DNA of 64,000 nucleotides from Humibacillus xanthopallidus (GTDB lineage: Bacteria; Actinomycetota; Actinomycetes; Actinomycetales; Dermatophilaceae), in NCBI RefSeq assembly GCF_006717145.1, contig NZ_VFQF01000003.1:682001-746000 (forward strand), given 5' to 3'. The notes below the pieces were generated by a model, which was not told where the DNA came from, made no database searches, and was given only the letters and a program-made list of their open reading frames with translations. The first letter of the stretch is position 1, and each line of letters starts with the position of its first letter. The position numbers and the translations under genes were made by a program. Below, piece by piece: positions 1 through 64,000 of the stretch.

Positions 1-214
1 CCGCGGCGACGACCGGCAGCCGCGACATGCGCGTGTGACCGAGGAACTCGCGGAACAGCGTGCGGGTGCGGGCGCCCTTGTCATCGCCGCGGTCCTCGGG
101 CTGGCCGAGCCGGAACGTCGCCAGGAAGTGGTTGATCGTCTTGACCAGCAACGCCACCGCGACAGCGGTCACCCCGAGGCAGACGACGACGGCGACGATC
201 TGGAGCGCACTCAT
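1..214 (-). CDS. (Fe-S)-binding reductase family protein, N-terminal fragment
   Basis: Only the first 71 codons are inside the window; the gene runs off the left edge. The protein opens with a hydrophobic segment (about residues 4-24, [20 protein letters not shown]) and then a basic stretch including [20 protein letters not shown]. This resembles the membrane-anchored N-terminus of actinobacterial heterodisulfide-reductase/GlcF-like Fe-S proteins, which carry their cysteine clusters further on. No cluster-binding cysteines are visible here, so the family call rests on N-terminal resemblance alone. The gene is divergent from cysK, with about 260 bases between the two start codons. Confidence 0.55.
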
Positions 215-356
215 GCCGGGGAGTCTACTGACGTGTGAGCAAGCGCTTAGTGAATGTGACGGCCGTCGCGACGTGACGAACCTCCCGATGCCACCCCAAT
301 CGTCCCCAGCGCGGGCCCAGCGGTCTCCCAGGCGCCGCCCGGATGATGGGCGGGAC

Positions 357-386
357 TTGGCAGGGATAACGAGATGTTGGAATATG
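357..386 (+). promoter_or_regulatory. candidate cysK promoter
   Basis: TTGGCA at 357-362 is followed by AATATG at 381-386, with an 18-base spacer (GAATAT at 380 would give 17). This would leave a leader of roughly 80 bases before the cysK ATG at 474. It is a sequence match only. The 215-473 interval otherwise holds no gene that I can support. Confidence 0.4.
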
Positions 387-473
387 CATAAGGAACACTC
401 GGTTGTCGCTGACAGCCGAGTCACCAGACTGTTCGCACCACATCGCACCGCCAGGCCGAAAGGGCACTCAGCA

Positions 474-1403
474 ATGCCGATTTACGACGACGTCACCAAG
501 CTGATCGGCAACACGCCGCTCGTGCGCATCAACAAGATCACCGACGGCGCCGAGGCCACCGTCGCGGCCAAGCTGGAGTTCTACAACCCGGCCAACTCCG
601 TCAAGGACCGCATCGGCGTCGCGATCGTCGACGCCGCCGAGGCGAGCGGCGCGCTCCAGCCCGGTGGCACGATCGTCGAGGCGACGTCGGGCAACACCGG
701 CATCGCGCTCGCCATGGTTGGCGCGGCCCGCGGCTACAAGGTCGTGCTGACGATGCCCGAGTCGATGAGCAAGGAGCGCCGCGCGCTGCTGCGCGCCTTC
801 GGTGCCGAGCTCGTCCTCACCGACCCGTCGACCGGCATGAAGGGGGCCGTCGCAAAGGCCGACGAGATCGCCGCTGAGCGTGGCGGCGTGCTGGCCCGCC
901 AGTTCGCCAACGAGGCCAACCCCGAGATCCACCGCAAGACGACGGCCGAGGAGATCTGGAAGGACACCGACGGCGCGGTCGACATCGTCGTCGCGGGCAT
1001 CGGCACCGGCGGCACGATCACCGGCATCGGCCAGGTGCTCAAGGCCCGCAAGCCGAGCATCCAGATGATCGCCGTCGAGCCGGAGGAGAGCCCGATCCTC
1101 AACGGCGGCCAGCCCGGCCCGCACAAGATCCAGGGCATCGGCGCCAACTTCGTGCCGGAGATCCTCGACACCGAGATCTACGACGAGGTCATCGACATCA
1201 ACGCCGAGACCTCCGTGAAGTGGGCCCGCCGGGCCGCGACCGAGGAGGGCCTGCTCGTCGGCATCAGCTCGGGCGCCGCTCTCGCCGCCGCCGTCCAGGT
1301 GGCCCAGCGCCCGGAGAACGCGGGCAAGACGATCGTCGTCATCATCCCCTCGTTCGGCGAGCGCTACCTGTCCACGATCCTCTTCGAGGGTCTCGTCGAC
1401 TGA
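474..1403 (+). CDS. cysK: cysteine synthase A (O-acetylserine sulfhydrylase)
   Basis: A PLP enzyme that makes L-cysteine from O-acetyl-L-serine and sulfide in the cytoplasm. The protein is 309 aa, normal for CysK. The Schiff-base lysine lies in NSVKDR (K44), the substrate loop TSGNTG is near residue 75, and the glycine-rich phosphate-binding loop GIGTGGT and the late ISSGAA motif are intact. The open frame extends to base 60, but homologues start at [20 protein letters not shown], so the ATG at 474 is used. It is followed 11 bases later by cysE, which makes the O-acetylserine substrate. The pair form an operon, and the two proteins are known to associate as the cysteine synthase complex. Confidence 0.97.
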
Positions 1404-1414
1404 AAGTCGTCCCC

Positions 1415-2152
1415 ATGAGCTCAGCAGTCACGACCCACCCGACCTCGATGCCCGCGCGCCCTGCCGAGCCCTCCCTGTCGCTCGTCCGCGGCGAGGGGGT
1501 GTCGTCGGTGTCATCGGTGCCGTCCCCGTCCGACGAGGTCGCCCCGGCCGCACCGCAGCGGTATGCCGGCCCGCTCGGTCTCGCGCGCAAGCTCGCTGAC
1601 CGTGCCCTCGAGGACATCGACGGCGCGCTCGAGCGTGACCCGGCGGCGTCGTCGCGACTCGAGGTCGTGCTCACCTCGCCCGGACTGCACGCCATCTGGG
1701 CCCACCGGGGTCTGCACGAGCTGTGGAAGCGGCCCGGCGGCCGGCTGCCGGCCCGGGTGCTCGCGACCGTCTCGCGCTCGCTCACCGGCGTCGAGATCCA
1801 CCCGGGTGCCCGTCTCGGCCGGCGCTTCTTCATCGACCACGGCATGGGCGTCGTCATCGGTGAGACCGCGGAGGTCGGCGACGACGTCATGCTCTACCAC
1901 GGGGTGACCCTGGGCGGCCGGTCGCTGGCGAGGGTCAAGCGGCACCCGACGGTGGGCAACCGCGTGACGATCGGGGCCGGTGCGCGCGTGCTCGGGCCGG
2001 TGCTCGTCGGTGACGACGTTCAGATCGGCGCGAACTCCGTGGTCGTCAAGGACGTGCCGAGCGGCGCGGTGGCGACCGGCATACCAGCGGTGCTGCGCTT
2101 CCCGAAGCCCGACGCGACCAACCGGTGGATCGACCCGGCGATCTTCATCTGA
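1415..2152 (+). CDS. cysE: serine O-acetyltransferase
   Basis: Acetyl-CoA-dependent acetylation of L-serine, the first step of cysteine synthesis. The 245-aa protein has about 45 residues of low-complexity Ser/Pro/Val sequence, then a short helical N-domain starting near [14 protein letters not shown], then a left-handed beta-helix of hexapeptide repeats from about [11 protein letters not shown] to the C-terminus. The catalytic region [17 protein letters not shown] is present. It ends in DPAIFI; a C-terminal Ile is what CysK binds in the known complex. The start ATG 1415 lies 11 bases after cysK. GTATGCCG at 1561 and CGGCATAC at 2077 both fall inside the gene, the latter forcing an ATA isoleucine codon. 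Confidence 0.95.
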
Positions 2153-2172
2153 GCTCGACGAGACCACGCTTG

Positions 2173-2212
2173 ACGACGAAGGGCCCCGACTGCGGTCGGG
2201 GCCCTTCGTCGT
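2173..2212. terminator. bidirectional hairpin terminator between cysE and the SGNH gene
   Basis: A perfect 18-bp stem (arms 2173-2190 and 2195-2212, loop TGCG) lies between two convergent genes. There is no strong T-run, as is common in high-GC actinobacteria. Confidence 0.8.
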
Positions 2213-2231
2213 GCGTGGAGCGCCGCTCAGG

Positions 2232-3167
2232 TCACGAGGTGAAGGCCTGGTCTAAGACCGCCGCGATCTTGGTGTGCCCGGACAGGTTGGGGTGGAGGCA
2301 GTCGGCACCGCCGACGAAGTCGCCGGCGCCGAGCTTGCCGAAGGTGTCGGCCACCCGAGCGCCGTTCTGCTGCGAGATCGCGCCGATGATGTCGTTGAGC
2401 CCCGTGGGGAGGGTTCCGACGCCCGGCAGGGTGCCGCCTTCGAGCACCCAGTCGCCGAACGGCCCGGCTGCAGGGTTCGCACCGATGTAGCAGTAGGGGA
2501 GCGGGTTGTAGTAGGTCATCGTGATGATGACCGTGTCTGGCCCGGCGGCCTCGCGCAGCTCGTGGAGGATCGTGGCGTAGTTGGCGGCGAAGGCCTGGAA
2601 GGCGCCGAGGACTGCGGCCTGGCAGCCAGCGGTCGACTCGCCGAGGCAGGCCGAGGTGATCGGCCCGAAGATGTCGTTGCCGCCCACGTCGATGGTGACG
2701 ACCTCGACGTCGTTGCGCGGGTTGGCGTCGTGGTTGCGCGCCTGGAGCGTGGCCGTCGCCGTGGGGAGCTGCTCGTCGATGACGATCTGGGTGGTCACCC
2801 CGGGCTTGCCGGGCTGCCCGTCCATGGGCGGGACGCCTGATCGGGCGAGGTTGACGAGCTGGAGCTGACGGCACCCCTGGCGCGCGTTGTCGCTGCGGGC
2901 GGGGAGGCAGTTGAGGTCGCGGACGAGGTCGGTCCGGAACTGCGCGACGTAGCCGTTGGCGCGCCAGCCGGCGACGGTCGTCCAGTAGTCCTTGACGAGC
3001 GGGGCGGACTGCTGCCCGTTGGCGATGGAGTCGCCGAGGGCCAGATACATCGGGAGCCCCGGTGGCGGGTTGGTGTCCGGCGACGAGGCCGACGCGGCTG
3101 CCCCGCCTCCCACGACTGCGAGCAGGGCCACTGCGAGCGGCGCCACCATCCTCGACCAGCGCGACAT
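2232..3167 (-). CDS. secreted SGNH/GDSL-family hydrolase
   Basis: A probable extracellular esterase or lipase of 311 aa. An N-terminal signal peptide (SRWSRMVAPLAVALLAVVGG, Ala-rich cleavage region near residue 28) precedes the SGNH blocks: GDSIANG with the nucleophile serine near residue 43, a Gly in block II, GGNDIFG in block III, and DCLHPNLSGH near the C-terminus giving the catalytic Asp and His. Several cysteines suggest disulfides in the exported protein. ATG 3167 was chosen because GGAG sits about 8 bases upstream; the longer frame has no Shine-Dalgarno and overlaps nothing conserved. Monocistronic, convergent with cysE. Substrate is not predictable from sequence. Confidence 0.9.
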   Translation of the reverse strand: MSRWSRMVAPLAVALLAVVGGGAAASASSPDTNPPPGLPMYLALGDSIANGQQSAPLVKDYWTTVAGWRANGYVAQFRTDLVRDLNCLPARSDNARQGCRQLQLVNLARSGVPPMDGQPGKPGVTTQIVIDEQLPTATATLQARNHDANPRNDVEVVTIDVGGNDIFGPITSACLGESTAGCQAAVLGAFQAFAANYATILHELREAAGPDTVIITMTYYNPLPYCYIGANPAAGPFGDWVLEGGTLPGVGTLPTGLNDIIGAISQQNGARVADTFGKLGAGDFVGGADCLHPNLSGHTKIAAVLDQAFTS

Positions 3168-3294
3168 GACGTCTCCTTCGACAGCCCCGAGCGTGGATCC
3201 TTGTGACGGCAACGCTATTGCTGCAAGGCGGTCGGTGCAGCGGATCGCGCGACAGAACCGGTGGAACCGATTCGGGTGCGGCGCGGGCTCGCAC

Positions 3295-3300
3295 TAGACT
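3295..3300 (+). promoter_or_regulatory. -10 element of tRNA-Ser(UGA)
   Basis: TAGACT lies 10 bases before the mature tRNA 5' end. The same hexamer precedes the argS start at 46124. Confidence 0.5.
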
Positions 3301-3310
3301 TCGGCGCACT

Positions 3311-3401
3311 GGAGGGCTCGCATAGTGGCCGAGTGCGGCGGTCTTGAAAACCGCTATGGGTTCATAGCCCATCGTGGGTTCGAATCCCACGCCCTCCGCC
3401 A
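3311..3401 (+). tRNA. tRNA-Ser (anticodon UGA)
   Basis: The acceptor arms GGAGGGC (3311-3317) and GCCCTCC (3391-3397) pair. The discriminator is G and CCA is encoded at 3399-3401. The anticodon stem GCGGT/ACCGC encloses loop CTTGAAA, giving anticodon TGA. A long variable arm (ATGGG..CCCAT) and the TTCGAAT T-loop identify a class II serine tRNA. A hairpin/repeat array begins immediately downstream. Confidence 0.98.
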
Positions 3402-3404
3402 CAG

Positions 3405-3689
3405 CCAATCGAAAGAGCAGTTCGTCGCCCTCGTGCGAGCCTCAGTGAGGTGAGCGTCCGAGCGACGAACTGCTCTTTCGATTGGGCGAGCCGGCCGGCA
3501 TACCGGAGGTCGGCGTGGGCGCCAGGCGAGACGACGAACTGCTCTTTCGATTGGGCGCCCAGGCCGGGCGGCATACCGGAGGTCGGCGTGGGCGCCAGGC
3601 GAGACGACGAACTGCTCTTTCGATTGGGCGCCCAGGCCGGGCGGCATACCGAAGGCGCCAGGCGAGACGACGAACTGCTCTTTCGATTG
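3405..3689 (+). repeat. five-copy 22-bp repeat array forming a long hairpin after tRNA-Ser
   Basis: The 22-mer beginning CGACGAACTGCTCTTTCGAT occurs once inverted (3406-3427) and four times direct (3463-3484, 3532-3553, 3605-3626, 3668-3689). The inverted copy and the first direct copy pair into a 23-bp stem (3405-3485), a likely terminator for the tRNA. The third and fourth direct copies belong to a 73-bp tandem unit that also carries CGGCATAC (3496, 3569, 3642). No protein is supported here; reading frames through the array are simply the repeat translated. A two-mismatch relative closes a hairpin at 61779-61827. Confidence 0.85.
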
Positions 3690-3724
3690 CGACCTCGCTC
3701 TTCGATGTCGACGTCGCCCGGGCA

Positions 3725-3761
3725 TGAAAAAAGGGCCTCCGGACAGGTCCGGAGTCCCTTT
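3725..3761 (-). terminator. intrinsic terminator of the 43-aa small gene
   Basis: The arms AAAGGG-CTCCGGA and TCCGGAG-CCCTTT pair with one internal mismatch and a tiny loop. Read on the minus strand the stem is followed by TTTTTTC, one of the few true U-tracts in the window. It therefore terminates transcription arriving from the right. Confidence 0.8.
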
Positions 3762-3792
3762 CATCTCATCGGTGCACCGACCGACACCCGAC

Positions 3793-3924
3793 TCACCAGA
3801 GTCCGAGCATCTCCTCGTAGGTGGTGTGTGCCTTGTACTGCCCGACGCGCTGGTAGCGGGACGGGCGGTTCATCGCTGCGAAGAACGACACGAAATGCGA
3901 CATCGCTGTATTCAGTTTCCTCAT
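3793..3924 (-). CDS. small protein, 43 aa, function unknown
   Basis: A 44-codon frame encodes a protein starting MRKLNTAMSHFVSFFAAMNR and ending TTYEEMLGLW. It contains an amphipathic/hydrophobic stretch SHFVSFFAAM and an aromatic-rich tail (RYQRVGQYK, TTYEEMLGLW). I do not recognise it. The case for it being real is structural: an in-frame stop lies about 30 bases before an intrinsic terminator on the same strand, codons look natural, and no other gene explains the interval. A second ATG (residue 8) could be the true start; neither has a strong ribosome-binding site. Divergent from folP. Low-to-moderate confidence. Confidence 0.5.
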   Translation of the reverse strand: MRKLNTAMSHFVSFFAAMNRPSRYQRVGQYKAHTTYEEMLGLW

Positions 3925-4091
3925 GACGAAGCCTCGGACGAGTCATCGCCCCAGGCTCGGTGGTCGACCGTCATTGCGGGACGGTCAGGACCGTCAGACC
4001 ATCCGCTGACCCGGCCGGGAGCAGGGCCGGGCCGGCGGATGATGTCTGCGAAGCAAGCATAACAGTTCGGCATCCATGCGGGCCATGTGGG

Positions 4092-4120
4092 TTGACCCCC
4101 TCGAAGAGTCGTGAGATATG
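4092..4120 (+). promoter_or_regulatory. promoter of folP homologue (leaderless)
   Basis: TTGACC at 4092-4097, a 17-base spacer and GATATG at 4115-4120 place the transcript start at about 4126. That is the GTG chosen as start codon, so the mRNA is probably leaderless. Confidence 0.6.
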
Positions 4121-4125
4121 ACAGT

Positions 4126-5133
4126 GTGAGTCGACGTCCCGGCCTCGAGCCGACCCCACAGCCCTCCCCCGAGGCCGAGCTCGTTCTCGCTGCCCTCGCG
4201 CCGCTCCACCTGCCCCGCCCGGCCCCCCTCGTGCTGCGGGGTCGCCGCTTCGACGCGGCCTCGCCTGCGGTCATGGCCATCGTCAACCGCACCCGCGACT
4301 CCTTCTTCAGCGGCAACCGGCACTCCGACCTCGAGACGGCGAAGGCTGCGCTCGCGGACGCCGTCGAGCGGGGCGCCGACATCGTCGACGTCGGGGGAGT
4401 GCGCGCCGGCCAGGAGGGGGAGGTCGTCGATGCGGAGGAGGAGATCCGCCGCGTCGTGCCCTTCCTCCAGTGGGCCCGGGTGACCTACCCGGGCGTCATC
4501 CTCAGCCTCGACACGTGGCGCTCGGAGGTGGCCCGCGAGGCCGACGGTGTCGTCGACCTCGTCAACGACACGTGGGCCGGGCACGACCGGGAGCTCGTTC
4601 ACGTCGCCGGTGCCGTCGGGGCGGGCTACGTCATCTCACATACCGGCGGCCTTCCGCCGCGCACCGACCCCGTCGACGTCAGCTACGGCGACGACCCGCT
4701 CGACGTCGTCCGTGACGTTCTGGCGACGCTCTCGCGCGGTGCCCTCGTTGCCGAGCAGGCCGGCATACCGCGGGAGCGGGTGCTCATCGACCCGACCCTC
4801 GACTTCGGCAAGACGACGGCGCACTCGCTCGAGGTGCTGCGCCACACCGCTGACGTCGTTGCGCTGAACTACCCTGTGCTGCAAGCGATGTCGCGCAAGG
4901 ACTTCATCGGCGAGACGCTCGACCTGCCCGCCGAGGAGCGCCTCGAGGGCTCGCTCGCAGCGACCGCGGTGGCCGCCTGGCTCGGTGCCACGGTGTTCCG
5001 CTCGCACGACGTGCGGGCGACGCGACGGGTCGTCGACATGGTCGCGACCATGCGCGGTGACCGGCCCCCGATGCTGTCCGTGCGAGGCACCGCGAGCCCG
5101 CCCGCGACCGACCGACCGGTAGACGCCATCTGA
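4126..5133 (+). CDS. dihydropteroate synthase homologue (FolP2 type)
   Basis: A TIM-barrel protein of 335 aa in the pterin-binding family, which condenses p-aminobenzoate with hydroxymethyl-dihydropterin. Family blocks are visible: AIVNRTRDSFF, ADIVDVGG, SLDTWR, LVNDTW, DPTLDFGKT, MSRKDFIGE. Several match mycobacterial FolP2 rather than FolP1: IVNRT instead of IVNVT in the first loop, HTGG in the middle, and the GDRPPMLSVRG tail. FolP2 proteins have been reported to lack normal DHPS activity, so folate synthesis is not assured. The upstream GTG 4111 lies inside the promoter, so GTG 4126 is preferred. CGGCATAC at 4761 forces an ATA codon in AGIPR. Confidence 0.85.
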   Translation: MSRRPGLEPTPQPSPEAELVLAALAPLHLPRPAPLVLRGRRFDAASPAVMAIVNRTRDSFFSGNRHSDLETAKAALADAVERGADIVDVGGVRAGQEGEVVDAEEEIRRVVPFLQWARVTYPGVILSLDTWRSEVAREADGVVDLVNDTWAGHDRELVHVAGAVGAGYVISHTGGLPPRTDPVDVSYGDDPLDVVRDVLATLSRGALVAEQAGIPRERVLIDPTLDFGKTTAHSLEVLRHTADVVALNYPVLQAMSRKDFIGETLDLPAEERLEGSLAATAVAAWLGATVFRSHDVRATRRVVDMVATMRGDRPPMLSVRGTASPPATDRPVDAI

Positions 5134-5181
5134 ACTGCGAGAATGCGCTCGCTCCAAGGGGCCGACTGGTCGGTAACCTGC

Positions 5182-5187
5182 TAGGTT
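5182..5187 (+). promoter_or_regulatory. candidate -10 of cspA
   Basis: TAGGTT lies in the context CTAGGTTCG, which also occurs 44 bases before pntA (58743). If used, the cspA mRNA would carry a leader of about 165 bases. Confidence 0.35.
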
Positions 5188-5228
5188 CGTCGCGGTTGCA
5201 GTCGTCGTTCCTCGCGGTCGAGCAGGTG

Positions 5229-5257
5229 CCCGTCATCACCGGTGACGGGTTCTTTTT
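5229..5257 (+). terminator. hairpin plus U-tract between folP and cspA
   Basis: CCCGTCA pairs with TGACGGG (5229-5235/5243-5249), followed by TTCTTTTT. It may simply end the folP transcript. If the -10 at 5182 is used it lies inside the cspA leader and could act as an attenuator. Confidence 0.65.
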
Positions 5258-5356
5258 CGGCTCGACGGGTTCGTCCGTCTCGAGTGGCGTGATGGCGGCA
5301 GCTTGGGATGCGCGAGGTGTGTCATCCCACTCGCTAAAGAAGGAAGAGTTACCCGT

Positions 5357-5560
5357 ATGGCACAGGGCACCGTCAAGTGGTTCAACGCTGAGAAGGGCTT
5401 TGGTTTCATTGCCCAGGACGGCGGCGGCCCCGACGTTTTCGTCCACTACTCGGCGATCCAGTCGAACGGCTACCGTTCGCTGGACGAGGCGCAGCGCGTC
5501 GAGTTCGAGGTCACCCAGGGCCCCAAGGGCCCCCAGGCTGACGCGGTCCGTCCGCTCTGA
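5357..5560 (+). CDS. cspA: cold-shock protein, CspA family
   Basis: A single-stranded nucleic-acid chaperone of 67 aa, the usual CSD length. The OB-fold signatures are intact: [15 protein letters not shown] (RNP1) and DVFVHYSAI (RNP2). ATG 5357 is preceded by AAGAAGGAAGAG. The gene stands alone after a folP-proximal terminator-like hairpin and is followed by a strong terminator. The long upstream region (5134-5356) contains no ORF of its own and probably includes the structured 5' leader typical of cold-shock genes. Confidence 0.97.
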
Positions 5561-5620
5561 TCAGAGCGATCTGATCACCCTTTAACGAGCGACACCGCAT
5601 CACCGCACAGTCGTTTGTGC

Positions 5621-5652
5621 GAAGGCCCCCCGGTTTCGACCGGGGGGCCTTC
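5621..5652. terminator. terminator after cspA
   Basis: A 14-bp perfect stem GAAGGCCCCCCGGT with a TTCG tetraloop is followed by GTTTGT. It sits between cspA and the convergent LCP gene. Confidence 0.85.
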
Positions 5653-5749
5653 GTTTGTCCTGACGTCGTCACCGACGGGTTGGGCGGCGACGGGTGGGCT
5701 CAGCGCCGAGGCCGGCTCCCCCGCCGAGGGGGTATGCCGTCCGGCCGGG

Positions 5750-7315
5750 TCAGCACTGCTCGTACGGCGTCGTCGTCGGGGTGGGCGTCTTCGTCTTCGT
5801 CGAGCTCGGCTTGGGTGTGCTCGGCGTCGTCGACGGGGTGGCTGCCGGCTTCGGAGCGGCGATCGCCTTCTTGACGAGCTTGCGGATGAGGTCGTAGTCC
5901 GGGTTGCCGGAGTAGACGCCCTGGGTCGAGGTCAGCGCGACGCTCGTGATCTTCGACTTCTGGACGCGCTCGACGAGCTCGACGAAGGCCGGGAGGTCCT
6001 GAGCCTCGATGTCGGTGTAGATGCGCTGCTTGAGGATCTTGGCGATCTCGGGGTAGCGGGAGACCATCGAGGCCGGGTTCACCTGTTGGACGATGGCCTG
6101 CACGACGCAGCGCTGGCGCATCTGGCGGTGGGTGTCGTCGTCGGCCGCTCGGGTGCGGGCGTACCAGAGGGCGTGGTAGCCGTCGAGGTGCTGCTCGCCG
6201 GGGGTGAAGTAGCCCTTGACGCCGAAGATCCGGCCCGAGGCGTCGTGCTGGCCGCCGATGGTCAGCTTCGTGCCGTTGGAGCTCAGCTTGACGTTGATGT
6301 CGAGGCCGCCCATGGCGTCGATGAGCTGCTGGAAGCCGTAGAGGTCGACGATGACCATCTGGTTGATCTGGAGGCCGAGGATCTGCTGGACCGCGCCGCG
6401 GATCTCCTGACGACCGGCCACTGCACCAGCGGGGTAGGCGCCCGGGTGGTCCTTCGCGAAGCCCTCCGCCTCGACGTAGAGGTTGGTCAGCATGCACTGG
6501 CCGGTGACGCCGGGGCTGTTCTGGGAGCAGGTGGACTCGGGCTGGCCGAAGTGACCCGACGGGTAGCGGGCGCGGAGCGGGCTGTCCGGGGCCAGTGGGG
6601 CGTAGAGGAGGTTGCGCGGCATCGAGATGAGGGCGGTGCGGCCCGACTTGGTGTCGATGCTCGCCACGATCATCGAGTCGGTGCGGATGCCGGTGCGGTC
6701 GGCGCCGGCATCGGAGCCGAGCAGGAGGATGTTGACGCGGGCCTGGTTCGCCCAGGGGTCGTCACCCTCGGTGGCGACCTGAACGCCCTGCCCGGGGCTC
6801 TTCTCGGCGGTCGTCGTCGTGCCGAACACCTGGTTGACCGTGTCGGTCGTGATGAGGGTGTACTCGGCGACCTTGAAGGTCGAGCCGGCCACGAGGAAGA
6901 CGAGCACCGTCGTCAGTGCCGCGAGCGTGCGCGTGCGCGTGCGGTCGAGGCGGGTGGGGCGGGTCTGGATCGCCGTGAGGATGATCGAGCCGCACCAGAG
7001 GATGCCGATGACGACGAAGCCGACGGCGACGCCCTGCAGGAGCGAGGGCCGGGCCACGAGCGAGAGGGCGGCGTTCGTGATGCCGTCGCGCAGCACGATG
7101 TAGCCGACGACGACACCGGTCAGCAGGAAGAGCGCGAGGATCGCCCAGCCGAGCCGCTTGCTGCGTGTTTGCGTCAGGCCCGCACCGGGTATGACCGTGC
7201 CGAGAGTGGTGAGTCCGAGCGAGCGGCGGAAGCCGGCCTTGATCTGGCGGCGAAAGGCTTCGCGACCGCTGGGCGCGGCGGCGCGGCGGGGGCGCGGCGC
7301 GTTGGCGTCGGTCAT
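5750..7315 (-). CDS. LCP-family (LytR-CpsA-Psr) cell-wall glycopolymer ligase
   Basis: A membrane protein of 521 aa that likely transfers undecaprenyl-linked glycopolymers to peptidoglycan. The cytoplasmic basic N-terminus is followed by three membrane segments (near LGWAILALFLLTGVVVGY, QGVAVGFVVIGILWCGS and LAALTTVLVFLVAG). An extracellular LCP domain follows, with VNILLLGSDAG, RTDSMIVASID, ALISMPRNLL and HLDGYHALWYARTR carrying the conserved Asp/Arg residues. The C-terminus is a Pro/Thr/Lys-rich tail ending PYEQC. ATG 7315 has GAGAGG 6 bases upstream; an upstream ATG at 7339 does not. Monocistronic. Confidence 0.92.
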   Translation of the reverse strand: MTDANAPRPRRAAAPSGREAFRRQIKAGFRRSLGLTTLGTVIPGAGLTQTRSKRLGWAILALFLLTGVVVGYIVLRDGITNAALSLVARPSLLQGVAVGFVVIGILWCGSIILTAIQTRPTRLDRTRTRTLAALTTVLVFLVAGSTFKVAEYTLITTDTVNQVFGTTTTAEKSPGQGVQVATEGDDPWANQARVNILLLGSDAGADRTGIRTDSMIVASIDTKSGRTALISMPRNLLYAPLAPDSPLRARYPSGHFGQPESTCSQNSPGVTGQCMLTNLYVEAEGFAKDHPGAYPAGAVAGRQEIRGAVQQILGLQINQMVIVDLYGFQQLIDAMGGLDINVKLSSNGTKLTIGGQHDASGRIFGVKGYFTPGEQHLDGYHALWYARTRAADDDTHRQMRQRCVVQAIVQQVNPASMVSRYPEIAKILKQRIYTDIEAQDLPAFVELVERVQKSKITSVALTSTQGVYSGNPDYDLIRKLVKKAIAAPKPAATPSTTPSTPKPSSTKTKTPTPTTTPYEQC

Positions 7316-7528
7316 CAGGTCCTCTCGGGCAGGGGTCACCGGTCGTCCGGGTGGGCAACCCTGCCATTGTGCACGCTGATCCTTTGAACTACCTCATTGC
7401 GCCGCGATAGTCACATGGGCGTGCCGTGCGGGGGCCCGGTTTGGGTTGCGGTCTGCGGGCCGGTAGCCTGTGTCCGCTCCTGCATCCTGCGCGCCCTCGT
7501 CAGAGCTGGTGGGTTGGATCTCGAGCAC

Positions 7529-7618
7529 GGAGGCGTCGCATAGTGGCCTAGTGCGCCCGCCTGCTAAGCGGGTTGAGGATAAAACCTCTCGCGGGTTCAA
7601 ATCCCGCCGCCTCCGCCA
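7529..7618 (+). tRNA. tRNA-Ser (anticodon GCU)
   Basis: The acceptor GGAGGCG (7529-7535) pairs with CGCCTCC (7608-7614); the discriminator is G and CCA is encoded. The stem CCCGC/GCGGG closes loop CTGCTAA, giving anticodon GCT. A long variable arm (TTGAGG..CCTCTC) and TTCAAAT T-loop confirm serine class II. It shares the acceptor pattern with the other serine tRNA 4.2 kb upstream. Confidence 0.98.
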
Positions 7619-7675
7619 GCACAAGACAGCAGGACCCCGACACGCTTCACCGTCGGGGTCCTGCTGTCTTGTGCT
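7618..7675. terminator. 24-bp hairpin immediately after tRNA-Ser(GCU)
   Basis: The arms 7618-7641 and 7652-7675 are perfect complements with a 10-base loop. The stem begins on the last base of the encoded CCA and is a strong terminator candidate. Confidence 0.8.
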
Positions 7676-7701
7676 GATGGAACACGTGGGATTTGGGAGG
7701 A

Positions 7702-7738
7702 GTCCACGAGGCCCCGAGGAACGAGGGGCCTCGTGGAC
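7702..7738. repeat. second hairpin, 14-bp stem
   Basis: GTCCACGAGGCCCC (7702-7715) pairs with GGGGCCTCGTGGAC (7725-7738). It lies in a gene-free stretch between the tRNA terminator and the DUF6328 gene and may be a backup terminator. Confidence 0.6.
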
Positions 7739-7747
7739 GACGGCTCC

Positions 7748-7804
7748 CGCCGCCTCCGGACGTGCGCGCCGCCTCCGGACGTGCGCGCCGCCACCGGACG
7801 TGCG
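7748..7804 (+). repeat. three tandem 19-bp repeats
   Basis: Unit CGCCGCCTCCGGACGTGCG at 7748, 7767 and 7786; the third copy has one change. The 7680-7895 stretch contains no supported gene and also carries CGGCATAC at 7843. Confidence 0.8.
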
Positions 7805-7895
7805 CGCCGCGGTAGGAGACGCACGTGCGGGACGGCGGCACACGGCATACCGCTGGTGGGCTGACCTCGAGGTGTGCGGCTGGCTGCGACGTGGG

Positions 7896-8393
7896 TCAGG
7901 AGGGGGACTGGAGGCGCTGGCGGGCCCGCCCCTTCTGCGAGAAGGGCACCCCCACCCACAGGACGAGCCCGAGGAGCAGCAGCCCGCCGCCGATCCAGAA
8001 GGCCGCCGTGTGCGACATCAGCACGTCGAGCACGAGCACGACGCCCCCGACGATGCCGATGCCGAGGGTGAACAGGCCGATGCTCATGAGCCGGTCGGTG
8101 TAGGTGACGATGAAGTCCTTGAGCCCGTCGCGGAACAGGGTGCGGTGCAGCGCGACGGGAGCGGTGAAGACGACGACGCTCACGGCAGCGGCGAGCAGCG
8201 TGAAGACGTAGATGTTGCGCTGCAGGTCCGTGAGGATCGTGAAGCGCTGCTGGAACGGGATGGTCAGCAGGAAGGCGAAGAGGATCTGGACGCCGGCCTG
8301 GGCGATGCGCAGCTCCTGCAGCTGCTCCCCGAAGTTGCGATCGATCCGCTCCGCCTCGGTCTCGTCGCGGGTGTAGGGCTGTGAGTCACTCAT
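7896..8393 (-). CDS. DUF6328-family membrane protein
   Basis: A 165-aa protein with four predicted membrane segments (near VQILFAFLLTIPF, NIYVFTLLAAAVSVVVFTAPV, LMSIGLFTLGIGIVGGVVLVL and FWIGGGLLLLGLVLWVGV). It has an acidic N-terminal region containing ETEAERIDRNFGEQLQELR and the HRTLFR loop typical of the DUF6328 family. These proteins are often mislabelled as sodium/proton antiporters; no transport activity is established. The start MSDSQPYTRDE is conserved-looking; the frame continues 36 codons upstream into the pckG terminator and was not used. Convergent partners are tRNA-Ser on one side and, upstream, the end of pckG. Confidence 0.75.
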   Translation of the reverse strand: MSDSQPYTRDETEAERIDRNFGEQLQELRIAQAGVQILFAFLLTIPFQQRFTILTDLQRNIYVFTLLAAAVSVVVFTAPVALHRTLFRDGLKDFIVTYTDRLMSIGLFTLGIGIVGGVVLVLDVLMSHTAAFWIGGGLLLLGLVLWVGVPFSQKGRARQRLQSPS

Positions 8394-8447
8394 CCCCCAT
8401 GAGTACCCGCTGGCCGGACCGCGGTGACGCGCGAGGGGGCATGACGG

Positions 8448-8479
8448 AGGGCCCGGCACCTCGAGAGGTGCCGGGCCCT
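8448..8479 (-). terminator. terminator after pckG
   Basis: A 15-bp perfect stem AGGGCCCGGCACCTC/GAGGTGCCGGGCCCT lies 54 bases past the pckG stop, between pckG and the DUF6328 gene. Confidence 0.8.
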
Positions 8480-8532
8480 GCATCACGTCGTCCGTCGCCA
8501 CCGGCCAGCGGCTGCGGACTACCCCACGCGTC

Positions 8533-10377
8533 TCAGCTCGCGCCGAGGTGGGCCTTCAGGGTGTCGAGCTCCGTGACGAGCTCGGCGGGCAGCCGGTCAC
8601 CGAACTTGGCGAACCACTCCTCGATGAGGGGGAGCTCGTTCTCCCACTCGGAGGGGTGGACCGCGACGGCCTTGGCGACCTGCTCGGGCGTCATGTCGAG
8701 GCCCTCGATGTCGATGCCGTCAGCCGTCGGCACGAGGCCGATCGGGGTCTCGACGGCGTCGGCCTCGCCCTCGAGGCGGTCGACGACCCACTTGAGCACG
8801 CGGCTGTTGTCGCCGAAGCCGGGCCACAGGAAGGAGCCGTCCTCGTCACGACGGAACCAGTTGACGCCGAAGATGCGGGGGAGCTTGGAGGCGTCCGCGC
8901 CCTTGCCGATCTCGAGCCAGTGGTCCATGTAGTCGGCCGCGTGGTAGCCGATGAAGGGCAGCATCGCCATCGGGTCACGCCGCACGACGCCGACCGCGCC
9001 GGTGGCGGCCGCGGTCGTCTCCGAGGAGAGGGTCGCGCCGATGAAGGTGCCGTGGTTCCAGTCGCGCGACTCGTAGACGAGCGGGATCGTCGTCTTGCGG
9101 CGACCGCCGAAGAGGATCGCGTCGATCGGCACGCCGTCGGGGTTGTCGTACTCCGGCGCGATCATCGGGCACTGCTTCGCCGGGGTGCAGAAGCGGCTGT
9201 TGGGGTGGGCGGCCTTCGTGCCCGCCTCGCCGTCGGCCGGGGTCCAGGAGTTGCCGTGCCAGTCGGTGAGGTGGGCCGGCGGCTCGTCCGTCAGGCCCTC
9301 CCACCAGACGTCGCCGTCATCGGTGAGCCCGACGTTGGTGAAGACGGAGTTGCCCTGGTCGATCGTGGCGATGGCCTGCGGGTTGGTCGAGACGCCGGTG
9401 CCGGGGGCGACGCCGAAGAGCCCGAACTCCGGGTTCACGGCATACAGCCGACCGTCCTCGCCGAAGCGCATCCACGCGATGTCGTCGCCGACCATCTCGG
9501 CCTTCCAGCCGGGGATGGACGGCGTGATCATCGCGAGGTTGGTCTTGCCACACGCGGACGGGAACGCCGCCGCGATGTAGTGGACCCTCCCCTTGGGAGA
9601 CGTGAGCTTGAGGATGAGCATGTGCTCGGCCATCCAGCCCTCGTCGCGGGCGATCGCCGAGGCGATGCGCAGCGCGTAGCACTTCTTGCCGAGCAGGGCG
9701 TTGCCGCCGTAGCCGGAGCCGTAGCTCCAGATGGTGCGCTCCTCGGGGAAGTGGACGATGTACTTGGTCTCCGAGCAGGGCCACGCGACGTCGGCCTGGC
9801 CCTCGACGAGCGGGGCGCCGACCGAGTGGAGCGCCGGCACGTAGCGCGCGTTGGTGCGCTCGATGGCGTGCAGCACCTCGTCACCGCAGCGCGCCATGAC
9901 GAGCATCGACACGGCGACGTAGGCCGAGTCGGTGATCTCCACGCCGAACATCGGTGCCTTGGCGTTGATGTGGCCCATGACGAACGGGATGACGTACATC
10001 GTCCGCCCGCGCATGGAGCCGCGGTAGAGCTCGGTCATGAGCCGCTTCATCTGGTCCGGCGCCATCCAGTTGTTGGTGGGGCCGGAGTCCTTCTCGTCCA
10101 CCGAGCAGATGTAGGTGCGGTCCTCGACGCGGGCGACGTCGCTGGGGTCGCTCGCGCAGTAGAACGAGTTCGGCTTCTTGCTCTCGTCGAGTCGCACGAA
10201 GGTGCCGGCCTCGACGAGACCGTCGGTCAGCTCGGTCCACTCCTCGGGAGTGCCGGTGATCCAGTGGATGTCGCGAGGCTGTGTCAGCTCGGCGACCTCG
10301 GCGACCCAGGCGGCGAGGCCTGCGTGGGTCGTTCGGGTGATCGGTTTCTCGTCAATGGTGGTCAACTCGGGGCCCAT
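8533..10377 (-). CDS. pckG: phosphoenolpyruvate carboxykinase (GTP)
   Basis: Converts oxaloacetate and GTP to PEP in gluconeogenesis; cytoplasmic, monomeric. The protein is 614 aa, the usual length for the GTP class. Signatures include [20 protein letters not shown], the P-loop FPSACGKTN at residues 273-280, GDDIAWMRF with metal and nucleotide contacts, and FGGRR. The frame is open upstream to 10734, but similarity starts near the N-terminal [17 protein letters not shown] segment. ATG 10377 follows AAAGGG closely. A terminator follows the stop. CGGCATAC at 9438 encodes the TAT-GCC in LYAVNPEF. Confidence 0.96.
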
Positions 10378-10909
10378 CCCTTTCGCGCGGTGCCGCCCGG
10401 CACCACGTCGTGCCGGTGTGACTGCCCGCGTGTGGAGGCTCGTCCCGGTGGGGCCTGAAAGTGTCCACATGCTGAGCAGATGACGTGATGTGTTCAAGGT
10501 ACGCCCGGGCCGGAACCCTGCTGACCGCATAGGCGTTCCGATCCGGTGAGACGCCTCACACCGGTCGGTGAGTGCAAGGATTTCGACCGCTTCTTGTCGG
10601 TTTCTTGCAGGTATTGCGGTACGCGTGCGTAGGTTTTCGGGCTCCGTGACGCGTGCTGAGTTCGGTCTCGGGGCTGGGTGCCGGCTGGGTCCTGGCTGGG
10701 TCTTGGGTGCGTCTCGGCTGCGTCGCGGCTGCACCCACCGGGTGGGGTGTGGCGGGGACGGGGTGGCCCGCTGCGGGCATCGGGGCGGACGCTGGCGCCG
10801 CCTTCGGGCGGGCGCCGAGGTATGCCGTCCGGCCCGATTTCGTGGATCGGCGGGGAGTTCGCTAAGGTAACTCTTCGTCCCACCCGGTGCCGATCGGCCC
10901 GACGGACAC
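10378..10909. other. gene-free interval between pckG and tRNA-Arg
   Basis: About 530 bases presumably contain the pckG promoter (minus strand) and the tRNA promoter (TAAGGT at 10863). Bases 10670-10735 are a degenerate run of GGCTGGGT/GGCTGCGT repeats. GTATGCCGTCCGGCCC at 10820 is the long form of the dispersed octamer. No coding frame here has family resemblance. Confidence 0.6.
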
Positions 10910-10982
10910 GCACCCGTAGCTCAACGGATAGAGCATCTGACTACGGATCAGAAGGTTAGGGGTTCGAATCCCTTCGGGTGCA
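10910..10982 (+). tRNA. tRNA-Arg (anticodon ACG)
   Basis: The acceptor GCACCCG pairs with CGGGTGC (10975-10981); the discriminator is A and CCA is not encoded. The anticodon stem TCTGA/TCAGA holds loop CTACGGA, giving ACG (read as ICG after deamination). The T-arm is GGTTCGAATCC. The tRNA is 73 nt. Confidence 0.98.
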
Positions 10983-11254
10983 CTCTGTGTTGAGACAGAG
11001 AACAGCAGTTCGCAGCCCCGTGTCGCCTCTGGCGGCCGGGGTCTGTCTGCATCCCGGCTGGCATCAGGGTCGCGCTCCAGCCTCGGTCGGGCGGCGTTCG
11101 TGGCTGGACGCGTAGAGCAGCCGGAACAACGCCCGGTCACGGTCGTACTCGTCCTTGTGCAGTCTCGAGACGCCGTCCTCACCCCGCCGCTACCTTGGGC
11201 ACGTCGACTCACGGGGGCGTACGTGTCGGCGACTCAAGGGGAGGAACCACCACT

Positions 11255-14254
11255 GTGCCCATCCGTAGGATCCTGGCCGCCACGGCTGCCACCATCACTC
11301 TCCTGGCCACCGGGGCGGGCGTTGCCGCGAACGCGTCCTCTGTGACGTCAGCCGCCGTCAGTGGCCGCGCTGGCACCTTTGCGTCATCGACCGCGTCGTT
11401 GACGCTACCGGCCGGCTTCCAGCTGGTGGACTACCCCACGGGGCAGGCGGCATACAACCTGACGAACTTCGCGTGGCTGGACGATGGTGGCTTGCTCACC
11501 AGCGGCAAGAACGGCCTGATCACCTTCCTGCCGGCAGGCGGCACGGTGGCGCGCGTCGTGGGCCAGGTGCCGTCCGTCAGGGCCCTCGGCGACCACGGCT
11601 TCCTGGGCTTCGCGCCGGCCAACGACTACATGTCCACGGGCCGGGTGTACGTGTCGTACGACAAGGGCGACCCTGCGGGCACCGGCTTCGGGATGGTGGA
11701 GGAGTGGAAAGCACTCCCTGCGGAGAGTCCCACCAGCTTCACCCTGGTCCGCACGCTGGTTGACGGCAGTCAGACCTCGCCGCAGCTGGCCCAGGTTCGG
11801 CACACCCATGGCATCGACTCCGTCGTGGTGGCCCCCGACGACACGTTGTTCGTCAGCATCGGCGATGACGCCCTCAACAACGGCGACCCCACGACCTTGC
11901 GCGCGCAGGATCTCGACCAGCCCTACGGCAAGGTGCTGCACCTCACCCCGGATGGCACGGGCGTCCCGAACAACCCCTTCTACTCCTCCGCTGCTCCCTC
12001 CTCGTGGCGCAGCATGATCTATGCCTACGGTTTCCGTAACCCGTTCCGCTTCGCCCTCGACCCCCGCTCGGGGGTGCCGCACCTGGGTGACGTGGGCTGG
12101 AGCACCACCGAGGAGGTCGACACCCTGGTGCCGGGAGCCAACGGGGGCTGGCCGTGCTACGAAGGCACAGACCGCACCACGTTCTCGACCTACAGCGTCT
12201 GCCAGGCGCTCTACGCCGCAGGATCGGCGCGGATGCCGATCTGGTCCTACCGGCACGACCAGTCGGGTGTGCAGGCAGGCGCCGCGGTGGTGGGCGGGGT
12301 GCACTACACAGGCACGTCCTACCCGAGTCAGTACCGCAACTCCTTCTTCTTCGGCGACTATGCCCGTCACGACCTGTGGACCCTGGCAACCGACACCGCC
12401 GGCGCCATGACACGGGCGCCCGAGAGCGCCGGCTTCGCCACCGAGGCAGGCGGCCCCGTCGCCTTCCACACCGGCCCGAACGGCGATGTGACCTATGCCG
12501 ACCTCCTCGGCGGCACCGTGCGGCGTCTGGTATACCAGGCCGGCAACCGTGCCCCTTCGGCCAAGTTCAGCTCGACCACCAACGCTGCCAGCAAGACAGT
12601 CACCTTCTCAGCGGCAGACTCCTACGACCTGGATGGTGACGCCCTCACCTACAGCTGGGACTTCGGGGACGGCACGAGCGGGTCCGGACTGACGGCGACT
12701 CACACGTACGCAACCGCGGACCCCATGACGGTGGCCCTGTCCGTACGCGACCAGCTCGGAGCCACGAACACCGCCACATCGACGATCTATCCCGACAACT
12801 ACACGCCGACGCTGACCCTCACCGCCCCGGCCGCGACGACCACCTACGCGGTCGCTGACACCGTCGCGCTGTCGGCGACCGCTACTGACGCCGAAGACGG
12901 CCCGCTGACCGTCAGCTGGGACACGAGCCTGCTGCACTGCCCGTTCGCCGGCAGCTGCCACCTGCACCCCGATGCCGACCCGGTGACAGGCCCGACCTAC
13001 AGCAAGCCGTTCACCGACCACGGCGCGGACACGACCATGCTCGTGACCGCCCACGTGGCGGACTCCAAGGGCGCCACCGCGACGGCGACCTACGAAGCCA
13101 GGCCCACGCTGCGCACCATCGCGGTGAACAGCCCGGTGGCGGTGAACATCAACGGGGTGACCGCTGCCTCAGCCCAGGTGGTGGCTGGCTCGAGTGTGGA
13201 GCTCGCCGCCCCGGTGACCTCCACCTACTGGTCGTTCAGCAGCTGGAGCGACGGGGGTGCAGCCACGCACGCCACCACCATGCCCGACGCCGACCTCACC
13301 ATCAGCGCTCGGTACACCACCGCGATCGACACCAAGTATGCCGCGCTGGGCGGGAGCTCTTCATTCCTCGGGGGGCCCACCACACCTGAATACGACGTCG
13401 CCGGGGGTCGTGCCCGCAACTACACGGGCGGTCGCCTCTACTGGAGCGCTGCTGCCGGCGCACACGAGGCGCACGGCGCGATCCTGACCAAGTACCTCGC
13501 CGCTGGGGGACCGGCCGTCCTCGGGTTCCCCACCACCGACCAGGTGGCGGTGACCGGCGGTGTGGCCGTCTACTTCACCAAGGCCCGGATCTACTGGTCG
13601 TCGACAACCGGAGCGCGCCTCGTCAACGGCGCGATCCTGACCAAGTACCTCGCGGCCGGCGGTCCCGACAGCTACGGGCTGCCCACGACCGACGTCACCG
13701 CGGTGACCGGTGGGCTGTACGCCTACTTCACCGGCGGCCGCAGCATCTTCTACTCCGGCACGACCGGAGCCCACCTGGTGAAGGGCGGGATCCTGACCAA
13801 GTACCTCGCCGCTGGGGGACCGACCGTCCGCGGGTTCCCCACCACCGACGAGATCGGGGTGACTGCTGGGCTCGCGACCTACTTCACCAAGGCCCGGATC
13901 TACTGGTCGTCGACAACGGGAGCGCGCCTCGTCAACGGCGCGATCCTGACCAAGTACCTCGCGGCCGGCGGTCCCGACCGGTACGGGCTGCCCACGACCG
14001 ACGTCACCGCGGTGACGGGTGGTTGGTACGCCCACTTCACCGGCGGCCGCAGCATCTTCTACTCCGGCACGACCGGCGCGCACCTCGTCTACGGCAAGAT
14101 CCGCACGAAGTACGCGTCGATGGGCTACCAGAGATCCTGCCTCGGCTTTCCCACCACCGACGAGTACGCCATCACCGACGGCCGCCGCAACCGCTTTGCC
14201 CAGGGAAGCATCACCTACCGCTACAGCACCAATACGAGCACTTCGAGCTGTTAG
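11255..14254 (+). CDS. secreted PQQ-type sugar dehydrogenase/PKD/LGFP-repeat protein
   Basis: A 999-aa exported protein. It has a signal peptide (PIRRILAATAATITLLATGAGVAANA). A glucose/sorbosone-dehydrogenase beta-propeller spans about 50-425 (HTHGIDSVVVAPDDTLFVSIGD, YGFRNPFRFALDP, LGDVGWSTTEEVD). A PKD domain spans about 435-520 (YDLDGDALTYSWDFGDG). A further Ig/bacterial-repeat-like region follows to about 685. Six LGFP-type repeats (LGFPTTD/YGLPTTD) reach the C-terminus. LGFP modules occur in actinobacterial cell-envelope proteins, so surface association is likely. The GTG 11255 start has AAGGGGAGGA about 10 bases upstream. Redox substrate and whether PQQ is really bound cannot be told from sequence. 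Confidence 0.85.
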   Translation: MPIRRILAATAATITLLATGAGVAANASSVTSAAVSGRAGTFASSTASLTLPAGFQLVDYPTGQAAYNLTNFAWLDDGGLLTSGKNGLITFLPAGGTVARVVGQVPSVRALGDHGFLGFAPANDYMSTGRVYVSYDKGDPAGTGFGMVEEWKALPAESPTSFTLVRTLVDGSQTSPQLAQVRHTHGIDSVVVAPDDTLFVSIGDDALNNGDPTTLRAQDLDQPYGKVLHLTPDGTGVPNNPFYSSAAPSSWRSMIYAYGFRNPFRFALDPRSGVPHLGDVGWSTTEEVDTLVPGANGGWPCYEGTDRTTFSTYSVCQALYAAGSARMPIWSYRHDQSGVQAGAAVVGGVHYTGTSYPSQYRNSFFFGDYARHDLWTLATDTAGAMTRAPESAGFATEAGGPVAFHTGPNGDVTYADLLGGTVRRLVYQAGNRAPSAKFSSTTNAASKTVTFSAADSYDLDGDALTYSWDFGDGTSGSGLTATHTYATADPMTVALSVRDQLGATNTATSTIYPDNYTPTLTLTAPAATTTYAVADTVALSATATDAEDGPLTVSWDTSLLHCPFAGSCHLHPDADPVTGPTYSKPFTDHGADTTMLVTAHVADSKGATATATYEARPTLRTIAVNSPVAVNINGVTAASAQVVAGSSVELAAPVTSTYWSFSSWSDGGAATHATTMPDADLTISARYTTAIDTKYAALGGSSSFLGGPTTPEYDVAGGRARNYTGGRLYWSAAAGAHEAHGAILTKYLAAGGPAVLGFPTTDQVAVTGGVAVYFTKARIYWSSTTGARLVNGAILTKYLAAGGPDSYGLPTTDVTAVTGGLYAYFTGGRSIFYSGTTGAHLVKGGILTKYLAAGGPTVRGFPTTDEIGVTAGLATYFTKARIYWSSTTGARLVNGAILTKYLAAGGPDRYGLPTTDVTAVTGGWYAHFTGGRSIFYSGTTGAHLVYGKIRTKYASMGYQRSCLGFPTTDEYAITDGRRNRFAQGSITYRYSTNTSTSSC
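13571..14188 (+). repeat. 309-bp in-gene tandem duplication
   Basis: The stretch beginning TACTTCACCAAGGCCCGGAT at 13571 reappears at 13880, exactly 309 bases (103 codons, two LGFP modules) later. Long runs of it are identical. This indicates recent expansion of the LGFP array by unequal recombination. Confidence 0.85.
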
Positions 14255-14312
14255 CTCCACTGGCCGGAAAGTCTGGTCGAGTCGGTGCCGCGACGCACAA
14301 GGACCCCCAACC

Positions 14313-14352
14313 GCCGCTACCCCGGCGTCTCGCGAGACACCGGGGTAGCGGC
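14313..14352. terminator. bidirectional terminator between convergent genes
   Basis: A 20-bp stem with one mismatch (GCCGCTACCCCGG.. / ..CCGGGGTAGCGGC) lies between the LGFP-protein gene and the ATPase gene. Confidence 0.8.
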
Positions 14353-14373
14353 TGGTAGGCGGCGGTCGAGCGG

Positions 14374-15573
14374 CTATGGAGTGCGCGCCGGTCCCAGCGC
14401 CTGACCCTGCGCATCGAAGAGGTACAGACGGTCGGTGTCCACCGTGAGTCGCACACCCTGCCCCTCGGCCAGACGGACCGGTGGGACGAGCCTGGCGACC
14501 ATGACGCTCGAGCCGGCACCGGCGAGCAGGCTCTCCTCCTCGTCGGAGGCCTGGGCACGGTCTCTCACGTCGGCGTCCGAGGCCTGTTCGACGGGCGCCA
14601 CGAAGTGGATGAGGCTCTCGTTGCCGAGCATCTCGACGACGTTCACCGTGACGTCGATCGACCGATCACCGCTGGCGTCAGGGGTGTACTGCAGTGACTC
14701 CGGCCGCAGGCCCACCGTGATGGGACCCTCCGGGTATGTGCCGAGTCCGCGGATGCGGGCCACGGAGGCGGGGGAGATGTGCAGGTCCTGCGGTCCGAAC
14801 TTGAGACGCACCGAGCCGTCCGGGTCATGACGCAGAACCGAGTGGAAGAGGTTCATCTTGGGGCTGCCGATGAAGCCGGCCACGAAGACGTTCGCCGGGT
14901 TCTCGTAGAGCTCCTGTGGCGGCGCGCACTGCTGGATCCGGCCGTTCTTCATGACGGCGACACGGTCACCCATGGTCATGGCTTCGACCTGGTCGTGCGT
15001 GACGTAGAGCGTGGTCACGCCGAGCTGGTGCTGGAGCGCGTCGATCTCGGCCCGCATCTGGACGCGTAGCTTGGCGTCGAGATTCGACAGCGGCTCGTCC
15101 ATGAGGAAGGCCGCCGGCTGACGGACGATGGCTCGGCCCATGGCCACGCGCTGGCGCTGCCCACCCGAGAGGTTCTTCGGGGTGCGTTCGAGCAGGGCTG
15201 TCAGCGACAGGCGCTCGGCTGCCTCGTCGACCCGTCTGCGGATCTCGTCGGACGGCAGGCGCATCATGCGCAGGGCGAAGCCCATGTTCTGCCGAACTGT
15301 CATGTGCGGGTAGAGGGCGTAGTCCTGGAAGACCATGGCGATGTCGCGCTCCTGGGGCGACTTCGCGTTGACCACGTCGTCGCCGATGTAGAGCCGGCCG
15401 CTGGAGATGTCCTCCAGGCCTGCGGTCATGCGCAGCGCGGTGGACTTGCCGCAGCCGGAGGGGCCGACGAAGACCATGAACTCCCCGTCCTTCACCTCCA
15501 GGTCGATGGCGGGAATCGCCTCGGTGCCGTCGGGATAGACCTTGCGGACCTTGTCGTACGTGATGGATGCCAT
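14374..15573 (-). CDS. sugar ABC transporter ATP-binding protein (MsmK/UgpC type)
   Basis: A 399-aa ATPase for carbohydrate import. Walker A GPSGCGKST is near residue 37, the Q-loop at FQDYALYPHMT, the signature LSGGQRQRVAMGRA, Walker B AAFLMDEPLSNLD and the H-loop VTHDQVEA. A C-terminal TOBE/MalK-like regulatory domain (about 235-395) contains GLRPESLQY and a 10-20 residue acidic insertion (QASDADVRDRAQASDEEES). It follows the second permease gene by 2 bases (TGACCATG) and is the last gene of the operon. Proteins of this type often energise several sugar importers, which matters because the polyol importer at 55 kb has no ATPase of its own. Confidence 0.95.
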   Translation of the reverse strand: MASITYDKVRKVYPDGTEAIPAIDLEVKDGEFMVFVGPSGCGKSTALRMTAGLEDISSGRLYIGDDVVNAKSPQERDIAMVFQDYALYPHMTVRQNMGFALRMMRLPSDEIRRRVDEAAERLSLTALLERTPKNLSGGQRQRVAMGRAIVRQPAAFLMDEPLSNLDAKLRVQMRAEIDALQHQLGVTTLYVTHDQVEAMTMGDRVAVMKNGRIQQCAPPQELYENPANVFVAGFIGSPKMNLFHSVLRHDPDGSVRLKFGPQDLHISPASVARIRGLGTYPEGPITVGLRPESLQYTPDASGDRSIDVTVNVVEMLGNESLIHFVAPVEQASDADVRDRAQASDEEESLLAGAGSSVMVARLVPPVRLAEGQGVRLTVDTDRLYLFDAQGQALGPARTP

Positions 15574-15575
15574 GG

Positions 15576-16466
15576 TCAGCCTTTCAAGCCGGAGGATGCG
15601 ACGCTCTGGACGAACCAGCGCTGGAAGACGAGGAAAACGATGAGCAGGGGAAGGACGAACATCACCCCGAAGGCGAAGATCTGTCCCCAGTCGGTGGGCG
15701 GTTGCCCTTGGAACACCGAGATCTCGAGGGGCAGGGGTCGGTAGCGCGGCTGGTCGGTCATCATCACCGGCCAGAGGAAGGACCCCCAGGACGAGAGGAA
15801 GGTGAGGATCGTGACGGAGGCGAACACGGGTTTGGACATCGGCACGATGATGTAGAGGAAGGTGCGCCAGGGCCCGGCGCCGTCGACGCGCGCCGCCTCG
15901 TCCAGCTGCTTGGGCAGTCCGACGAAGAAGGTGTAGAAGAGGTAGATCGACAGGGCGTTGGCGACGAACGGGATGAACTGGACGTAGTAGGTGTTGCGGG
16001 AGCCGTTGAGCAGGTAGAAGAGCGGCACGGCGATGGCCTCGAACGGGACGATGACCAGGAGGATGACCGCCAGCATCACGGCGTCGCGCCCGCGCCAGCG
16101 AAGCCGGGCGAACGCATACGCGGCCATGGAGTTGACGACGAGCCCGCCGATCACGATGACGACGGAGACGATGAGCGACGTCAGGTAGAAGTTGTAGAAG
16201 TAGCCGGTCGCCTCACTGTTGAAGCGCGCGAACACCCCTGCGTAGTTGTCCAGCGAGAGGCTCTCGGGGATGAATCCCGCCAGGCCGTTCAGCACCTTGT
16301 CGGCGGGCTTCAGGCTCCCGATGAACATGTAGAGGATCGGCGCGATGAAGAAGACTGCAAGAACGATCAACACGAGGTAGTTGACGGCCTTGCGTGCCGC
16401 GCTCGGTCCCTGGTTGGCCGTGACGACGACGGGAGCCGTTCCGGTGGGTTGCGGTCTCGTGCTCAT
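15576..16466 (-). CDS. carbohydrate ABC transporter permease (MalG type)
   Basis: An inner-membrane subunit of 296 aa with six predicted membrane spans. The family's EAA loop that contacts the ATPase is present near the C-terminal third (EAARVDGAGPWRTFLYIIVP). Its ATG overlaps the stop of the first permease by four bases (ATGA, 16463-16466), so the two are translationally coupled. The N-terminus (STRPQPTGTAPVVVTANQ) is short and polar. It works with the neighbouring MalF-type permease, binding lipoprotein and ATPase. Confidence 0.95.
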   Translation of the reverse strand: MSTRPQPTGTAPVVVTANQGPSAARKAVNYLVLIVLAVFFIAPILYMFIGSLKPADKVLNGLAGFIPESLSLDNYAGVFARFNSEATGYFYNFYLTSLIVSVVIVIGGLVVNSMAAYAFARLRWRGRDAVMLAVILLVIVPFEAIAVPLFYLLNGSRNTYYVQFIPFVANALSIYLFYTFFVGLPKQLDEAARVDGAGPWRTFLYIIVPMSKPVFASVTILTFLSSWGSFLWPVMMTDQPRYRPLPLEISVFQGQPPTDWGQIFAFGVMFVLPLLIVFLVFQRWFVQSVASSGLKG

Positions 16467-17407
16467 GCGACTTCCCTGTCCTCTCGAAGCAGCCGCCGCT
16501 GGACGACGGTGATGGTCAGGACGATGACGAAGAAGACCACGGTGATGGCGGCGCCCCGGCCGACGTTGTTCTCGGTGAACGCGCTGGTCACGGCTTGGTA
16601 CATGACCGTCGTGGTCGCGTTCTGCGGACCGCCCTGGGTCAGGATGTACACCTGGTCGAACAGGCGGAAGGCGAAGATCGTCGTGACCATGACGACGAAG
16701 ATGAGCGTGTTACGCAGCCCCGGGACGGTGATGTTCAAGAACTGCTGCCACCGGTTTGCCGTGTCGATCTGGGCGGCCTCGTAGAGGCTCTTGGAGATGC
16801 CCTGGAGGCCGGCCAGGATGATGATCATCTGGAACCCGACGCCTTGCCAGATCGACAGGATGATGATCGAGAGCAGCGCTGTCGTCGTGCTGCCGAGCCA
16901 GTCGATCGGCGGGATGTGCCCGAACGAGATGGCGTGGAGGAACGCGTTCAGCATGCCGAGGTCGTCGCGGGAGAAGATCAGCTTCCAGATCACGGCGACG
17001 AGTGCCATCGGGAACACGACCGGCATGAAGAAGAAGGTGCGGAACACGCTCATGAACCGCAGGCTCTGGTTGAGCAGAAGTGCCAGACCGAGGGCGAGGA
17101 GCGTCTGCACAGGCACGACGACGGCGGCGAAGATGAAGTTGTTGAGCAGGCCCCGGTAGAACGTCGGGTCTGTCAGGATGCGGTGGTACTGCTCGAGGCC
17201 GAACCAGACGGGTGGTCGGCTCGAGTTCGCGCGGACGTTGAACAGCGACAGGTAGCCCGCTGCGATGAACGGCACGATCACGAACGCGACCAGTCCGATG
17301 ATGGCCGGCGCAATCATGACCAGCGCGCTGCGGGTGTCTCGTCGGGGTCTGCCCGCGCCCACCTCTGCGGATTCTGCGTCACGGTTGATGGTCTTGACGG
17401 TGCTCAC
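16463..17407 (-). CDS. carbohydrate ABC transporter permease (MalF type)
   Basis: A 314-aa permease with six predicted membrane spans; the EAA-loop segment reads YEAAQIDTANRWQQFLNITVP. The start is set at GTG 17407 because GAAGGAGG sits 7-8 bases upstream. The longer frame (to 17476) runs through a hairpin and has no ribosome site. It lies 78 bases after the binding-protein gene; that gap contains a 12-bp hairpin, which may lower permease expression relative to the binding protein. Confidence 0.94.
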   Translation of the reverse strand: MSTVKTINRDAESAEVGAGRPRRDTRSALVMIAPAIIGLVAFVIVPFIAAGYLSLFNVRANSSRPPVWFGLEQYHRILTDPTFYRGLLNNFIFAAVVVPVQTLLALGLALLLNQSLRFMSVFRTFFFMPVVFPMALVAVIWKLIFSRDDLGMLNAFLHAISFGHIPPIDWLGSTTTALLSIIILSIWQGVGFQMIIILAGLQGISKSLYEAAQIDTANRWQQFLNITVPGLRNTLIFVVMVTTIFAFRLFDQVYILTQGGPQNATTTVMYQAVTSAFTENNVGRGAAITVVFFVIVLTITVVQRRLLREDREVA

Positions 17408-17442
17408 GCTCGACCCTCCTTCGGGTGTCGGGAGTGGTGGCG

Positions 17443-17478
17443 CCGTGGCGGGGCGGGCTTGCGTCAGCCCCGCCACGG
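17443..17478 (-). terminator. intra-operon hairpin after the binding-protein gene
   Basis: CCGTGGCGGGGC (17443-17454) pairs with GCCCCGCCACGG (17467-17478). It is located just past the solute-binding-protein stop with no T-run, consistent with a partial terminator or 3'-end stabiliser. Confidence 0.6.
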
Positions 17479-17485
17479 CAGCCGG

Positions 17486-18823
17486 TCACGAGGTGTAGTT
17501 GTTGTTGTCGGTGAAGTCCTGGTCGATCGCCTTGGCCGCCTTGTCGAGCTCGGCCTGTGCGTCCCCGCCCTTGTAGATGTTGAGGAAGGCTTGCGAGAAC
17601 TGCTGGCTGAACACCGGGTAGGCGGGAGTCACCGGACGGGGCGTGGCCACGCACGCCGTCGTGGGCGGGTTCGCTCCGCAGGTCTTGCTCAGCCCGTCGG
17701 CGAACAGCTGCAGCGGACCGCCCGGCTTGTAGAGCGGGTCGGTCGCGATGACCGTCTTGGTGCCGGGGGGCGCCGCGTTCGCGGTGGTCATGGCCGTGAC
17801 GTTGCTGTCATTCAGCAGGTAGTCGAGGAAGAGGCCTGCCGCCTTGCCGTTCTTGCTGGAGCCGCCGATGCCCCACGCCCACGAGCCTTGACCGCTCTTG
17901 GTGCCGGCGCCGAAGTCGGGCAGGGGGAGGACGACGAGCTTCTGGCCGAGTGCCTTGTTGTACGGGTTGTACTGCCAGTGGCCGACCCAGCTCAGGGCGA
18001 CGCGACCGTCGGTGAAGGCCTTGTCGTCGCTGTTCGGGTCGACGAACTTGCGCCAGCCGGCGAACTGCTGGACGGCCTTGACGACTGGCGCGCTGTTGAG
18101 GTTGCCCTCGGCCTTGTTGTCCTTGATGGCCAGAGCGCCGGCAGAGTTGACGATCGGCAGGAAGCCGTAGGTCGGCCACTCCCCGCCGTAGTTCTCCTTG
18201 ACGTCGAGGACCTTCTGGTCCGGATCCTTCGCCGCCAGCTTCTCGAGGGCGGTCTGGAACTGGTCGGCGGTCCATGCGTCGCCGAGGCCCTTGGGGTAGG
18301 TGACGCCGGCGGCGTCGAGCAGCGCCTTGTTGCCGTAGACGCCCAGGCCCGAGTCGTACATGGACACCCCGTACAGCTTCTTGTCCAGCTGGTAGGTGTT
18401 CTGTGTCTTGACCGAGTCGGTCTGGTTGCCGATGGTCTGCGCCGAGACGAGTCCCTCGACCGGGGCCAGCTTCTTGTCGTAGGCGAAGCTCGCCATCAGG
18501 GGCCCGTCGTACTCCAGCACGTCGGGGAGCTGGTCCGGGCTGGTGGCGCTGACGGTCTTGGTGTAGTCGGCGGACGGGATGAGCTGGAGGGTCGCCTTGA
18601 CGCCCTTCTGCGACGAGTTGAACCCGGCGACCGCCGCCTGCAAAGCGGCGACCTCGCCCTCTTCGCCCTGGTGGCCCCAGACCTTGATCTCGCCTGTGCC
18701 GCTGCCGGCGTCTGCGGTGGCTCCGCCGCTCGTGTCGCCACCCCCCGTGCCGCAGGCGGTGACCGTGAGGGCGACGGCAGACAAGATCACCGCGCCCGCC
18801 TTGAACCTCGTTGGTGTACGCAT
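17486..18823 (-). CDS. extracellular sugar-binding lipoprotein
   Basis: A 445-aa solute-binding protein of ABC family 1. The lipoprotein signal FKAGAVILSAVALTVTAC has a lipobox ending at Cys24, followed by a Gly/Thr/Ser linker. The fold motifs GEIKVWGHQGEEGEVAALQ and VAGFNSSQKGVKATL open the mature domain, and the conserved Asp/Trp-rich segments LSWVGHWQYNPY and GSWAWGIGG probably line the sugar site. The start has AGGAGG 6 bases upstream. It is first in a four-gene operon and faces the LacI gene, whose regulon it presumably belongs to. The adjacent GH36 enzyme suggests alpha-galactosides as ligands. Confidence 0.94.
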   Translation of the reverse strand: MRTPTRFKAGAVILSAVALTVTACGTGGGDTSGGATADAGSGTGEIKVWGHQGEEGEVAALQAAVAGFNSSQKGVKATLQLIPSADYTKTVSATSPDQLPDVLEYDGPLMASFAYDKKLAPVEGLVSAQTIGNQTDSVKTQNTYQLDKKLYGVSMYDSGLGVYGNKALLDAAGVTYPKGLGDAWTADQFQTALEKLAAKDPDQKVLDVKENYGGEWPTYGFLPIVNSAGALAIKDNKAEGNLNSAPVVKAVQQFAGWRKFVDPNSDDKAFTDGRVALSWVGHWQYNPYNKALGQKLVVLPLPDFGAGTKSGQGSWAWGIGGSSKNGKAAGLFLDYLLNDSNVTAMTTANAAPPGTKTVIATDPLYKPGGPLQLFADGLSKTCGANPPTTACVATPRPVTPAYPVFSQQFSQAFLNIYKGGDAQAELDKAAKAIDQDFTDNNNYTS

Positions 18824-18848
18824 TGAATCCTCCTAGTTGTGAACTGTT

Positions 18849-18862
18849 TTAAGACGTGTGAA
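18849..18862. promoter_or_regulatory. candidate LacI-family operator before the ABC operon
   Basis: TTAAGACGTGTGAA is an imperfect palindrome centred on CG, 26-39 bases upstream of the binding-protein ATG. A closely related string (GATGTGTGAAGTGACT) lies at 20091 in front of lacI. This is weak, pattern-based evidence. The 18836-19031 interval holds no gene. Confidence 0.35.
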
Positions 18863-19031
18863 GCGGACTGGCTCGCCCTCGTGGGCGTGCGCAGAGTGGT
18901 GTTCCCCGGGTCCGGACGTGCGGGATCGCGCACGGTGCCGGACCGTGGGTTGGGTGCTTGGCTCGCCGCGTCGGGTGTGCGGCGAGAGCGAAGCGTTCAG
19001 TTGTGCCGTTGTGGTCGTCGTGACCTGACGG

Positions 19032-20066
19032 TCAGGGTTCGAGCAGCTCGTCACCTGGGGAGCTGCATCCGCAGGACCTGCGGATGACCAGCTCGGTGGG
19101 GACGAGGGTGTGGGCCGGCTCGGTGCCGGACAGGACGTTGTCGAGCGCGACCTGGGCCATCGCCCGCAGGGGCTGGCGAACCACGGTGAGCGGCGGCCAG
19201 GTATGGGCTGCCTCGCTGATGCCGTCGAAGCTGACGACGGCGATGTCCTCGGGGACCCGGAGGGAGCGGCTGTGGATCGCGTGCAGGACGCCCAGGGCCT
19301 GCAGGTCGGAGGTGACGAAGACCGCGGAGGCGGGGGAGGGCTGGTCGAGCAGCCTCTGGGCGGCCTCGTAGCCGCCGTCGGCGGTGAAGGTGGTGCGCAC
19401 CACCGGCCCCGGTTCGAGACCCCGCATCCGGTGGGCATCGCGCCAGCCCGACTCGCGTTCCTCCGGCTCGGAGGCGCCCGTGTCGCCGGCAATGAGGGCG
19501 ACCTGGGCGTGGTGGTGATCGTCCAGGAGGTGCCCCACCACCCGCCGGCTGCCGTCCACGGCGTCCGGGCCGATGGTGTGGAAACCGGGCACCGCGAAGG
19601 GGCAGTTGACGAAGAGGAGCGGGATGCCCGGGTCGCGCAGCCGGGCGACGTCGTGGCGGTTCATGCTGGTCATCGAGATGATGCCGTCGACGTTGCGTCC
19701 GGCGAGGGCCTCGATGAGACCTCGCTCGGTCTTGGCCGACCCCGCCGAGGTCGCGGTGAGCAGCGCGATGCCGGCCCGCGTGGCCGTCTCGTAGATCACG
19801 TCGTTGTACTCGCCGAAGAAGGGGTTGGCCGTGCCTGGATGCACGACGCCCAGGATCCCGGTGGAGCCCGTGCTCAGGGCTCGGGCTGTCGTGTTGGGCC
19901 GATATCCGAGGAAGGCGATCGCCTCCCGCACGCGGTCCGCGGTCTCCGGTGCGACAGGGCGCGGGCCGTTGTTGACGACGTAGCTGACGACCGCCGAGCT
20001 CACTCCGGCGTGCCGTCCGACGTCGGCCAGGGTGACGTTGCGTCCCCGGCTTGGCGTCCGTGCCAT
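19032..20066 (-). CDS. LacI-family transcriptional regulator
   Basis: A 344-aa repressor-type regulator. The N-terminal helix-turn-helix VTLADVGRHAGVSSAVVSYV (about residues 11-30) is followed by the hinge helix NTTARALSTGSTG. A periplasmic-binding-protein-like effector domain (about 65-335) follows, with ILGVVHPGTANPFF and AVVSFDGISEA. The C-terminus has an unusual RRSCGCS cysteine pair. ATG 20066 has AAGGAG 8 bases upstream. It lies between the sugar importer operon (same strand, downstream) and a divergent GH36 gene, so it probably controls both in response to an alpha-galactoside. Confidence 0.94.
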   Translation of the reverse strand: MARTPSRGRNVTLADVGRHAGVSSAVVSYVVNNGPRPVAPETADRVREAIAFLGYRPNTTARALSTGSTGILGVVHPGTANPFFGEYNDVIYETATRAGIALLTATSAGSAKTERGLIEALAGRNVDGIISMTSMNRHDVARLRDPGIPLLFVNCPFAVPGFHTIGPDAVDGSRRVVGHLLDDHHHAQVALIAGDTGASEPEERESGWRDAHRMRGLEPGPVVRTTFTADGGYEAAQRLLDQPSPASAVFVTSDLQALGVLHAIHSRSLRVPEDIAVVSFDGISEAAHTWPPLTVVRQPLRAMAQVALDNVLSGTEPAHTLVPTELVIRRSCGCSSPGDELLEP

Positions 20067-20105
20067 TCGACCACTCCTTGCATCGTCGATGATGTGTGAA
20101 GTGAC

Positions 20106-20119
20106 TCTAAGCCCTTAGA
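20106..20119. promoter_or_regulatory. candidate operator 1 in the lacI-GH36 intergenic region
   Basis: The half-sites TCTAAG and CTTAGA are arranged as an inverted repeat with a 2-base spacer. It is AT-rich against the local GC background. Confidence 0.45.
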
Positions 20120-20171
20120 TGATGTCGTGTCTAGAGGTTGACATCGTGCTCACTGAACGGTCACCCTCAAT

Positions 20172-20187
20172 ATCTACACGCTTAGAT
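20172..20187. promoter_or_regulatory. candidate operator 2 upstream of the GH36 gene
   Basis: ATCTACACGCTTAGAT is a palindrome centred on CG, the usual LacI/GalR arrangement, and shares the TTAGA half-site with operator 1. It ends 13 bases before the GH36 ATG, well placed to block transcription. Confidence 0.5.
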
Positions 20188-20200
20188 CAAAGCAGAGAGT

Positions 20201-22012
20201 ATGCCGTCTCGTCCCGGCGTCTCCCCGAGCCGCCGCGCTCCTCGATCCTCTCGAACAGAAAGCCTCACGCCTGTGTCCCCAGAGCTGTGCGACGTCCTTG
20301 CCCTGTCCGTCCTGACGCTGCGGGAGGGGACGCGGCTGTCCAGCTCGACCAGCCACGACGCTCGCGTCGTCGAGCTGCGCCTCGCGTCCGATGACGGACT
20401 CCCGGGGCTGCATGTCGAGGTAGACCTCGGTGATGCCGTCGGCTACTGGCACCCGGGTCATCGCACCAACCGACTCCTGCCACCGGACTGGTTGCCGGCA
20501 TCGGTGACGAGCCTCGTGGAGTCGGCGCCGGTCGGCGCGCTCTACAACGCTGCCGGCCAGACCCTGCTCGGATGGGCGGCTGACGAGGCTGTCGCCGAGC
20601 TTCGGGTCGACTACGGCGTGTCCGAAGAGCGCAAGACGTTCGTCGTGGACATCAGGCCGGTGGCGCCCCTCGAGGGAGATCTGGTCGTCGTCGTCGACCG
20701 GAGGCGAGAGCCCGTCTCCGACTCCATCCCGTGGCTGGCGCGGTGGATGTCCAACCGGTGCATCGGACCGTCCTTGAGCCCTCCGCAGATTGCTCGGGAG
20801 CCGGTGTACTCGACGTGGTACACGTTCGCGCAGGACATCGACGCCGGGCTCGTCACCAGCGAGGCCGTTCTCGCGACAGAGCTCGGCTGCCGGTCGATCT
20901 TCATCGACGACGGCTGGCAGAGGTTCGCACAGGGGCGTGGCTATCAGGGCTGCGGCGACTGGCTGCCGGACGGCTCGAAGTTCCCCGACCTGGCGGGCAC
21001 GGTCAAGACCATCCACGGCACCGGCGCCTCGGTCGCCCTCTGGGTGTCGCCCCTGCTCCTTGGGCAGCGGAGCACGATCTTTCCGCACCTCTACCCCTAC
21101 GCGCCCCACTGGGAGGACGATCTCAGCTGTCACGTCCTTGACCCCCGGTACCCGCAGGTCCGTGATCACGTTGCCGACCTCTGCCTCCGCCTCGTGCGTG
21201 ACTACAACGTCGACATCCTCAAGATCGACTTCCTGGACCAGGCCATGGCCTACCGGGACAGCCCCTGCGGCGGCGACATCGGCGGCGTCGGCGAAGCGAT
21301 GTCGGCGATGCTCCGACACGTCCGCACCCGCCTTGCGGACGCCGGCCGGCCCGAGGTCGCCTTCGAGTTCCGGCAGCCGTACGTCAGCCCAGCCATTGCC
21401 CGCTTCGGGGAGATCCTGCGAGCCAACGACTGCCCGGGGGACAGCATCATCAACCGGACGGCGAGCATCGACGCGCGACTGCTTGCCGTCGGACAGGTCG
21501 TTCATGCCGACCCGATGATGTGGGGCCCCGCGGCCGGTGCCGGTGCAGTGGCCCAACAGCTCTACGCAGGGTGGTTCGCCGTCCCGCAGATCTCGATGCG
21601 CCTCTCGGAGCTCTCGGGAACCCAGGCTCACGCCTTGCGCGCCCTTCTCTCGTTGTGGCGCGACCACAGCGAGGTGACGCTGCGCGGCGAGATTCGGGTG
21701 TCGGGCCCGGAGCGCGGCTACGACCTCGTCACGGCGGTGCGGCGAGATCTGCACCGGAGCGTGATGCTCGCCTACGCCCCCGTGACGATCGATCTCGACG
21801 TGGCGTGCACGAGCGAGGTCACCGTCGTCAACGCCACCCCGTTCCACGGCCTCGTCCTGCGCACCACGAGAGTGCTGGCCGGGGGTGTCGTCTCGTCGGT
21901 GCTCGGCGAGACGGTCACTGCCCTACCGCCGACCTCCTCGTCGCTGCTCGAGGTGGCTGTCCCCCCGTTCGGCACCGCGACCTTGCTCCTGAGCGAACCT
22001 CACGGCAGCTGA
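20201..22012 (+). CDS. glycoside hydrolase family 36 alpha-galactosidase-like enzyme
   Basis: A cytoplasmic enzyme of 603 aa expected to cleave terminal alpha-galactosyl residues from imported oligosaccharides such as melibiose or raffinose. A beta-sandwich N-terminal region precedes the catalytic barrel. Key blocks are YSTWYTFAQDID, IDDGWQR, LKIDFLDQ with the likely nucleophile Asp343, and RANDCPGD with the likely acid/base Asp410. There is no signal peptide. A start at GTG 20273 is possible; neither start has a strong ribosome site, and ATG 20201 is kept because it lies just after the operator. Divergent from lacI. The family and mechanism are firm; exact substrate is inferred from context. 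Confidence 0.88.
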   Translation: MPSRPGVSPSRRAPRSSRTESLTPVSPELCDVLALSVLTLREGTRLSSSTSHDARVVELRLASDDGLPGLHVEVDLGDAVGYWHPGHRTNRLLPPDWLPASVTSLVESAPVGALYNAAGQTLLGWAADEAVAELRVDYGVSEERKTFVVDIRPVAPLEGDLVVVVDRRREPVSDSIPWLARWMSNRCIGPSLSPPQIAREPVYSTWYTFAQDIDAGLVTSEAVLATELGCRSIFIDDGWQRFAQGRGYQGCGDWLPDGSKFPDLAGTVKTIHGTGASVALWVSPLLLGQRSTIFPHLYPYAPHWEDDLSCHVLDPRYPQVRDHVADLCLRLVRDYNVDILKIDFLDQAMAYRDSPCGGDIGGVGEAMSAMLRHVRTRLADAGRPEVAFEFRQPYVSPAIARFGEILRANDCPGDSIINRTASIDARLLAVGQVVHADPMMWGPAAGAGAVAQQLYAGWFAVPQISMRLSELSGTQAHALRALLSLWRDHSEVTLRGEIRVSGPERGYDLVTAVRRDLHRSVMLAYAPVTIDLDVACTSEVTVVNATPFHGLVLRTTRVLAGGVVSSVLGETVTALPPTSSSLLEVAVPPFGTATLLLSEPHGS

Positions 22013-22071
22013 CCGCTTCCTCCGGGGCCGGCGGCGCCAGAGGAGTCGGTCCAGGTGGTCGTGCGGTGGGC

Positions 22072-22728
22072 CTACGCCGAGTGGGTCCCCGCGGGGTGGT
22101 TCGCCACGCCGGCGAGCCAGGTGCCGAGGGCGTCGACGGTTGCGTCGGTGAGGCTGTGGCCGACGGGGTCGCGCCGGGAGGTGACCGTCGCGCCCGACTC
22201 GTCGTGCAGATAGGTCCACGTTCGGTCGAGGAGCTCGCGCGGGATGACGACATCCTGTTCGCCCTGGGAGACGAAGACCGGCTTGTCGTCGAGACGGCCG
22301 GTGCTCACGGGCACACCTGCATCGAACGGCAGCGTCCCGAGGAGGATCGCGGCCCCCGCATACCGCTGCGGGTCGGAGAGGAGGAGGCCGCCAGCGAAGG
22401 CGGCGCCTCCGCTGAACCCGATGAGAACGACGGGCCGACCCGATGGCGCGACGCCCCCGAGCCACTGGCGGAACCACGTCATGGTCTCGGCCAGCGACTC
22501 GGCCACGGGGCGGCCGATCCCGCGGTTGGCGAACCACGCGTAGCCTCCGCCTTCGCGGATGGGGGCGCGCAGGGCGGCATACGTCGGCCCCACCGGGAGG
22601 TGTGGCGCGAGGGCGATGATCGACGACTCGTCGGAGCCTCGGCCGTGCAGGAGCACCACGAGCGGAGCGGTCGGGTCCCCGGAGCCGGCGGTCACGGCGA
22701 CGGGGGTGTCGAAGGCGGTCGTTGACAT
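22072..22728 (-). CDS. alpha/beta hydrolase (phospholipase/carboxylesterase, MhqD-like)
   Basis: A 218-aa cytoplasmic serine hydrolase. LLHGRGSDE forms the oxyanion loop, IGFSGGAAFA carries the nucleophile serine (GxSxG), QGEQDVVIP the Asp and VGHSLTD the His. There is no signal peptide. ATG 22728 has AAGGAG 6-7 bases upstream; the extended frame was rejected. It is the second gene after the NAD(P)-binding reductase (56-base gap), downstream of a MarR-bound promoter. The pairing of a MarR repressor with a small reductase and this hydrolase type recalls Bacillus Mhq quinone-stress operons, an analogy only. Confidence 0.85.
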   Translation of the reverse strand: MSTTAFDTPVAVTAGSGDPTAPLVVLLHGRGSDESSIIALAPHLPVGPTYAALRAPIREGGGYAWFANRGIGRPVAESLAETMTWFRQWLGGVAPSGRPVVLIGFSGGAAFAGGLLLSDPQRYAGAAILLGTLPFDAGVPVSTGRLDDKPVFVSQGEQDVVIPRELLDRTWTYLHDESGATVTSRRDPVGHSLTDATVDALGTWLAGVANHPAGTHSA

Positions 22729-22784
22729 GGTGTGCTCCTTGGAAGTGACTCGGCAGAGGGGTCGGTGGGGGTCGCTGGTGCAGC

Positions 22785-23360
22785 TCAGGCGACGACGCCG
22801 AAGCCGCCCGTCCACGAGATCTTCTCGCCGGCGGCAAGGCTGATCTGGAGGAAGCCGAGGGCCTCGAGCTCGCGGGCGCGGGCCAGCGAGCCGGCGTCGA
22901 TGACCTTGAGGCCACCGGCCGCGATGGCGTCGGCGAGCTGTGACTTCGCGTCGGCGTCGTCTCCGGCGATGAGGACGGTCGTGGGGTTCGGTCCGACGAG
23001 CCCCGACACCAGGGTTGCGGCGAAGGTGGTGTTGAAGGCCTTGAGGACCTTGGACTGGGGCAGGGACCGCGCGATCTCCGCCGTGGCCGATCCGTCGGCG
23101 GGGACGACGAGCGAGTCGAACGTCTCGAAGTTCACCGGGTTGGTGATGTCGACGACGGTCTTGCCCGCGAGGCTCTCGCCGCGCTCGACGACGATGGCGG
23201 CGACCGCGCTGTAGGGAACGGCGAGGACGACGATGTCGCCGGTGACCGGGGTCGACCCGTCGGCCTGGCCGAGCAGCTGGACCGAGTGACTGCCCTTGCC
23301 GAACACGCCCGCGATGGCCTGACCCATGGTGCCGGTTCCGATGATGCTGATGTGTGCCAT
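22785..23360 (-). CDS. NAD(P)-binding oxidoreductase (F420-dependent NADP reductase-like)
   Basis: A 191-aa Rossmann-fold protein. The dinucleotide motif IIGTGTMGQAIAG is at residues 5-17, followed by DIVVLAVPYSAV and VVDITNPVNF, as in the Fno/NADP-F420 oxidoreductase family and in YrpB-like reductases. The C-terminal half is short (KVLKAFNTTFA, VIDAGSLARARELEALGF), typical of the compact family members. The frame is open for 200 codons upstream, but GAGGAG sits six bases before ATG 23360 and a good promoter lies at 23395-23423. Probably uses NADPH; its partner substrate is unknown. Confidence 0.82.
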   Translation of the reverse strand: MAHISIIGTGTMGQAIAGVFGKGSHSVQLLGQADGSTPVTGDIVVLAVPYSAVAAIVVERGESLAGKTVVDITNPVNFETFDSLVVPADGSATAEIARSLPQSKVLKAFNTTFAATLVSGLVGPNPTTVLIAGDDADAKSQLADAIAAGGLKVIDAGSLARARELEALGFLQISLAAGEKISWTGGFGVVA

Positions 23361-23394
23361 GGTGCTCTCCTCATGTGTGGTTGATGCTTCAACC

Positions 23395-23423
23395 AATATC
23401 GCAATGATTACTTGATGTGTCAA
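23395..23423 (-). promoter_or_regulatory. promoter of the reductase-hydrolase operon
   Basis: Minus-strand TTGACA (23418-23423), a 17-base spacer and GATATT (23395-23400): the best consensus promoter in the window. Its -35 lies inside the MarR-type inverted repeat. Confidence 0.75.
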
Positions 23424-23429
23424 GTAATC
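23406..23429. promoter_or_regulatory. MarR operator (24-bp inverted repeat)
   Basis: GATTACTTGA-TGTG-TCAAGTAATC is a perfect 10-bp inverted repeat. It overlaps the -35 of the leftward reductase promoter and ends 3 bases before the rightward -10 TAGAGT (23433-23438) of the marR gene. One dimer site could repress both directions. Confidence 0.75.
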
Positions 23430-23444
23430 CTCTAGAGTGGCTGG

Positions 23445-23924
23445 ATGACATCGCAGCGGACCTCGACGGCACCTGGCAGCGACGTGCGGTGGCTCGACGC
23501 TGACGAGCTCGTCGCCTGGAAGCGACTCGTGGCTGTGGTCGAGCTGATCCCGAGCGTTCTCGACGCCCAGCTGCGGCGCGACTCGGGCCTCACGCACTTC
23601 GAGTACCTCGTCCTTGCCATGCTGTCCGAGGTGCCCGACCGCACCCTTCGCATGACCGCCCTGGCCCATCGCACGAACGCGACGCTCACCCGCCTCTCCC
23701 ACGTCGTCAGGCGTCTCGAGGAACGCGGGCTCGTCCTGCGCTTCCCGTGCCCCGAGGACGGTCGAGCGACCAACGCCCGCCTCACCGACGAGGGGGGCTG
23801 TGTCCTCACCGAGGCGGCCCCGGGGCACGTGACCACGGTTCGCGAGAGCATCTTCGACGCGTTGACGCCCGAGCAGGTCTCCGAGCTGTCCGAGATCGCC
23901 GATGCGATCTTGCGGCGGATCTGA
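23445..23924 (+). CDS. MarR-family transcriptional regulator
   Basis: A 159-aa winged-helix repressor. The DNA-binding region includes LRMTALAHRTNATLTRLSHV followed by the wing VRRLEERGLVLRFPCPEDGRATNARLTDEG. N- and C-terminal helices would form the dimer. There is no conserved sensing cysteine at the N-terminus; Cys residues occur in the wing (FPCPED) and in GGCVLT, which could be redox-active but this is untested. TAGAGT at 23433 with six bases to the ATG suggests a leaderless mRNA. Divergent from the reductase operon, with a perfect inverted repeat between them, so autoregulation is likely. Confidence 0.93.
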   Translation: MTSQRTSTAPGSDVRWLDADELVAWKRLVAVVELIPSVLDAQLRRDSGLTHFEYLVLAMLSEVPDRTLRMTALAHRTNATLTRLSHVVRRLEERGLVLRFPCPEDGRATNARLTDEGGCVLTEAAPGHVTTVRESIFDALTPEQVSELSEIADAILRRI

Positions 23925-24034
23925 CCTCCTCCACCCGGCCGGCGGCGGGAGCGAGACCACGGACGAGCAGCGCGCTCTTCCAAGGGTGTTCGTGAGACTC
24001 CCCCAGGTTTCACGCCGTCTCCCTCAGGGTCGGG

Positions 24035-25717
24035 TCACGGCGGCAGGAGGTGCACGGCCGTCGCCGGCGGGTCGGAGAAGCTGAGCGCCAGCTGTTCGAT
24101 GGCCTGGTCGCGGGCGGTCAGCCGTCCCTCGTGCTGACGCAGGTGCTCCTCCCAGGTCGAGACCCAGAACTGCTCGACGAACCTGTCCCGGTGCTCCGCG
24201 TCGCGGTAGAGCTCCCACCGGGTCGCGCCGCTGCGTAGCCGCGATCGGCGCATCTCGCCCATCGCATCCAGCCATTGCGGCTCCCGTTCGGGGGCGACGG
24301 TGTAGGTCACCGCGATCTGCACCGGTCCCACCGACGGGTCGGGTGTCAGGGCGACCCGGGCCTCACCCCAGTACGCGAGCGGGTCGAGGGCGTCTGCGGA
24401 CGCGTCGGGGACCCGCCAGATCAGCCCGGTGCCGGCGGCGGCCGCTGCCAGCACCGCCGTGACGACGAACGTGGCGAACAGGTCGACCTGGTTGGCCACG
24501 AGCCCCCAGAGCACGGCGCCGAGGGCCTGGCAGCCGGTGAAGACCATCGTCCAGATCGCCATGCCCCGGGCCATGACCCACCCGGGCAGGAACAGCTGCA
24601 GCTCCCCGACCAGGGTGGAGATCGTCGTCGTCCAGGCCAGGCCCGCGGCCACCAGGATCAACAGGGCCGCGGCGAAGCCCTGCACCACGACCAGCGCCAG
24701 CAGGGTCGTCGCCATCAGCAGACCGGCGGCGGTGAGAGTCGCGTTGGTCGACAGCACCCGACGCACCCTGCCGAGCACGAGCGCGCCGGCGATCGCTCCG
24801 AGCCCCAGCGCCGCGAACATCACTCCGTACCCGCCGGCTCCGACGCCCAGCAGGCGCGTGGCGACCAGCGGCAGCAACGCCCACAACGCCGACGCCGGCA
24901 GCAGGAACACCGCCAGCCGCAGCAGCACGCGTCTGACGTCGGTGTCGTGCCACGCGTAACGCCCACCTGCGCGCAGCGCCGGCCAGAACCGTTCCCGGGC
25001 GCTGGTGGCTCTGGACGGGCGGCGATGCCAGAACAGCAGGGCGATACCCAGCGGGATGACCGACAGCGCGTTCAACGCGAAGACGGCCGCCACCCCGAAC
25101 TGCGCGATGACCAGACCCGCCAGGGCGGGACCGGCCGCCCGGGAGACGTTCACCCCGACCATCTCCAACCGTGCCGCCGACCGGATCTGGTGGCGCGGCA
25201 CGAGCTCGGGCGTGCTGGCCTGCCAGGCCGGCAGCTGCACCGCGGCCCCCACCCCGAGCAGCAACGTGAACACGAGAAGGAGCGATGGTGGCATGTGCCC
25301 GGCCAGGGTCAGCACGAGCAGAGACGCGCCGGCGAGGAGGAAGTAGACCTGCACCGCGAAGAGCAGCCAGCGCTTGTCGAAGGAGTCCGCCAGCACCCCC
25401 GCCGGCACAGACAGCACCATCACTGGCAGCGTGTTCGCCACCTGCACCAGCGCCACCACCGCCGCGGCGTTCGGTGAGTCGACGAGCAGCCACTGAGCAC
25501 CCAGCGTCTGCATCCAGGTGCCCATCCCGGAGATCAGCACTCCGACCCACAACCACGCAAACATCCTCTGCCGCAACGGTGCCCATGGGGAGGACTCCAG
25601 GCTCGCCCTGACCCCGGAAGCTGCGGCAGCCGTCCGGATCCCCTCCTCCCCGGGGGCAGGGGAGCGATCATCCCGCCGAGGGGGACCCGGCAGACCCTCA
25701 CCTCGCGGGGTGCTCAT
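24035..25717 (-). CDS. MFS transporter (EntS-like) with C-terminal monooxygenase-like domain
   Basis: A 560-aa membrane protein. About 45 polar residues precede twelve predicted membrane spans (about 48-435). These include the MFS loop GVLADSFDKRW and the GPALAGLVIAQFG repeat, placing it with MFS_3-type exporters. The last 110 residues (about 450-560: VQIAVTYTVAPEREPQWLDAM, RSGATRWELYRDAEHRDRF, EHLRQHEGRL) resemble an antibiotic-biosynthesis-monooxygenase/dimeric alpha-beta barrel domain, a known fusion in this group. TAGCGT six bases before ATG 25717 suggests leaderless expression. Divergent from an aldo/keto reductase. Substrate unknown. Confidence 0.85.
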   Translation of the reverse strand: MSTPRGEGLPGPPRRDDRSPAPGEEGIRTAAAASGVRASLESSPWAPLRQRMFAWLWVGVLISGMGTWMQTLGAQWLLVDSPNAAAVVALVQVANTLPVMVLSVPAGVLADSFDKRWLLFAVQVYFLLAGASLLVLTLAGHMPPSLLLVFTLLLGVGAAVQLPAWQASTPELVPRHQIRSAARLEMVGVNVSRAAGPALAGLVIAQFGVAAVFALNALSVIPLGIALLFWHRRPSRATSARERFWPALRAGGRYAWHDTDVRRVLLRLAVFLLPASALWALLPLVATRLLGVGAGGYGVMFAALGLGAIAGALVLGRVRRVLSTNATLTAAGLLMATTLLALVVVQGFAAALLILVAAGLAWTTTISTLVGELQLFLPGWVMARGMAIWTMVFTGCQALGAVLWGLVANQVDLFATFVVTAVLAAAAAGTGLIWRVPDASADALDPLAYWGEARVALTPDPSVGPVQIAVTYTVAPEREPQWLDAMGEMRRSRLRSGATRWELYRDAEHRDRFVEQFWVSTWEEHLRQHEGRLTARDQAIEQLALSFSDPPATAVHLLPP

Positions 25718-25854
25718 GCCTCCACGCTATGAGTCGACGAAGCGGACTGGGAGGTGCTGTCAGTACCCCCTTCGGATCGGCTCGTCGACAGTCGGGCGAG
25801 GGGGGTAACGCCAGTCCCTCCCACAGGGCAGGTCGCGCGCCTACGGTCGAAGGC

Positions 25855-26733
25855 ATGACGCCACTGCAGCTGAACAACCACGTCGAGATGCCCGCCATCG
25901 GGCTCGGGGTCTTCCAGACACCGCCCGACGAGACCCGCGACGCCGTCGAGGCGGCCCTGGCGACCGGGTACCGCCACATCGACACGGCCGCCGCATACGG
26001 CAACGAGCGGGAGGTCGGCGACGCCGTCCGCAGCTCCGGCGTCGCCCGTGACGACGTCTTCCTCGAGACGAAGATCTGGATCAGCGACTACGGCTACGAC
26101 CAGACTCTGCACGGCTTCGACAAGAGCGCCGCCAAGCTCGGTGTCGAGCAGATCGACCTCCTCATCCTGCACCAGGCCCTTCCCTCCGACTTCGACAGCA
26201 CCCTCGAGGCCTACCGAGCCCTCGAATCGCTGCTCGAGGCCGGCAAGGTCCGCGCCATCGGTGTCAGCAACTTCATGGTGGACCACCTGACCGCCCTGCT
26301 GGAGACCGCGAAGGTTGTGCCTGCTGTCAACCAGATCGAGGTCCACCCGTACTTCCAGCAGAAGCGGGTCCAGGAGTTCGGCGCGGCGCACGGGATCCTC
26401 ACCCAGGCGTGGTCGCCGATCGGTGGGATCACCTTCTACCGCGACGGGCGCCATGCCAGCACCCTGCAGGACCCCGTCATCGGCGGCATCGCCGCCACGC
26501 ACGGTAGGAGCCCGGCGCAGGTGATGCTGCGCTGGCACCTGCAGCGCGGCCGCTCCGTCATCCCCAAGTCGACCAAGGCACACCGCATCGCCGAGAACTT
26601 CGACGTCTTCGACTTCGACCTGAGCGATGCCGAGCTGACCGCCATCGACGCTCTGGACACCGGCCAGCGAGGCGGCCCCGAGCCAGCCGACATCACGCTC
26701 GAAGCCTTCGGGCGCCCCATCCCCGAGGCCTGA
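25855..26733 (+). CDS. aldo/keto reductase (DkgA-like)
   Basis: A NADPH-dependent carbonyl reductase of 292 aa with a (beta/alpha)8 fold. The catalytic tetrad is visible: Asp and Tyr in GYRHIDTAAAYGNEREVG, Lys in LETKIWI, His in LLILHQALP. The cofactor-binding tail VIPKSTKAHRIAENFDVFDF is intact. The closest pattern is the 2,5-diketogluconate reductase/methylglyoxal reductase subgroup. TACGGT seven bases before ATG 25855 suggests a leaderless mRNA; no strong ribosome site is present. Divergent from the MFS gene with 137 bases between. Confidence 0.93.
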   Translation: MTPLQLNNHVEMPAIGLGVFQTPPDETRDAVEAALATGYRHIDTAAAYGNEREVGDAVRSSGVARDDVFLETKIWISDYGYDQTLHGFDKSAAKLGVEQIDLLILHQALPSDFDSTLEAYRALESLLEAGKVRAIGVSNFMVDHLTALLETAKVVPAVNQIEVHPYFQQKRVQEFGAAHGILTQAWSPIGGITFYRDGRHASTLQDPVIGGIAATHGRSPAQVMLRWHLQRGRSVIPKSTKAHRIAENFDVFDFDLSDAELTAIDALDTGQRGGPEPADITLEAFGRPIPEA

Positions 26734-26774
26734 CCGGTGGAACGCCAGTCAGGACTCTGCTGACTGGCCACCCG

Positions 26775-27308
26775 CTAGTTCTCAGGGCGGAACGGCGTCG
26801 TCGCCACGGTGACTCTGCCTCCTGAGCTGCTCATGATCGTCACGGTCAGGGGATCCGTCGGCTCATATGCGAAGACGGTGCCGCCGTAGCGTTGGCCGCC
26901 GCCGTTCTGGACCTCCCCGATGAGGGTGCCGTCCTGCCGGTAGGCGAGCAGGCGCGCCTGGCGGTCAGAGCTGTCTGCGCTGATCAGGAGCTGGCCCCCG
27001 CTGCTCGCGGTCGCGTTGGTCCAGCACTTGTCGACCCTGATGTGGTCGACGCCGCCGCGGCGCCCGGCATCGGCCCGGGCAGGGGAAACGGCAGTGGGCG
27101 CCGCAGTCGCTCCGGCATCGGGCACGGCCGTGATCCGCGCCCGGCCCGGTGTCACCGACATCGACGTGGTCGCGGCGGCGACCTGCGAGACGAGCGCACT
27201 CGACGCCTGCTGTGGTTGGGCACGATCGCCCCCGCAGGCACACAGAAGCCCGCCGGCGAGGGCGGCGGTGGCCGCGCAGAGCAGTCGCTGCAGTCGGTGA
27301 CCCGACAT
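26775..27308 (-). CDS. putative lipoprotein, function unknown
   Basis: A 177-aa protein with a lipoprotein-type signal (LLCAATAALAGGLLCACGG; lipidation cysteine about residue 25). A low-complexity Ala/Thr linker precedes a C-terminal domain of about 100 residues. This domain opens VDHIRVDKCWTNATASSGGQ and contains RQARLLAYRQDGTLIGEVQNG and DPLTVTIMSSSGGR, suggesting a small beta-rich domain. I do not recognise a family. It is on the same strand as, and 106 bases downstream of, the 888-aa Ig-domain protein, so it may share its transcript. Confidence 0.7.
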   Translation of the reverse strand: MSGHRLQRLLCAATAALAGGLLCACGGDRAQPQQASSALVSQVAAATTSMSVTPGRARITAVPDAGATAAPTAVSPARADAGRRGGVDHIRVDKCWTNATASSGGQLLISADSSDRQARLLAYRQDGTLIGEVQNGGGQRYGGTVFAYEPTDPLTVTIMSSSGGRVTVATTPFRPEN

Positions 27309-27414
27309 CGGAGACCTCCCGACTCGCTTGCCGCGGTGTCACGGTGTCACGGGATGCCGTGGCGGCTGTCGAGGCCGGGGGGAACGGCCTCGACAGCCAC
27401 CGGGGGGCGAAGTC

Positions 27415-30081
27415 CTACTGCCGGATCTTGTCGAGCCTCGACGGTGGGCTCGTGCCGATCACGGTTCCGGAGGCGTTGACCGCCTTCACCGTCAGGGGCG
27501 TCTGCGCACACGGGGTGGCATACGTTCCACCGAGGTTGCAGGCCGGCGGGGGTGCGCCGACTGCGGTGACGGTGAAGGAGCCCGGTGCGACCAGCGAGAC
27601 CGTGAGGTTCGCTGCACCGAGAGTGGCCGGGTCGAACATCGTGCCCTTCTCCGTGAGGTACGGCAGGAGCACCATCGAGCTGACCGTCGTGTCAGTCGAG
27701 GTCGCCGTCACGATCAGCCGTTGCTTCGACGTCCGGTACTCGACGGGGGTCAGGGTGATGTTGGTCGGCACCGCCGCCGTGACGGTGACCGTGAGGGTCG
27801 TGTCAGGCGAGGTTCCGTTGGCGTTCGTCGCCTTGACGGTGAAGCTGTAGGTGCCCGCCACGGTGGGCGTGAACTTCAGCTGGGACGTCCCGCTGGCGGT
27901 GGCCGCAGCAGGTGTCTGCGAGAGGGCCGGGTTCGCCGGGCCGGCCGTCTGGGTCCAGGCCCAGGTCGGCGCCGGCAGCGAGCTGCTGGAAGCCGTCACC
28001 GTCACCAGGTTGCCGGCCGTGACGGTCTGGTTCTGGATCGGGTCGATAGTCGGCGGGGGTGCCGGCTGGACGGTGATCGTGGTGGAGTCGGACGCCACCC
28101 CGCACGCGTTCGAGACGGTGAAGGTCAGGTGGTAGGTGCCTGCCGCGAGCCCTGTCGCCTTGAACGTCGGCGTGGTCGTGCTGGCGCCGGTGAGGGCGCT
28201 GCCCAGGTCCGTGCCTCCGACCGTGGTCCCCGCAGTCCACTGGAGCGTGAGCGGTGTCGACGCCCCTGCCGTCACGCTGCCGGACAGCGGGATGCTGGCG
28301 CCGTTCGCGACCGAGTAGGGCGCACCGTTGATCGTCGGCGTCGCGCAGACGACGGCGGGAGCCGCCACGCTGCTGGGCCACGGGTCGAGAACGCCGACCT
28401 TGACGCCCGTGAGCGAGGTGTAGCCGCCGTAGGCGAGGAACGGGATCGAGTTGAAGTTGTCCTCCGGGACCGCAGTGCCGGGGACGTTCTCCGGGAAGAT
28501 GTACTCGCCGATCGGGGCGTGGTACTGCCCGTAGTAGATGCCGTTGGCTGCCGTCTTGGCACCGGGCGTGCCAGGGACCTGGCTCGCGGGGTTCTCGTTG
28601 ATCGTGCCGGGAAGGAACTCCGACAGCCCGTCGACGACGGCCCGGACCTCACGCGTGGGCGGGATGAACTGGCCGGCAGGAGGCGGGGTGCAGGCCTTCT
28701 GCGTCGGGACTGTCGCGGTGCACGGCGGCCGGAAGCGCCAGCGGCCTCGCACTGCGCCACCAGGGGGGCCGGGGTCGGGCATGATCGTGCCCCACTCGCG
28801 GTCGCTCGTGGCGCCGGTGACCGGGTTGATGTCCACGCCGTAGAGGCGGATCATCCGCGACTCGTCCGTGGACATGCCCTCGAACCTCGTGCGCACCGCG
28901 GCCTCGCCGGCGCCGAAGATCGTGAGGCCTCCGGTGCCGATCAGCGACACGTCGACCGACACGTATGCCGGGTCGACCCCGGGCTGCGTGTAGATGCCCA
29001 GGCTGGCCACGATCGTGTGGGCCGAGATGTACTGCCCACCGTTGGCTCCACCGTCCTGGATGAGGTTGCCGGCGAAGTTGACGTAGTCACCGATCTCGAA
29101 CGGGGCCTGCTTGCGTGGGTCGGCGCAGGTGCCGCGTGCGCACGTGTTCGCGTCCACGTCGGCCGGGGAGTCCATGCGGAACATCGTGTACGCCGCACCC
29201 AGCACCGGCAGGGCCGGCTGCGGGGTGATGCCCGACGTGTCCGTGCCGTCGTAGACCGGCCGGTTGGACTGCGGGCACTCGGGGTCGTCGTTGGTCGAGG
29301 TCGGAGCGGTGCGCGGGATGCACATCGGGAAGCCGGTCTCGGCGAGGATGGTCGGGTTGTCCTGGTCGACCTGGAAGCGGTCGTCAGGTGACATGGCTCG
29401 CCCGAAGCGGCCGGAAGTCGTCGACCCGGAGATCGCGGGGTCGTTGATCCGCACCCGCGTGCCGGTGCCGGAGGCGCCCGGTGTGCCACCGACCTCCATC
29501 TCCCCGGTGCTGTAGTCGATGTAGTTGACGTAGCCGGCGCCGGAGTTGAGGTCCTGCTGGGCGATGTGGATCAGCCCGGCGATGTAGCGGTCGCTGCCCG
29601 CCTTGACGACGCGGTTGCCGACGACGTGGACCTCGTAGGTCGTGAGCGGCTTGGGGCTGTCACCGAGCGCCATTCCGGTCTGGGTCGGCCCGTAGGGCGC
29701 GGGTGCGTGGGTGAAGAGCTCCTGCCAGGTGAGTGCGCTGGCCGGGAGGATGACGACCGTCTCCTTGGGGACGACGACTGTGTGGCCGTCGAGGGTCAAG
29801 GTGCCGCCGGAGTGTGGGTCGCCCGCGGTGTCGAGCGTCGCCGTCTGGAGGAAGCCGGTGATGTCGAACTGGGTGCTCGAGGCCACCACCGGGTTGACCA
29901 CCGGCGCGATCGACGGGGCAACCGCCCCGTTCGCGGCACCGACTGCCACCGGCGCCAGCCCCCCGGCCAGTGCGATCGCGGCCAAGGCCGAGAAGAGACG
30001 GCGCCGCTGTCGCGCGCCACCTCCCACTCGCAGGCCGCTGGTGGAGCGCGCGATGCGCGCAGCTCCGGGTTGACTAGACAT
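27415..30081 (-). CDS. secreted 888-aa protein with Ig-like C-terminal repeats, unknown function
   Basis: An exported protein with an arginine-rich signal (RQRRRLFSALAAIALAGG, cleavage near residue 50). The N-terminal about 500 residues have no domain I recognise. They contain repeated beta-rich segments (FDITGFLQTATLD, GGTLTLDGHTVVVPKETVV, YVNYIDYSTGEMEVGG) and cysteines at MCIPRTAPTS, NTCARGTCADP and FRPPCTATV. Three Ig/PKD-like domains follow (about 565-655, 655-740, 745-850), with typical GTYHLTFTVSNACG and AGTYSFTVKATNANGTSPD. ATG 30081 has GGAGGACG upstream. It is near a two-component system and a Tat-exported multicopper oxidase, suggesting an extracellular matrix or redox role; this is inference. 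Confidence 0.8.
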   Translation of the reverse strand: MSSQPGAARIARSTSGLRVGGGARQRRRLFSALAAIALAGGLAPVAVGAANGAVAPSIAPVVNPVVASSTQFDITGFLQTATLDTAGDPHSGGTLTLDGHTVVVPKETVVILPASALTWQELFTHAPAPYGPTQTGMALGDSPKPLTTYEVHVVGNRVVKAGSDRYIAGLIHIAQQDLNSGAGYVNYIDYSTGEMEVGGTPGASGTGTRVRINDPAISGSTTSGRFGRAMSPDDRFQVDQDNPTILAETGFPMCIPRTAPTSTNDDPECPQSNRPVYDGTDTSGITPQPALPVLGAAYTMFRMDSPADVDANTCARGTCADPRKQAPFEIGDYVNFAGNLIQDGGANGGQYISAHTIVASLGIYTQPGVDPAYVSVDVSLIGTGGLTIFGAGEAAVRTRFEGMSTDESRMIRLYGVDINPVTGATSDREWGTIMPDPGPPGGAVRGRWRFRPPCTATVPTQKACTPPPAGQFIPPTREVRAVVDGLSEFLPGTINENPASQVPGTPGAKTAANGIYYGQYHAPIGEYIFPENVPGTAVPEDNFNSIPFLAYGGYTSLTGVKVGVLDPWPSSVAAPAVVCATPTINGAPYSVANGASIPLSGSVTAGASTPLTLQWTAGTTVGGTDLGSALTGASTTTPTFKATGLAAGTYHLTFTVSNACGVASDSTTITVQPAPPPTIDPIQNQTVTAGNLVTVTASSSSLPAPTWAWTQTAGPANPALSQTPAAATASGTSQLKFTPTVAGTYSFTVKATNANGTSPDTTLTVTVTAAVPTNITLTPVEYRTSKQRLIVTATSTDTTVSSMVLLPYLTEKGTMFDPATLGAANLTVSLVAPGSFTVTAVGAPPPACNLGGTYATPCAQTPLTVKAVNASGTVIGTSPPSRLDKIRQ

Positions 30082-30524
30082 TGTCGTCCTCCGTCCGTTT
30101 CCTGCCGTGTTGACGCGCGTTGACGTGCGTTGATGTGCGCTGGACGGGCCTGTACGAGCGACTGCCCCCGTCGCGGCACGACGTGCGGCGTGATCGCCGC
30201 AAGATCCCCCCTCAAGGATGTGAACTCCATGGTGGCTTCGGCGGCAGCGGCGAGCATGCGCCACGGTGGGGGGCTCCACTCCCCGAGAATTGGGGGACGC
30301 GGCCCACCTGAACCCGGCGGCATCCGCCCAGTTTTGGGGGAGCGCTCACCCCGATCGTGGCGGGCTCTTGTCACACCGGGCACTGCAATGATCAAGTGGC
30401 GGTGGAGAATCCGCGTTCGCGCTGCACGGTCCGCGCGCCGACACGGCATCCGCGACGTCCTCGAGACCAGGACTTCGCACCAGGGCCGCGAAGGCGGCCT
30501 CGCCCTGAGACAGGTGGTGAATGC
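30082..30524. promoter_or_regulatory. divergent regulatory region of the Ig-protein and receiver genes
   Basis: A gene-free interval of about 440 bases. It contains CCGAGAATTGGGGG (30283-30296) and a weaker CCCAGTTTTGGGGG (30327-30340). The same motif recurs inverted at 36752-36765 in front of the SARP gene. A frame open across part of it has no family resemblance. Confidence 0.45.
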
Positions 30525-30911
30525 GTGGTGCGGGTACTCATCGTCGACGACGTGCTCATCCTGAGGATCGGGCTCGCGTCGCTCCTCAGTCTGGAGCCGG
30601 ATCTCGAGATCTGCGGTTCGGCGGGCAGCGGTGAGCAGGGCATCGAGGTCGCGAGGGAGACGTGCCCCGACGTGGTCCTCATGGACATCCGGATGCCCGG
30701 CATGGACGGGGTCGAGGCGACGCGCCAGATCCGGCACGACCTTCCGGCGACCCAGGTCGTCGTCCTGACGGGCGAGCCCTCCCTCCAGGGAAGGCAGGCT
30801 GCCCTCGAGGCGGGGGCGGCGGCATACGTCGTCAAGGACGCCGCCCCGGCGACGGTGCTCGAGGCGGTGCGCAGCGCCTGGAGCGCTCGCCCGCCGGGGT
30901 ATGCCGTCTGA
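30525..30911 (+). CDS. stand-alone receiver-domain response regulator
   Basis: A 128-aa CheY-like receiver. Acidic pocket VDD (8-9), phospho-acceptor Asp54 in VLMDIRMPGMDG, Thr in VLTGEPS and Lys about 104 in YVVKDA are all present. NarL relatives continue into a LuxR-type helix-turn-helix, but this protein stops right after the receiver. Its last residues (SARPPGYAV) and stop codon are encoded by the first copy of a 37-bp repeat. It could be a phosphate sink or a truncated regulator. Start is GTG 30525 or 30528. Convergent with the histidine kinase gene. Confidence 0.8.
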   Translation: MVRVLIVDDVLILRIGLASLLSLEPDLEICGSAGSGEQGIEVARETCPDVVLMDIRMPGMDGVEATRQIRHDLPATQVVVLTGEPSLQGRQAALEAGAAAYVVKDAAPATVLEAVRSAWSARPPGYAV

Positions 30912-30956
30912 CCGGGTCAGCGCTCGTCCGCCGGGGTATGCCGTCCGGCCCGGTCG
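30883..30956 (+). repeat. two tandem 37-bp repeats carrying GTATGCCG
   Basis: Copies at 30883-30919 and 30920-30956 differ at a few positions. Both contain CCGCCGGGGTATGCCGTC, the extended form of the dispersed octamer also seen at 5732 and 10820. Copy 1 supplies the receiver gene's last codons and stop. Confidence 0.85.
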
Positions 30957-30975
30957 GCGGTCGGGCGCAGTGGGC

Positions 30976-32316
30976 TCAGGGTTGCCAGTCGCTCGAGAAG
31001 CTCAGCGGGAACCGGGCCACGAGCCGGGTGCCGCCCCCGTCACGGTCCTCCAGTGACAGCTCTCCTCCGATGTCGGCGAGGGTGTCCTCGAGGAGGCGCA
31101 GCCCGAGGTGTCCCTCGGCTGCCGGCTCTGCAGTGGGGCCTACCCCGTCGTCGGTGACGGTGACCACGGCCTTCTCGTCCTCGACTGCAGCGACAAGGTC
31201 GGCACGCGATGCGTGGGCATGCTTGACGACGTTGCGAAGTCCTTCTCGCAGAATGCGATAGCTCAGCTGGATCACCTCCTTCGACACACCGTCGAACTCG
31301 GCTGCCACGTCGACTCCGACCGTGACGCCTGACGCGTGGGCGCGCGTCGACAGCACGCCCAGCGCCGCGATCAGGCCCTTGCGTGAGGGGTCGGCGGGAT
31401 AGAGGTCGGTCACCAGCCCGCGGAGCGAGGCGATGTCCTTCGCGAGAGCCGGCCGCACGACCTCCACGACCTCGCGGGCCTCATGGGCCTCCGGCGGAAG
31501 CTCGTCGAGGATGACGGGGAGCGCGTAGCCGAGGGCGCTGAGGTCCTGGATCAGGCCGTCGTGGAGGTCCTCCGCCATGCGGCGACGCTCCAGGTCGGAC
31601 GCCGCCAGCGCGTGCCGCAGCATCGCACTGCGCTCGGCCTGCGCGCGTTCGACCCGGCGAGCGAGGGAGAGGGCGAGCGGCAGGACGAAGAGAGTGAGGA
31701 TCAGCATCGAACCCACGGCGAGGGCCGTGAGCCGACCCAGGATGAGGCTCTGGTCGCTGTCGAGACGGTCGGTCGACCAGTAGGACTCGATGACGACGGG
31801 TTGCTGGTCGGCGTCGACGGCGCCGGCGTAGACCTCGAGGAGCCGGCCCGCCCCCCGTTCCTCGATGTTCTCCACCTTGCTCAGGTCGGAGAGGTCGGCG
31901 ACGACGTTCGACGTGCCGAAGAGCGCCACGATCTCGTCGTCCATCGTGAAGGTCCTGCCGATGAGGTCCTGCTCGTCCGACCAGATGACCTTGCCGTCAC
32001 TGGACCAGAGCTTCACGTGCACGATGGAGCCGTCGCGAAGCCGTGACTCGACGACCGTGACCAGGCCGGTGGAGGCCGTGGCGTCGCCGGTCCGAACTGC
32101 CTTGTTGACGAAGGGCGCCGCGACGTTTCGGGCGAACGTCCCTCCGCGCAGGCTCGCCTCGTGCAAGGCGATGTCGGCAGAGAGCGCGCGAGCCACGAGG
32201 ACGACGGCCACGGCGACGAGGACGAACGCGACGAGACTCCACAGCGCGAACCGCGTGAGCGCCTGACGGGCAATGGGTTTCGACCCATGCCCTCGCCGGA
32301 GCCGGAGCCTAGTCAC
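30976..32316 (-). CDS. sensor histidine kinase (NarX/HisKA_3 type)
   Basis: A 446-aa membrane kinase. The first membrane span (about 20-43) is followed by an extracytoplasmic sensor region (about 45-190) and a second span (about 195-220). A HisKA_3 dimerisation domain with His252 in RRMAEDLHDGLIQDL comes next, then a HATPase domain (LREGLRNVVKHAHASRAD N-box, VTDDGVG, GHLGLRLL). The GTG start overlaps the stop of the preceding NarL-type regulator by 8 bases (GTGACTAG), so the pair is translationally coupled. Signal unknown; position next to a multicopper oxidase suggests a redox or metal cue. Confidence 0.93.
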   Translation of the reverse strand: MTRLRLRRGHGSKPIARQALTRFALWSLVAFVLVAVAVVLVARALSADIALHEASLRGGTFARNVAAPFVNKAVRTGDATASTGLVTVVESRLRDGSIVHVKLWSSDGKVIWSDEQDLIGRTFTMDDEIVALFGTSNVVADLSDLSKVENIEERGAGRLLEVYAGAVDADQQPVVIESYWSTDRLDSDQSLILGRLTALAVGSMLILTLFVLPLALSLARRVERAQAERSAMLRHALAASDLERRRMAEDLHDGLIQDLSALGYALPVILDELPPEAHEAREVVEVVRPALAKDIASLRGLVTDLYPADPSRKGLIAALGVLSTRAHASGVTVGVDVAAEFDGVSKEVIQLSYRILREGLRNVVKHAHASRADLVAAVEDEKAVVTVTDDGVGPTAEPAAEGHLGLRLLEDTLADIGGELSLEDRDGGGTRLVARFPLSFSSDWQP

Positions 32317-32983
32317 GAGGCGTGGTTGACACGAGCCCGATCCGGCTCGCCGTCACCACTGCCTCGAGCTGCGAGTGCGCGTGGAGCTTGCGCAGCAGGC
32401 TCTTGACGTAGCCACGACAGGTCGAGAGCGAGATGCCCAGGTCTCTTGCGATCATGACGGCATCGGCCCCGTCGGAGAGCCGGCGCAGGACGTCCTCCTC
32501 GCGGGGCGTGAGCCGGGGGACGGGCGGTCCTCGCCGCGGTTCGCCGGATCGCACGAGGTTGCGCATGAGTACGGGGTTGACCGCGAAGCCCGTCCGCGTC
32601 GACGAGCGAACGGCCGCGAGGATCTCGTCGAGCGAGCCGTCCTTGGGCAGCAGCGCGCACGCGCCCGCGTTGACCGCCCGGGTGAGCAGCGTCTGGTCGA
32701 TGAAGGCGCTGAGCACGATGATGCGCACGTCGGGTGCAGCGCGTGCCAGGTCGGCGGCCACCTCGATCCCGTCGTCGTCACCCAGCCGGACGTCCATGAG
32801 GACGACGTCCGGCTTCCAGTGCGCGGCCATGGCACGGGCTTGCGCCCCGTTGACGGCAGTGGCGACGCAGTGCATGTCCGACTCGCGGTTGATCGCGAGC
32901 CCGATGGCGTCTGCGAGCACCCCGTGGTCGTCGACGATCAGCACCGATGTCTGCTCGCTGTCGAGACATGGTGAAGTCTCCAT
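32309..32983 (-). CDS. NarL/LuxR-family response regulator
   Basis: A 224-aa DNA-binding partner of the adjacent kinase. The receiver (about 13-130) has Asp64 in VVLMDVRLGDDDG and Lys in LLPKDG. The LuxR helix-turn-helix (about 155-215) reads LTPREEDVLRRLSDGADAVM, then IARDLGISLSTCRGYVKSLL. ATG 32983 has GGGAGG 5 bases upstream; the longer frame is unsupported. It is the first gene of a two-gene operon with the kinase, transcribed away from the multicopper oxidase. Likely targets are the flanking secreted-protein genes, but no binding site is proven. Confidence 0.94.
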   Translation of the reverse strand: METSPCLDSEQTSVLIVDDHGVLADAIGLAINRESDMHCVATAVNGAQARAMAAHWKPDVVLMDVRLGDDDGIEVAADLARAAPDVRIIVLSAFIDQTLLTRAVNAGACALLPKDGSLDEILAAVRSSTRTGFAVNPVLMRNLVRSGEPRRGPPVPRLTPREEDVLRRLSDGADAVMIARDLGISLSTCRGYVKSLLRKLHAHSQLEAVVTASRIGLVSTTPRD

Positions 32984-33161
32984 AGGCACCTCCCCCCCGG
33001 GAGCATCTGATCCGCTCAGTATCAGGCAGGAGATGGGGGCTGTCTCGCGAATTGCGTTCTGACGACTGGTTGTCCGCATTTGCCCACTGCGGAGAGGCGC
33101 GCGGCCTCGCACCCCGAGGTTCTCCCGAGGCCGGCTCCTCACCATGTCGACCAATGGAAGA

Positions 33162-33180
33162 CGTCCGCGATCCGCGGACG
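33162..33180. promoter_or_regulatory. inverted repeat upstream of the multicopper oxidase
   Basis: CGTCCGCG-ATC-CGCGGACG has arms of 8 bp, 83-101 bases before the oxidase ATG, in the region shared with the divergent response-regulator operon. It is a candidate regulator site. The rest of 32984-33262 shows no gene. Confidence 0.45.
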
Positions 33181-33262
33181 GTTCAGCCAGAGCCGGTCGC
33201 ACATGGACGGTCGAGCACCTCCTGCGGCGCACGGCTCGGTGTGAGTCATACGAGGAGATGTC

Positions 33263-35485
33263 ATGAACGCATTCACACCCTCGGAGGAGCAGGAGCTGCC
33301 CCTGTCGGGGAGCGCAGGGGTCCACCGACGGACCGTTCTGCGGCTCGGGGCAGCCGGCGGCCTCGGCGCCGCCCTGGTCGCTGCGCGTGGCCTGGGGGCA
33401 CCCTTCCTGGCCGACCGGGGGCTGCTCTCACCCGACGGTGCCTTCGCCCAGTCCTCGACGACGCTCGGGGACCTGCTCTTCTACGTCGAGGCGTTCCCCA
33501 CCAGCCCCCTCATCCTCTCGCCGTTCACCGACGCGCTTCCCGTCCCGCAGGCGCTCTCGCCGATCGCGGCCTCGACCTTCAGTGCCTGGGCCCAGCCGCC
33601 GGGACCCGGAGTCGGCCAGCAGAACTCGTTCGGCAACGAGCGGCACCAGATCTGGCCCAGCAAGATCGGCTACCCCGACCCTCTGGTCTACAAGATCGAC
33701 CTGCGCGTGAGCACGCACTCCTTCACGACGTCGCAGGTGCTGCCCATCGACGCCAACGGCAAGCCGACGACCTCTTACGACGCCTTCGGCGCCACCTACG
33801 CCGCCGGCACGAAGCGCTGGCTGCCGATGAGCACCATCTACGGCTTCAACGGGACCTTCCCCGGGCCGCGCATCAACGCCGAGTACGGCAAGCCGGTGCT
33901 CGTGCGCTTCGAGAACCATCTCGACGAGAACCCCCTGAACCTCGACCGCCAGGACTTCGGGGCGCCGGACTGGTCCTTCCTCACGCACCTGCACAACGGG
34001 CACACGGCCCCCGAGAGCGACGGCAACCCGCACTACTGCATGACCTACGGGCCGAAGTGGAGCGGCTACGGGCCGAAGACGTTCTGCGACAACCTCTACC
34101 TCAACTGGCCGGCCGGCGGGGACGACCGCGAGAAGCAGTCCTTCTTCTGGTTCCACGACCACCGGATGGACCACACCGGGTCCAACGTCTACAAGGGCAT
34201 GGTCGGTCTCTACCCGATCTACGACCCGAAGAACGGGATGGACATGGGCGACGAGAACCGGGGCCTCCGGCTTCCCGGTGTCCGCCGGGACAACCCCGAC
34301 GGCTCGTTCGACGTCGACTACGACGTGCCCCTCGCGTTCTACGACTGCCGTCTCGACGACGGCGTCACGACGCACCAGGACGTGCATGACGGCATGGGGG
34401 AGTTCCCGGCCGCGAAGAACCCTGCGACGCATCCCGAGTGGTGGGGCAAGACGTTCTACAAGCACTTCCCGAACCACGGCTTCGTCGGTGACATCTTCAC
34501 CGTCAACGGCACGGCCTACCCCGTCATGCAGGTGCGGCGTCGCAAGTACCGCTTCCGCTTCCTCGACGCCTCCATCGCCCGCATCTACGAGTTCAAGCTG
34601 ATGGCCTCGACGCAGGGCCCGAAGTCCTCGGCGTCGCTGGGCTACGGCGGCGACGAGCTCGAGGGGCAGTACCGCATCCCCGACGGCCAGCAGTGCATGA
34701 AGTTCACCCAGATCGCCTCGGACGGGGGGCTGCTGCCCTTCGCGCTGACGCGCGACTCGTTCGAGCTGTGGCCGGCCAAGCGGCGTGAGGTCATCATTGA
34801 CTTCACGCGCTACCAGGACGGGACGCCGACGACGAAGGGCGACGTCATCTACCTGACGAACGTCATGAAGATGCCGGACGGGCGCATGTGGGCGAGCTCC
34901 TCGCGCTTCTCGCCGGACCCGAAGTACAAGGTGCCCGTGCTGAAGTTCGTCATCGGCGACGACGCTCCGGACAACAGCCTCATGCCACAGCCCGGTCAGC
35001 TGCTCCGCGAGCTGCCGCCCCTGCCGGGCAACTGGCAGAGCATGCTCGAGAACCGCCTCATCTTCGAGGTCGAGCGGGGCAGCGCGTCAGCGGATGTCGA
35101 GTGGCTCGTCAACGGGCAGCCCTTCGACCCGACCCATGTCGGAACGAGCCTGAAAAACCCTGCAGGTAAGGCACTTCCGGCCTCGCAGAAGGTCAACAGC
35201 TTCAACCTCTGGGAGATTCGCAACGGCGGCGGGGGATGGGTGCACCCGTTCCACCTCCACATGGAGGAGCACCGGGTCGTCATGCGCAACGGCAAGGACG
35301 CCACGAAGGGCAGCGCAGGTCACCCGGACGACGTGTCGCGAGAGGACCTCACGGCGCTCGACCCGAGCGAGTCAGTCATCGTCTACCGCGGATTCCGTGA
35401 CTTCGTCGGCCCCTACGTGGCCCACTGCCACAACCTGGCCCACGAGGACCACGCCATGATGTTCGGCTGGGAGATCACGTCGTAG
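33263..35485 (+). CDS. Tat-exported multicopper oxidase
   Basis: A 740-aa extracellular oxidase coupling substrate oxidation to reduction of O2 to water. The Tat signal VHRRTVLRLGAAGGLGAAL (about 21-39) leads into cupredoxin domains. Copper ligands are visible: HLHNGH at 242-247 and FHDHRMDH at 297-304 for the trinuclear site; HPFHLHMEEH and HCHNLAHEDHAMM near the C-terminus, with Cys722 the likely type-1 ligand and Met the axial residue. It is longer than CotA-type laccases (about 510 aa) because of extra N-terminal and inter-domain loops. Start ATG 33263 follows GAGGAG. Substrate could be phenols, bilirubin, Mn(II) or Cu(I); sequence does not decide. Confidence 0.92.
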   Translation: MNAFTPSEEQELPLSGSAGVHRRTVLRLGAAGGLGAALVAARGLGAPFLADRGLLSPDGAFAQSSTTLGDLLFYVEAFPTSPLILSPFTDALPVPQALSPIAASTFSAWAQPPGPGVGQQNSFGNERHQIWPSKIGYPDPLVYKIDLRVSTHSFTTSQVLPIDANGKPTTSYDAFGATYAAGTKRWLPMSTIYGFNGTFPGPRINAEYGKPVLVRFENHLDENPLNLDRQDFGAPDWSFLTHLHNGHTAPESDGNPHYCMTYGPKWSGYGPKTFCDNLYLNWPAGGDDREKQSFFWFHDHRMDHTGSNVYKGMVGLYPIYDPKNGMDMGDENRGLRLPGVRRDNPDGSFDVDYDVPLAFYDCRLDDGVTTHQDVHDGMGEFPAAKNPATHPEWWGKTFYKHFPNHGFVGDIFTVNGTAYPVMQVRRRKYRFRFLDASIARIYEFKLMASTQGPKSSASLGYGGDELEGQYRIPDGQQCMKFTQIASDGGLLPFALTRDSFELWPAKRREVIIDFTRYQDGTPTTKGDVIYLTNVMKMPDGRMWASSSRFSPDPKYKVPVLKFVIGDDAPDNSLMPQPGQLLRELPPLPGNWQSMLENRLIFEVERGSASADVEWLVNGQPFDPTHVGTSLKNPAGKALPASQKVNSFNLWEIRNGGGGWVHPFHLHMEEHRVVMRNGKDATKGSAGHPDDVSREDLTALDPSESVIVYRGFRDFVGPYVAHCHNLAHEDHAMMFGWEITS

Positions 35486-35566
35486 CAGCCGTATGCCGTG
35501 TCGTGGCCGCCGGACCAAGGGCGCCACCGCACGGCCTCGGCAGCCGATGGCAAGGAGCGCAGTGTC

Positions 35567-36709
35567 ATGACCACACCCCCGACAACCTCCACCTCCTCGA
35601 CAGCTTCCCACCCCGCTGACGCGAGGCCGGTCCGTCGCGCAGCCGTGCCGTGGGCAACCGTGCTGCCGCTCGCGGTCGCGCTCGCCTACGCGGACGGCTT
35701 CTGGGTCACCTCGCTTCGCGGTGCGGTCGGTGCCGTAGGCCGCGGCCAGGGCCCGTTCGCCACCTGGTGGCGCGAGTCGAGCGTCCTGATCCCCGTCTAC
35801 GTCTGCGCGGTGATCGGCGCGCTCGCACTGGCGCTGGAGTGGTCGAGGCTCCGGGGCCGGTCTCGGCCGAGCCTGGCCGTCGTCGGACTCCTCGTCGTCG
35901 TGGCCGGGACCCTCGTCGGGGTCGCCGCCATCGCGGCGGGCGCAGCCTCCGACTACCACGTGCAGTCCGAGCAGGTGCAGATGATGGCGTCGATGCGCGG
36001 GGACTGCCGCGCGGACTGCATCGAGCGGTTGCGGCATGACACGTTGTGGCTCCAGGTGCGGGCCACAGGTCTGGGCGCGGCACTCCTGCTTGTCACCAAC
36101 CTCGGGGTCCTCTCGTGGGTGACGATGTTCCGGGGAGGCCGTCTCGACGCGGTGCGCTGGGGGCGCCCGCCGCGCGCGGCTGCGGATGGACACGTCGAGC
36201 TCCGAAGGCTCCTCGCGCTGGCTCTGGTCGGCAGCGCACTCATCCACGTCCTGGTCGTGCCGGAGCACGTCGACGAGTGGCTGGCAGCGGGGCTGTTCTT
36301 CATCGCCCTGGCGGCTGCGCAGCTGGCGGCTGCGGGCCTCGTGATGCGAAGGCCCGGCCGCGTCGTCCTGCTTCTTGTGATCGCCGGCTCTCTCGCGACG
36401 CTCCTGCTCTGGGTCTGGACCAGGCTCTGGGGGCTGCCGATCGGACCCGGTGCAGGCGTGCCCGAGCCGGTCGGCGTGCCCGATGTCTGCGCCGGCGTCC
36501 TTGAGCTTGTGGGGCTGGGCCTTGCCATGGTCCTCCTGCGTGCAGCACCGGCCGTGCGGACCCGTGACCGCGGGCCGGAGCACCTGAGCCGCCTCGCGGT
36601 GGTCGCGGTGCTGGCCGTGCTGGTGATGGGGGTGGCGGCCACCCAGCCGGGCTGGTTCGACGTCGTCCAGACGTCGAGCATGGCCGACTCCGGCACGACC
36701 GGCGGCTAG
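35567..36709 (+). CDS. polytopic membrane protein, unknown function
   Basis: A 380-aa protein with about eight predicted membrane spans and a Ser/Thr-rich N-terminus. Notable features are a His/Glu loop SALIHVLVVPEHVDEWLAAG between spans and an extracytoplasmic loop with two cysteines (MRGDCRADCIERLRHDT). The PEH..EW signature is reminiscent of small membrane proteins that accompany copper and cytochrome genes in actinobacteria. ATG 35567 has AAGGAG about 9 bases upstream and lies 81 bases after the multicopper oxidase, so the two are probably co-transcribed. It may be a metal-handling or electron-transfer partner; this is inference. Confidence 0.75.
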   Translation: MTTPPTTSTSSTASHPADARPVRRAAVPWATVLPLAVALAYADGFWVTSLRGAVGAVGRGQGPFATWWRESSVLIPVYVCAVIGALALALEWSRLRGRSRPSLAVVGLLVVVAGTLVGVAAIAAGAASDYHVQSEQVQMMASMRGDCRADCIERLRHDTLWLQVRATGLGAALLLVTNLGVLSWVTMFRGGRLDAVRWGRPPRAAADGHVELRRLLALALVGSALIHVLVVPEHVDEWLAAGLFFIALAAAQLAAAGLVMRRPGRVVLLLVIAGSLATLLLWVWTRLWGLPIGPGAGVPEPVGVPDVCAGVLELVGLGLAMVLLRAAPAVRTRDRGPEHLSRLAVVAVLAVLVMGVAATQPGWFDVVQTSSMADSGTTGG

Positions 36710-36751
36710 CAGACGACTCGCGGTTTGTTCGCGAAGTGACGCGGCCGCCGA

Positions 36752-36765
36752 CCCCCAATCTTCGG
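36752..36765 (-). promoter_or_regulatory. shared 14-bp motif before the SARP gene
   Basis: Minus-strand CCGAAGATTGGGGG matches CCGAGAATTGGGGG at 30283 at 12 of 14 positions. Confidence 0.4.
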
Positions 36766-36842
36766 GTCCCGCGTCCCCGCAGGTGGTGGTCGAGTCATCC
36801 CGTCCCTCACGCGCACCATGGTGGGGTCACGGGAGGGTTGAC

Positions 36843-37931
36843 ATGACGAAGTCAATGCAAGAGGAGTGGGCGAGGGCATCCGGCGGGGGCGCCGGAACCT
36901 CGCAGGTGGAGGTGCCCACGCACTTCGGGGCACAGCATGCTGCGCGCCCGCGCGCGCAGGCTGACGTGCGCCCACGCGCACAGGTGACGCTCTGCCGGAG
37001 CCTGTCGGTGTCGGTCGGCGGCACGACCGTGGGTCCCCGACAGCTGGGCGGGGCGAAGCCGCGGCAGATCCTCGTCGCGCTGCTGCTCCACCCCGAGCAG
37101 GCCGTGTGCAAGGCGAGTCTCGTGCGGCTGCTGTGGGGAGGTTCACCGCCGGCCGGGGCTCTCAGCACGCTCGAGGGGTACGTCAGCCTGCTGCGGAAGC
37201 GGCTCGAGGGCCTGGCGCCGGGCCTGGAGAACGCGGTTCGCACGGTGCCCGGCGGATACCTGGCCGACCTGGCGTTCCTGGACGTCGACGTGCACCGCTT
37301 CCGCAGGCTGGGCCTCACGGCCCGCTCCGCCGTGGCCGAGGAGGCCGTGCTCGCCTATGCGGGAGCCATCGACGCGCTGACCGGCGCGCTGCTGCCCGAG
37401 GAGGACGTCGACTGGATCGAGCAGGCACGCGAGGAGCTGGACGGCGAGCTGCTGCAGGTCCTCACCGATGCAGCCGCTGTCGCCCTGGAGGTCGGAGACC
37501 TCGGTCGGGCCCACCGCTGGGCCCGAGCAGCGATCTCCATGGACCCCTACGACGAGCCGGCCTGGCGCGTGGTCCTCGAGTGCTGCGAGCGCCGCGGCCT
37601 CTACGCCGACGGCCTGCGCGCCTACGACGAGTGCCGACGCCTGCTCGCAGGCGAGCTCGGATGCACCCCCGGGCCCGGTGTCCGTGAGGCCTTCGGCCGG
37701 CTCCTCGAGCGCGCGAAGCAGGTCGACGACGACCCCCTGGCGGCACTCATGGACGCCGTGGTCCGGCTGCACCTCGCGGTCTCCTCGCCTGCCGAGCCCA
37801 CGACGGAGCCGACCGGCCCCGGGGTCGACCGGGCTGACGCCGGAGATGTCGAGGAGGACTGGCGGCTGCTGGAGCGCTTCCTCTCGATGGCCAGAAGGCA
37901 CACCGAGCACCCGTCGCGCCTGTCGGCGTGA
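36843..37931 (+). CDS. AfsR/SARP-type (BTAD) transcriptional regulator
   Basis: A 362-aa regulator. A winged-helix trans_reg_C domain (about 65-140: PRQLGGAKPRQILVALLLHP, LRKRLEG, RTVPGGYLADL) is followed by a bacterial transcriptional-activation domain of TPR-like helices (about 145-300: FRRLGLTARSAVAEEAVLAY, DEPAWRVVLECCERRGLYAD). A C-terminal tail of unknown role includes EEDWRLLERFLSMARRHTEH. The N-terminal 60 residues are low-complexity. ATG 36843 has GGGAGGG upstream. Monocistronic, after the oxidase/membrane pair. SARPs usually activate neighbouring genes; the shared motif at 30283 and 36752 is a candidate site. Confidence 0.88.
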   Translation: MTKSMQEEWARASGGGAGTSQVEVPTHFGAQHAARPRAQADVRPRAQVTLCRSLSVSVGGTTVGPRQLGGAKPRQILVALLLHPEQAVCKASLVRLLWGGSPPAGALSTLEGYVSLLRKRLEGLAPGLENAVRTVPGGYLADLAFLDVDVHRFRRLGLTARSAVAEEAVLAYAGAIDALTGALLPEEDVDWIEQAREELDGELLQVLTDAAAVALEVGDLGRAHRWARAAISMDPYDEPAWRVVLECCERRGLYADGLRAYDECRRLLAGELGCTPGPGVREAFGRLLERAKQVDDDPLAALMDAVVRLHLAVSSPAEPTTEPTGPGVDRADAGDVEEDWRLLERFLSMARRHTEHPSRLSA

Positions 37932-38006
37932 GCGCCCCGACGACGGCGCCCCTCGCAGCTTCGGGCCGACGTCGGGCAGGAGCGATCGTCGTCCCGACGC
38001 GTCACG

Positions 38007-38663
38007 TCAGTACCGGGGGACTCTGGTCAGGGCGAGAAACTCTGCCCTGGTGCGGGGGTCCTCGCGCATCACGCCCAGCAGGCTCGATGTGATCGTCGTC
38101 GTGCCCGGTGCCTGCACCCTGCGAAGCGTCATGCACAGGTGCTCAGCCTCGATCACGACACCGACCCCGGCGGCGGACAGCTGGGCGCTCAGCCAGTCGG
38201 CGATCTGAACCGTGAGCCGCTCCTGCACTTGCGGACGTGACGCGAAGTGCTCGAGCACCCTTGCCAGCTTTGACAGCCCGAGAATGCGCTCTCCGGGGAG
38301 GTAGCCGATGTGCGCGGTGCCGACGAACGGCAACATGTGGTGCTCGCACAGAGAGCGGAGGGGGATGCTCTTGGCGAGGATGAGCTCGTCGTAGTTCCCG
38401 TCGTTGGGGAAGGTCGTCAGGTGGAAGGGTCGTGGGCTGGTCATCTCCAGAAGGGAGGCAGCCATCCGCTCCGGAGTGCGCATCATGGCCTCGCTGTGCA
38501 CGTCGATGCCCAACGCCTCCAAGAGGATTCGCGCCCCTGTGGCCGCCCGCTCCAGGTCTGGTTCACCGACCGCACCGGTCCCGTTCCACGGCTGGCGAGT
38601 GTGGTGAGGCCTGGGTGGCAGGACGGTCGGGGACGGGTGCGACGAGGTGGACGACGGGTTCAT
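38007..38663 (-). CDS. folE: GTP cyclohydrolase I
   Basis: Makes 7,8-dihydroneopterin triphosphate from GTP, the first step of folate synthesis. The 218-aa protein carries the zinc ligands in SLCEHHMLPF and EAEHLCMTLR, the catalytic HIGYLPG segment and LGLSKLARVLE. The N-terminal 30 residues are Pro/Ser/His-rich and variable. Its ATG shares one base with the stop of the upstream patatin gene (TGATG), so it is translationally coupled to it. It may be a second paralogue, since the operon context (DoxX, patatin) is unusual for folE; the rest of the genome is not visible. Confidence 0.95.
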   Translation of the reverse strand: MNPSSTSSHPSPTVLPPRPHHTRQPWNGTGAVGEPDLERAATGARILLEALGIDVHSEAMMRTPERMAASLLEMTSPRPFHLTTFPNDGNYDELILAKSIPLRSLCEHHMLPFVGTAHIGYLPGERILGLSKLARVLEHFASRPQVQERLTVQIADWLSAQLSAAGVGVVIEAEHLCMTLRRVQAPGTTTITSSLLGVMREDPRTRAEFLALTRVPRY

Positions 38664-39585
38664 CAGATGAGTCCTTCCTGGGTGTGGGCCCCGGCTGACA
38701 GCGCATGCGGAGCACGGGGGTCCGAGAGGGGAGCGGGCGTGCGGTGCGCGTGGAGACGGAGCGTCCTCGGGTCATCGACGTCCGGCGTCGTCGCCAGCCA
38801 ATGGCTCGCGCTCTCGTGCGCTCGCGTCATGAGGGTCGACGTCTGGCTGAAGTCCGCCGGGGAGACCGCGAGCGGGCACAGAGGTGGGATGAGGTGCAGC
38901 CGGGCGGGGGCGGTGTAGCCCCGCACCTCGGCGGCGAGCTGGCGGTGCAGGAGCAGGCTGAGGGCCGTCAAGGCGGTGCCGAGGGCCGAGGTCGGCCGAG
39001 CACCCGCGCACGGGTAGCCCGCCGGCAGCAGGTATATGTCGGACACGCCCTGCGTCGCCGTGCGCACGAGCAGGTCCAGCTCGCCGATCGCGCCGTCGAC
39101 CAGCGTCCTGCCCTCATGGGCCACCGGCGGCAGCACGCCGGGCACTGCGGCGCTGGCCCGCACCGCCGTGCTGACCGGACCGTGCCTGATGACCAGCCCG
39201 CGGCCCGTCACGAGGTCCGTTGCGGTGACCTGGACGGGGATGCGCGCGTCGTCGAGGAACTCGTAGCCGAGGTGGCGCGCCAGCAGCCGCCGCAACGCCA
39301 TCCCGGAGAACAGCGACGGGGCGCGGCGCCGCGAGCGGCCGCGAACCAACGGCGCGGGTCGATGGCGAAGACGTCCTGCCGGCGCATCCCTCGCCACAGC
39401 ATCGTCAGCGCCCGCAGCCGTTCCGTCGTGCTGCCCGGACCGCCGAGGTATGCCGCGTTGACCGCCCCGACGGACGTGCCGACCAGCAGGTCGGGCTCGA
39501 TCCCGTGCTCGTGCAAGGCCGTCAACATACCGACCTGCACGGCACCGAGACTGCCGCCACCCGTCAGCACGAACGCCGTGACCAC
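38663..39585 (-). pseudogene. patatin-like phospholipase, frameshifted
   Basis: Two halves of one patatin domain lie in different frames. The N-terminal part (from GTG 39585) has the oxyanion TGGGSLGAVQVG and nucleophile GTSVGAVNAAY, and ends in RRWFAAARGAA. The C-terminal part resumes as PSLFSGMALRRLL, ATDLVTGRG, VPGVLPPV and the catalytic Asp in VDGAIGE. The switch needs one missing base within about 39315-39335, a GC-rich run (CGACGGGGCGCGGCGCCGCG). The 923-base span is not a multiple of three. It is coupled to DoxX (2-base gap) and to folE (TGATG). Either a real inactivation or a sequencing error. Confidence 0.85.
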
Positions 39586-39587
39586 GG

Positions 39588-40049
39588 TCAGACCCGGTGC
39601 AGAGGCCAGAGGGTCGGCCGCGGGTCGAAGCGAGTTGCCAAGCGCTGCAAGGCAACCGCCGACAGCAGCAGGCCGAGGTCGCGCAGCGCGACATCGTAGA
39701 AGCCGTGCAGCAGCAGCAGGTTGAGGATGATCCCGCCGAGCCAGGCCGCGACGACCAGGGCGCCGAACCGCGGGTGGACGGCCACGAGGAGGCCGGCGAC
39801 GACCTCGACGACGCCGACGGCATACATCGCCTGGTGGGGTGAGACGGGCAGCGCCTGCGACAGCACGGGGGCGAGGTACTGGTCCCAGTGCACGAGGAGG
39901 TTGGTGAACTTGTCGAGGCCGAAGACGATGGGGGCGATGACGAATGCACCCCGCAGGACGGCATACGCCTGGAACGTCGGGTCTCCCTTGAGACGTCGGG
40001 CGCTCTGCCGGGTGTCCTGCATCGAGTGGTGGCTGGCTGTGGTGACCAT
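39588..40049 (-). CDS. DoxX-family membrane protein
   Basis: A 153-aa protein with four predicted membrane spans (FVIAPIVFGLDKFTNLLV, MYAVGVVEVVAGLLVAV, GALVVAAWLGGIILNLLLL, LGLLLSAVALQRL). It has the DoxX-like GLDKFTNLL segment. Start ATG 40049 has AGGAGG 5-6 bases upstream; the longer frame is unsupported. It is first in the doxX-patatin-folE operon. DoxX proteins are linked to redox and thiol stress in some actinobacteria; here the role is open. Confidence 0.85.
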   Translation of the reverse strand: MVTTASHHSMQDTRQSARRLKGDPTFQAYAVLRGAFVIAPIVFGLDKFTNLLVHWDQYLAPVLSQALPVSPHQAMYAVGVVEVVAGLLVAVHPRFGALVVAAWLGGIILNLLLLHGFYDVALRDLGLLLSAVALQRLATRFDPRPTLWPLHRV

Positions 40050-40211
40050 GTGTCCTCCTGGACGAGTGACCGGGTGTCCGACCGCCGCTCGCCGGACAGC
40101 GAGGCGAAGGGGTGGGACGCTGACGGTGTGTTGGCGCCATCCGGAGGCACACGTCTTACCGAGGGCGGTGGATCCGGTAAGACCGGGGGCCCCGCCCGCG
40201 GCAAACAGGGC

Positions 40212-40466
40212 ATGATCACCCATCCGAGCCGTACGACGGCCCCCACCGCAGGTTGCCGCTCGGCAGGCCCTCCTCTCGACGTCGTCGAGTGGCGGTCGTG
40301 CCGGCTCCGAGAGGCAGGCTTCGGGCCCGCCCTCGCCGACACGCTCGCCCGTATGCGGGTCGACCTCCACGAGCTGCTCGGGCTCGTCGATGCCGGCTGC
40401 CCACCCGAGCTCGCCGCGCGAATCCTGTGGCCCCTCGACGGGGACGTCCCCGAGGCGGGCCGATGA
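40212..40466 (+). CDS. 84-aa protein upstream of sigma factor, unknown function
   Basis: A small soluble protein. After about 28 variable residues it has a conserved-looking helical segment: WRSCRLREAGFGPALADTLA, then DLHELLGLVDAGCPPELAAR. I have no named family for it. Its stop overlaps the sigma factor ATG by four bases (40463-40466), so it is co-translated with it. It may be a co-regulator of the sigma/anti-sigma pair; this is inference. Confidence 0.7.
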   Translation: MITHPSRTTAPTAGCRSAGPPLDVVEWRSCRLREAGFGPALADTLARMRVDLHELLGLVDAGCPPELAARILWPLDGDVPEAGR

Positions 40467-41278
40467 CCGCCCTCAGCCGGGACGAGCCGCGCGCGGCGGC
40501 ACCGTCCCGGCCCCACCGCGGCGCCGCGGCCCTGCCGCCCGGTGCGGCGGCCCTGCCGCCCGGCGCCCCGGTCTGCGGTCGCCACGACGAGCCGGACCCG
40601 ATGGACTGGGTGGCGGCCCTCCACGGTGCGGGGGCCGAGCACGCCGAGGCTCTGCGCCGGCTCCACGCCCTGATGGTCCGCGCCGCTGCCCACCAGGTGT
40701 GGCGGATGCGTTCCGCCCTGCCGGACCCCTCGCCCGGCACCGTCGAGATCATCGTCAACCAAGCGGCTGACGAGGCCATGACTGCCCTGCTCGGCAAGCT
40801 GGACTCCTTCGAGGGCCGCAGCCGCTTCACCACCTGGGCCTTCAAGTTCGCCATCCTCCAGGCCGCGACCGAGGTGCGGCGCGTGCAGTGGCAGCACCGC
40901 GAGGTGCAGTGGCGCGACCTCGACGAGCCCCGCGCGTCCGCACACGACGACCCCGAGAGCCACGCCGAGGGGGCCGACCTCTCGCGCGCCGTGGCGGCCG
41001 CCATGCGCGAGGTCCTCACGCCCTACCAGCGCCGGGTGGCCGTGGCGCTGCTCGTCGACGGCGTGCCGATCGACGTGCTTGCCGATCGGCTGGGCACGAC
41101 GCGTGGTGCGCTCTACAAGACCCTCCACCACGTTCGGGTGCGCCTGCGCGTCGAGCTCACGGCCAGGGGATACCTACCGACGCGGCCCGCCAGGTCGAGG
41201 GGCGGCGGACCTGGCCCGGCACCCGCGAACGCCGACTACTCCGAGGCCCCCACGACGCATACGGGAGGTGTCCGATGA
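40463..41278 (+). CDS. ECF-type RNA polymerase sigma factor
   Basis: A 271-aa sigma-70-family factor. Region 2 (about 85-140) includes NQAADEAMTALLGKLDSFEG and RSRFTTWAFKFAILQAATEV. Region 4 (about 175-235) includes LTPYQRRVAVALLVDGVPID, VLADRLGTTRGALYKTLHHV and RVRLR. The N-terminal 45 residues contain a duplicated PPGAAAL run, and the C-terminal 35 residues are low-complexity. It overlaps its neighbours on both sides (ATGA with the 84-aa gene, ATGA with the anti-sigma gene), a tightly coupled three-gene operon divergent from doxX. Confidence 0.9.
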   Translation: MTALSRDEPRAAAPSRPHRGAAALPPGAAALPPGAPVCGRHDEPDPMDWVAALHGAGAEHAEALRRLHALMVRAAAHQVWRMRSALPDPSPGTVEIIVNQAADEAMTALLGKLDSFEGRSRFTTWAFKFAILQAATEVRRVQWQHREVQWRDLDEPRASAHDDPESHAEGADLSRAVAAAMREVLTPYQRRVAVALLVDGVPIDVLADRLGTTRGALYKTLHHVRVRLRVELTARGYLPTRPARSRGGGPGPAPANADYSEAPTTHTGGVR

Positions 41279-41511
41279 GCGCCCCACGCCAGCCACGAGA
41301 GCCAGTGCTCCCGCCGGACGCCGTCGACACCCTCCTCCGGGACACGACGCCGTGGCTCTCCTGCGAGGAGTGCTTCGAGCGGATGGACACCTATGCGGAG
41401 GCGACCGTCGCCGACCCGGCCCACGTGGACGAGGCGATGGACACCCACCTGCGCGGCTGCGCAGCCTGCGACGAGGAGGCCCGGTCGCTCATCGACCTGC
41501 TGCGCGCGTGA
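41275..41511 (+). CDS. zinc-finger anti-sigma factor-like protein
   Basis: A 78-aa protein with C..C at SCEECFERMDTY and H..C..C at DTHLRGCAACDEEA, the pattern of the zf-HC2/ZAS fold. It has no membrane segment. ATG 41275 overlaps the sigma-factor stop. Most likely it binds and inhibits the preceding sigma factor, possibly with zinc-dependent redox control. Confidence 0.88.
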   Translation: MSAPRQPREPVLPPDAVDTLLRDTTPWLSCEECFERMDTYAEATVADPAHVDEAMDTHLRGCAACDEEARSLIDLLRA

Positions 41512-41663
41512 CGACTCGCCACGCGAGAGCGGTTCCGAGGCCGTATGCCGTCCGAGGAGTGTGTCCGGAGGGTGGCGTGGGTGGTCGGTCACCCTTGTCG
41601 GGTGACGCTCGGGCCAGGCGGTGAGGGGGAGGATCGGGTGATCCGAGAGGGAGGGGTCCCGAG

Positions 41664-42593
41664 GTGCCTGACGACACTGTTGAGGCCGGCGACACCGGCG
41701 CGACGGCACCGGCCGCGAGGCGTCGGCGACTGACGCTCCGGCGCAAACCAGCCCGGCCTTCGGCCCTGGCTCAGCGCTGGACCACGGTCGAGGGGGTCAA
41801 GCTGCACTACCGCGAGTCGCCCGGGCCGCCCGGGGGCGCCACGATGACGCACCTGCACGGCTTCGGCCTCTCCGGCAGCTACCTCGTGCCGACGGCCGAG
41901 CTGCTCGCAGACGACTTCCACACGCTCGTGCCCGACCTGCCCGGGTTCGGCCGGAGCGGCCGCAGCCCCAGCCCGCTCGGGGTCGAGGGGCTGGCTCACG
42001 CCGCGGCCTCCTTCCTCGATGAGCGGCAGGTGGCCACGACGACGATGGTCGGCAACTCGATGGGCTGCGCGGTCATCTGCGAGTTCGCCCACCACCACCC
42101 GGATCGACTCGACCGGGCGGTCCTCGTCGCCCCCGCCGGGGGCCTGCACAACCAGCCGCTCGGCAAGGCACTCGGGCAGCTGATGATCGACTCCGTGCGC
42201 GAGCCCCCGAGCCTCATCAAGGTGGCGGTGCCCGACTACCTGCGGTTCGGCGTGCCGAGCACGATGCGGCTCTTCCGCGCCCTCACGCAGTTCCCCGCGC
42301 TCGACCGACTGCTCGAGATCGACGTGCCCACCCTCGTCGTGATCGGCAGGTCGGACCCGCTGATGCCCGGGCCCACGCGCGTGAAGGAGGTTGCCGGGCG
42401 CACGGCCAACTCGGTGCTGCTCGTCGTCATCGACGGTGCGGCGCACGCCATCAACTTCAGCCACCCGGGCGAGCTCTCCAACGTCATCCGGCAGTTCATG
42501 ACGGACCAGCCGATCGTCGACGACCCGAACTCGCCGGGCCAGGCCCGGGCCTACGAGATCCACCGCGGGGAGCACCTGCCGGGCACGACCTGA
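41664..42593 (+). CDS. alpha/beta hydrolase
   Basis: A 309-aa cytoplasmic hydrolase. The domain starts near residue 40 (VEGVKLHYRESPGPPGG). THLHGFGLSG forms the oxyanion loop, VGNSMGCAVI holds the nucleophile serine, VVIGRSDPLMP the Asp and DGAAHAINF the His. The first 35 residues are variable and basic. GTG 41664 has AGGGAGGGG about 9 bases upstream. It is followed by an acyl-CoA ligase gene on the same strand, which could hint at lipid or ester metabolism. Substrate unknown. Confidence 0.88.
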   Translation: MPDDTVEAGDTGATAPAARRRRLTLRRKPARPSALAQRWTTVEGVKLHYRESPGPPGGATMTHLHGFGLSGSYLVPTAELLADDFHTLVPDLPGFGRSGRSPSPLGVEGLAHAAASFLDERQVATTTMVGNSMGCAVICEFAHHHPDRLDRAVLVAPAGGLHNQPLGKALGQLMIDSVREPPSLIKVAVPDYLRFGVPSTMRLFRALTQFPALDRLLEIDVPTLVVIGRSDPLMPGPTRVKEVAGRTANSVLLVVIDGAAHAINFSHPGELSNVIRQFMTDQPIVDDPNSPGQARAYEIHRGEHLPGTT

Positions 42594-42724
42594 CGGGACG
42601 CGGGCCACCGGCGGATGTGAGTTCGCTCCACTTCCGTCACTCTCCCTTGCGCCAGCACCGACCCCGGAGTTGGGTGTGGGGAGACTGTCCTGTCCGTTCA
42701 CCGACGCACGCCCGAGAGGCCACG

Positions 42725-44368
42725 ATGACCGACGCTCCGCTCGAGACCCTCGACCCGACCCTCTCGCACACCCGTGGCGAGTCCGAGCCAGCCCTCATCG
42801 AGCAGACGATCGGCGACAACTTCGACGACACCGTGCGGCGCTTCGGTGACCGCGAGGCGCTCGTCGACGTGGCCCAGGGCCGCCGATGGACGTATGCCGA
42901 GCTGCGGGCTGACGTCGACCGGCTCGCTCGCGCCCTGCTGGCCGTCGGGGTCAGGACCGGTGACCGGGTGGGCATCTGGGCCCCCAACTGCTCCGAGTGG
43001 ACGCTCGTGCAGTACGCGACCGCGAAGATGGGGGCGATCCTCGTCAACATCAACCCCAGCTACCGGTCCCACGAGCTGCAGTACGTCCTCGGCCAGGCCG
43101 GCATCTCGACGCTGATCTCGGCCGAGTCGTTCAAGTCGAGCAGCTACCGCCAGATGGTCGACGAGGTGCGTGACGAGGTCGAGGGGCTCGAGCGCGTCAT
43201 CTACATCGGCACGTCCGACTGGGACGACCTGCTCACCCACGCCGACGAGGTGTCGGAGAGCGAGCTGGGCGGCATACAGGCGGGGCTCAAGAACACCGAC
43301 CCGATCAACATCCAGTACACCTCTGGCACAACGGGATTCCCGAAGGGCGCGACGCTCAGCCACCGCAACATCCTCAACAACGGCTACTTCGTCGGAGAGC
43401 TCTGCGACTACACGGAGGCCGACCGGGTCTGCATCCCGGTGCCGTTCTACCACTGCTTCGGCATGGTCATGGGCAACCTCGCCTGCACGACCCACGGCGC
43501 CTGCATGGTGATCCCGGCCCCCGGGTTCGACCCGGCGGCGACGCTGCGTGCGACGCAGGACGAGAAGGTCACCTCGCTCTACGGCGTCCCGACGATGTTC
43601 ATCGCGGAGTGGAACCTGCCGGACTTCGCGGACTACGACCTGTCGACGGTGCGCACCGGCATCATGGCCGGATCCCCTTGTCCCGCAGAGCTGATGAAGA
43701 AGCTCATCGCCTCGGGCATCGAGGAGATGACGATCTGCTACGGCATGACCGAGACCTCGCCGGTGTCGACGCAGAACCGCACCGACGACACCTTCGACCA
43801 GAAGGTCGGCACGGTCGGGCGCGTCGGGCCGCACCTCGAGATCAAGATCGCCGACCCGGTGACGGGCGAGACGCTGCCGAGGGGCAGGGCCGGTGAGTTC
43901 ATGACGAAGGGCTACTCCGTCATGCTCGGCTACTGGGAGCAGCCCGACAAGACGGCCGAGGCCATCGAGGACGGGTGGATGCACACGGGCGACATCGGGG
44001 TCATGCACGACGACGGCTACGTCGAGATCACCGGCCGCATCAAGGACATGGTCATCCGCGGCGGAGAGAACGTCTATCCGCGCGAGATCGAGGAGTTCCT
44101 CTACACCCACCCCGACATCCTCGACGCGCAGGTGATCGGCGTCCCGGACGCGAAGTACGGCGAGGAGCTCTGCGCGTGGATCCGGATGAAGGACGGCGCG
44201 ACCCCGCTCACCGCCGAGTCGCTGCGCGAGTTCTGCACCGGTCAGCTCGCCCACTACAAGATCCCGCGCTACGTCGAGATCGTCGAGGAGTTCCCGATGA
44301 CGGTGACGGGCAAGATCCGCAAGGTCGAGATGCGGGAGGTGACGGCCGAGCGTCTCGGTCTCGTCTGA
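42725..44368 (+). CDS. fatty-acid CoA ligase (AMP-binding family)
   Basis: An ATP-dependent acyl-CoA synthetase of 547 aa. Core motifs are IQYTSGTTGFPKGATLSH (P-loop), YGMTETSP, GYSVMLGYWEQPDK, GWMHTGDIGVMHDDGYVEIT and GRIKDMVIRGGENVYPREIE. The catalytic lysine lies in TGKIRKVEM near the C-terminus. The closest pattern is medium/long-chain FadD enzymes of actinobacteria. ATG 42725 has GAGAGG upstream. It probably activates fatty acids for beta-oxidation. GTATGCCG (42892) and CGGCATAC (43270) fall inside; the latter creates an ATA codon. Confidence 0.93.
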   Translation: MTDAPLETLDPTLSHTRGESEPALIEQTIGDNFDDTVRRFGDREALVDVAQGRRWTYAELRADVDRLARALLAVGVRTGDRVGIWAPNCSEWTLVQYATAKMGAILVNINPSYRSHELQYVLGQAGISTLISAESFKSSSYRQMVDEVRDEVEGLERVIYIGTSDWDDLLTHADEVSESELGGIQAGLKNTDPINIQYTSGTTGFPKGATLSHRNILNNGYFVGELCDYTEADRVCIPVPFYHCFGMVMGNLACTTHGACMVIPAPGFDPAATLRATQDEKVTSLYGVPTMFIAEWNLPDFADYDLSTVRTGIMAGSPCPAELMKKLIASGIEEMTICYGMTETSPVSTQNRTDDTFDQKVGTVGRVGPHLEIKIADPVTGETLPRGRAGEFMTKGYSVMLGYWEQPDKTAEAIEDGWMHTGDIGVMHDDGYVEITGRIKDMVIRGGENVYPREIEEFLYTHPDILDAQVIGVPDAKYGEELCAWIRMKDGATPLTAESLREFCTGQLAHYKIPRYVEIVEEFPMTVTGKIRKVEMREVTAERLGLV

Positions 44369-44505
44369 GGTCGACACGTGCGGTGCGCCGGGCTCTGGGT
44401 ATGGACCCAGGCGAACCGGTGCGGTGCCGCCGTGCCGGGGAAGGCTCCCGGGCAGTAGGTTTCGGGGGAAGGGGTCGTGAGGACCGCCCATCCGAAGGGA
44501 ATGGA

Positions 44506-45996
44506 ATGTCGGACACCACCAAGCTGATCCTGGCGATCGTCGTCGTCGTTGTCGTCGTCGCTGTGATCATCAGTCTCTTCATGAACGCGAGGAAGCGTCG
44601 TGAGCTGGAGCACCGGCGTTTCGAGGCAGGCGAGCTGCGGGCCCGCATCGACGAACACGCCCCGCACCTGCAGGAGACCGCGGACCGCGCCTCGGTGACG
44701 GGGGCGATCGCAGCTGACGCCCGCACCGAGGCGGAGCGCACCGCAGCCGAGGCCGAACGCAAGGCCGCCGAGGCCCGAGCGCTCGAGGAGCAGGCGCAGC
44801 AGCAGGCCGCCGAGGCGCGCCGGCTGGAGGGACACGCCCAGAAGCACGCCGCTGAGGCCGAGGCCGCCCAGTCCTCGCTCGTCGAGCTCGAGCGCAACGC
44901 CGACCTCATCGACCCCGACGTGCGCACCGACGACGAGGGCTACCGGCTCGACGAGTCGGGGCAGCGCCTGCCCGGGAAGGAGCGCGACGGCGCTGCTCCC
45001 GTCGTGGCGACCGGCGCCGCCGCCGCAGCCTCGGCGCCGTTCCTGCGCGACGACGACGAGCCTGACCTCGCCGACGCGGAGAACCCCTTCGCCACGAACG
45101 TTGCTCACGAGAGCGCGGAGACGGCTGACGCCTCGACGGACGCCGCGTGGGAGGACTCGACGGTGGGTACGGACACCGTTGACCGCACCCCCCACGAGAG
45201 CAGGGACGACGTGAGCAACGACGACACGACCACCCGCGACGAGACCGCGAGCGACGCCGAATCCACTGGCGCAGAGGCAGACACGACGAGCGAGCCCCGC
45301 GAGGCGCCCGCCTCGCCGACCACTGACGCTGACGAGGGGCCGGTGGAGCCGGAGTACGACGACCATGGGCTGCTCGTGCGCGACCACACCGAGGAGACCG
45401 TCTCGGTGCCTGCACTCGAGGACCGCGACGAGTACCTGAGCGACAAGGGCACTCCCGGCGACGACCCCGGCGACCACCGGGGCCAGCCGTGGGCGACGAC
45501 CTCGGGCACGCCGGCACCGGAGGCCGAGACCGACTCGGAAACCGACTCGGAAACCGACTCGGAGACCGACTCGGACACCGGTGCGGAGACCGGTGCGGAG
45601 GAGGGCCCGGCGACCGAGGGCGCCCTGGGATCGCGCATGGACCCGTCGACGGAGACCGAGATCGACGGCGGCACCGCCGACTCCGGTGACTCCGCCGCCG
45701 ACGACGCACCTGACGCGGTTCACGACGCCGCACCCGAATCGGCCCACGACGAGCCGCAGCAGTCGGGGCCGCGGGTCTCGTCCTTCGAGGAGGTCGTCGA
45801 CGGCGGCTTCGGCATCGGGTCGGCCGCGCCCTTGCCCGACGGCGTCCAGCCGCTCGGTCACGACGTCAAGGCGAGCCGCGACGGCAGCACCTTCCTGCTG
45901 CCCGGCGAGGAGGGCTACGACGACGCGCAGCCCGACGTCTGGTTCTACAACGAGGAGTCGGCGCGCCGCGCCGGCTTCCGCAGGCACGGCGAGTAG
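44506..45996 (+). CDS. membrane-anchored acidic protein with sunset-like C-terminal motif
   Basis: A 496-aa protein. One N-terminal membrane span (KLILAIVVVVVVVAVIISLF) is followed by a basic stop-transfer, an Ala/Glu-rich coiled coil (about 40-130) and a long disordered Asp/Glu/Thr-rich region (about 150-410). A compact C-terminal segment ends GYDDAQPDVWFYNEESARRA and resembles the short sunset domain of actinobacterial surface proteins. An in-frame 12-bp repeat encodes four ETDS units at 45526-45573. AAGGGA precedes the ATG. The orientation would put the acidic region in the cytoplasm (basic residues follow the span). Function unknown. Confidence 0.75.
   Translation: MSDTTKLILAIVVVVVVVAVIISLFMNARKRRELEHRRFEAGELRARIDEHAPHLQETADRASVTGAIAADARTEAERTAAEAERKAAEARALEEQAQQQAAEARRLEGHAQKHAAEAEAAQSSLVELERNADLIDPDVRTDDEGYRLDESGQRLPGKERDGAAPVVATGAAAAASAPFLRDDDEPDLADAENPFATNVAHESAETADASTDAAWEDSTVGTDTVDRTPHESRDDVSNDDTTTRDETASDAESTGAEADTTSEPREAPASPTTDADEGPVEPEYDDHGLLVRDHTEETVSVPALEDRDEYLSDKGTPGDDPGDHRGQPWATTSGTPAPEAETDSETDSETDSETDSDTGAETGAEEGPATEGALGSRMDPSTETEIDGGTADSGDSAADDAPDAVHDAAPESAHDEPQQSGPRVSSFEEVVDGGFGIGSAAPLPDGVQPLGHDVKASRDGSTFLLPGEEGYDDAQPDVWFYNEESARRAGFRRHGE
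45526..45597 (+). repeat. 12-bp tandem repeat encoding ETDS units
   Basis: Four units GAGACCGACTCG (or GAAACCGACTCG) at 45526-45573 are followed by two decayed units to 45597. Variation in copy number would keep the frame. Confidence 0.85.
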
Positions 45997-46027
45997 GCGC
46001 GCGGCCCCAGCGGGGCCGTCCACACCT

Positions 46028-46062
46028 CGACGGGCAGGTCGCCACACGCGACCTGCCCGTCG
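46028..46062. terminator. terminator between acidic-protein gene and argS
   Basis: A 14-bp stem CGACGGGCAGGTCG/CGACCTGCCCGTCG with a 7-base loop lies 32 bases after the stop. Confidence 0.75.
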
Positions 46063-46123
46063 TCGTGCGTGCTCGCGCACCCCCCAGCGGGAAACGGCGG
46101 CGCGACGACCGTCGGGCCGCACC

Positions 46124-46129
46124 TAGACT
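46124..46129 (+). promoter_or_regulatory. argS -10 element (leaderless)
   Basis: TAGACT lies seven bases before the argS ATG, so transcription would start at or next to the start codon. No ribosome-binding site is present. Confidence 0.6.
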
Positions 46130-46136
46130 TGCCCGC

Positions 46137-47897
46137 ATGGTTTCACCGCTCGTCGCGCTCACGCCCAGGGTCCAGTCCGCGATCGCCGCCGCACTCGGCG
46201 ACGAGTATCGCGAGGCCGACCCGGTGCTGCGCCCGTCGCAGTTCGCCGACGTGCAGGTCAACGCCGCGCTCGCGCTCGCCAAGCGGGTCGGTATGCCGCC
46301 GCGCGAGGTCGCCGCGAAGATTGTCGACGCGCTTGACGTCGACGGCGTGTGCGATGCCGTCGAGGTGAGCGGCCCGGGCTTCATCAACCTCACTTTCTCG
46401 AATGCCTGGCTCGCCTCGCTCCTGCAGGAGGTCGCCGCCGACGAGCGCACCGGGGTGCCGCTCCAGGAGCGCGAGAACATCCCCATCGACTACTCCGCGC
46501 CCAACGTGGCCAAGGAGATGCACGTCGGTCACCTGCGCACGACGGTCGTCGGCGACGCGCTGGCCCGCACCCTCGAGCACCTTGGCCACAACGTCGTGCG
46601 GCAGAACCACATCGGCGACTGGGGCACCCCGTTCGGGATGCTCATCGAGCACCTCCTCGACGTCGGCAAGGACTCCGCCGAGGCCGAGCTGCTCGTCACC
46701 GACCCCAACGCCTTCTACCAGGCCGCGCGGGTCAAGTTCGATCTCGCCGAGAAGGCCGAGCCGGCAGGCAGCGCTGGCGATTTCAACACCCGGGCGCGCA
46801 CGCGGGTCGTTTCCCTCCAGGCCGGCGACCCCGACACGCTCGCCCTCTGGCAGGAGCTCGTCGACCTCTCGAAGACGTACTTCAACAAGGTCTACTCCAC
46901 CCTCGGCATCACCCTGACCGACCTCGACCTCGCGGGCGAGTCGACCTACAACGCGGTGCTCGGGTCGCTCTGCGACGAGCTCGAGGCGGCGGGCATCGCG
47001 ACGATGTCCGACGGCGCTCTCTGTGTCTTCCTCGACGGCTACACCGGCCGCGAGGGCAAGCCCGTGCCGCTCATCATCCGCAAGTCCGACGGCGGCTACG
47101 GCTACGCGACGACCGACCTCGCGACGATCCGCTACCGGGTGCACGACCTCAAGGCGCACCGCGTGCTCTACGTCATCGGGGCGCCGCAGGCGCTGCACCT
47201 CAACATGGTGTGGGACACCGCGCGCAAGGCCGGCTGGCTGCCCGACGACGTCGTTCCCGTGCACGTGCAGATCGGCAACGTGCTCGGCGAGGACCGCAAG
47301 ATCCTCAAGACCCGCTCCGGCAAGCCGCTGCGGCTCATGATGCTGCTCGACGAGGCCGTCGAGAAGGCCCGCGCCGTCATCGACGAGGCGCGGCCCGACC
47401 TCGACGACGAGGTCAAGGCGACCATCGCCCGCCAGATCGGCATCGGCGCGGTGAAGTATGCCGACCTGTCCGTCGCGCACAACAGCGAGTACGTCTTCGA
47501 CCTCGACCGCATGGTCGCGCTGACCGGCAACACCGGCCCGTACCTGCAGTACGTCGTCGCCCGGATCCGCTCGATCTTCCGCCAGGTCGCGATGGACCCG
47601 GCCGAGCAGCACGCGCCGATCCTCGTCGGCGAGCCACAAGAGCGTGCCCTCGCCCTGCACCTGCTCGGCTTCGGCGACGTCGTGGCCGAGGTGGGTGACG
47701 AGTACGAGCCGCATCGGCTGTGCGCCTACCTCTTCGAGCTTGCGCAGTCGTTCTCGGCGTTCTACGAGAACTGCCCGGTGCTCAAGGCCGATACAGATGC
47801 CGTGCGCGAGTCGCGGCTGTCGCTCTGCGTGGTCGTCTTCCGCGTCATGACGACAGGTCTCGACCTGCTCGGTCTCGAGGCCCCCGACCAGATGTGA
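46137..47897 (+). CDS. argS: arginyl-tRNA synthetase
   Basis: A class I synthetase of 586 aa charging tRNA-Arg. An N-terminal Add-1 tRNA-binding domain precedes the Rossmann catalytic core with NVAKEMHVGHLRTTVVGDAL (HIGH equivalent). The KMSKS position is degenerate (LKTRSGKPLRL), usual for ArgRS. The C-terminal all-helical anticodon domain is intact to DLLGLEAPDQM. Probably leaderless. Monocistronic between two hairpin regions. Both GTATGCCG copies in it (46291, 47456) lie in conserved sequence. Confidence 0.97.
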   Translation: MVSPLVALTPRVQSAIAAALGDEYREADPVLRPSQFADVQVNAALALAKRVGMPPREVAAKIVDALDVDGVCDAVEVSGPGFINLTFSNAWLASLLQEVAADERTGVPLQERENIPIDYSAPNVAKEMHVGHLRTTVVGDALARTLEHLGHNVVRQNHIGDWGTPFGMLIEHLLDVGKDSAEAELLVTDPNAFYQAARVKFDLAEKAEPAGSAGDFNTRARTRVVSLQAGDPDTLALWQELVDLSKTYFNKVYSTLGITLTDLDLAGESTYNAVLGSLCDELEAAGIATMSDGALCVFLDGYTGREGKPVPLIIRKSDGGYGYATTDLATIRYRVHDLKAHRVLYVIGAPQALHLNMVWDTARKAGWLPDDVVPVHVQIGNVLGEDRKILKTRSGKPLRLMMLLDEAVEKARAVIDEARPDLDDEVKATIARQIGIGAVKYADLSVAHNSEYVFDLDRMVALTGNTGPYLQYVVARIRSIFRQVAMDPAEQHAPILVGEPQERALALHLLGFGDVVAEVGDEYEPHRLCAYLFELAQSFSAFYENCPVLKADTDAVRESRLSLCVVVFRVMTTGLDLLGLEAPDQM

Positions 47898-48010
47898 ACC
47901 GTGCGGCCGGAGCGTGACCCGGCCACACGGCATACCGGCGCGGTGTCCTCGTGCTCCTCGACCGAGCCCGGGGGATTGCCGGGCCTGTGCCGACGGAGGA
48001 CAGTCGAGCC

Positions 48011-48721
48011 ATGAGCGACTGGGACTTCAGCGGCCTTCGAGCCACCTACGTCAACTGCACCCTGAAGAAGAGCCCCGAGGTCAGCCACACCCAGGGCCTC
48101 GTCGACGCCAGCGCGGCGATCATGGGCGAGCACGGCGTGGTCGTCGACGTCATCCGGCTCATCGACCACGACGTCGCCACGGGTGTCTACCCCGACATGC
48201 GCGAGCACGGGTGGGAGACCGATGCGTGGCCCGAGCTCTACCCCGGGATCCTCGAGAGCCAGATCCTCGTCGTCGCCGGACCGATCTGGCTCGGTGACAA
48301 CTCGAGCGTGACGAAGCGCTTCATCGAGCGCATCTACTCCCTCAGCGGAATGCTCAACGACAAGGGGCAGTACCTCTTCTACGGCCGGGTCGCCGGGTGC
48401 CTCATCACCGGCAACGAGGACGGCATCAAGCACTGCGCCCAGAACGTCCTCTACAGCCTCCAGCACGTCGGCTACACGATCCCGCCCAACGCCGACGCCG
48501 GCTGGATCGGCGAGGCCGGCCCGGGCCCGTCCTACCTCGACCCCGGCAGCGGCGGCCCCGAGAACGACTTCACCAACCGCAACACGACCTTCATGACGTG
48601 GAACCTCATGCACCTCGCCAGGCTGCTGCGTGACGCGGGCGGCATTCCCGCACAGGGCAACCAGCGCTCCGAGTGGAACGCAGGGGAGCACTTCGGCTGG
48701 CACAACCCCGAGTACCGCTGA
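48011..48721 (+). CDS. flavodoxin/NADPH-dependent FMN reductase family protein
   Basis: A 236-aa flavin-binding protein. The first strand and phosphate loop read ATYVNCTLKKSPEVSHTQ, the second flavin contact is VAGPIWLGDNSSVTKRFIER, and ITGNEDGIKHCAQ completes the flavodoxin-like fold. It has no signal peptide. This is the flavodoxin-family-protein group common in actinobacteria, likely an FMN-dependent quinone or nitro reductase. ATG 48011 was chosen by homology; the upstream ribosome site is weak. The tail NQRSEWNAGEHFGWHNPEYR is characteristic of the group. Confidence 0.88.
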   Translation: MSDWDFSGLRATYVNCTLKKSPEVSHTQGLVDASAAIMGEHGVVVDVIRLIDHDVATGVYPDMREHGWETDAWPELYPGILESQILVVAGPIWLGDNSSVTKRFIERIYSLSGMLNDKGQYLFYGRVAGCLITGNEDGIKHCAQNVLYSLQHVGYTIPPNADAGWIGEAGPGPSYLDPGSGGPENDFTNRNTTFMTWNLMHLARLLRDAGGIPAQGNQRSEWNAGEHFGWHNPEYR

Positions 48722-48859
48722 GCGGCCCGACCCGTCGGTCGGGTGCGGGTCGCATCACCCGTTACGGATGATGCGGTGGGCGTTGACGGTTGGGGACACT
48801 GGTGTCAGCGGGCCCCTGCGACGGGGTTCCGCGTGTCCTCCGAGAAAGGTTGCTGTCCC

Positions 48860-49240
48860 GTGTCGTTCTGGGAAATCGTGTGGTTCATCTTCATCTTCTT
48901 TGCCTTCATGGCCTACCTCATGGTCATCTTCCAGGTCATCGGCGACCTCTTCCGTGACGACTCCGTGTCGGGGTGGATCAAGGCGGTGTGGATCATCGCG
49001 CTGATCTTCCTGCCGTTCCTCACCCTGCTGCTCTACCTCATCATCCGCGGTCGCGGCATGTCCGAGCGCACGGCGGCGGCAATCACCTCGGCTCGTCAGG
49101 CGCAGGACGAGTACGTCCGGTCGGTCGCCGGCTCCGGCGCCTCAGGCCCGGAGCAGATCGCCAAGGCCAAGGAGCTGCTCGACTCGGGCGCTATCACCGC
49201 CGAGGAGTTCGCCGCCCTCAAGGCGAAGGCCCTCGCCTGA
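48860..49240 (+). CDS. SHOCT-domain membrane protein
   Basis: A 126-aa protein. Two membrane spans (about 4-28 and 38-62, PLDc_N/YtpI-like) flank a short charged loop (DLFRDDSVSGW). After a linker, the C-terminal SHOCT motif reads EQIAKAKELLDSGAITAEEF. GTG start; AAAGG about 12 bases upstream is somewhat distant. Function of this widespread family is unknown. A hairpin follows the stop. Confidence 0.85.
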   Translation: MSFWEIVWFIFIFFAFMAYLMVIFQVIGDLFRDDSVSGWIKAVWIIALIFLPFLTLLLYLIIRGRGMSERTAAAITSARQAQDEYVRSVAGSGASGPEQIAKAKELLDSGAITAEEFAALKAKALA

Positions 49241-49265
49241 GCGCCCAGCTCTGAACGTCGCCGCG

Positions 49266-49297
49266 AGCCCGTCACCACGTCAGCGTGGGGACGGGCT
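49266..49297. terminator. terminator after the SHOCT gene
   Basis: AGCCCGTCACCAC pairs with GTGGGGACGGGCT with one mismatch and a 6-base loop, 26 bases after the stop. Confidence 0.7.
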
Positions 49298-49371
49298 TGC
49301 GGCATGTCACGAGTGGCGCGCCGGAGCCGATTCGGCTGGCGGGTGGGCGTGCTGCCCCCTACGGTGTGGCC

Positions 49372-50085
49372 ATGACGGGGGTCCAGACGATCGAGACGCG
49401 GGCCAGGGCCGCGCTTGTCGTGGTCACGTCAGCACGCGTGCGCTTCGCGCTCCTTGCAGTCCTCGGCGGTCTCGTCTTCTGCGCGGTCGGCCTCGGGAGT
49501 CGCAGTGCGACGTTGAGTGACCTCACGAGCGCCATCCAGACGGGCAGAGTGACCGAGGTGACCGTCGACGGGGGTCTACCGCCGGGGGCGACGGGCTACA
49601 GCGCGGTGACCCTCCAGTGGGAGGAAGGCGCCCCCGATCACACCGCCACGGTTCTGCAGCTGAGTGACGCGGGACAGGACGCGAGCGACGCCTCGAGCGG
49701 TGAGCGCACCGTCGGTGACGTGCGCTCGCACCTCGTCGCGGCCGATCCGAGCGGCTCCCTGAGCGTCGTCACGGGCGACCTGCCCGCCATGACGGGTCCG
49801 GTCGTCGCGGGCTGGAGCCTCCCCGACTGGATGGGGCCGGCGACGATGCTCCTCTGGGGCGCAACGGTGCTGCTCATGATCTTCGGGCCGGAGCCATGGT
49901 GGGCCACACGGTGGGGCTGGTTCTGGTTGCTGGTCAGTCCCGCCGCGATCGTCGCCGTGCCGATCTACCTGCTCGTGTCGGGTCCGCCGCCCGGAGTGGA
50001 GCGGGGCCCTGGGATGGGCTGGCGCGCCCCCGGTCGATCGACCTTCATGTTCCTGTTGTTCTTCGTCCTCACCTTTGGCGTCTGA
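49372..50085 (+). CDS. membrane protein, unknown function
   Basis: A 237-aa protein. One N-terminal span (about 24-42) is followed by an extracytoplasmic domain of about 110 residues (LSDLTSAIQTGRVTEVTVDG, VTLQWEEGAP). Two or three C-terminal spans follow (MGPATMLLWGATVLLMIFG, WGWFWLLVSPAAIVAVPIY, FMFLLFFVLTFGV). The tail Gly/Pro loop is polar. I do not recognise the family. TACGGT six bases before the ATG suggests a leaderless mRNA. Confidence 0.75.
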   Translation: MTGVQTIETRARAALVVVTSARVRFALLAVLGGLVFCAVGLGSRSATLSDLTSAIQTGRVTEVTVDGGLPPGATGYSAVTLQWEEGAPDHTATVLQLSDAGQDASDASSGERTVGDVRSHLVAADPSGSLSVVTGDLPAMTGPVVAGWSLPDWMGPATMLLWGATVLLMIFGPEPWWATRWGWFWLLVSPAAIVAVPIYLLVSGPPPGVERGPGMGWRAPGRSTFMFLLFFVLTFGV

Positions 50086-50211
50086 CGGCTCCTCTGACGA
50101 CTTACCGTTCGAGTGGTCGCGTCGTCACAGGCGCCGCCGCCGGGACACGGCTTGCGCATGGGGTTACAGGGCCACTCGAGTGGTGTTGCGGGGCCACTCG
50201 AGCGGGGTTGC
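50086..50211. other. short gene-free interval with duplicated CACTCGAG element
   Basis: Two 22-bp direct repeats (about 50171 and 50193) share GGGCCACTCGAG. The first contains the 12-bp palindrome CCACTCGAGTGG (50172-50183), and a third TCGAGTGG occurs at 50109. It lies between convergent genes and could include a terminator. Confidence 0.5.
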
Positions 50212-51633
50212 TCAGGCGCCGTGCGTCGAGGCGACGAGCGCCTGGTAACGAGCCACGACGTCGGCCGCGGCGGCCTCCTGACCCGAGGGGACGGCATACT
50301 CCGAGTCGACCTCGAGCTGCCAGGTCGGCGGCGCACTCTCACCCGAGAGGGCCCACGCGGCCTGGCGCGCCGCACCGATGCCGACGTACTCGCCGGGCGC
50401 GGGCACGACAATGGGGGCACGGAAGAGCCCGGGCGCGATCTCGCGGACCGCCCGGGACGCCGCGGCGCCGCCGATGAGCAGCACCCGCTCGACCGCGACG
50501 CCGTGACGGCGCAGGGCGTCCACGCCGTTCACGAGGTTGCACAGCATGCCCTCGACGGCGGCCCGGGCGAGGTTCTCCGGCGTGGCGTTCGATCGGGTGA
50601 GGCCGCTCAGCGTGCCGGTGGCATCGGGCAGGTCGGGCGTGCGCTCGCCGTCGAGATAGGGCAGCAACGTGAGGCCGCCGGCGCCGGGATCGGCTGCGAG
50701 AGCGAGCCGGTCGAACTCGCCGAGGTCGACGCCGATCATCGTCGCCGCCGCGCCGAGCACGCGGGCGGCGTTGAGGGTGCACATGAGCGGCAGGTGTCGG
50801 CCGGTCGCGTCGGCGAAGCCGGCGATGGCGCCGGTCTCGTCACGGATCGCCGAGTCGTGCGGCGTGAAGACCGTGCCACTCGTGCCGAGCGAGACGACGA
50901 CGTCACCGGGGCTCAGCGTCAGGCCCAGAGCCGCGCCCATGTTGTCGCCCGTGCCGGCCGCGACGAGCAGCCCGCTGTCGGTGTGCCCGGCAGCGGCTGA
51001 CGGTGCGAGCACCTCGGGGACCGCGAGCTCGCGGCCGAAGGCGGTCTTGAGCAGGTCGAGCCGGTAGTCGTTCGTGCCGGCCGACCAGTAGCCGGTGCCG
51101 GACGCATCGCCCCGGTCGGTCGTCCACCGCTGGAAACCGTTGCCCTGCTTGAGGATCCGGCCTGTCAGCCAGTCGTGGGGGAGCACGACCCCGGCGGCGC
51201 GGGCGGCGAGCTCCGGCTCGTGCTGGGCGAACCAGCGCAGCTTGGTCACGGTGAAGCTCGCGACCGGCACGAGGCCGACAGCGTCCACCCAGGCCGCGGT
51301 GCCACCCAGCTCGGCGGTGAGATCGGCGGCAGCGCCTGCGCTGCGCGTGTCGTTCCAGAGCAGGGCGTCGCGCACGACCGCGTCGTGCTCGTCGAGCGTG
51401 ACCATGCCGTGCTGCTGGCCGCCGACGGCGATGGCCGAGACCCCGTCGAGGATGCCGTCTCCGCTCGCCTGCTCGTAGGCCTCCCACCAGCGCTCGGGGT
51501 CGACCTCCGTGGCATCGGGATGCGGGGCCCGCGCGGTGCGCACGACCTGGCCCGTCGCGGCGTCGCACACCACGATCTTGGTCGACTGGGTCGAGCTGTC
51601 GACTCCTGCCACGAGGGTCAGGTCATCGGTCAT
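50212..51633 (-). CDS. xylB: xylulokinase
   Basis: A FGGY-family sugar kinase of 473 aa that phosphorylates D-xylulose. The N-domain has AGVDSSTQSTKIVV and GGQQHGMVTLD; the C-domain has GTGDNMGAALGLTLSPGDVV, SLGTSGTVF and LLIGGAAASRAVREI. The start is placed at ATG 51633, whose ATGA overlaps the stop of the dehydrogenase gene; the ATG at 51654 lies inside that gene. It is last in the polyol operon, following an enzyme that would deliver D-xylulose from D-arabitol. Confidence 0.94.
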   Translation of the reverse strand: MTDDLTLVAGVDSSTQSTKIVVCDAATGQVVRTARAPHPDATEVDPERWWEAYEQASGDGILDGVSAIAVGGQQHGMVTLDEHDAVVRDALLWNDTRSAGAAADLTAELGGTAAWVDAVGLVPVASFTVTKLRWFAQHEPELAARAAGVVLPHDWLTGRILKQGNGFQRWTTDRGDASGTGYWSAGTNDYRLDLLKTAFGRELAVPEVLAPSAAAGHTDSGLLVAAGTGDNMGAALGLTLSPGDVVVSLGTSGTVFTPHDSAIRDETGAIAGFADATGRHLPLMCTLNAARVLGAAATMIGVDLGEFDRLALAADPGAGGLTLLPYLDGERTPDLPDATGTLSGLTRSNATPENLARAAVEGMLCNLVNGVDALRRHGVAVERVLLIGGAAASRAVREIAPGLFRAPIVVPAPGEYVGIGAARQAAWALSGESAPPTWQLEVDSEYAVPSGQEAAAADVVARYQALVASTHGA

Positions 51634-53150
51634 GGTGTGTTCCGTGCGCTCCATGCCTGAAGGGTCTCCCGAGCGCCCTGTTCGTGCAAGGCAGCGAGCG
51701 CATCGCGATACACCGTCTTGAACCGCTCGTCGTCGACGAGGTCACCGAAGAGGTCGCGGTCCCGGAGGAAGGCGAGGTCGTCGCCCTCTCGCTGGCGGGC
51801 CGCGGCAGCCGTGACCCTGCCCTTCACCCGGTCGACGATGTCGATCGGCTCGCCCTGCTCGTCGACCCCCTCGGCGTAGCGCGCCCACGAGGCGACGACC
51901 AGGGCCGACCGGTCGATCTCGCCACCCGTGGCGAGGTTGCGGTTGATGACGGGGACGAGCCACTTGGGGATGCGGTCCGAGCTCTCGGCGCACAGGCGCG
52001 CGAGCGTGTCGCGCACCTCCGGGTTGGCGAAGCGCTCGATGAGCTCATGGCGGTAGGCGTCGAGGTCGACCCCGGGCACCTCGGGCAGCGTGGGCGAGCC
52101 CTCGCGCTCCATGTAGCCGAGCAGGAAGTCCACGAAGAGCGGGTCCTGGCACACCTCGTGCGCGTAGCGGTAGCCCGCGAGGTAGCCGAGGTAGCAGAGC
52201 GCCTGGTGGCTCGCGTTGAGCAGGCGCAGCTTCATCAGCTCGTAGGGCACGACGTCGTCGACGAGCTGCACGCCGGCCTCCTCGAGGGGCGGCCGCCCGT
52301 CGGTGAAGTGGTCCTCGAGGACCCACTGCGTGAACGGCTCGCAGACGACGGGCCACCCGTCCGCGACCCCGAACTCGTCGGCGAGCAGCTCGATGTCCTC
52401 CTGTGCCGTCACCGGGGTGATCCGGTCGACCATGCAGTTGGGGAACGACACGTGCTCGTCCATCCAGTCCGCGAGGGAGGGGTCCTTGAGCCGCGCGAAG
52501 GCCGTCATCATCTTCCGAGCGACATCGCCGTTGCCCGGCAGGTTGTCGCACGACATGACGGTGAAGGGGGCCAGGCCGGCATCGCGTCGGGCGGCGAGCC
52601 CTGCGACGACGTAGCCGAAGACGGTGGCCGGCACGGCACCCTCTGCGAGGTCGGCCACGATCGCCGGGTCGTCGGCGTCGAACTCGCCGGTCACCTGGTT
52701 GACGAGGTAGCCGCCCTCGGTGATGGTCAGCGAGACGATGCGGGTCCGGGGGTCCGCGAGCCGGTCGACGACGGCCTGAGGGTCGTCCGGGGCGAACATC
52801 ATCTCGACGATGCTGCCGATGATGCGTGCCTCGCGGTGCCCGTCGGGGTGCTTGACGACGAGCGTGTAGAGGCCGTCCTGCGCCGACATCGTGTCGACGA
52901 TCCGCCGGTCCTGGGGCAGAGCGCCCACGCCGCAGATCCCCCAGTCGAGGGCCAGCCCGTCGTTCAGGAGGCGGTCGACGTACATCGCCTGGTGGGCTCG
53001 GTGGAAGCCACCCACGCCGAAGTGCACGATGCTCGCAGTGACCTCCGCCCGGTCGTATGCCGGCCGGCCCACTTCGCGCGGGAGGGCGGCATACGTGCTC
53101 TGCGACAACGGGATCGGCGTCGATGACGCCGGGGCGTCGGTGGTGGTCAT
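51630..53150 (-). CDS. polyol dehydrogenase, mannitol 2-dehydrogenase/arabitol family
   Basis: A long-chain polyol-specific NAD-dependent dehydrogenase of 506 aa. The Rossmann region has VHFGVGGFHRAHQAMYVDRL. The catalytic signature K-x4-N-x2-H is KLRLLNASHQAL. LEDHFTDGRPPLEEAG and FPNCMVDRITPV are further family blocks. ATG 53150 is preceded by GAGAGG about 12 bases away; the longer frame is unsupported. With xylulokinase directly downstream, D-arabitol to D-xylulose or D-mannitol to D-fructose are the likely reactions; sequence alone does not separate them. Confidence 0.92.
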   Translation of the reverse strand: MTTTDAPASSTPIPLSQSTYAALPREVGRPAYDRAEVTASIVHFGVGGFHRAHQAMYVDRLLNDGLALDWGICGVGALPQDRRIVDTMSAQDGLYTLVVKHPDGHREARIIGSIVEMMFAPDDPQAVVDRLADPRTRIVSLTITEGGYLVNQVTGEFDADDPAIVADLAEGAVPATVFGYVVAGLAARRDAGLAPFTVMSCDNLPGNGDVARKMMTAFARLKDPSLADWMDEHVSFPNCMVDRITPVTAQEDIELLADEFGVADGWPVVCEPFTQWVLEDHFTDGRPPLEEAGVQLVDDVVPYELMKLRLLNASHQALCYLGYLAGYRYAHEVCQDPLFVDFLLGYMEREGSPTLPEVPGVDLDAYRHELIERFANPEVRDTLARLCAESSDRIPKWLVPVINRNLATGGEIDRSALVVASWARYAEGVDEQGEPIDIVDRVKGRVTAAAARQREGDDLAFLRDRDLFGDLVDDERFKTVYRDALAALHEQGARETLQAWSARNTP

Positions 53151-53261
53151 GATCGGGTGTGTCCTCTCGGAGGTCTCGAAGGCAGGGGTGGCGCGCCGTG
53201 CGGCCACCGGGCGAGGCGGGTGTCGACGCGTCGTCGTCTGACGGTCGTCAGTGCGACTCGG

Positions 53262-54083
53262 TCAGTGCGACTCGCAGAGGCTCCACATCGTCCACAGCTC
53301 GGTCCGCATCCGGCGTGGCTGTCGCAGGGTGTAGGCGACGGCCTGGGCGATGTCCTCCGGTTCGAGGAAGTCGCCCTCGGACGGGTCCCGGTCGCCGAAG
53401 CGCCCGTCGGCCGCGGCGAAGGGGGTGTTGACGCCGGCCGGTGCGATCGTGGTCGTGCGGATCCCCTCGGAACGCAGCTCGCGGTCGAGCGCGTAGCCGA
53501 GGTTGATCTGGGCGGCCTTCGTCGCCGCGTAGACCGCCTCCTGACCGCCCCCGATGAGGAGGCCGGCGACGGAGCCGAGGATGACGATGTCGCCGCCGTC
53601 GCCCTGGGTGCGGAACTGGCGCACCGCGGCCCGGGCGAGCCACACGGTTCCCTTGACGTTGACGTCCACCATGAGCGAGACATCGTCCGCCGAGTAGTCG
53701 AGGACGCCACCGTAGAAGCCGACGGCCGCGTTGGCGACGACGGAGTCGACCCGCCCGAAGGCCTGCACTCCCGCAGCGACGAGCGCGTCCGCCGTGGCCT
53801 CGTCCCTGACGTCGCCGAGGCCGACGGCCAAGCGGTCCTCGCCCCACGCGTCGCGGAGCGGGGCCAGCGCGTCGGGCCGGAGGTCGCCGGCGACGACGCG
53901 GCCGCCGGCCTCGAGGACGAGCCGGGCGATCGCACCCCCGATGCTGCCGCCCGCCCCGGTGACGACGACCACCGTGTCCGCGAGGCTTCGGCTCCGGTCG
54001 ACTGCCCGGCTGGTGGCCCGGTCGACTGCCGGGTCACCTGCCCGGCCGGTGGCCGGCCGGGCCTGCGCGCCAGTGCCGCTCAC
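53262..54083 (-). CDS. short-chain dehydrogenase/reductase
   Basis: A 273-aa SDR with an odd N-terminus. The NAD(P) motif VVVTGAGGSIGGAIARL begins about residue 36. DVRDEATAD and VANAAVG follow, and the catalytic Ser (LGSVAGL) and YAATK are intact. The first about 30 residues are encoded by repetitive GC-rich DNA and are not typical. The GTG at 54083 overlaps the stop of the permease gene by four bases (GTGA); an internal GTG could be the true start. In context it probably oxidises a polyol or sugar. Confidence 0.86.
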   Translation of the reverse strand: MSGTGAQARPATGRAGDPAVDRATSRAVDRSRSLADTVVVVTGAGGSIGGAIARLVLEAGGRVVAGDLRPDALAPLRDAWGEDRLAVGLGDVRDEATADALVAAGVQAFGRVDSVVANAAVGFYGGVLDYSADDVSLMVDVNVKGTVWLARAAVRQFRTQGDGGDIVILGSVAGLLIGGGQEAVYAATKAAQINLGYALDRELRSEGIRTTTIAPAGVNTPFAAADGRFGDRDPSEGDFLEPEDIAQAVAYTLRQPRRMRTELWTMWSLCESH

Positions 54084-54922
54084 TTGATGGCGCCCATCGA
54101 TAGGCCGCGGACGAGCTGCTTCTGCGCGGCCCAACCGGCGATGATGACGGGCAGTGCGGCGATGGTCGCCGCGGCGGAGAGGACGGCGAGGAACTGGCCT
54201 CGGCCGTCGACGAAGCTGCCGAGGAACGGCGGCGTCGTGCGAGCCGACGAGCTCGTCAGCAGCAGCGCGAGGAAGTACTCGTTCCACGCGAAGATGAAGC
54301 TGATGAGGGCTGCGGCCGCCACCCCGGGGAGGACCAGCGGCAGGACGATCCGCACGATCTCGCGGAACATGCCGGCCCCGTCCACCCTGGCCGCCTCGAT
54401 GATCTCGAACGGGACCTCGAGGAAGAACGAGCGCATCATCCACACCGTCACCGGCAGGTTCATGGCGCCGTAGACGACGGCGAGCATGTAGATGTTGTCG
54501 AGAAGCCCCACGGTCTTTAAGATCATGAAGAGCGGCAGGACGATCGCCGCGAGCGGCATGAAGCGGGTCGAGATGAAGAACGAGAGGGAGTTCTCGACGT
54601 TGTTGACCCGCCGGATCGACAGGGCGTAGGCGGCCGGGATGGCCAGAACCACCGAGATGATCGTCGCGATGACGGCGGCGGTCAGCGAGTTCTGGAGGTA
54701 GCCGGCCATCCCGCGGTCCATCGCGAGCTGGTAGCCCTCCGTGACGGGCTTGAAGATGAACGTCGGGTCGACGGACGACGCGAGCGACTCCGGCTTGAAC
54801 CCGTTGAGGACCATCCAGAAGACCGGGAAGAAGAAGAGGAGCACGAGGACCCACGTGACGAGGGTCGTGAGGGCACCTCGGGCCGATCGGCTCGACCTGG
54901 TGGTGGTGCTGGAGCCGTTCAT
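54080..54922 (-). CDS. polyol ABC transporter permease (MalG type)
   Basis: A 280-aa permease with six predicted membrane spans. The EAA loop for ATPase contact is EAARVDGAGMFREIVRIVLP, and the C-terminal tail reads LVRGLSMGAIK. The start ATG 54922 has AGGAGG and overlaps the previous permease stop (ATGA 54919-54922). It belongs to the SmoG/MalG group associated with sorbitol, mannitol and arabitol uptake. Confidence 0.94.
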   Translation of the reverse strand: MNGSSTTTRSSRSARGALTTLVTWVLVLLFFFPVFWMVLNGFKPESLASSVDPTFIFKPVTEGYQLAMDRGMAGYLQNSLTAAVIATIISVVLAIPAAYALSIRRVNNVENSLSFFISTRFMPLAAIVLPLFMILKTVGLLDNIYMLAVVYGAMNLPVTVWMMRSFFLEVPFEIIEAARVDGAGMFREIVRIVLPLVLPGVAAAALISFIFAWNEYFLALLLTSSSARTTPPFLGSFVDGRGQFLAVLSAAATIAALPVIIAGWAAQKQLVRGLSMGAIK

Positions 54923-55872
54923 CGGCTTCCTCCTGCCATGAAGACCTTGAAGACGCTCTTGAGAGCGATGGTCGCGACGATGATCGTGAGGATGACGGTC
55001 ACGACGCCGTATGCCGCCGCCTGCCCGACGTCGAGGCCGATGAAGGCCCGCTCGTAGAGGAGGTAGGCGAGGGTCTTCGTGCCGCCGGTTCCCTTGGTGA
55101 GGATGGCGATCGGGTCGAAGACCTGGAGGATGATGACCGACCCCAGGAGCACGCCGATCTCGACGTACATCCGCAGGTGGGGCAGCGTGATCCAGGTGAA
55201 GGTCCGCCAGGCGCCGGCCCCGTCGACCTGGGCGGCCTCGAGGATGCCCTTGTCCTGGCCCTGCAGACCGGCCAGCAGGATGAGCATCATGAACGGCGTG
55301 AACTGCCAGGTCAGCACGATGACGACCGTGGCCATCGGGTGCTCGGTGCTCCACGCGACGACCGGCAGGTGCAGGGACTGGAGGACCCAGTTGATCATCC
55401 CGATGTTGGTGTCGAACATCGAGTACTTCCAGATGAGCGAGGCGGCTGCCGGCATGATGAGGAAGGGCGTGATCATCAGGGTCCGGGCCAGGGCGCGACC
55501 GCGGAACTGGCGGTCGAGCAGGACGGCGAAGAGCAGACCGAAGAGAACGGCCAAGGTCACCGAGAAGGCCGTGATGAGCACCGTGGCGCGGATCGAGGGC
55601 CACAGGTCGCCGGAGGTGAGCGCGCTGGTGTAGTTGTCGAACCCCGCGAAGGCGCGGTCGTTGGGGTAGAGCAGGTTCCACTTCGTCAGTGAGAACCCGA
55701 TGGTCGTGAGGAACGGGATCTGGGTCAGCAGGATGAGGAAGATGACGGCCGGCAGCAGCAGGCTCCGGTTGCGCCAGAGCTCCTTCTTCTGCACGCGCCG
55801 CTTGTCCGTCGCGGTGGCGGCCTTGACGTCCTCGAGCTCGGCTGGTTGTGGGGTGGTCGTGGTGGCGGTCAT
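54919..55872 (-). CDS. polyol ABC transporter permease (MalF type)
   Basis: A 317-aa permease with six predicted membrane spans and a polar N-terminus (TATTTTPQPAELEDV). The EAA loop is EAAQVDGAGAWRTFTWITLP, and FDPIAILTKGTGGTKTL is a family-typical periplasmic segment. The start ATG 55872 has AAGGAA upstream. It is separated from the binding-protein gene by 112 bases containing a 15-bp hairpin. Confidence 0.94.
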   Translation of the reverse strand: MTATTTTPQPAELEDVKAATATDKRRVQKKELWRNRSLLLPAVIFLILLTQIPFLTTIGFSLTKWNLLYPNDRAFAGFDNYTSALTSGDLWPSIRATVLITAFSVTLAVLFGLLFAVLLDRQFRGRALARTLMITPFLIMPAAASLIWKYSMFDTNIGMINWVLQSLHLPVVAWSTEHPMATVVIVLTWQFTPFMMLILLAGLQGQDKGILEAAQVDGAGAWRTFTWITLPHLRMYVEIGVLLGSVIILQVFDPIAILTKGTGGTKTLAYLLYERAFIGLDVGQAAAYGVVTVILTIIVATIALKSVFKVFMAGGSR

Positions 55873-55921
55873 GTCGGCACTTCCTTGTGCGGCTCGTGCG
55901 ACTGCAGGGTGGGAAGGTGGG

Positions 55922-55959
55922 GTGGTGCCGGGTCCGGGGCGTGCCGGACCCGGCACCAC
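55922..55959 (-). terminator. intra-operon hairpin after the polyol-binding protein gene
   Basis: A perfect 15-bp stem GTGGTGCCGGGTCCG/CGGACCCGGCACCAC with an 8-base loop has the same position and design as the hairpin at 17443 in the other sugar operon. Confidence 0.65.
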
Positions 55960-55984
55960 GTGTCACCGGTTCGTCAGCGGGACG

Positions 55985-57349
55985 TCACTTCTTGTGCTTG
56001 TCGCCGGCTGCCTGGGCGACGCTCTGGCACTTGCTGAGCGCGTCGTCGATCGTGCCGCGGTTGGCGAGGTAGTCCGCGACGAGCTGGGCGCACTGGTTGC
56101 CGACGTCCTGGAACTCGGGGATCGAGACGTACTGGATGCCGACCCAGGGCTGGGGGTTGACTCCCGGCTGCTTCGGGTTGACCGAGCTCATCACGTCGAG
56201 GGTGATGGGCGCGTACGCCTTGGCGGCCTCCTTGTACTCGGGGATCGAGTAGGTCGAGGTGCGCGAGCCGGGCGGGACGTTGGACCAGCCGATCTTGTTG
56301 CCGACGAGCTTGATGTAGTCCTTGCTCGTGGCCCACTTGACGAACTTGAGGGCCGCGTCCTTCTGCTTCGTCGACGTCGGGATGGCGAGGTTCCAGCTCC
56401 ACAGCCAGCCGGACTCCTTGGTCTTGTCGACGGGCATGTGGGCGTAGCCCATCTTGCCCTTGACCGGCGAGTCGGCTGCCTCGAGCATCGAGGCGGCGAC
56501 GGAGGCGTCGGCCCACATCGCGGCCTTGCCCTCCTTGAGCGCCGTCAGGCACTCGTTGAAGCTGTAGGAGACCGGGTCCTTCTCGCCGGACTCGTCGAGC
56601 ATCTTCTTGTAGAAGCCGACGGCCTCCTTCCACTCCGGGGTGTCGACCGTGGCCTTCCAGTTGCTGTCGTACCAGTTGCCGCCGAACGTCTGAACGACGG
56701 TCGTCAACGGGGCGAACAGGTCACCCCAGCCCGGCTTGCCGCGCATGCAGATGCCTGCCATGTCGGCGGTGTTGACCTTCTTGGCTGCGTCCGCGACCTG
56801 CTGCCAGGTCGGGTTCTGCGGGATCGTCACCCCGGCCTTGTCCATGACCTCCTTGTTGTACATGAGGATCGAGGACTCGCCGTAGAACGGGACGGCGAAG
56901 AGCTTGCCGTCGTACGAGTTGACGTCGCGCACCGGCGGGAGCAGGTCGTTCACGTCGTACGACGAGTCGGCCTGCAGGTCCGGGGTGAGGTCGACGAGCC
57001 AACCGTTGGCGCCCCACTGAGGCGTCTCGTAGGCCCCGATGGTGACGATGTCGTACTGCCCGGCGCCGCTGGCGACGTCGGCGGTCACGGCGGCGCGGAG
57101 ATCGCCCTCCTCCATGACCTGGAAGTTGACCGTGACGCCGGGGTTGGCCGACTCGTACTCGGTCTTGAGCTTCTCCATGTCCTTCATCTGGCCGTTGTTC
57201 ACCGTGGCCACCTTGAGGGTGACGGCGCCGCCGGCGCCGCCGGTCGACCCGTTCCCGGACTGCACGGCTCCGGACGAGCAGGCAGTCACCGTCATGGCCA
57301 CCGCCACCGCGCCCGTCCCCAGCGCGAGCATGCGCTTGTTCGCAAGCAT
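55985..57349 (-). CDS. extracellular polyol-binding lipoprotein
   Basis: A 454-aa ABC solute-binding protein. Signal LANKRMLALGTGAVAVAMTVTAC with a lipobox Cys about residue 24 is followed by a Gly/Ser linker. TLKVATVNNGQMKDMEKLKT begins the mature domain; YGESSILMYNKEVMDKAGV and SGWLWSWNLAIPTS match the SmoE/mannitol-binding group. ATG 57349 has AAAGGAG six bases upstream. First gene of the polyol operon, divergent from an AraC regulator. No ATPase gene is present in this operon. Confidence 0.94.
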   Translation of the reverse strand: MLANKRMLALGTGAVAVAMTVTACSSGAVQSGNGSTGGAGGAVTLKVATVNNGQMKDMEKLKTEYESANPGVTVNFQVMEEGDLRAAVTADVASGAGQYDIVTIGAYETPQWGANGWLVDLTPDLQADSSYDVNDLLPPVRDVNSYDGKLFAVPFYGESSILMYNKEVMDKAGVTIPQNPTWQQVADAAKKVNTADMAGICMRGKPGWGDLFAPLTTVVQTFGGNWYDSNWKATVDTPEWKEAVGFYKKMLDESGEKDPVSYSFNECLTALKEGKAAMWADASVAASMLEAADSPVKGKMGYAHMPVDKTKESGWLWSWNLAIPTSTKQKDAALKFVKWATSKDYIKLVGNKIGWSNVPPGSRTSTYSIPEYKEAAKAYAPITLDVMSSVNPKQPGVNPQPWVGIQYVSIPEFQDVGNQCAQLVADYLANRGTIDDALSKCQSVAQAAGDKHKK

Positions 57350-57412
57350 TCCCAACTCCTTTGGTAGGCAATCTCGTTCCGGCCCGAGCTCGACGATCAC
57401 GGGCGAGACAGG

Positions 57413-57428
57413 CACACCGATCGGTGTG
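57413..57428. promoter_or_regulatory. 16-bp perfect palindrome in the araC-binding protein intergenic region
   Basis: CACACCGATCGGTGTG lies 64 bases upstream of the binding-protein ATG. A second inverted repeat AGTTC-N7-GAACT lies at 57440-57456, followed by GGAAC repeated at a 10-base interval, as AraC-family sites often are. Confidence 0.55.
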
Positions 57429-57444
57429 ACGTCCGCAACAGTTC

Positions 57445-57473
57445 TTGACTGGAACTAGCCGGAACGGTATTGA
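57445..57473 (+). promoter_or_regulatory. candidate promoter of the AraC regulator gene
   Basis: TTGACT (57445-57450), a 17-base spacer and TATTGA (57468-57473). The resulting leader would be about 130 bases. The -35 overlaps the AGTTC/GAACT inverted repeat. Confidence 0.45.
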
Positions 57474-57610
57474 CGGGACGACGGGGTCAACAAGCACCAT
57501 GGACCCTCTGTCGTTGATACGATTTTGCGTGGTGGCTCGGTCGGGAGGCGCGCTTCGGTGCCGCTCCCCGCACGAGGTGGAGACAACGTGGTCCCAGGCC
57601 GACGAAGGGC

Positions 57611-58624
57611 ATGATGGTTTCGTATCGATCCAGCGAGACTCTCGACCGAGGAACGGCCCACCCGACCGGGGGGAGTACCACCTCGTCACCGTCGGGGTCC
57701 CAGATGGGCGCCCCGATCCGTCGAGAGGTCATCCCGCCCCATCCGCAGGCGTCCGTGCGCGTGCTCACCCACGACTTCCCGAGCGAGATCTGCGGCTGGG
57801 GCTACCACCCCGAGTACGAGATCCACCTCATCACGAAGACCCGGGGGAGCTTCATCGCCGGCGACCACATCGGGACCTTCGCGCCCGGTCACGTCAGCAT
57901 GATGGGTCCGAACCTGCCGCACGACTGGGTCAGCGACCTCGCTGAGGGCCAGGTCGCCGTCGACCGCGACGCCGTGATCCAGTTCAGTGACGAGTGGATC
58001 CGGGGGGCGAGCCAGCACCTGCCTGAGCTCGCCGAGGTGTCCGAGCTGCTCCAGCGCTCGACCCGCGGGCTGGTGTTCTCCGGCGCGACCGCATGGCGCG
58101 CGGCCGAGACGATCCTGGCGTGCGTCCACAGCCACGGCGTCGAGCAGCTGGCCCACCTCTTCAAGCTGCTCGCGCTCTTCGCGCACGCCCCGACCGACGA
58201 GTACGAGCTCGTCGCGAGCGAGTGGCTGGGCCGACCCACCGACCCGGCGTCACGCGACGCCGGTGAGGCCGGGCTCAGCTACATCCTCGACAACCTGACC
58301 GGTGACATCCGGCTGTCGACGGCTGCCCGCCTCGCCTACATGTCCGAGCCGACCTTCTCGAAGTACTTCAAGACCGCAACCGGGATGACGTTCTCGAGCA
58401 TGGTCAAGAAGCTGCGGATCGCCTACGCCAGACGTCTTCTTGACACCTCCGACGACTCGGTCGCCCAGATCGCCGAGCGCAGCGGCTACCACAACATGGC
58501 CAACTTCAACCGTCAGTTCCTTGCGGAGGTGGGCAGCACACCGAGCGCCTACCGCCGTCTGGAGTCCGACCAGAAGCCGCCTCCCGAGCTGTTCAGCCTC
58601 GGTCGCCGGGCGCCGTCGCAGTGA
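57611..58624 (+). CDS. AraC-family transcriptional regulator
   Basis: A 337-aa activator-type regulator. A cupin-like sensor domain (about 45-190) contains FPSEICGWGYHPEYEIHLIT and GPNLPHDW. A C-terminal double helix-turn-helix (about 225-320) reads LSTAARLAYMSEPTFSKYFK and AQIAERSGYHNMANFNRQFL. The first 30 residues are variable; start could be ATG 57611, 57614 or 57704. It is divergent from the polyol importer operon and probably activates it in response to the polyol. Confidence 0.92.
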   Translation: MMVSYRSSETLDRGTAHPTGGSTTSSPSGSQMGAPIRREVIPPHPQASVRVLTHDFPSEICGWGYHPEYEIHLITKTRGSFIAGDHIGTFAPGHVSMMGPNLPHDWVSDLAEGQVAVDRDAVIQFSDEWIRGASQHLPELAEVSELLQRSTRGLVFSGATAWRAAETILACVHSHGVEQLAHLFKLLALFAHAPTDEYELVASEWLGRPTDPASRDAGEAGLSYILDNLTGDIRLSTAARLAYMSEPTFSKYFKTATGMTFSSMVKKLRIAYARRLLDTSDDSVAQIAERSGYHNMANFNRQFLAEVGSTPSAYRRLESDQKPPPELFSLGRRAPSQ

Positions 58625-58786
58625 CTCGCGACAGGCCCGCGTGACCGCGGAGGCGCCCACGGGGTGGACACCGCCATCGGGCGGCGCGGCATACCGGTGT
58701 GATTCGAGTGGCACTTGCCGGGCCTACCAGCCGGTCGTGCTCTAGGTTCGGGACCAGCCCCTGCCCCTCAGTGCGAAGGAGTCGCC

Positions 58787-60346
58787 GTGCTCATCGGTGT
58801 CCCACGAGAGAGTCGTCCCCGTGAGACGCGGGTCGCGGCGACGCCCAAGACCGTCGGCCAGCTCGTCGGGCTCGGCTACGACGTCGTGATCGAGAGTGGC
58901 GCGGGCGCGCTCGCGAGCTTCGACGACCTGGCGTATGCCGCCGCGGGGGCTCGCGTCGTCAGCGCTGAGGAGGCGTGGGGCGCGGACATCGTCCACAAGG
59001 TCAACGCGCCGAGCGACGAGGAGATCGGGCGGCTCCGCGCCGGCACGGTCCTCGTCTCGCTCCTGGCGCCGGCGCTCAGCCCCGAGCTCGTCGAGAAGCT
59101 GCGGGCCGCCGGTGTGACCGCGATGGCGATGGACGCCGTGCCGCGCATCAGCCGCGCCCAGTCGCTCGACGTGCTGTCGTCGATGGCGAACATCGCGGGC
59201 TATCGCGCGGTCGTGGAGGCGGCGCACGAGTTCGGGTCGTTCTTCACGGGCCAGGTCACCGCTGCGGGCAAGGTGCCGCCGGCCAAGGTGCTCGTCGCCG
59301 GTGCCGGCGTGGCGGGTCTGGCCGCGATCGGCACGGCGCGCTCGCTCGGTGCCATCGTGCGCGCGACCGACGCCCGCGCCGAGGTGGCCGAGCAGGTCGA
59401 GTCGATGGGCGCGGACTTCCTCGCGGTGCAGATGCCCGAGGTCGACGCGGCGGCCACGTCCTCCGACGGCTATGCCAAGGAGATGGGCGAGGAGTACAAC
59501 CGCCGCGCCGCGGAGCTGTATGCCGCCCAGGTCCCCGACGCCGACATCGTCGTGACGACGGCGCTCATCCCGGGGCGTCCGGCACCGCGCCTCATCACGG
59601 CCGAGATGGTCGCGGCCATGAAGCCCGGCTCGGTCATCGTCGACATGGCGGCCTCCAACGGCGGCAACGTCGAGGGGTCCGTGGCCGACGAGATGGTGAT
59701 GAGCGCGAACGGCGTGCGCATCATCGGCTACACCGACCTCGCTGCCCGGCTGCCCACGCAGGCCTCGCAGCTCTACGGCACGAACCTCGTCAACCTCATG
59801 AAGCTGCTGACGCCCGGCAAGGACGGGCAGCTGGTGCTCGACTTCGACGACGTCGTGCAGCGCAACATGACGGTGGCGCGCGACGGCGAGCTGCTCTGGC
59901 CGCCGCCGGCGATCCAGGTGTCGGCGGCGCCGGTGGCTGCTCCGGCCGCGGCGGTGGTGAAAGCGCCTGACAAGCCGAAGGATCCGAGACGCAGGTATGT
60001 CGGGATGGCGATCGGCGCGGTGGTCTTCGCGCTCATTGCCGCCGTGTCGCCGGCGAGCTTCCTCGGACACTTCACGGTCTTCGCCCTCGCCGTCGTCATC
60101 GGCTACTACGTCATCGGCAACGTGCACCACGCGCTGCACACCCCGCTGATGTCGGTGACCAACGCCATCAGCGGCATCATCGTCGTCGGTGCCCTGCTGC
60201 AGCTGGGCACGACGTCGACCTCGGGTGGGGCCACCTCGAGCGTGATACTCGTGCTCGCCTTCATCGCCACGCTCATCGCGAGCATCAACATCTTCGGAGG
60301 GTTCACGGTGACCCGCCGCATGCTCACGATGTTCCGGAAGGGCTGA
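58787..60346 (+). CDS. pntA: proton-translocating NAD(P) transhydrogenase subunit alpha
   Basis: Hydride transfer between NADH and NADP+ coupled to proton movement. The 519-aa subunit contains the NAD-binding domain I ([37 protein letters not shown] near residue 170, [13 protein letters not shown]) followed by an Ala/Pro linker and four C-terminal membrane spans. GTG 58787 has GAAGGAG six bases upstream. TAGGTT at 58743 is a possible -10. It is immediately followed by pntB with a 3-base gap. Confidence 0.95.
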
Positions 60347-60349
60347 CCC

Positions 60350-61735
60350 GTGACCGACGTCAGCACCGCCCTCATCAGCGCCGCCTACATCGTGGCGGCC
60401 CTGCTCTTCATCCTCTCCCTCGCCGGGCTCTCGAAGCACGAGACCGCCCGCGACGGCAACGTCCTCGGCATGATCGGCATGGCCATCGCCCTCGTCGCGA
60501 CGCTCTGGCTGGCCCTGCGTGACGCCGCTTGGGGCAACTGGGTCGCGATCATCGTCGCGATGACCATCGGCGCGAGCATCGGCATCTGGCGGGCCCGCCG
60601 AGTCGAGATGACCGGCATGCCCGAGCTCATCGCGATGCTGCACTCCTTCGTCGGTGCGGCGGCGGTGCTCGTCGGCATCAACACCTACCTCGCCGACGTG
60701 GGCGGCGGCGACGCCGTGCACCTCGTCGAGATCTTCCTCGGGGTGTTCATCGGTGCGGTGACCTTCACCGGCTCGATCGTCGCCTTCCTCAAGCTGTCGG
60801 CGCGCATCTCGAGCAAGCCGCTGATGCTGCCGGCGCGGCACTGGATGAACCTCGCTGCGCTCGTCGCGTCGACGGCGCTGCTCGTGTGGTTCGTCGCGTC
60901 GCACTCGATCGTGCCCCTGCTGCTCATGCTGGCGATCGCCCTGGCCTTCGGCTGGCACCTCGTGGCCTCGATCGGGGGCGGCGACATGCCCGTCGTCGTG
61001 TCGATGCTCAACAGCTACTCCGGATGGGCGGCGGCGGCGGCCGGCTTCATGCTCGGCAACGACCTGCTCATCGTGACGGGCGCGCTCGTCGGCTCCTCCG
61101 GTGCCTACCTGTCCTACATCATGTGCAAGGCGATGAACCGCTCGTTCGTCTCCGTCATCGCCGGTGGCTTCGGCTCGGACGGCGCGGTGTCCAACGCCGA
61201 CGTCGACTACGGCGAGCACCGCGAGACCAGCGCGGCCGAGGTCGCCGACCTGCTGACCCACTCGTCGTCGGTCGTCATCACACCGGGCTACGGCATGGCC
61301 GTCGCGCAGGCGCAGTATCCCGTCGCCGAGCTCACCGCCAAGCTGCGTGAGCGGGGGGTCGACGTGCGCTTCGGCATCCACCCCGTCGCCGGTCGCCTGC
61401 CGGGGCACATGAACGTCCTCCTCGCCGAGGCGCGGGTGCCCTACGACATCGTGCTCGAGATGGACGAGATCAACCCCGACCTGCCCGATACCGACGTCGT
61501 CCTGGTCATCGGCGCCAACGACACCGTGAACCCCGCGGCGGCCGAGGACCCCACCTCGCCGATCGCCGGCATGCCGGTGCTCGAGGTCTGGAAGGCGAGG
61601 GAGGTCGTCGTCTTCAAGCGCTCGATGGCGGCCGGCTACGCGGGGGTGCAGAACCCGCTCTTCTTCCGCGACAACAGCGCCATGCTCTTCGGTGATGCCA
61701 AGGAGCGCGTCGAGGACATCATCAAGGCTCTCTGA
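60350..61735 (+). CDS. pntB: NAD(P) transhydrogenase subunit beta
   Basis: A 461-aa membrane subunit with about nine predicted spans forming the proton channel, then the NADP-binding domain III ([61 protein letters not shown]). GTG start three bases after the pntA stop. The pair supply NADPH; a strong hairpin ends the operon. Confidence 0.96.
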
Positions 61736-61778
61736 GCCAGCTCCGTCCGCGGGAGCAGCACGTCAGCGGCTCGGCCAT

Positions 61779-61827
61779 ACGACGAAGTGCTCTCTCGATT
61801 CCTGTGATCGAGAGAGCACTTCGTCGT
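61779..61827. terminator. 21-bp hairpin terminator after pntB, related to the 3.4-kb repeats
   Basis: The arms 61779-61799 and 61807-61827 are perfect complements with a 7-base loop. The 21-mer CGACGAAGTGCTCTCTCGAT-T differs from the 3.4-kb repeat at two positions. It lies between convergent genes. Confidence 0.85.
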
Positions 61828-61846
61828 CATCGAGAGCGCGGCCTGA

Positions 61847-63352
61847 TCAGCGCTCGCTGATCTTCTCGGACGGCTCGGCGCGGGCGGCGTCCGCGCCCGT
61901 CGCCAGCTTGCTGTGGTGCCGCGAGTAGAGGAAGTAGATGACGAAGCCGATGGCCATCCAGACGAGGAAGCGGATCCACGTCTCGAGGCTGAGGTTGAGG
62001 ATCAGGTAGAAGCAGAACGCCGCCGAGAGCCACGGGATCCACGGGTTGCCCGGCACCTTGAAGGCGCGCTTGAGGTCAGGGCGACGCTTGCGCAGGATCG
62101 GGACGGCGAGCGACACGAGGATGAACGCCGAGAGCGTCCCGATGTTGACCATCTCCTCGAGCGTGCCGATCGGCGTGATGCTCGCAGCCACCGCGACGGC
62201 CCCACCGATCATCAGGGTCAGCTTGACCGGGGTGCCCGTGTTGGGGTTGGTGACTCCCAGGGAGGGCGGGAGCAGCCGGTCGCGGCTCATGGCGAACGTG
62301 ACCCGGGTGGCGCCGATGATGAGCGTCATGACGACGGTCGTGAGGCCCGCGACTGCGCCCGCGGAGATGAGGGTCGCGTAACCGTCCTTGCCGACGGCCA
62401 CGAAGGCGTTGGCCAAGGCGGCCTTGGGGTCGATCTCGTTGTATGGCTGCATGCCGGTGATGACGAGGGCCACTGCGACGTAGAGGATCGTGCAGATGAC
62501 GAGCGAGCCGATGATGCCGCGCGGCAGGTCCCGCTGCGGGTTCTTCGCCTCCTCGGCGGTCGTCGCGACGACGTCGAAGCCGATGTAGGCGAAGAAGACG
62601 AGCGCTGCGGCCGACATGATGCCGAGCACGCCGAAGGTGGCGGGTGTCATGCCGGTGATGAGCTGGAGCACCGGCGCATGAATGCCTTCGGAGCCCTTGG
62701 CCCCCGGGGCCGACGGCGGGATGAAGGGCGTCCAGTTGTCGCGGTTGATGAAGCCGATGCCGGCGATGATGACGAAGAGGACGATGAAGAGCTTGACGCC
62801 GACGAGCACGAGGTTGACCCGCATCGACTCCTTGATCCCCTTGGCGACGAGCAGGGTCAGCGCGGCGACGAGGATGAAGGCAGGGACGTCGAAGTGCCAG
62901 CCTTCCGCCGGGCCCAGGGCCGCGGGCCAGGTGATGCCGAGCTGGTCGAGCAGGGTGACGAAGTAGGTCGACCAGCCCTGCGCGACGACGCTCGCGCCGA
63001 GCATGAGCTCAAGCAGCAGGTCCCACCCGATGGCCCACGCGATGATCTCGCCGAGGGTGGCGTAGGAGAAGGTGTACGCCGAGCCGGAGACGGGCACGGT
63101 CGAGGCGAACTCGGCATAGCAGAGGGCCGCGAGGCCACACACCACGGCGCCGAGGATGAAGGAGTAGACGACTGCTGGGCCGGCATACTGCTGGGCGGCT
63201 CGTCCGGTGACGGTGAAGATACCGGCGCCGATGATGACGCCGATGCCGAAGACGACGAGGTCGAGCGCCGACAGGCGCCGTTTCAGCTGGTGGTCGGCTT
63301 CGTCCGCGGCGGCCAGGGACTGCTCGATCGACTTGGTGCGAAAGACACTCAT
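61847..63352 (-). CDS. APC-family amino-acid permease (cationic amino-acid type)
   Basis: A 501-aa transporter with 12-14 predicted spans. FGIGVIIGAGIFTVTGRAA is the first substrate-binding helix break, and YAEFASTVPVSGSAYTFSYA, ALVFFAYIGFDVVATTAEEA and NPQRDLPRGIIGS are family-typical. It matches the CAT/YfnA group that exchanges basic or branched amino acids. ATG 63352 has GGAGG six bases upstream. Convergent with pntB. Confidence 0.93.
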   Translation of the reverse strand: MSVFRTKSIEQSLAAADEADHQLKRRLSALDLVVFGIGVIIGAGIFTVTGRAAQQYAGPAVVYSFILGAVVCGLAALCYAEFASTVPVSGSAYTFSYATLGEIIAWAIGWDLLLELMLGASVVAQGWSTYFVTLLDQLGITWPAALGPAEGWHFDVPAFILVAALTLLVAKGIKESMRVNLVLVGVKLFIVLFVIIAGIGFINRDNWTPFIPPSAPGAKGSEGIHAPVLQLITGMTPATFGVLGIMSAAALVFFAYIGFDVVATTAEEAKNPQRDLPRGIIGSLVICTILYVAVALVITGMQPYNEIDPKAALANAFVAVGKDGYATLISAGAVAGLTTVVMTLIIGATRVTFAMSRDRLLPPSLGVTNPNTGTPVKLTLMIGGAVAVAASITPIGTLEEMVNIGTLSAFILVSLAVPILRKRRPDLKRAFKVPGNPWIPWLSAAFCFYLILNLSLETWIRFLVWMAIGFVIYFLYSRHHSKLATGADAARAEPSEKISER

Positions 63353-63458
63353 ACTGACCTCCGAGCGGGGTGGGTCGGGTGATCTGACCCAAACTAGACC
63401 CGGCAGGCCCGCAGGGCGAGAGATGCTCGCCGCCGCGGGCCGTGCGTGTCGACCCGCG

Positions 63459-63998
63459 TCAGGACTGCGGCCAGATGGGCCCGGTGTCGGCCCCGCGCCT
63501 CCGACGCTTGATGTCGTCGCTCTCGTAGACGGTCTCGCCGTCCTTGCGCTTCTGGATCGGCACTGCCCGGGAGTAGGAGTCGAGACGCTCCTGGATCGGG
63601 TCGTGGGTGCCGTGGACGTCGGGGAAGGCCGGCTCCTGGGGTTGCGGTGTGGCAGTGATCGGGCTGACCGGGGGCACGTATCCGCCCGGTACCGCTCCGG
63701 GGTAGCCGCCGTAGCCCGTGGGACCGCCCGCGCCAGGCCCGACGGGACCGCCGGCGCCGGGTCCACCCAGCCCGCCGGTGCCGCCGAAGCCGCCGAAGTC
63801 GGGGTCGGCGTCGTCGCCGTCGATGGGCTCCCCGGCGGGCGGCGTGATGTGGAAGATCTCGGCGCAGATGGCGCGGTAGGTCTCGTCGGGCTGTGGCACC
63901 CACTTGATCTCACGCAGGGCCTGGTCCTGACCGGCGCTCTCGAGGACGAAGCGGCCGTAGCCGAGGAACTGCCCGGGGATCGACCGGACGTAGCTCAT
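63459..63998 (-). CDS. Gly/Pro-rich protein of unknown function, possibly truncated by the window edge
   Basis: A 179-aa frame begins 3 bases from the window end with ATG. It reads MSYVRSIPGQFLGYGRFVLE, then a soluble segment (REIKWVPQPDETYRAICAEI) and a Gly/Pro/Tyr-rich middle (about 65-110). The tail is charged (KDGETVYESDDIKRRRR). The ATG may be internal to a longer protein whose start lies outside the window. I do not recognise a family. Confidence 0.6.
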   Translation of the reverse strand: MSYVRSIPGQFLGYGRFVLESAGQDQALREIKWVPQPDETYRAICAEIFHITPPAGEPIDGDDADPDFGGFGGTGGLGGPGAGGPVGPGAGGPTGYGGYPGAVPGGYVPPVSPITATPQPQEPAFPDVHGTHDPIQERLDSYSRAVPIQKRKDGETVYESDDIKRRRRGADTGPIWPQS

Positions 63999-64000
63999 GT

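Follow-up and report, generated by a model that had tools for sequence, protein, structure and literature searches.

The window analysed here, a stretch of 64,000 nucleotides from the Humibacillus xanthopallidus genome, includes a block of eight genes at 26775-37931 in which a multicopper oxidase (MCO), its membrane partner (MEM) and an 888-aa exported protein (E888) very probably form one system. The members of the block appear to be inherited and regulated together and to serve the oxidation of a metal outside the cell, most likely Mn(II), a reading to which we give nearly an even chance. Co-distribution, adjacency across phyla, sharing of a domain and a common operator support a single regulated oxidation system. 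The predicted arrangement is layered. A Tat-type, CotA/bilirubin-oxidase-like MCO and MEM, seen as a conserved gene pair, would make up the core, E888 and a lipoprotein (LipoP), linked to it by distribution and operator, would add an optional scaffold, and a peroxidase would be a further optional part. Control would fall to local regulators, namely a cascade of a histidine kinase (HK), a NarL-type response regulator (RR2), a lone receiver (RR1) and a SARP-family activator. No published account of this gene block was found in the literature, as covered by titles and abstract openings with subscription papers outside the scope.

Arrangement of the gene block

All eight genes listed in the initial annotation were found within the interval, each confirmed by open reading frames, domain matches or homologues. 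A composition filter on the ORFs picked E888, HK, MCO, MEM and SARP; lipoP, RR1 and RR2 are outside that list and rest on domain matches or conserved homologues. The first gene, lipoP (26775..27308, minus strand), predicts a 177-aa lipoprotein with a lipobox-like start, as judged by eye. Between its start and the stop of E888 (27415..30081, minus strand) is a 13-bp perfect inverted repeat (27364..27398), also read by eye, which is a possible attenuator or terminator. Scans for sigma-70 promoters and terminators gave no excess over shuffled sequences. RR1 (30525..30911, plus strand) predicts a receiver-only regulator of 128 aa that matches only Response_reg in Pfam. HK (30976..32316, minus strand) predicts a HisKA_3/HATPase_c histidine kinase and overlaps by 8 bases with RR2 (32309..32983, minus strand), which predicts a NarL/LuxR-type response regulator with Response_reg and GerE domains.

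MCO (33263..35485, plus strand) is followed by MEM (35567..36709, plus strand), assigned as a polytopic membrane partner from its position beside MCO and a structure model. In the product of the last gene, SARP (36843..37931, plus strand), Trans_reg_C (29.7 bits) and BTAD (68.3 bits), the pair of domains used for assignment to the SARP family, both score over the cut-off. LipoP and MEM have no match in Pfam or NCBIfam. The genome carrying the window is 5.39 Mb in three contigs, with a single E888 match.

The multicopper oxidase and its membrane partner

The description of MCO as a Tat-exported oxidase of 740 aa was borne out. The predicted three-domain protein has a twin-arginine (Tat-like) start with RR at 22-23, Cu-oxidase_2 and Cu-oxidase_3 matches over the Pfam cut-off and all four copper motifs (H242/H244, H298/H300, H661/H664/H666 and H721-C722-H723...H727...M732), including the T1 Cys-His-Met set. 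Strict patterns detected all four motifs in 39 of 79 family sequences, and HDH and HCH in 77 each; these 79 sequences differ from the 79 loci described below and include the window, L123, L124, L128 and one duplicate. Models for CueO (104.3 bits) and for the o-aminophenol oxidase PhsA (86.4 bits) were both rejected against their NCBIfam equivalog cut-offs of 525 and 950 bits.

The nearest solved proteins are CotA (2.8e-34) and bilirubin oxidase (2e-32), and bilirubin oxidase ranks first for the last 271 residues. MCO is like both in its copper motifs and domain order, and the GW-HP-H-H and HCHNL-HEDH-MM motifs of its last domain align with bilirubin oxidase. It differs from CotA in having 144 more residues before the first solid aligned block (query 183 = CotA 39), and from both enzymes in having a dedicated membrane partner and a conserved E668, E669 and H670. 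These three residues directly follow the HPFHLH T1 motif, are conserved in 95% or more of the 79 family sequences and form a possible metal site.

With CotA and bilirubin oxidases as its closest relatives of solved structure, and with ABTS, bilirubin and other bulky molecules as CotA substrates according to the accessible text of PMC9168544, MCO could belong to a secreted laccase system acting on soil phenolics or humics, in which the PKD/Ig-like domains that E888 carries would bind the polymeric substrate. This is rather unlikely, as no aromatic-catabolism gene is present among 20 window proteins scanned with Pfam, family members adjoin di-haem peroxidases in records of Nitrosospira and Brocadia (L069 and L070), and the SCO1-like and CusB-like neighbours considered below point to metals. 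A second alternative is an Fe(II) oxidase of the LPR1 type. The available part of the same source describes LPR1-like MCOs as relatives of CotA that occur in Actinobacteria and Chloroflexi (PMC9168544), and MCO resembles LPR1-type ferroxidases in being a CotA-like MCO of a soil bacterium. Unlike them, the MCO family is without the acidic triad, each of the three motifs given there occurring in 0 of 79 family sequences, although the motifs are strict and another iron site is possible. An LPR1-type ferroxidase is therefore disfavoured, and we regard this alternative as very unlikely.

A scan of the genome collection with MCO gave 107 relatives, and the best 80 of these 107 were retained, representing 79 distinct loci in which genes are longest-ORF calls that may include errors. 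The retained relatives (best 80 of 107) share 47-92% identity and are labelled Terrabacter, Arthrobacter, other Actinobacteria, Anaerolineae, other Chloroflexi, Terriglobia, Methylomirabilota, Nitrosospira, Brocadia and others. In 45 of the 79 loci (best 80 of 107), the best MEM match is on the same strand and lies from 1 bp before to 201 bp after the end of the MCO match, and none of the loci with a MEM match has its best one away from the MCO end. Seven Chloroflexi loci of this set, again from the best 80 of 107, have a membrane protein of ~190 aa in place of MEM, and its N-terminal 60 residues resemble those of MEM (hhalign 76.5%, E 2.2e-5, one comparison). By contrast with MEM, genes flanking the block in the window do not accompany MCO elsewhere: the MFS transporter and FolE were found in 0 of the 79 loci (best 80 of 107), and the aldo/keto reductase gave nothing better than 26% matches in 2 of 79.

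The cysteine pair (CRADC) and the His/PEH segment (IHVLVVPEHVDEW) that had been pointed out in MEM are both present, but the segment is in the C-terminal half, which about 21 of 34 aligned sequences include, and a close Cys pair is found in 23 of the 34. The MEM model has two helical halves, 29-188 and 208-325 (pLDDT 83.5, pTM 0.64), and gave no Foldseek match at E<=0.001; VIA-align Z values reached 10.8, which is no higher than the values quoted for unrelated helical bundles. The fold matches include metal-binding four-helix bundles, but also many unrelated bundles, and no function is assigned to MEM from them. MEM may anchor MCO, deliver copper to it or pass electrons.

E888 and the lipoprotein

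E888 matches only PKD/Ig-like domains in Pfam, with the best stretches at 584-767. As the matches are confined to this part, residues 1-583 are unrecognised, in agreement with what had been said of the N-terminal region. This region includes the signature SPDxRFxxDxxNxT....TGxPxC at 231-254. Fold prediction, proposed earlier as a way forward for the 888-aa protein, was unsuccessful for the N-terminal region, where AlphaFold2 with 8 rows returned a strand-rich model (pLDDT 40, pTM 0.32) too poor for a fold search.

The C-terminal domain, at about 775-888, is similar to one fused to Chloroflexi MCOs. A profile made from E888 proteins alone finds matches at the C-terminal ends of MCOs from five Chloroflexi sequences (E 4e-12 to 2e-9), in which, on sequence similarity, an E888-family module is fused to the oxidase. 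The C-terminal ~75 aa of LipoP may be related to the same domain. This link comes from two L055 proteins, L055_15 being matched both by a profile of LipoP only and by the E888/MCO C-terminal profile, and L055_16 by the LipoP profile. A direct profile comparison of LipoP with the E888 C-terminus is weak and not significant (probability 12.7%, E 0.0023, one comparison), and the probability is under 1% when the profile includes unrelated Arthrobacter lipoproteins. Together, E888 and LipoP would provide a secreted, beta-rich scaffold that holds the oxidase or its product at the cell surface.

Distribution and adjacency in other genomes

MCO (E<=1e-60) was detected in 6 of 99 genomes of the family, from four genera, and the N-terminal region of E888 in 7, comprising five strong matches (73-100% identity), one partial (G055, 39%) and one marginal (G050, E 6.5e-4). 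The MCO set is exactly the five strong and the partial E888 genomes, with only the marginal one outside it. The co-distribution gives a Fisher p of 6e-9, rising to 8e-8 when the partial and marginal matches are excluded, both uncorrected for relatedness. MEM matches were found in 10 of the 99 genomes, all six with MCO and four that match the C-terminal half only; lipoP is in 4 of the 6 MCO genomes, with one marginal match outside (G075, E 8e-4). A control, the rare 1019-aa secreted GSDH/LGFP protein of the window (E<=1e-60), occurs among the 99 in the window genome (G000), G039 of the same genus and G044. G039 thus has the control protein and lacks MCO, MEM, E888 and lipoP. An independent distribution of the members, which the initial annotation had put forward as evidence against a single system, was looked for, and E888 and MCO were instead found to share 6 of the 99 genomes, with the control gene distributed differently.

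Among 296 genomes of the class, E888 is in 2 and MCO in 3, and both E888 genomes fall inside the MCO set. In the other direction, E888 was found in 14 of 50 MCO-bearing genomes; the remaining 36, including Phycicoccus with the same regulators, gave no E888 match, though this group contains MAGs, which may lack part of the genome. The 50 genomes derive from 65 listed loci, and the E888 share may be high, since the 15 loci left out (L048, L051, L053-L056, L058, L062, L066, L071, L073-L075, L077 and L079) are mostly distant MCOs. The remaining 14 of the 79 loci appear to be further records of listed genomes. Counts in the 99, 296 and 50 genomes thus have E888 nearly confined to MCO carriers yet not detected in most of them. 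All four MCO-bearing genomes of Terrabacter, Terracoccus and Intrasporangium carry E888, these genomes having been found through MCO. The sets are not independent, as G095 is the genome of L009 and L013, G021 that of L046, G100 that of L006 and L025, and G055 that of L074.

E888 is located near this MCO in the window, in L046, L004, L013/L128, L123 and L124 from Actinobacteria, in L032 and L038 from Chloroflexi and in L061 from Methylomirabilota. Identity to the window protein is 70% in L032 (Anaerolineae), 34% in L061 and 30% over 393 aa in L038. In three Arthrobacter loci (L122, L154 and L156), a shorter E888 relative adjoins a lipoprotein of different sequence and another kind of MCO, of 417-461 aa, with L154 also carrying one of 579 aa. 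No MCO-profile match was present in the stretches fetched around E888 from Root85 (L150), Terracoccus (L151), Anaeromyxobacter (L152) and the L063 genome (L155), where MCOs of other types could escape this profile, and the longest-ORF calls did not resolve E888 in Kineosporia (L153).

A chance neighbourhood, in which the regulators and E888 merely adjoin an MCO, would be consistent with the modular make-up of the block, with the absence of HK, RR2 and SARP beside most of the 79 MCO loci (best 80 of 107) and with the lack of MCO, MEM, E888 and lipoP in G039, where this region is rearranged. We consider it extremely unlikely given the common distribution, the adjacency that recurs in several phyla, the common operator and the different distribution of the control gene. 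No clean empty insertion site was found in G039, which is without the block, and none is demonstrable there because synteny is broken or rearranged. The proposal of one regulated system for extracellular oxidation is therefore upheld by distribution, adjacency and operator, but has to be qualified in that the block is modular and 36 of 50 MCO genomes have no E888 match. Conservation of the block elsewhere is similarly uneven, extending to the MCO-MEM pair (45 of 79 loci, best 80 of 107) and to E888 adjacency across phyla, but to the regulators in only 7 of 79.

Regulatory genes and operator-like sites

The seven loci with HK (at least 45% identity), RR2 and SARP together near MCO are L002, L003, L004, L009, L013, L046 and L060, all from the best 80 of 107 and all labelled Terrabacter, Terracoccus, Lapillicoccus, Intrasporangium or Phycicoccus. 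Their gene orders differ, and L009 and L013 are on one contig. A separate lone receiver is present in six of the seven (best 80 of 107) but not in L009, where the RR1 match is the receiver of RR2. In Chloroflexi L024 and L032, a different kinase-regulator pair is directly 5′ of MCO, the Pfam check covering only the L024 kinase. RR1 itself may act as a phosphate sink or modulator.

Reading of the intergenic regions revealed a CCCC...GGGG repeat 5′ of E888, RR1 and SARP, suggesting one operator before all three. The E888 site (CCCCAATTCTCGGGG, 30281..30295, minus strand) recurs in all five promoters aligned, L151 differing at one base; a related operator-like site precedes RR1 (30327..30339, plus strand), and the SARP site (CCCCAATCTTCGGG, 36753..36766, plus strand) is invariant in 5 of 5. 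Such sites are also found in L046, L004, L002, L003, L150 and L151. The 14-base pattern CCCCARTNYTBGGG, loosened to fit the sites seen, has 13 exact matches in five related whole genomes, 11 of which precede E888, RR1 or SARP (2 of 2 in G000, G421 and G390, 3 of 4 in G391 and 2 of 3 in G389). The two others, in G391 and G389, lie within long open reading frames and are regarded as chance hits. In G389 and G390, E888 and SARP are on separate contigs, each with its own operator-like site. Against these 13 matches, the reversed control has 15 in the five genomes; because the count does not exceed the control and the pattern was derived from some of the sites, only their position and conservation are informative.

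MCO is preceded by a different element, the conserved CCCCGAGGTTCTCCCGAG (33112..33129, plus strand), with a CCCGAG direct repeat at an 11-bp pitch that all five promoters aligned share, the L004 copy carrying two changes. SARPs bind direct repeats of this kind (the SARP-box rule), and the element resembles a SARP box, through which the SARP might act on MCO.

Predicted substrate

The initial annotation had suggested Mn, Cu or phenolics. Of these, phenolics and Cu are possible, and Mn(II) is the substrate that we infer, tentatively and at less than an even chance, for MCO acting outside the cell, where O2 would oxidise it to Mn(III/IV) via the enzyme. Several published observations favour Mn(II), each as given in the accessible part of its source. 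Mn oxidases usually fall into two classes, MCOs and animal haem peroxidases (PMC11930936, PMC6247904), and RTX peroxidases of a MopA-like architecture are encoded near MCO in some relatives, as detailed below. The identified or candidate Mn(II) oxidases of fungi include bilirubin oxidases, the type to which the last MCO domain is closest, although the authors state that direct proof is lacking in their two species (PMC7902709). A Terrabacter isolate, MOB-326, placed by 16S, oxidises Mn(II), and the accessible text of that report assigns no gene to the activity (PMC6396730). Against Mn(II) are the copper-type neighbours (CusB-like, SCO1-like, P-type ATPases) in some relatives, the lack of an RTX peroxidase in the window genome and G021, and the finding that MopA had no activity in P. 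putida GB-1 (PMC11930936).

The same neighbours would suit a role in copper homeostasis, with MCO as a surface Cu(I) oxidase that protects from copper and MEM as a copper-handling membrane protein. CusB-like adaptors are near MCO in 5 of the 79 loci (L053, L054, L061, L067 and L070, assigned by clustering, with L061 checked in Pfam) and SCO1-like proteins are also in 5 of 79, both counts from the best 80 of 107. P-type ATPases are encoded within the E888 loci L122, L156 and L150, that of L156 with a His-rich start, as seen by eye, and that of L150 with a hemerythrin domain. A copper role is nonetheless unlikely, as the CueO score is far under its cut-off, MCO has 20 Met in 740 residues and no Met-rich segment, no P-type ATPase with DKTGT was found among called ORFs over 500 aa in the window and MCO loci L002-L080, and E888 and the RTX peroxidases would stay unexplained.

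The favoured Mn(II) reading can be extended to a horizontally mobile and new type of Mn(II)-oxidation system in Actinobacteria and Chloroflexi, composed of MCO/MEM, an E888 scaffold with a module also fused to MCOs, an optional RTX peroxidase, a two-component/SARP cascade and a genome-rare operator, which we put forward as a doubtful proposal. The small gene set is now named together with its operator and has culturable hosts in Terrabacter and Arthrobacter, so that the question of which enzyme and partners are involved reduces to a handful of deletions. It also includes, in E888, a family that tracks the oxidase across phyla and has an N-terminal region not described in Pfam or NCBIfam.

Neighbouring peroxidases

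PF03098 was detected in 13 of the 99 family genomes, G000 included. No RTX peroxidase is encoded in the window genome, where the single animal-haem peroxidase is on another contig and without RTX repeats, and G021 has no PF03098 animal-haem peroxidase. An RTX peroxidase is therefore optional in the system.

In the accessible description of Mn oxidation in Pseudomonas putida GB-1 (MnxG, McoA and MopA, with MnxS1/S2-MnxR; PMC11930936), MCOs are under two-component control, as predicted here, and MopA itself showed no activity. The window system differs in its SARP, lone receiver, E888 and MEM, and is likened to GB-1 by description, with Mn activity inferred. The GB-1 combination of an MCO and a MopA-like peroxidase (PMC11930936) is found in relatives of the block. 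RTX animal-haem peroxidases (An_peroxidase plus HemolysinCabind) of 1740-1757 aa, with an architecture like that given for the MopA type in the available part of PMC6247904, are within about 10 kb of MCO and E888 in L013, L123 and L124. The RTX haem peroxidase expected of a P. putida-type system of MCO, MopA and two-component genes is thus present in these three relatives and absent from the window genome. L024 has a similar peroxidase 6 kb from MCO, truncated to 1264 aa at the edge of the locus. Across the 79 MCO loci (best 80 of 107), peroxidase-profile matches are present in 5, one of them weak (L050), and di-haem CCP/MauG-type proteins in 8.

Relatives of the oxidase and its associated proteins

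Shorter relatives of E888, the 888-aa exported protein proposed to be a surface scaffold, were found in three Arthrobacter loci (L122, L154 and L156), where the neighbouring genes encode a different lipoprotein and other types of multicopper oxidase, and P-type ATPases are also present in L122 and L156. The arrangement in these loci looks as if several oxidases were re-using one scaffold.

Arthrobacter ipis carries four copies of the family of MCO, the secreted multicopper oxidase, among the best 80 of 107 relatives (L006, L025, L030 and L042), and a match to the membrane partner, MEM, adjoins the oxidase gene only in L006. Cluster 16 (L024_1, L041_6, L063_3, L068_2 and L077_3), a further family of large secreted proteins, was located by profile search near MCO in 7 of the 79 distinct loci drawn from the same best 80 of 107 relatives. 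Small receiver-like proteins are encoded in the vicinity of MCO in Chloroflexi (L037_5, L038_2 and L068_3), and the position of the phosphorylated Asp appears to be Asn, as read by eye from the unaligned sequences.

In Terrabacter aerolatus, a gene near E888 (L004, 1416–3326, minus strand) encodes a glycine-rich protein of 636 aa that is paralogous to the N-terminal region of E888. In Terrabacter Root85, a P-type ATPase-hemerythrin domain fusion (L150, 17464–19899, minus strand) lies approximately 6 kb from a detached E888.

Rearrangement and other genes in the window

The glucose/sorbosone dehydrogenase (GSDH) gene immediately adjoins an aldo/keto reductase gene in G039, a genome of the same genus (L175, G039:C3), but in the window the two (11135–14271 and 25871–26735) are separated by approximately 11.6 kb, indicating that the region has been rearranged. 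The 1019-aa GSDH protein (11195–14254, plus strand) also includes a PKD domain and six LGFP repeats, and has matches in 3 of 99 family genomes (E≤1e-60). The interval 14374–22012 holds ABC importer genes, a LacI regulator gene and a gene whose melibiase-like product scores slightly below the Pfam cut-off.
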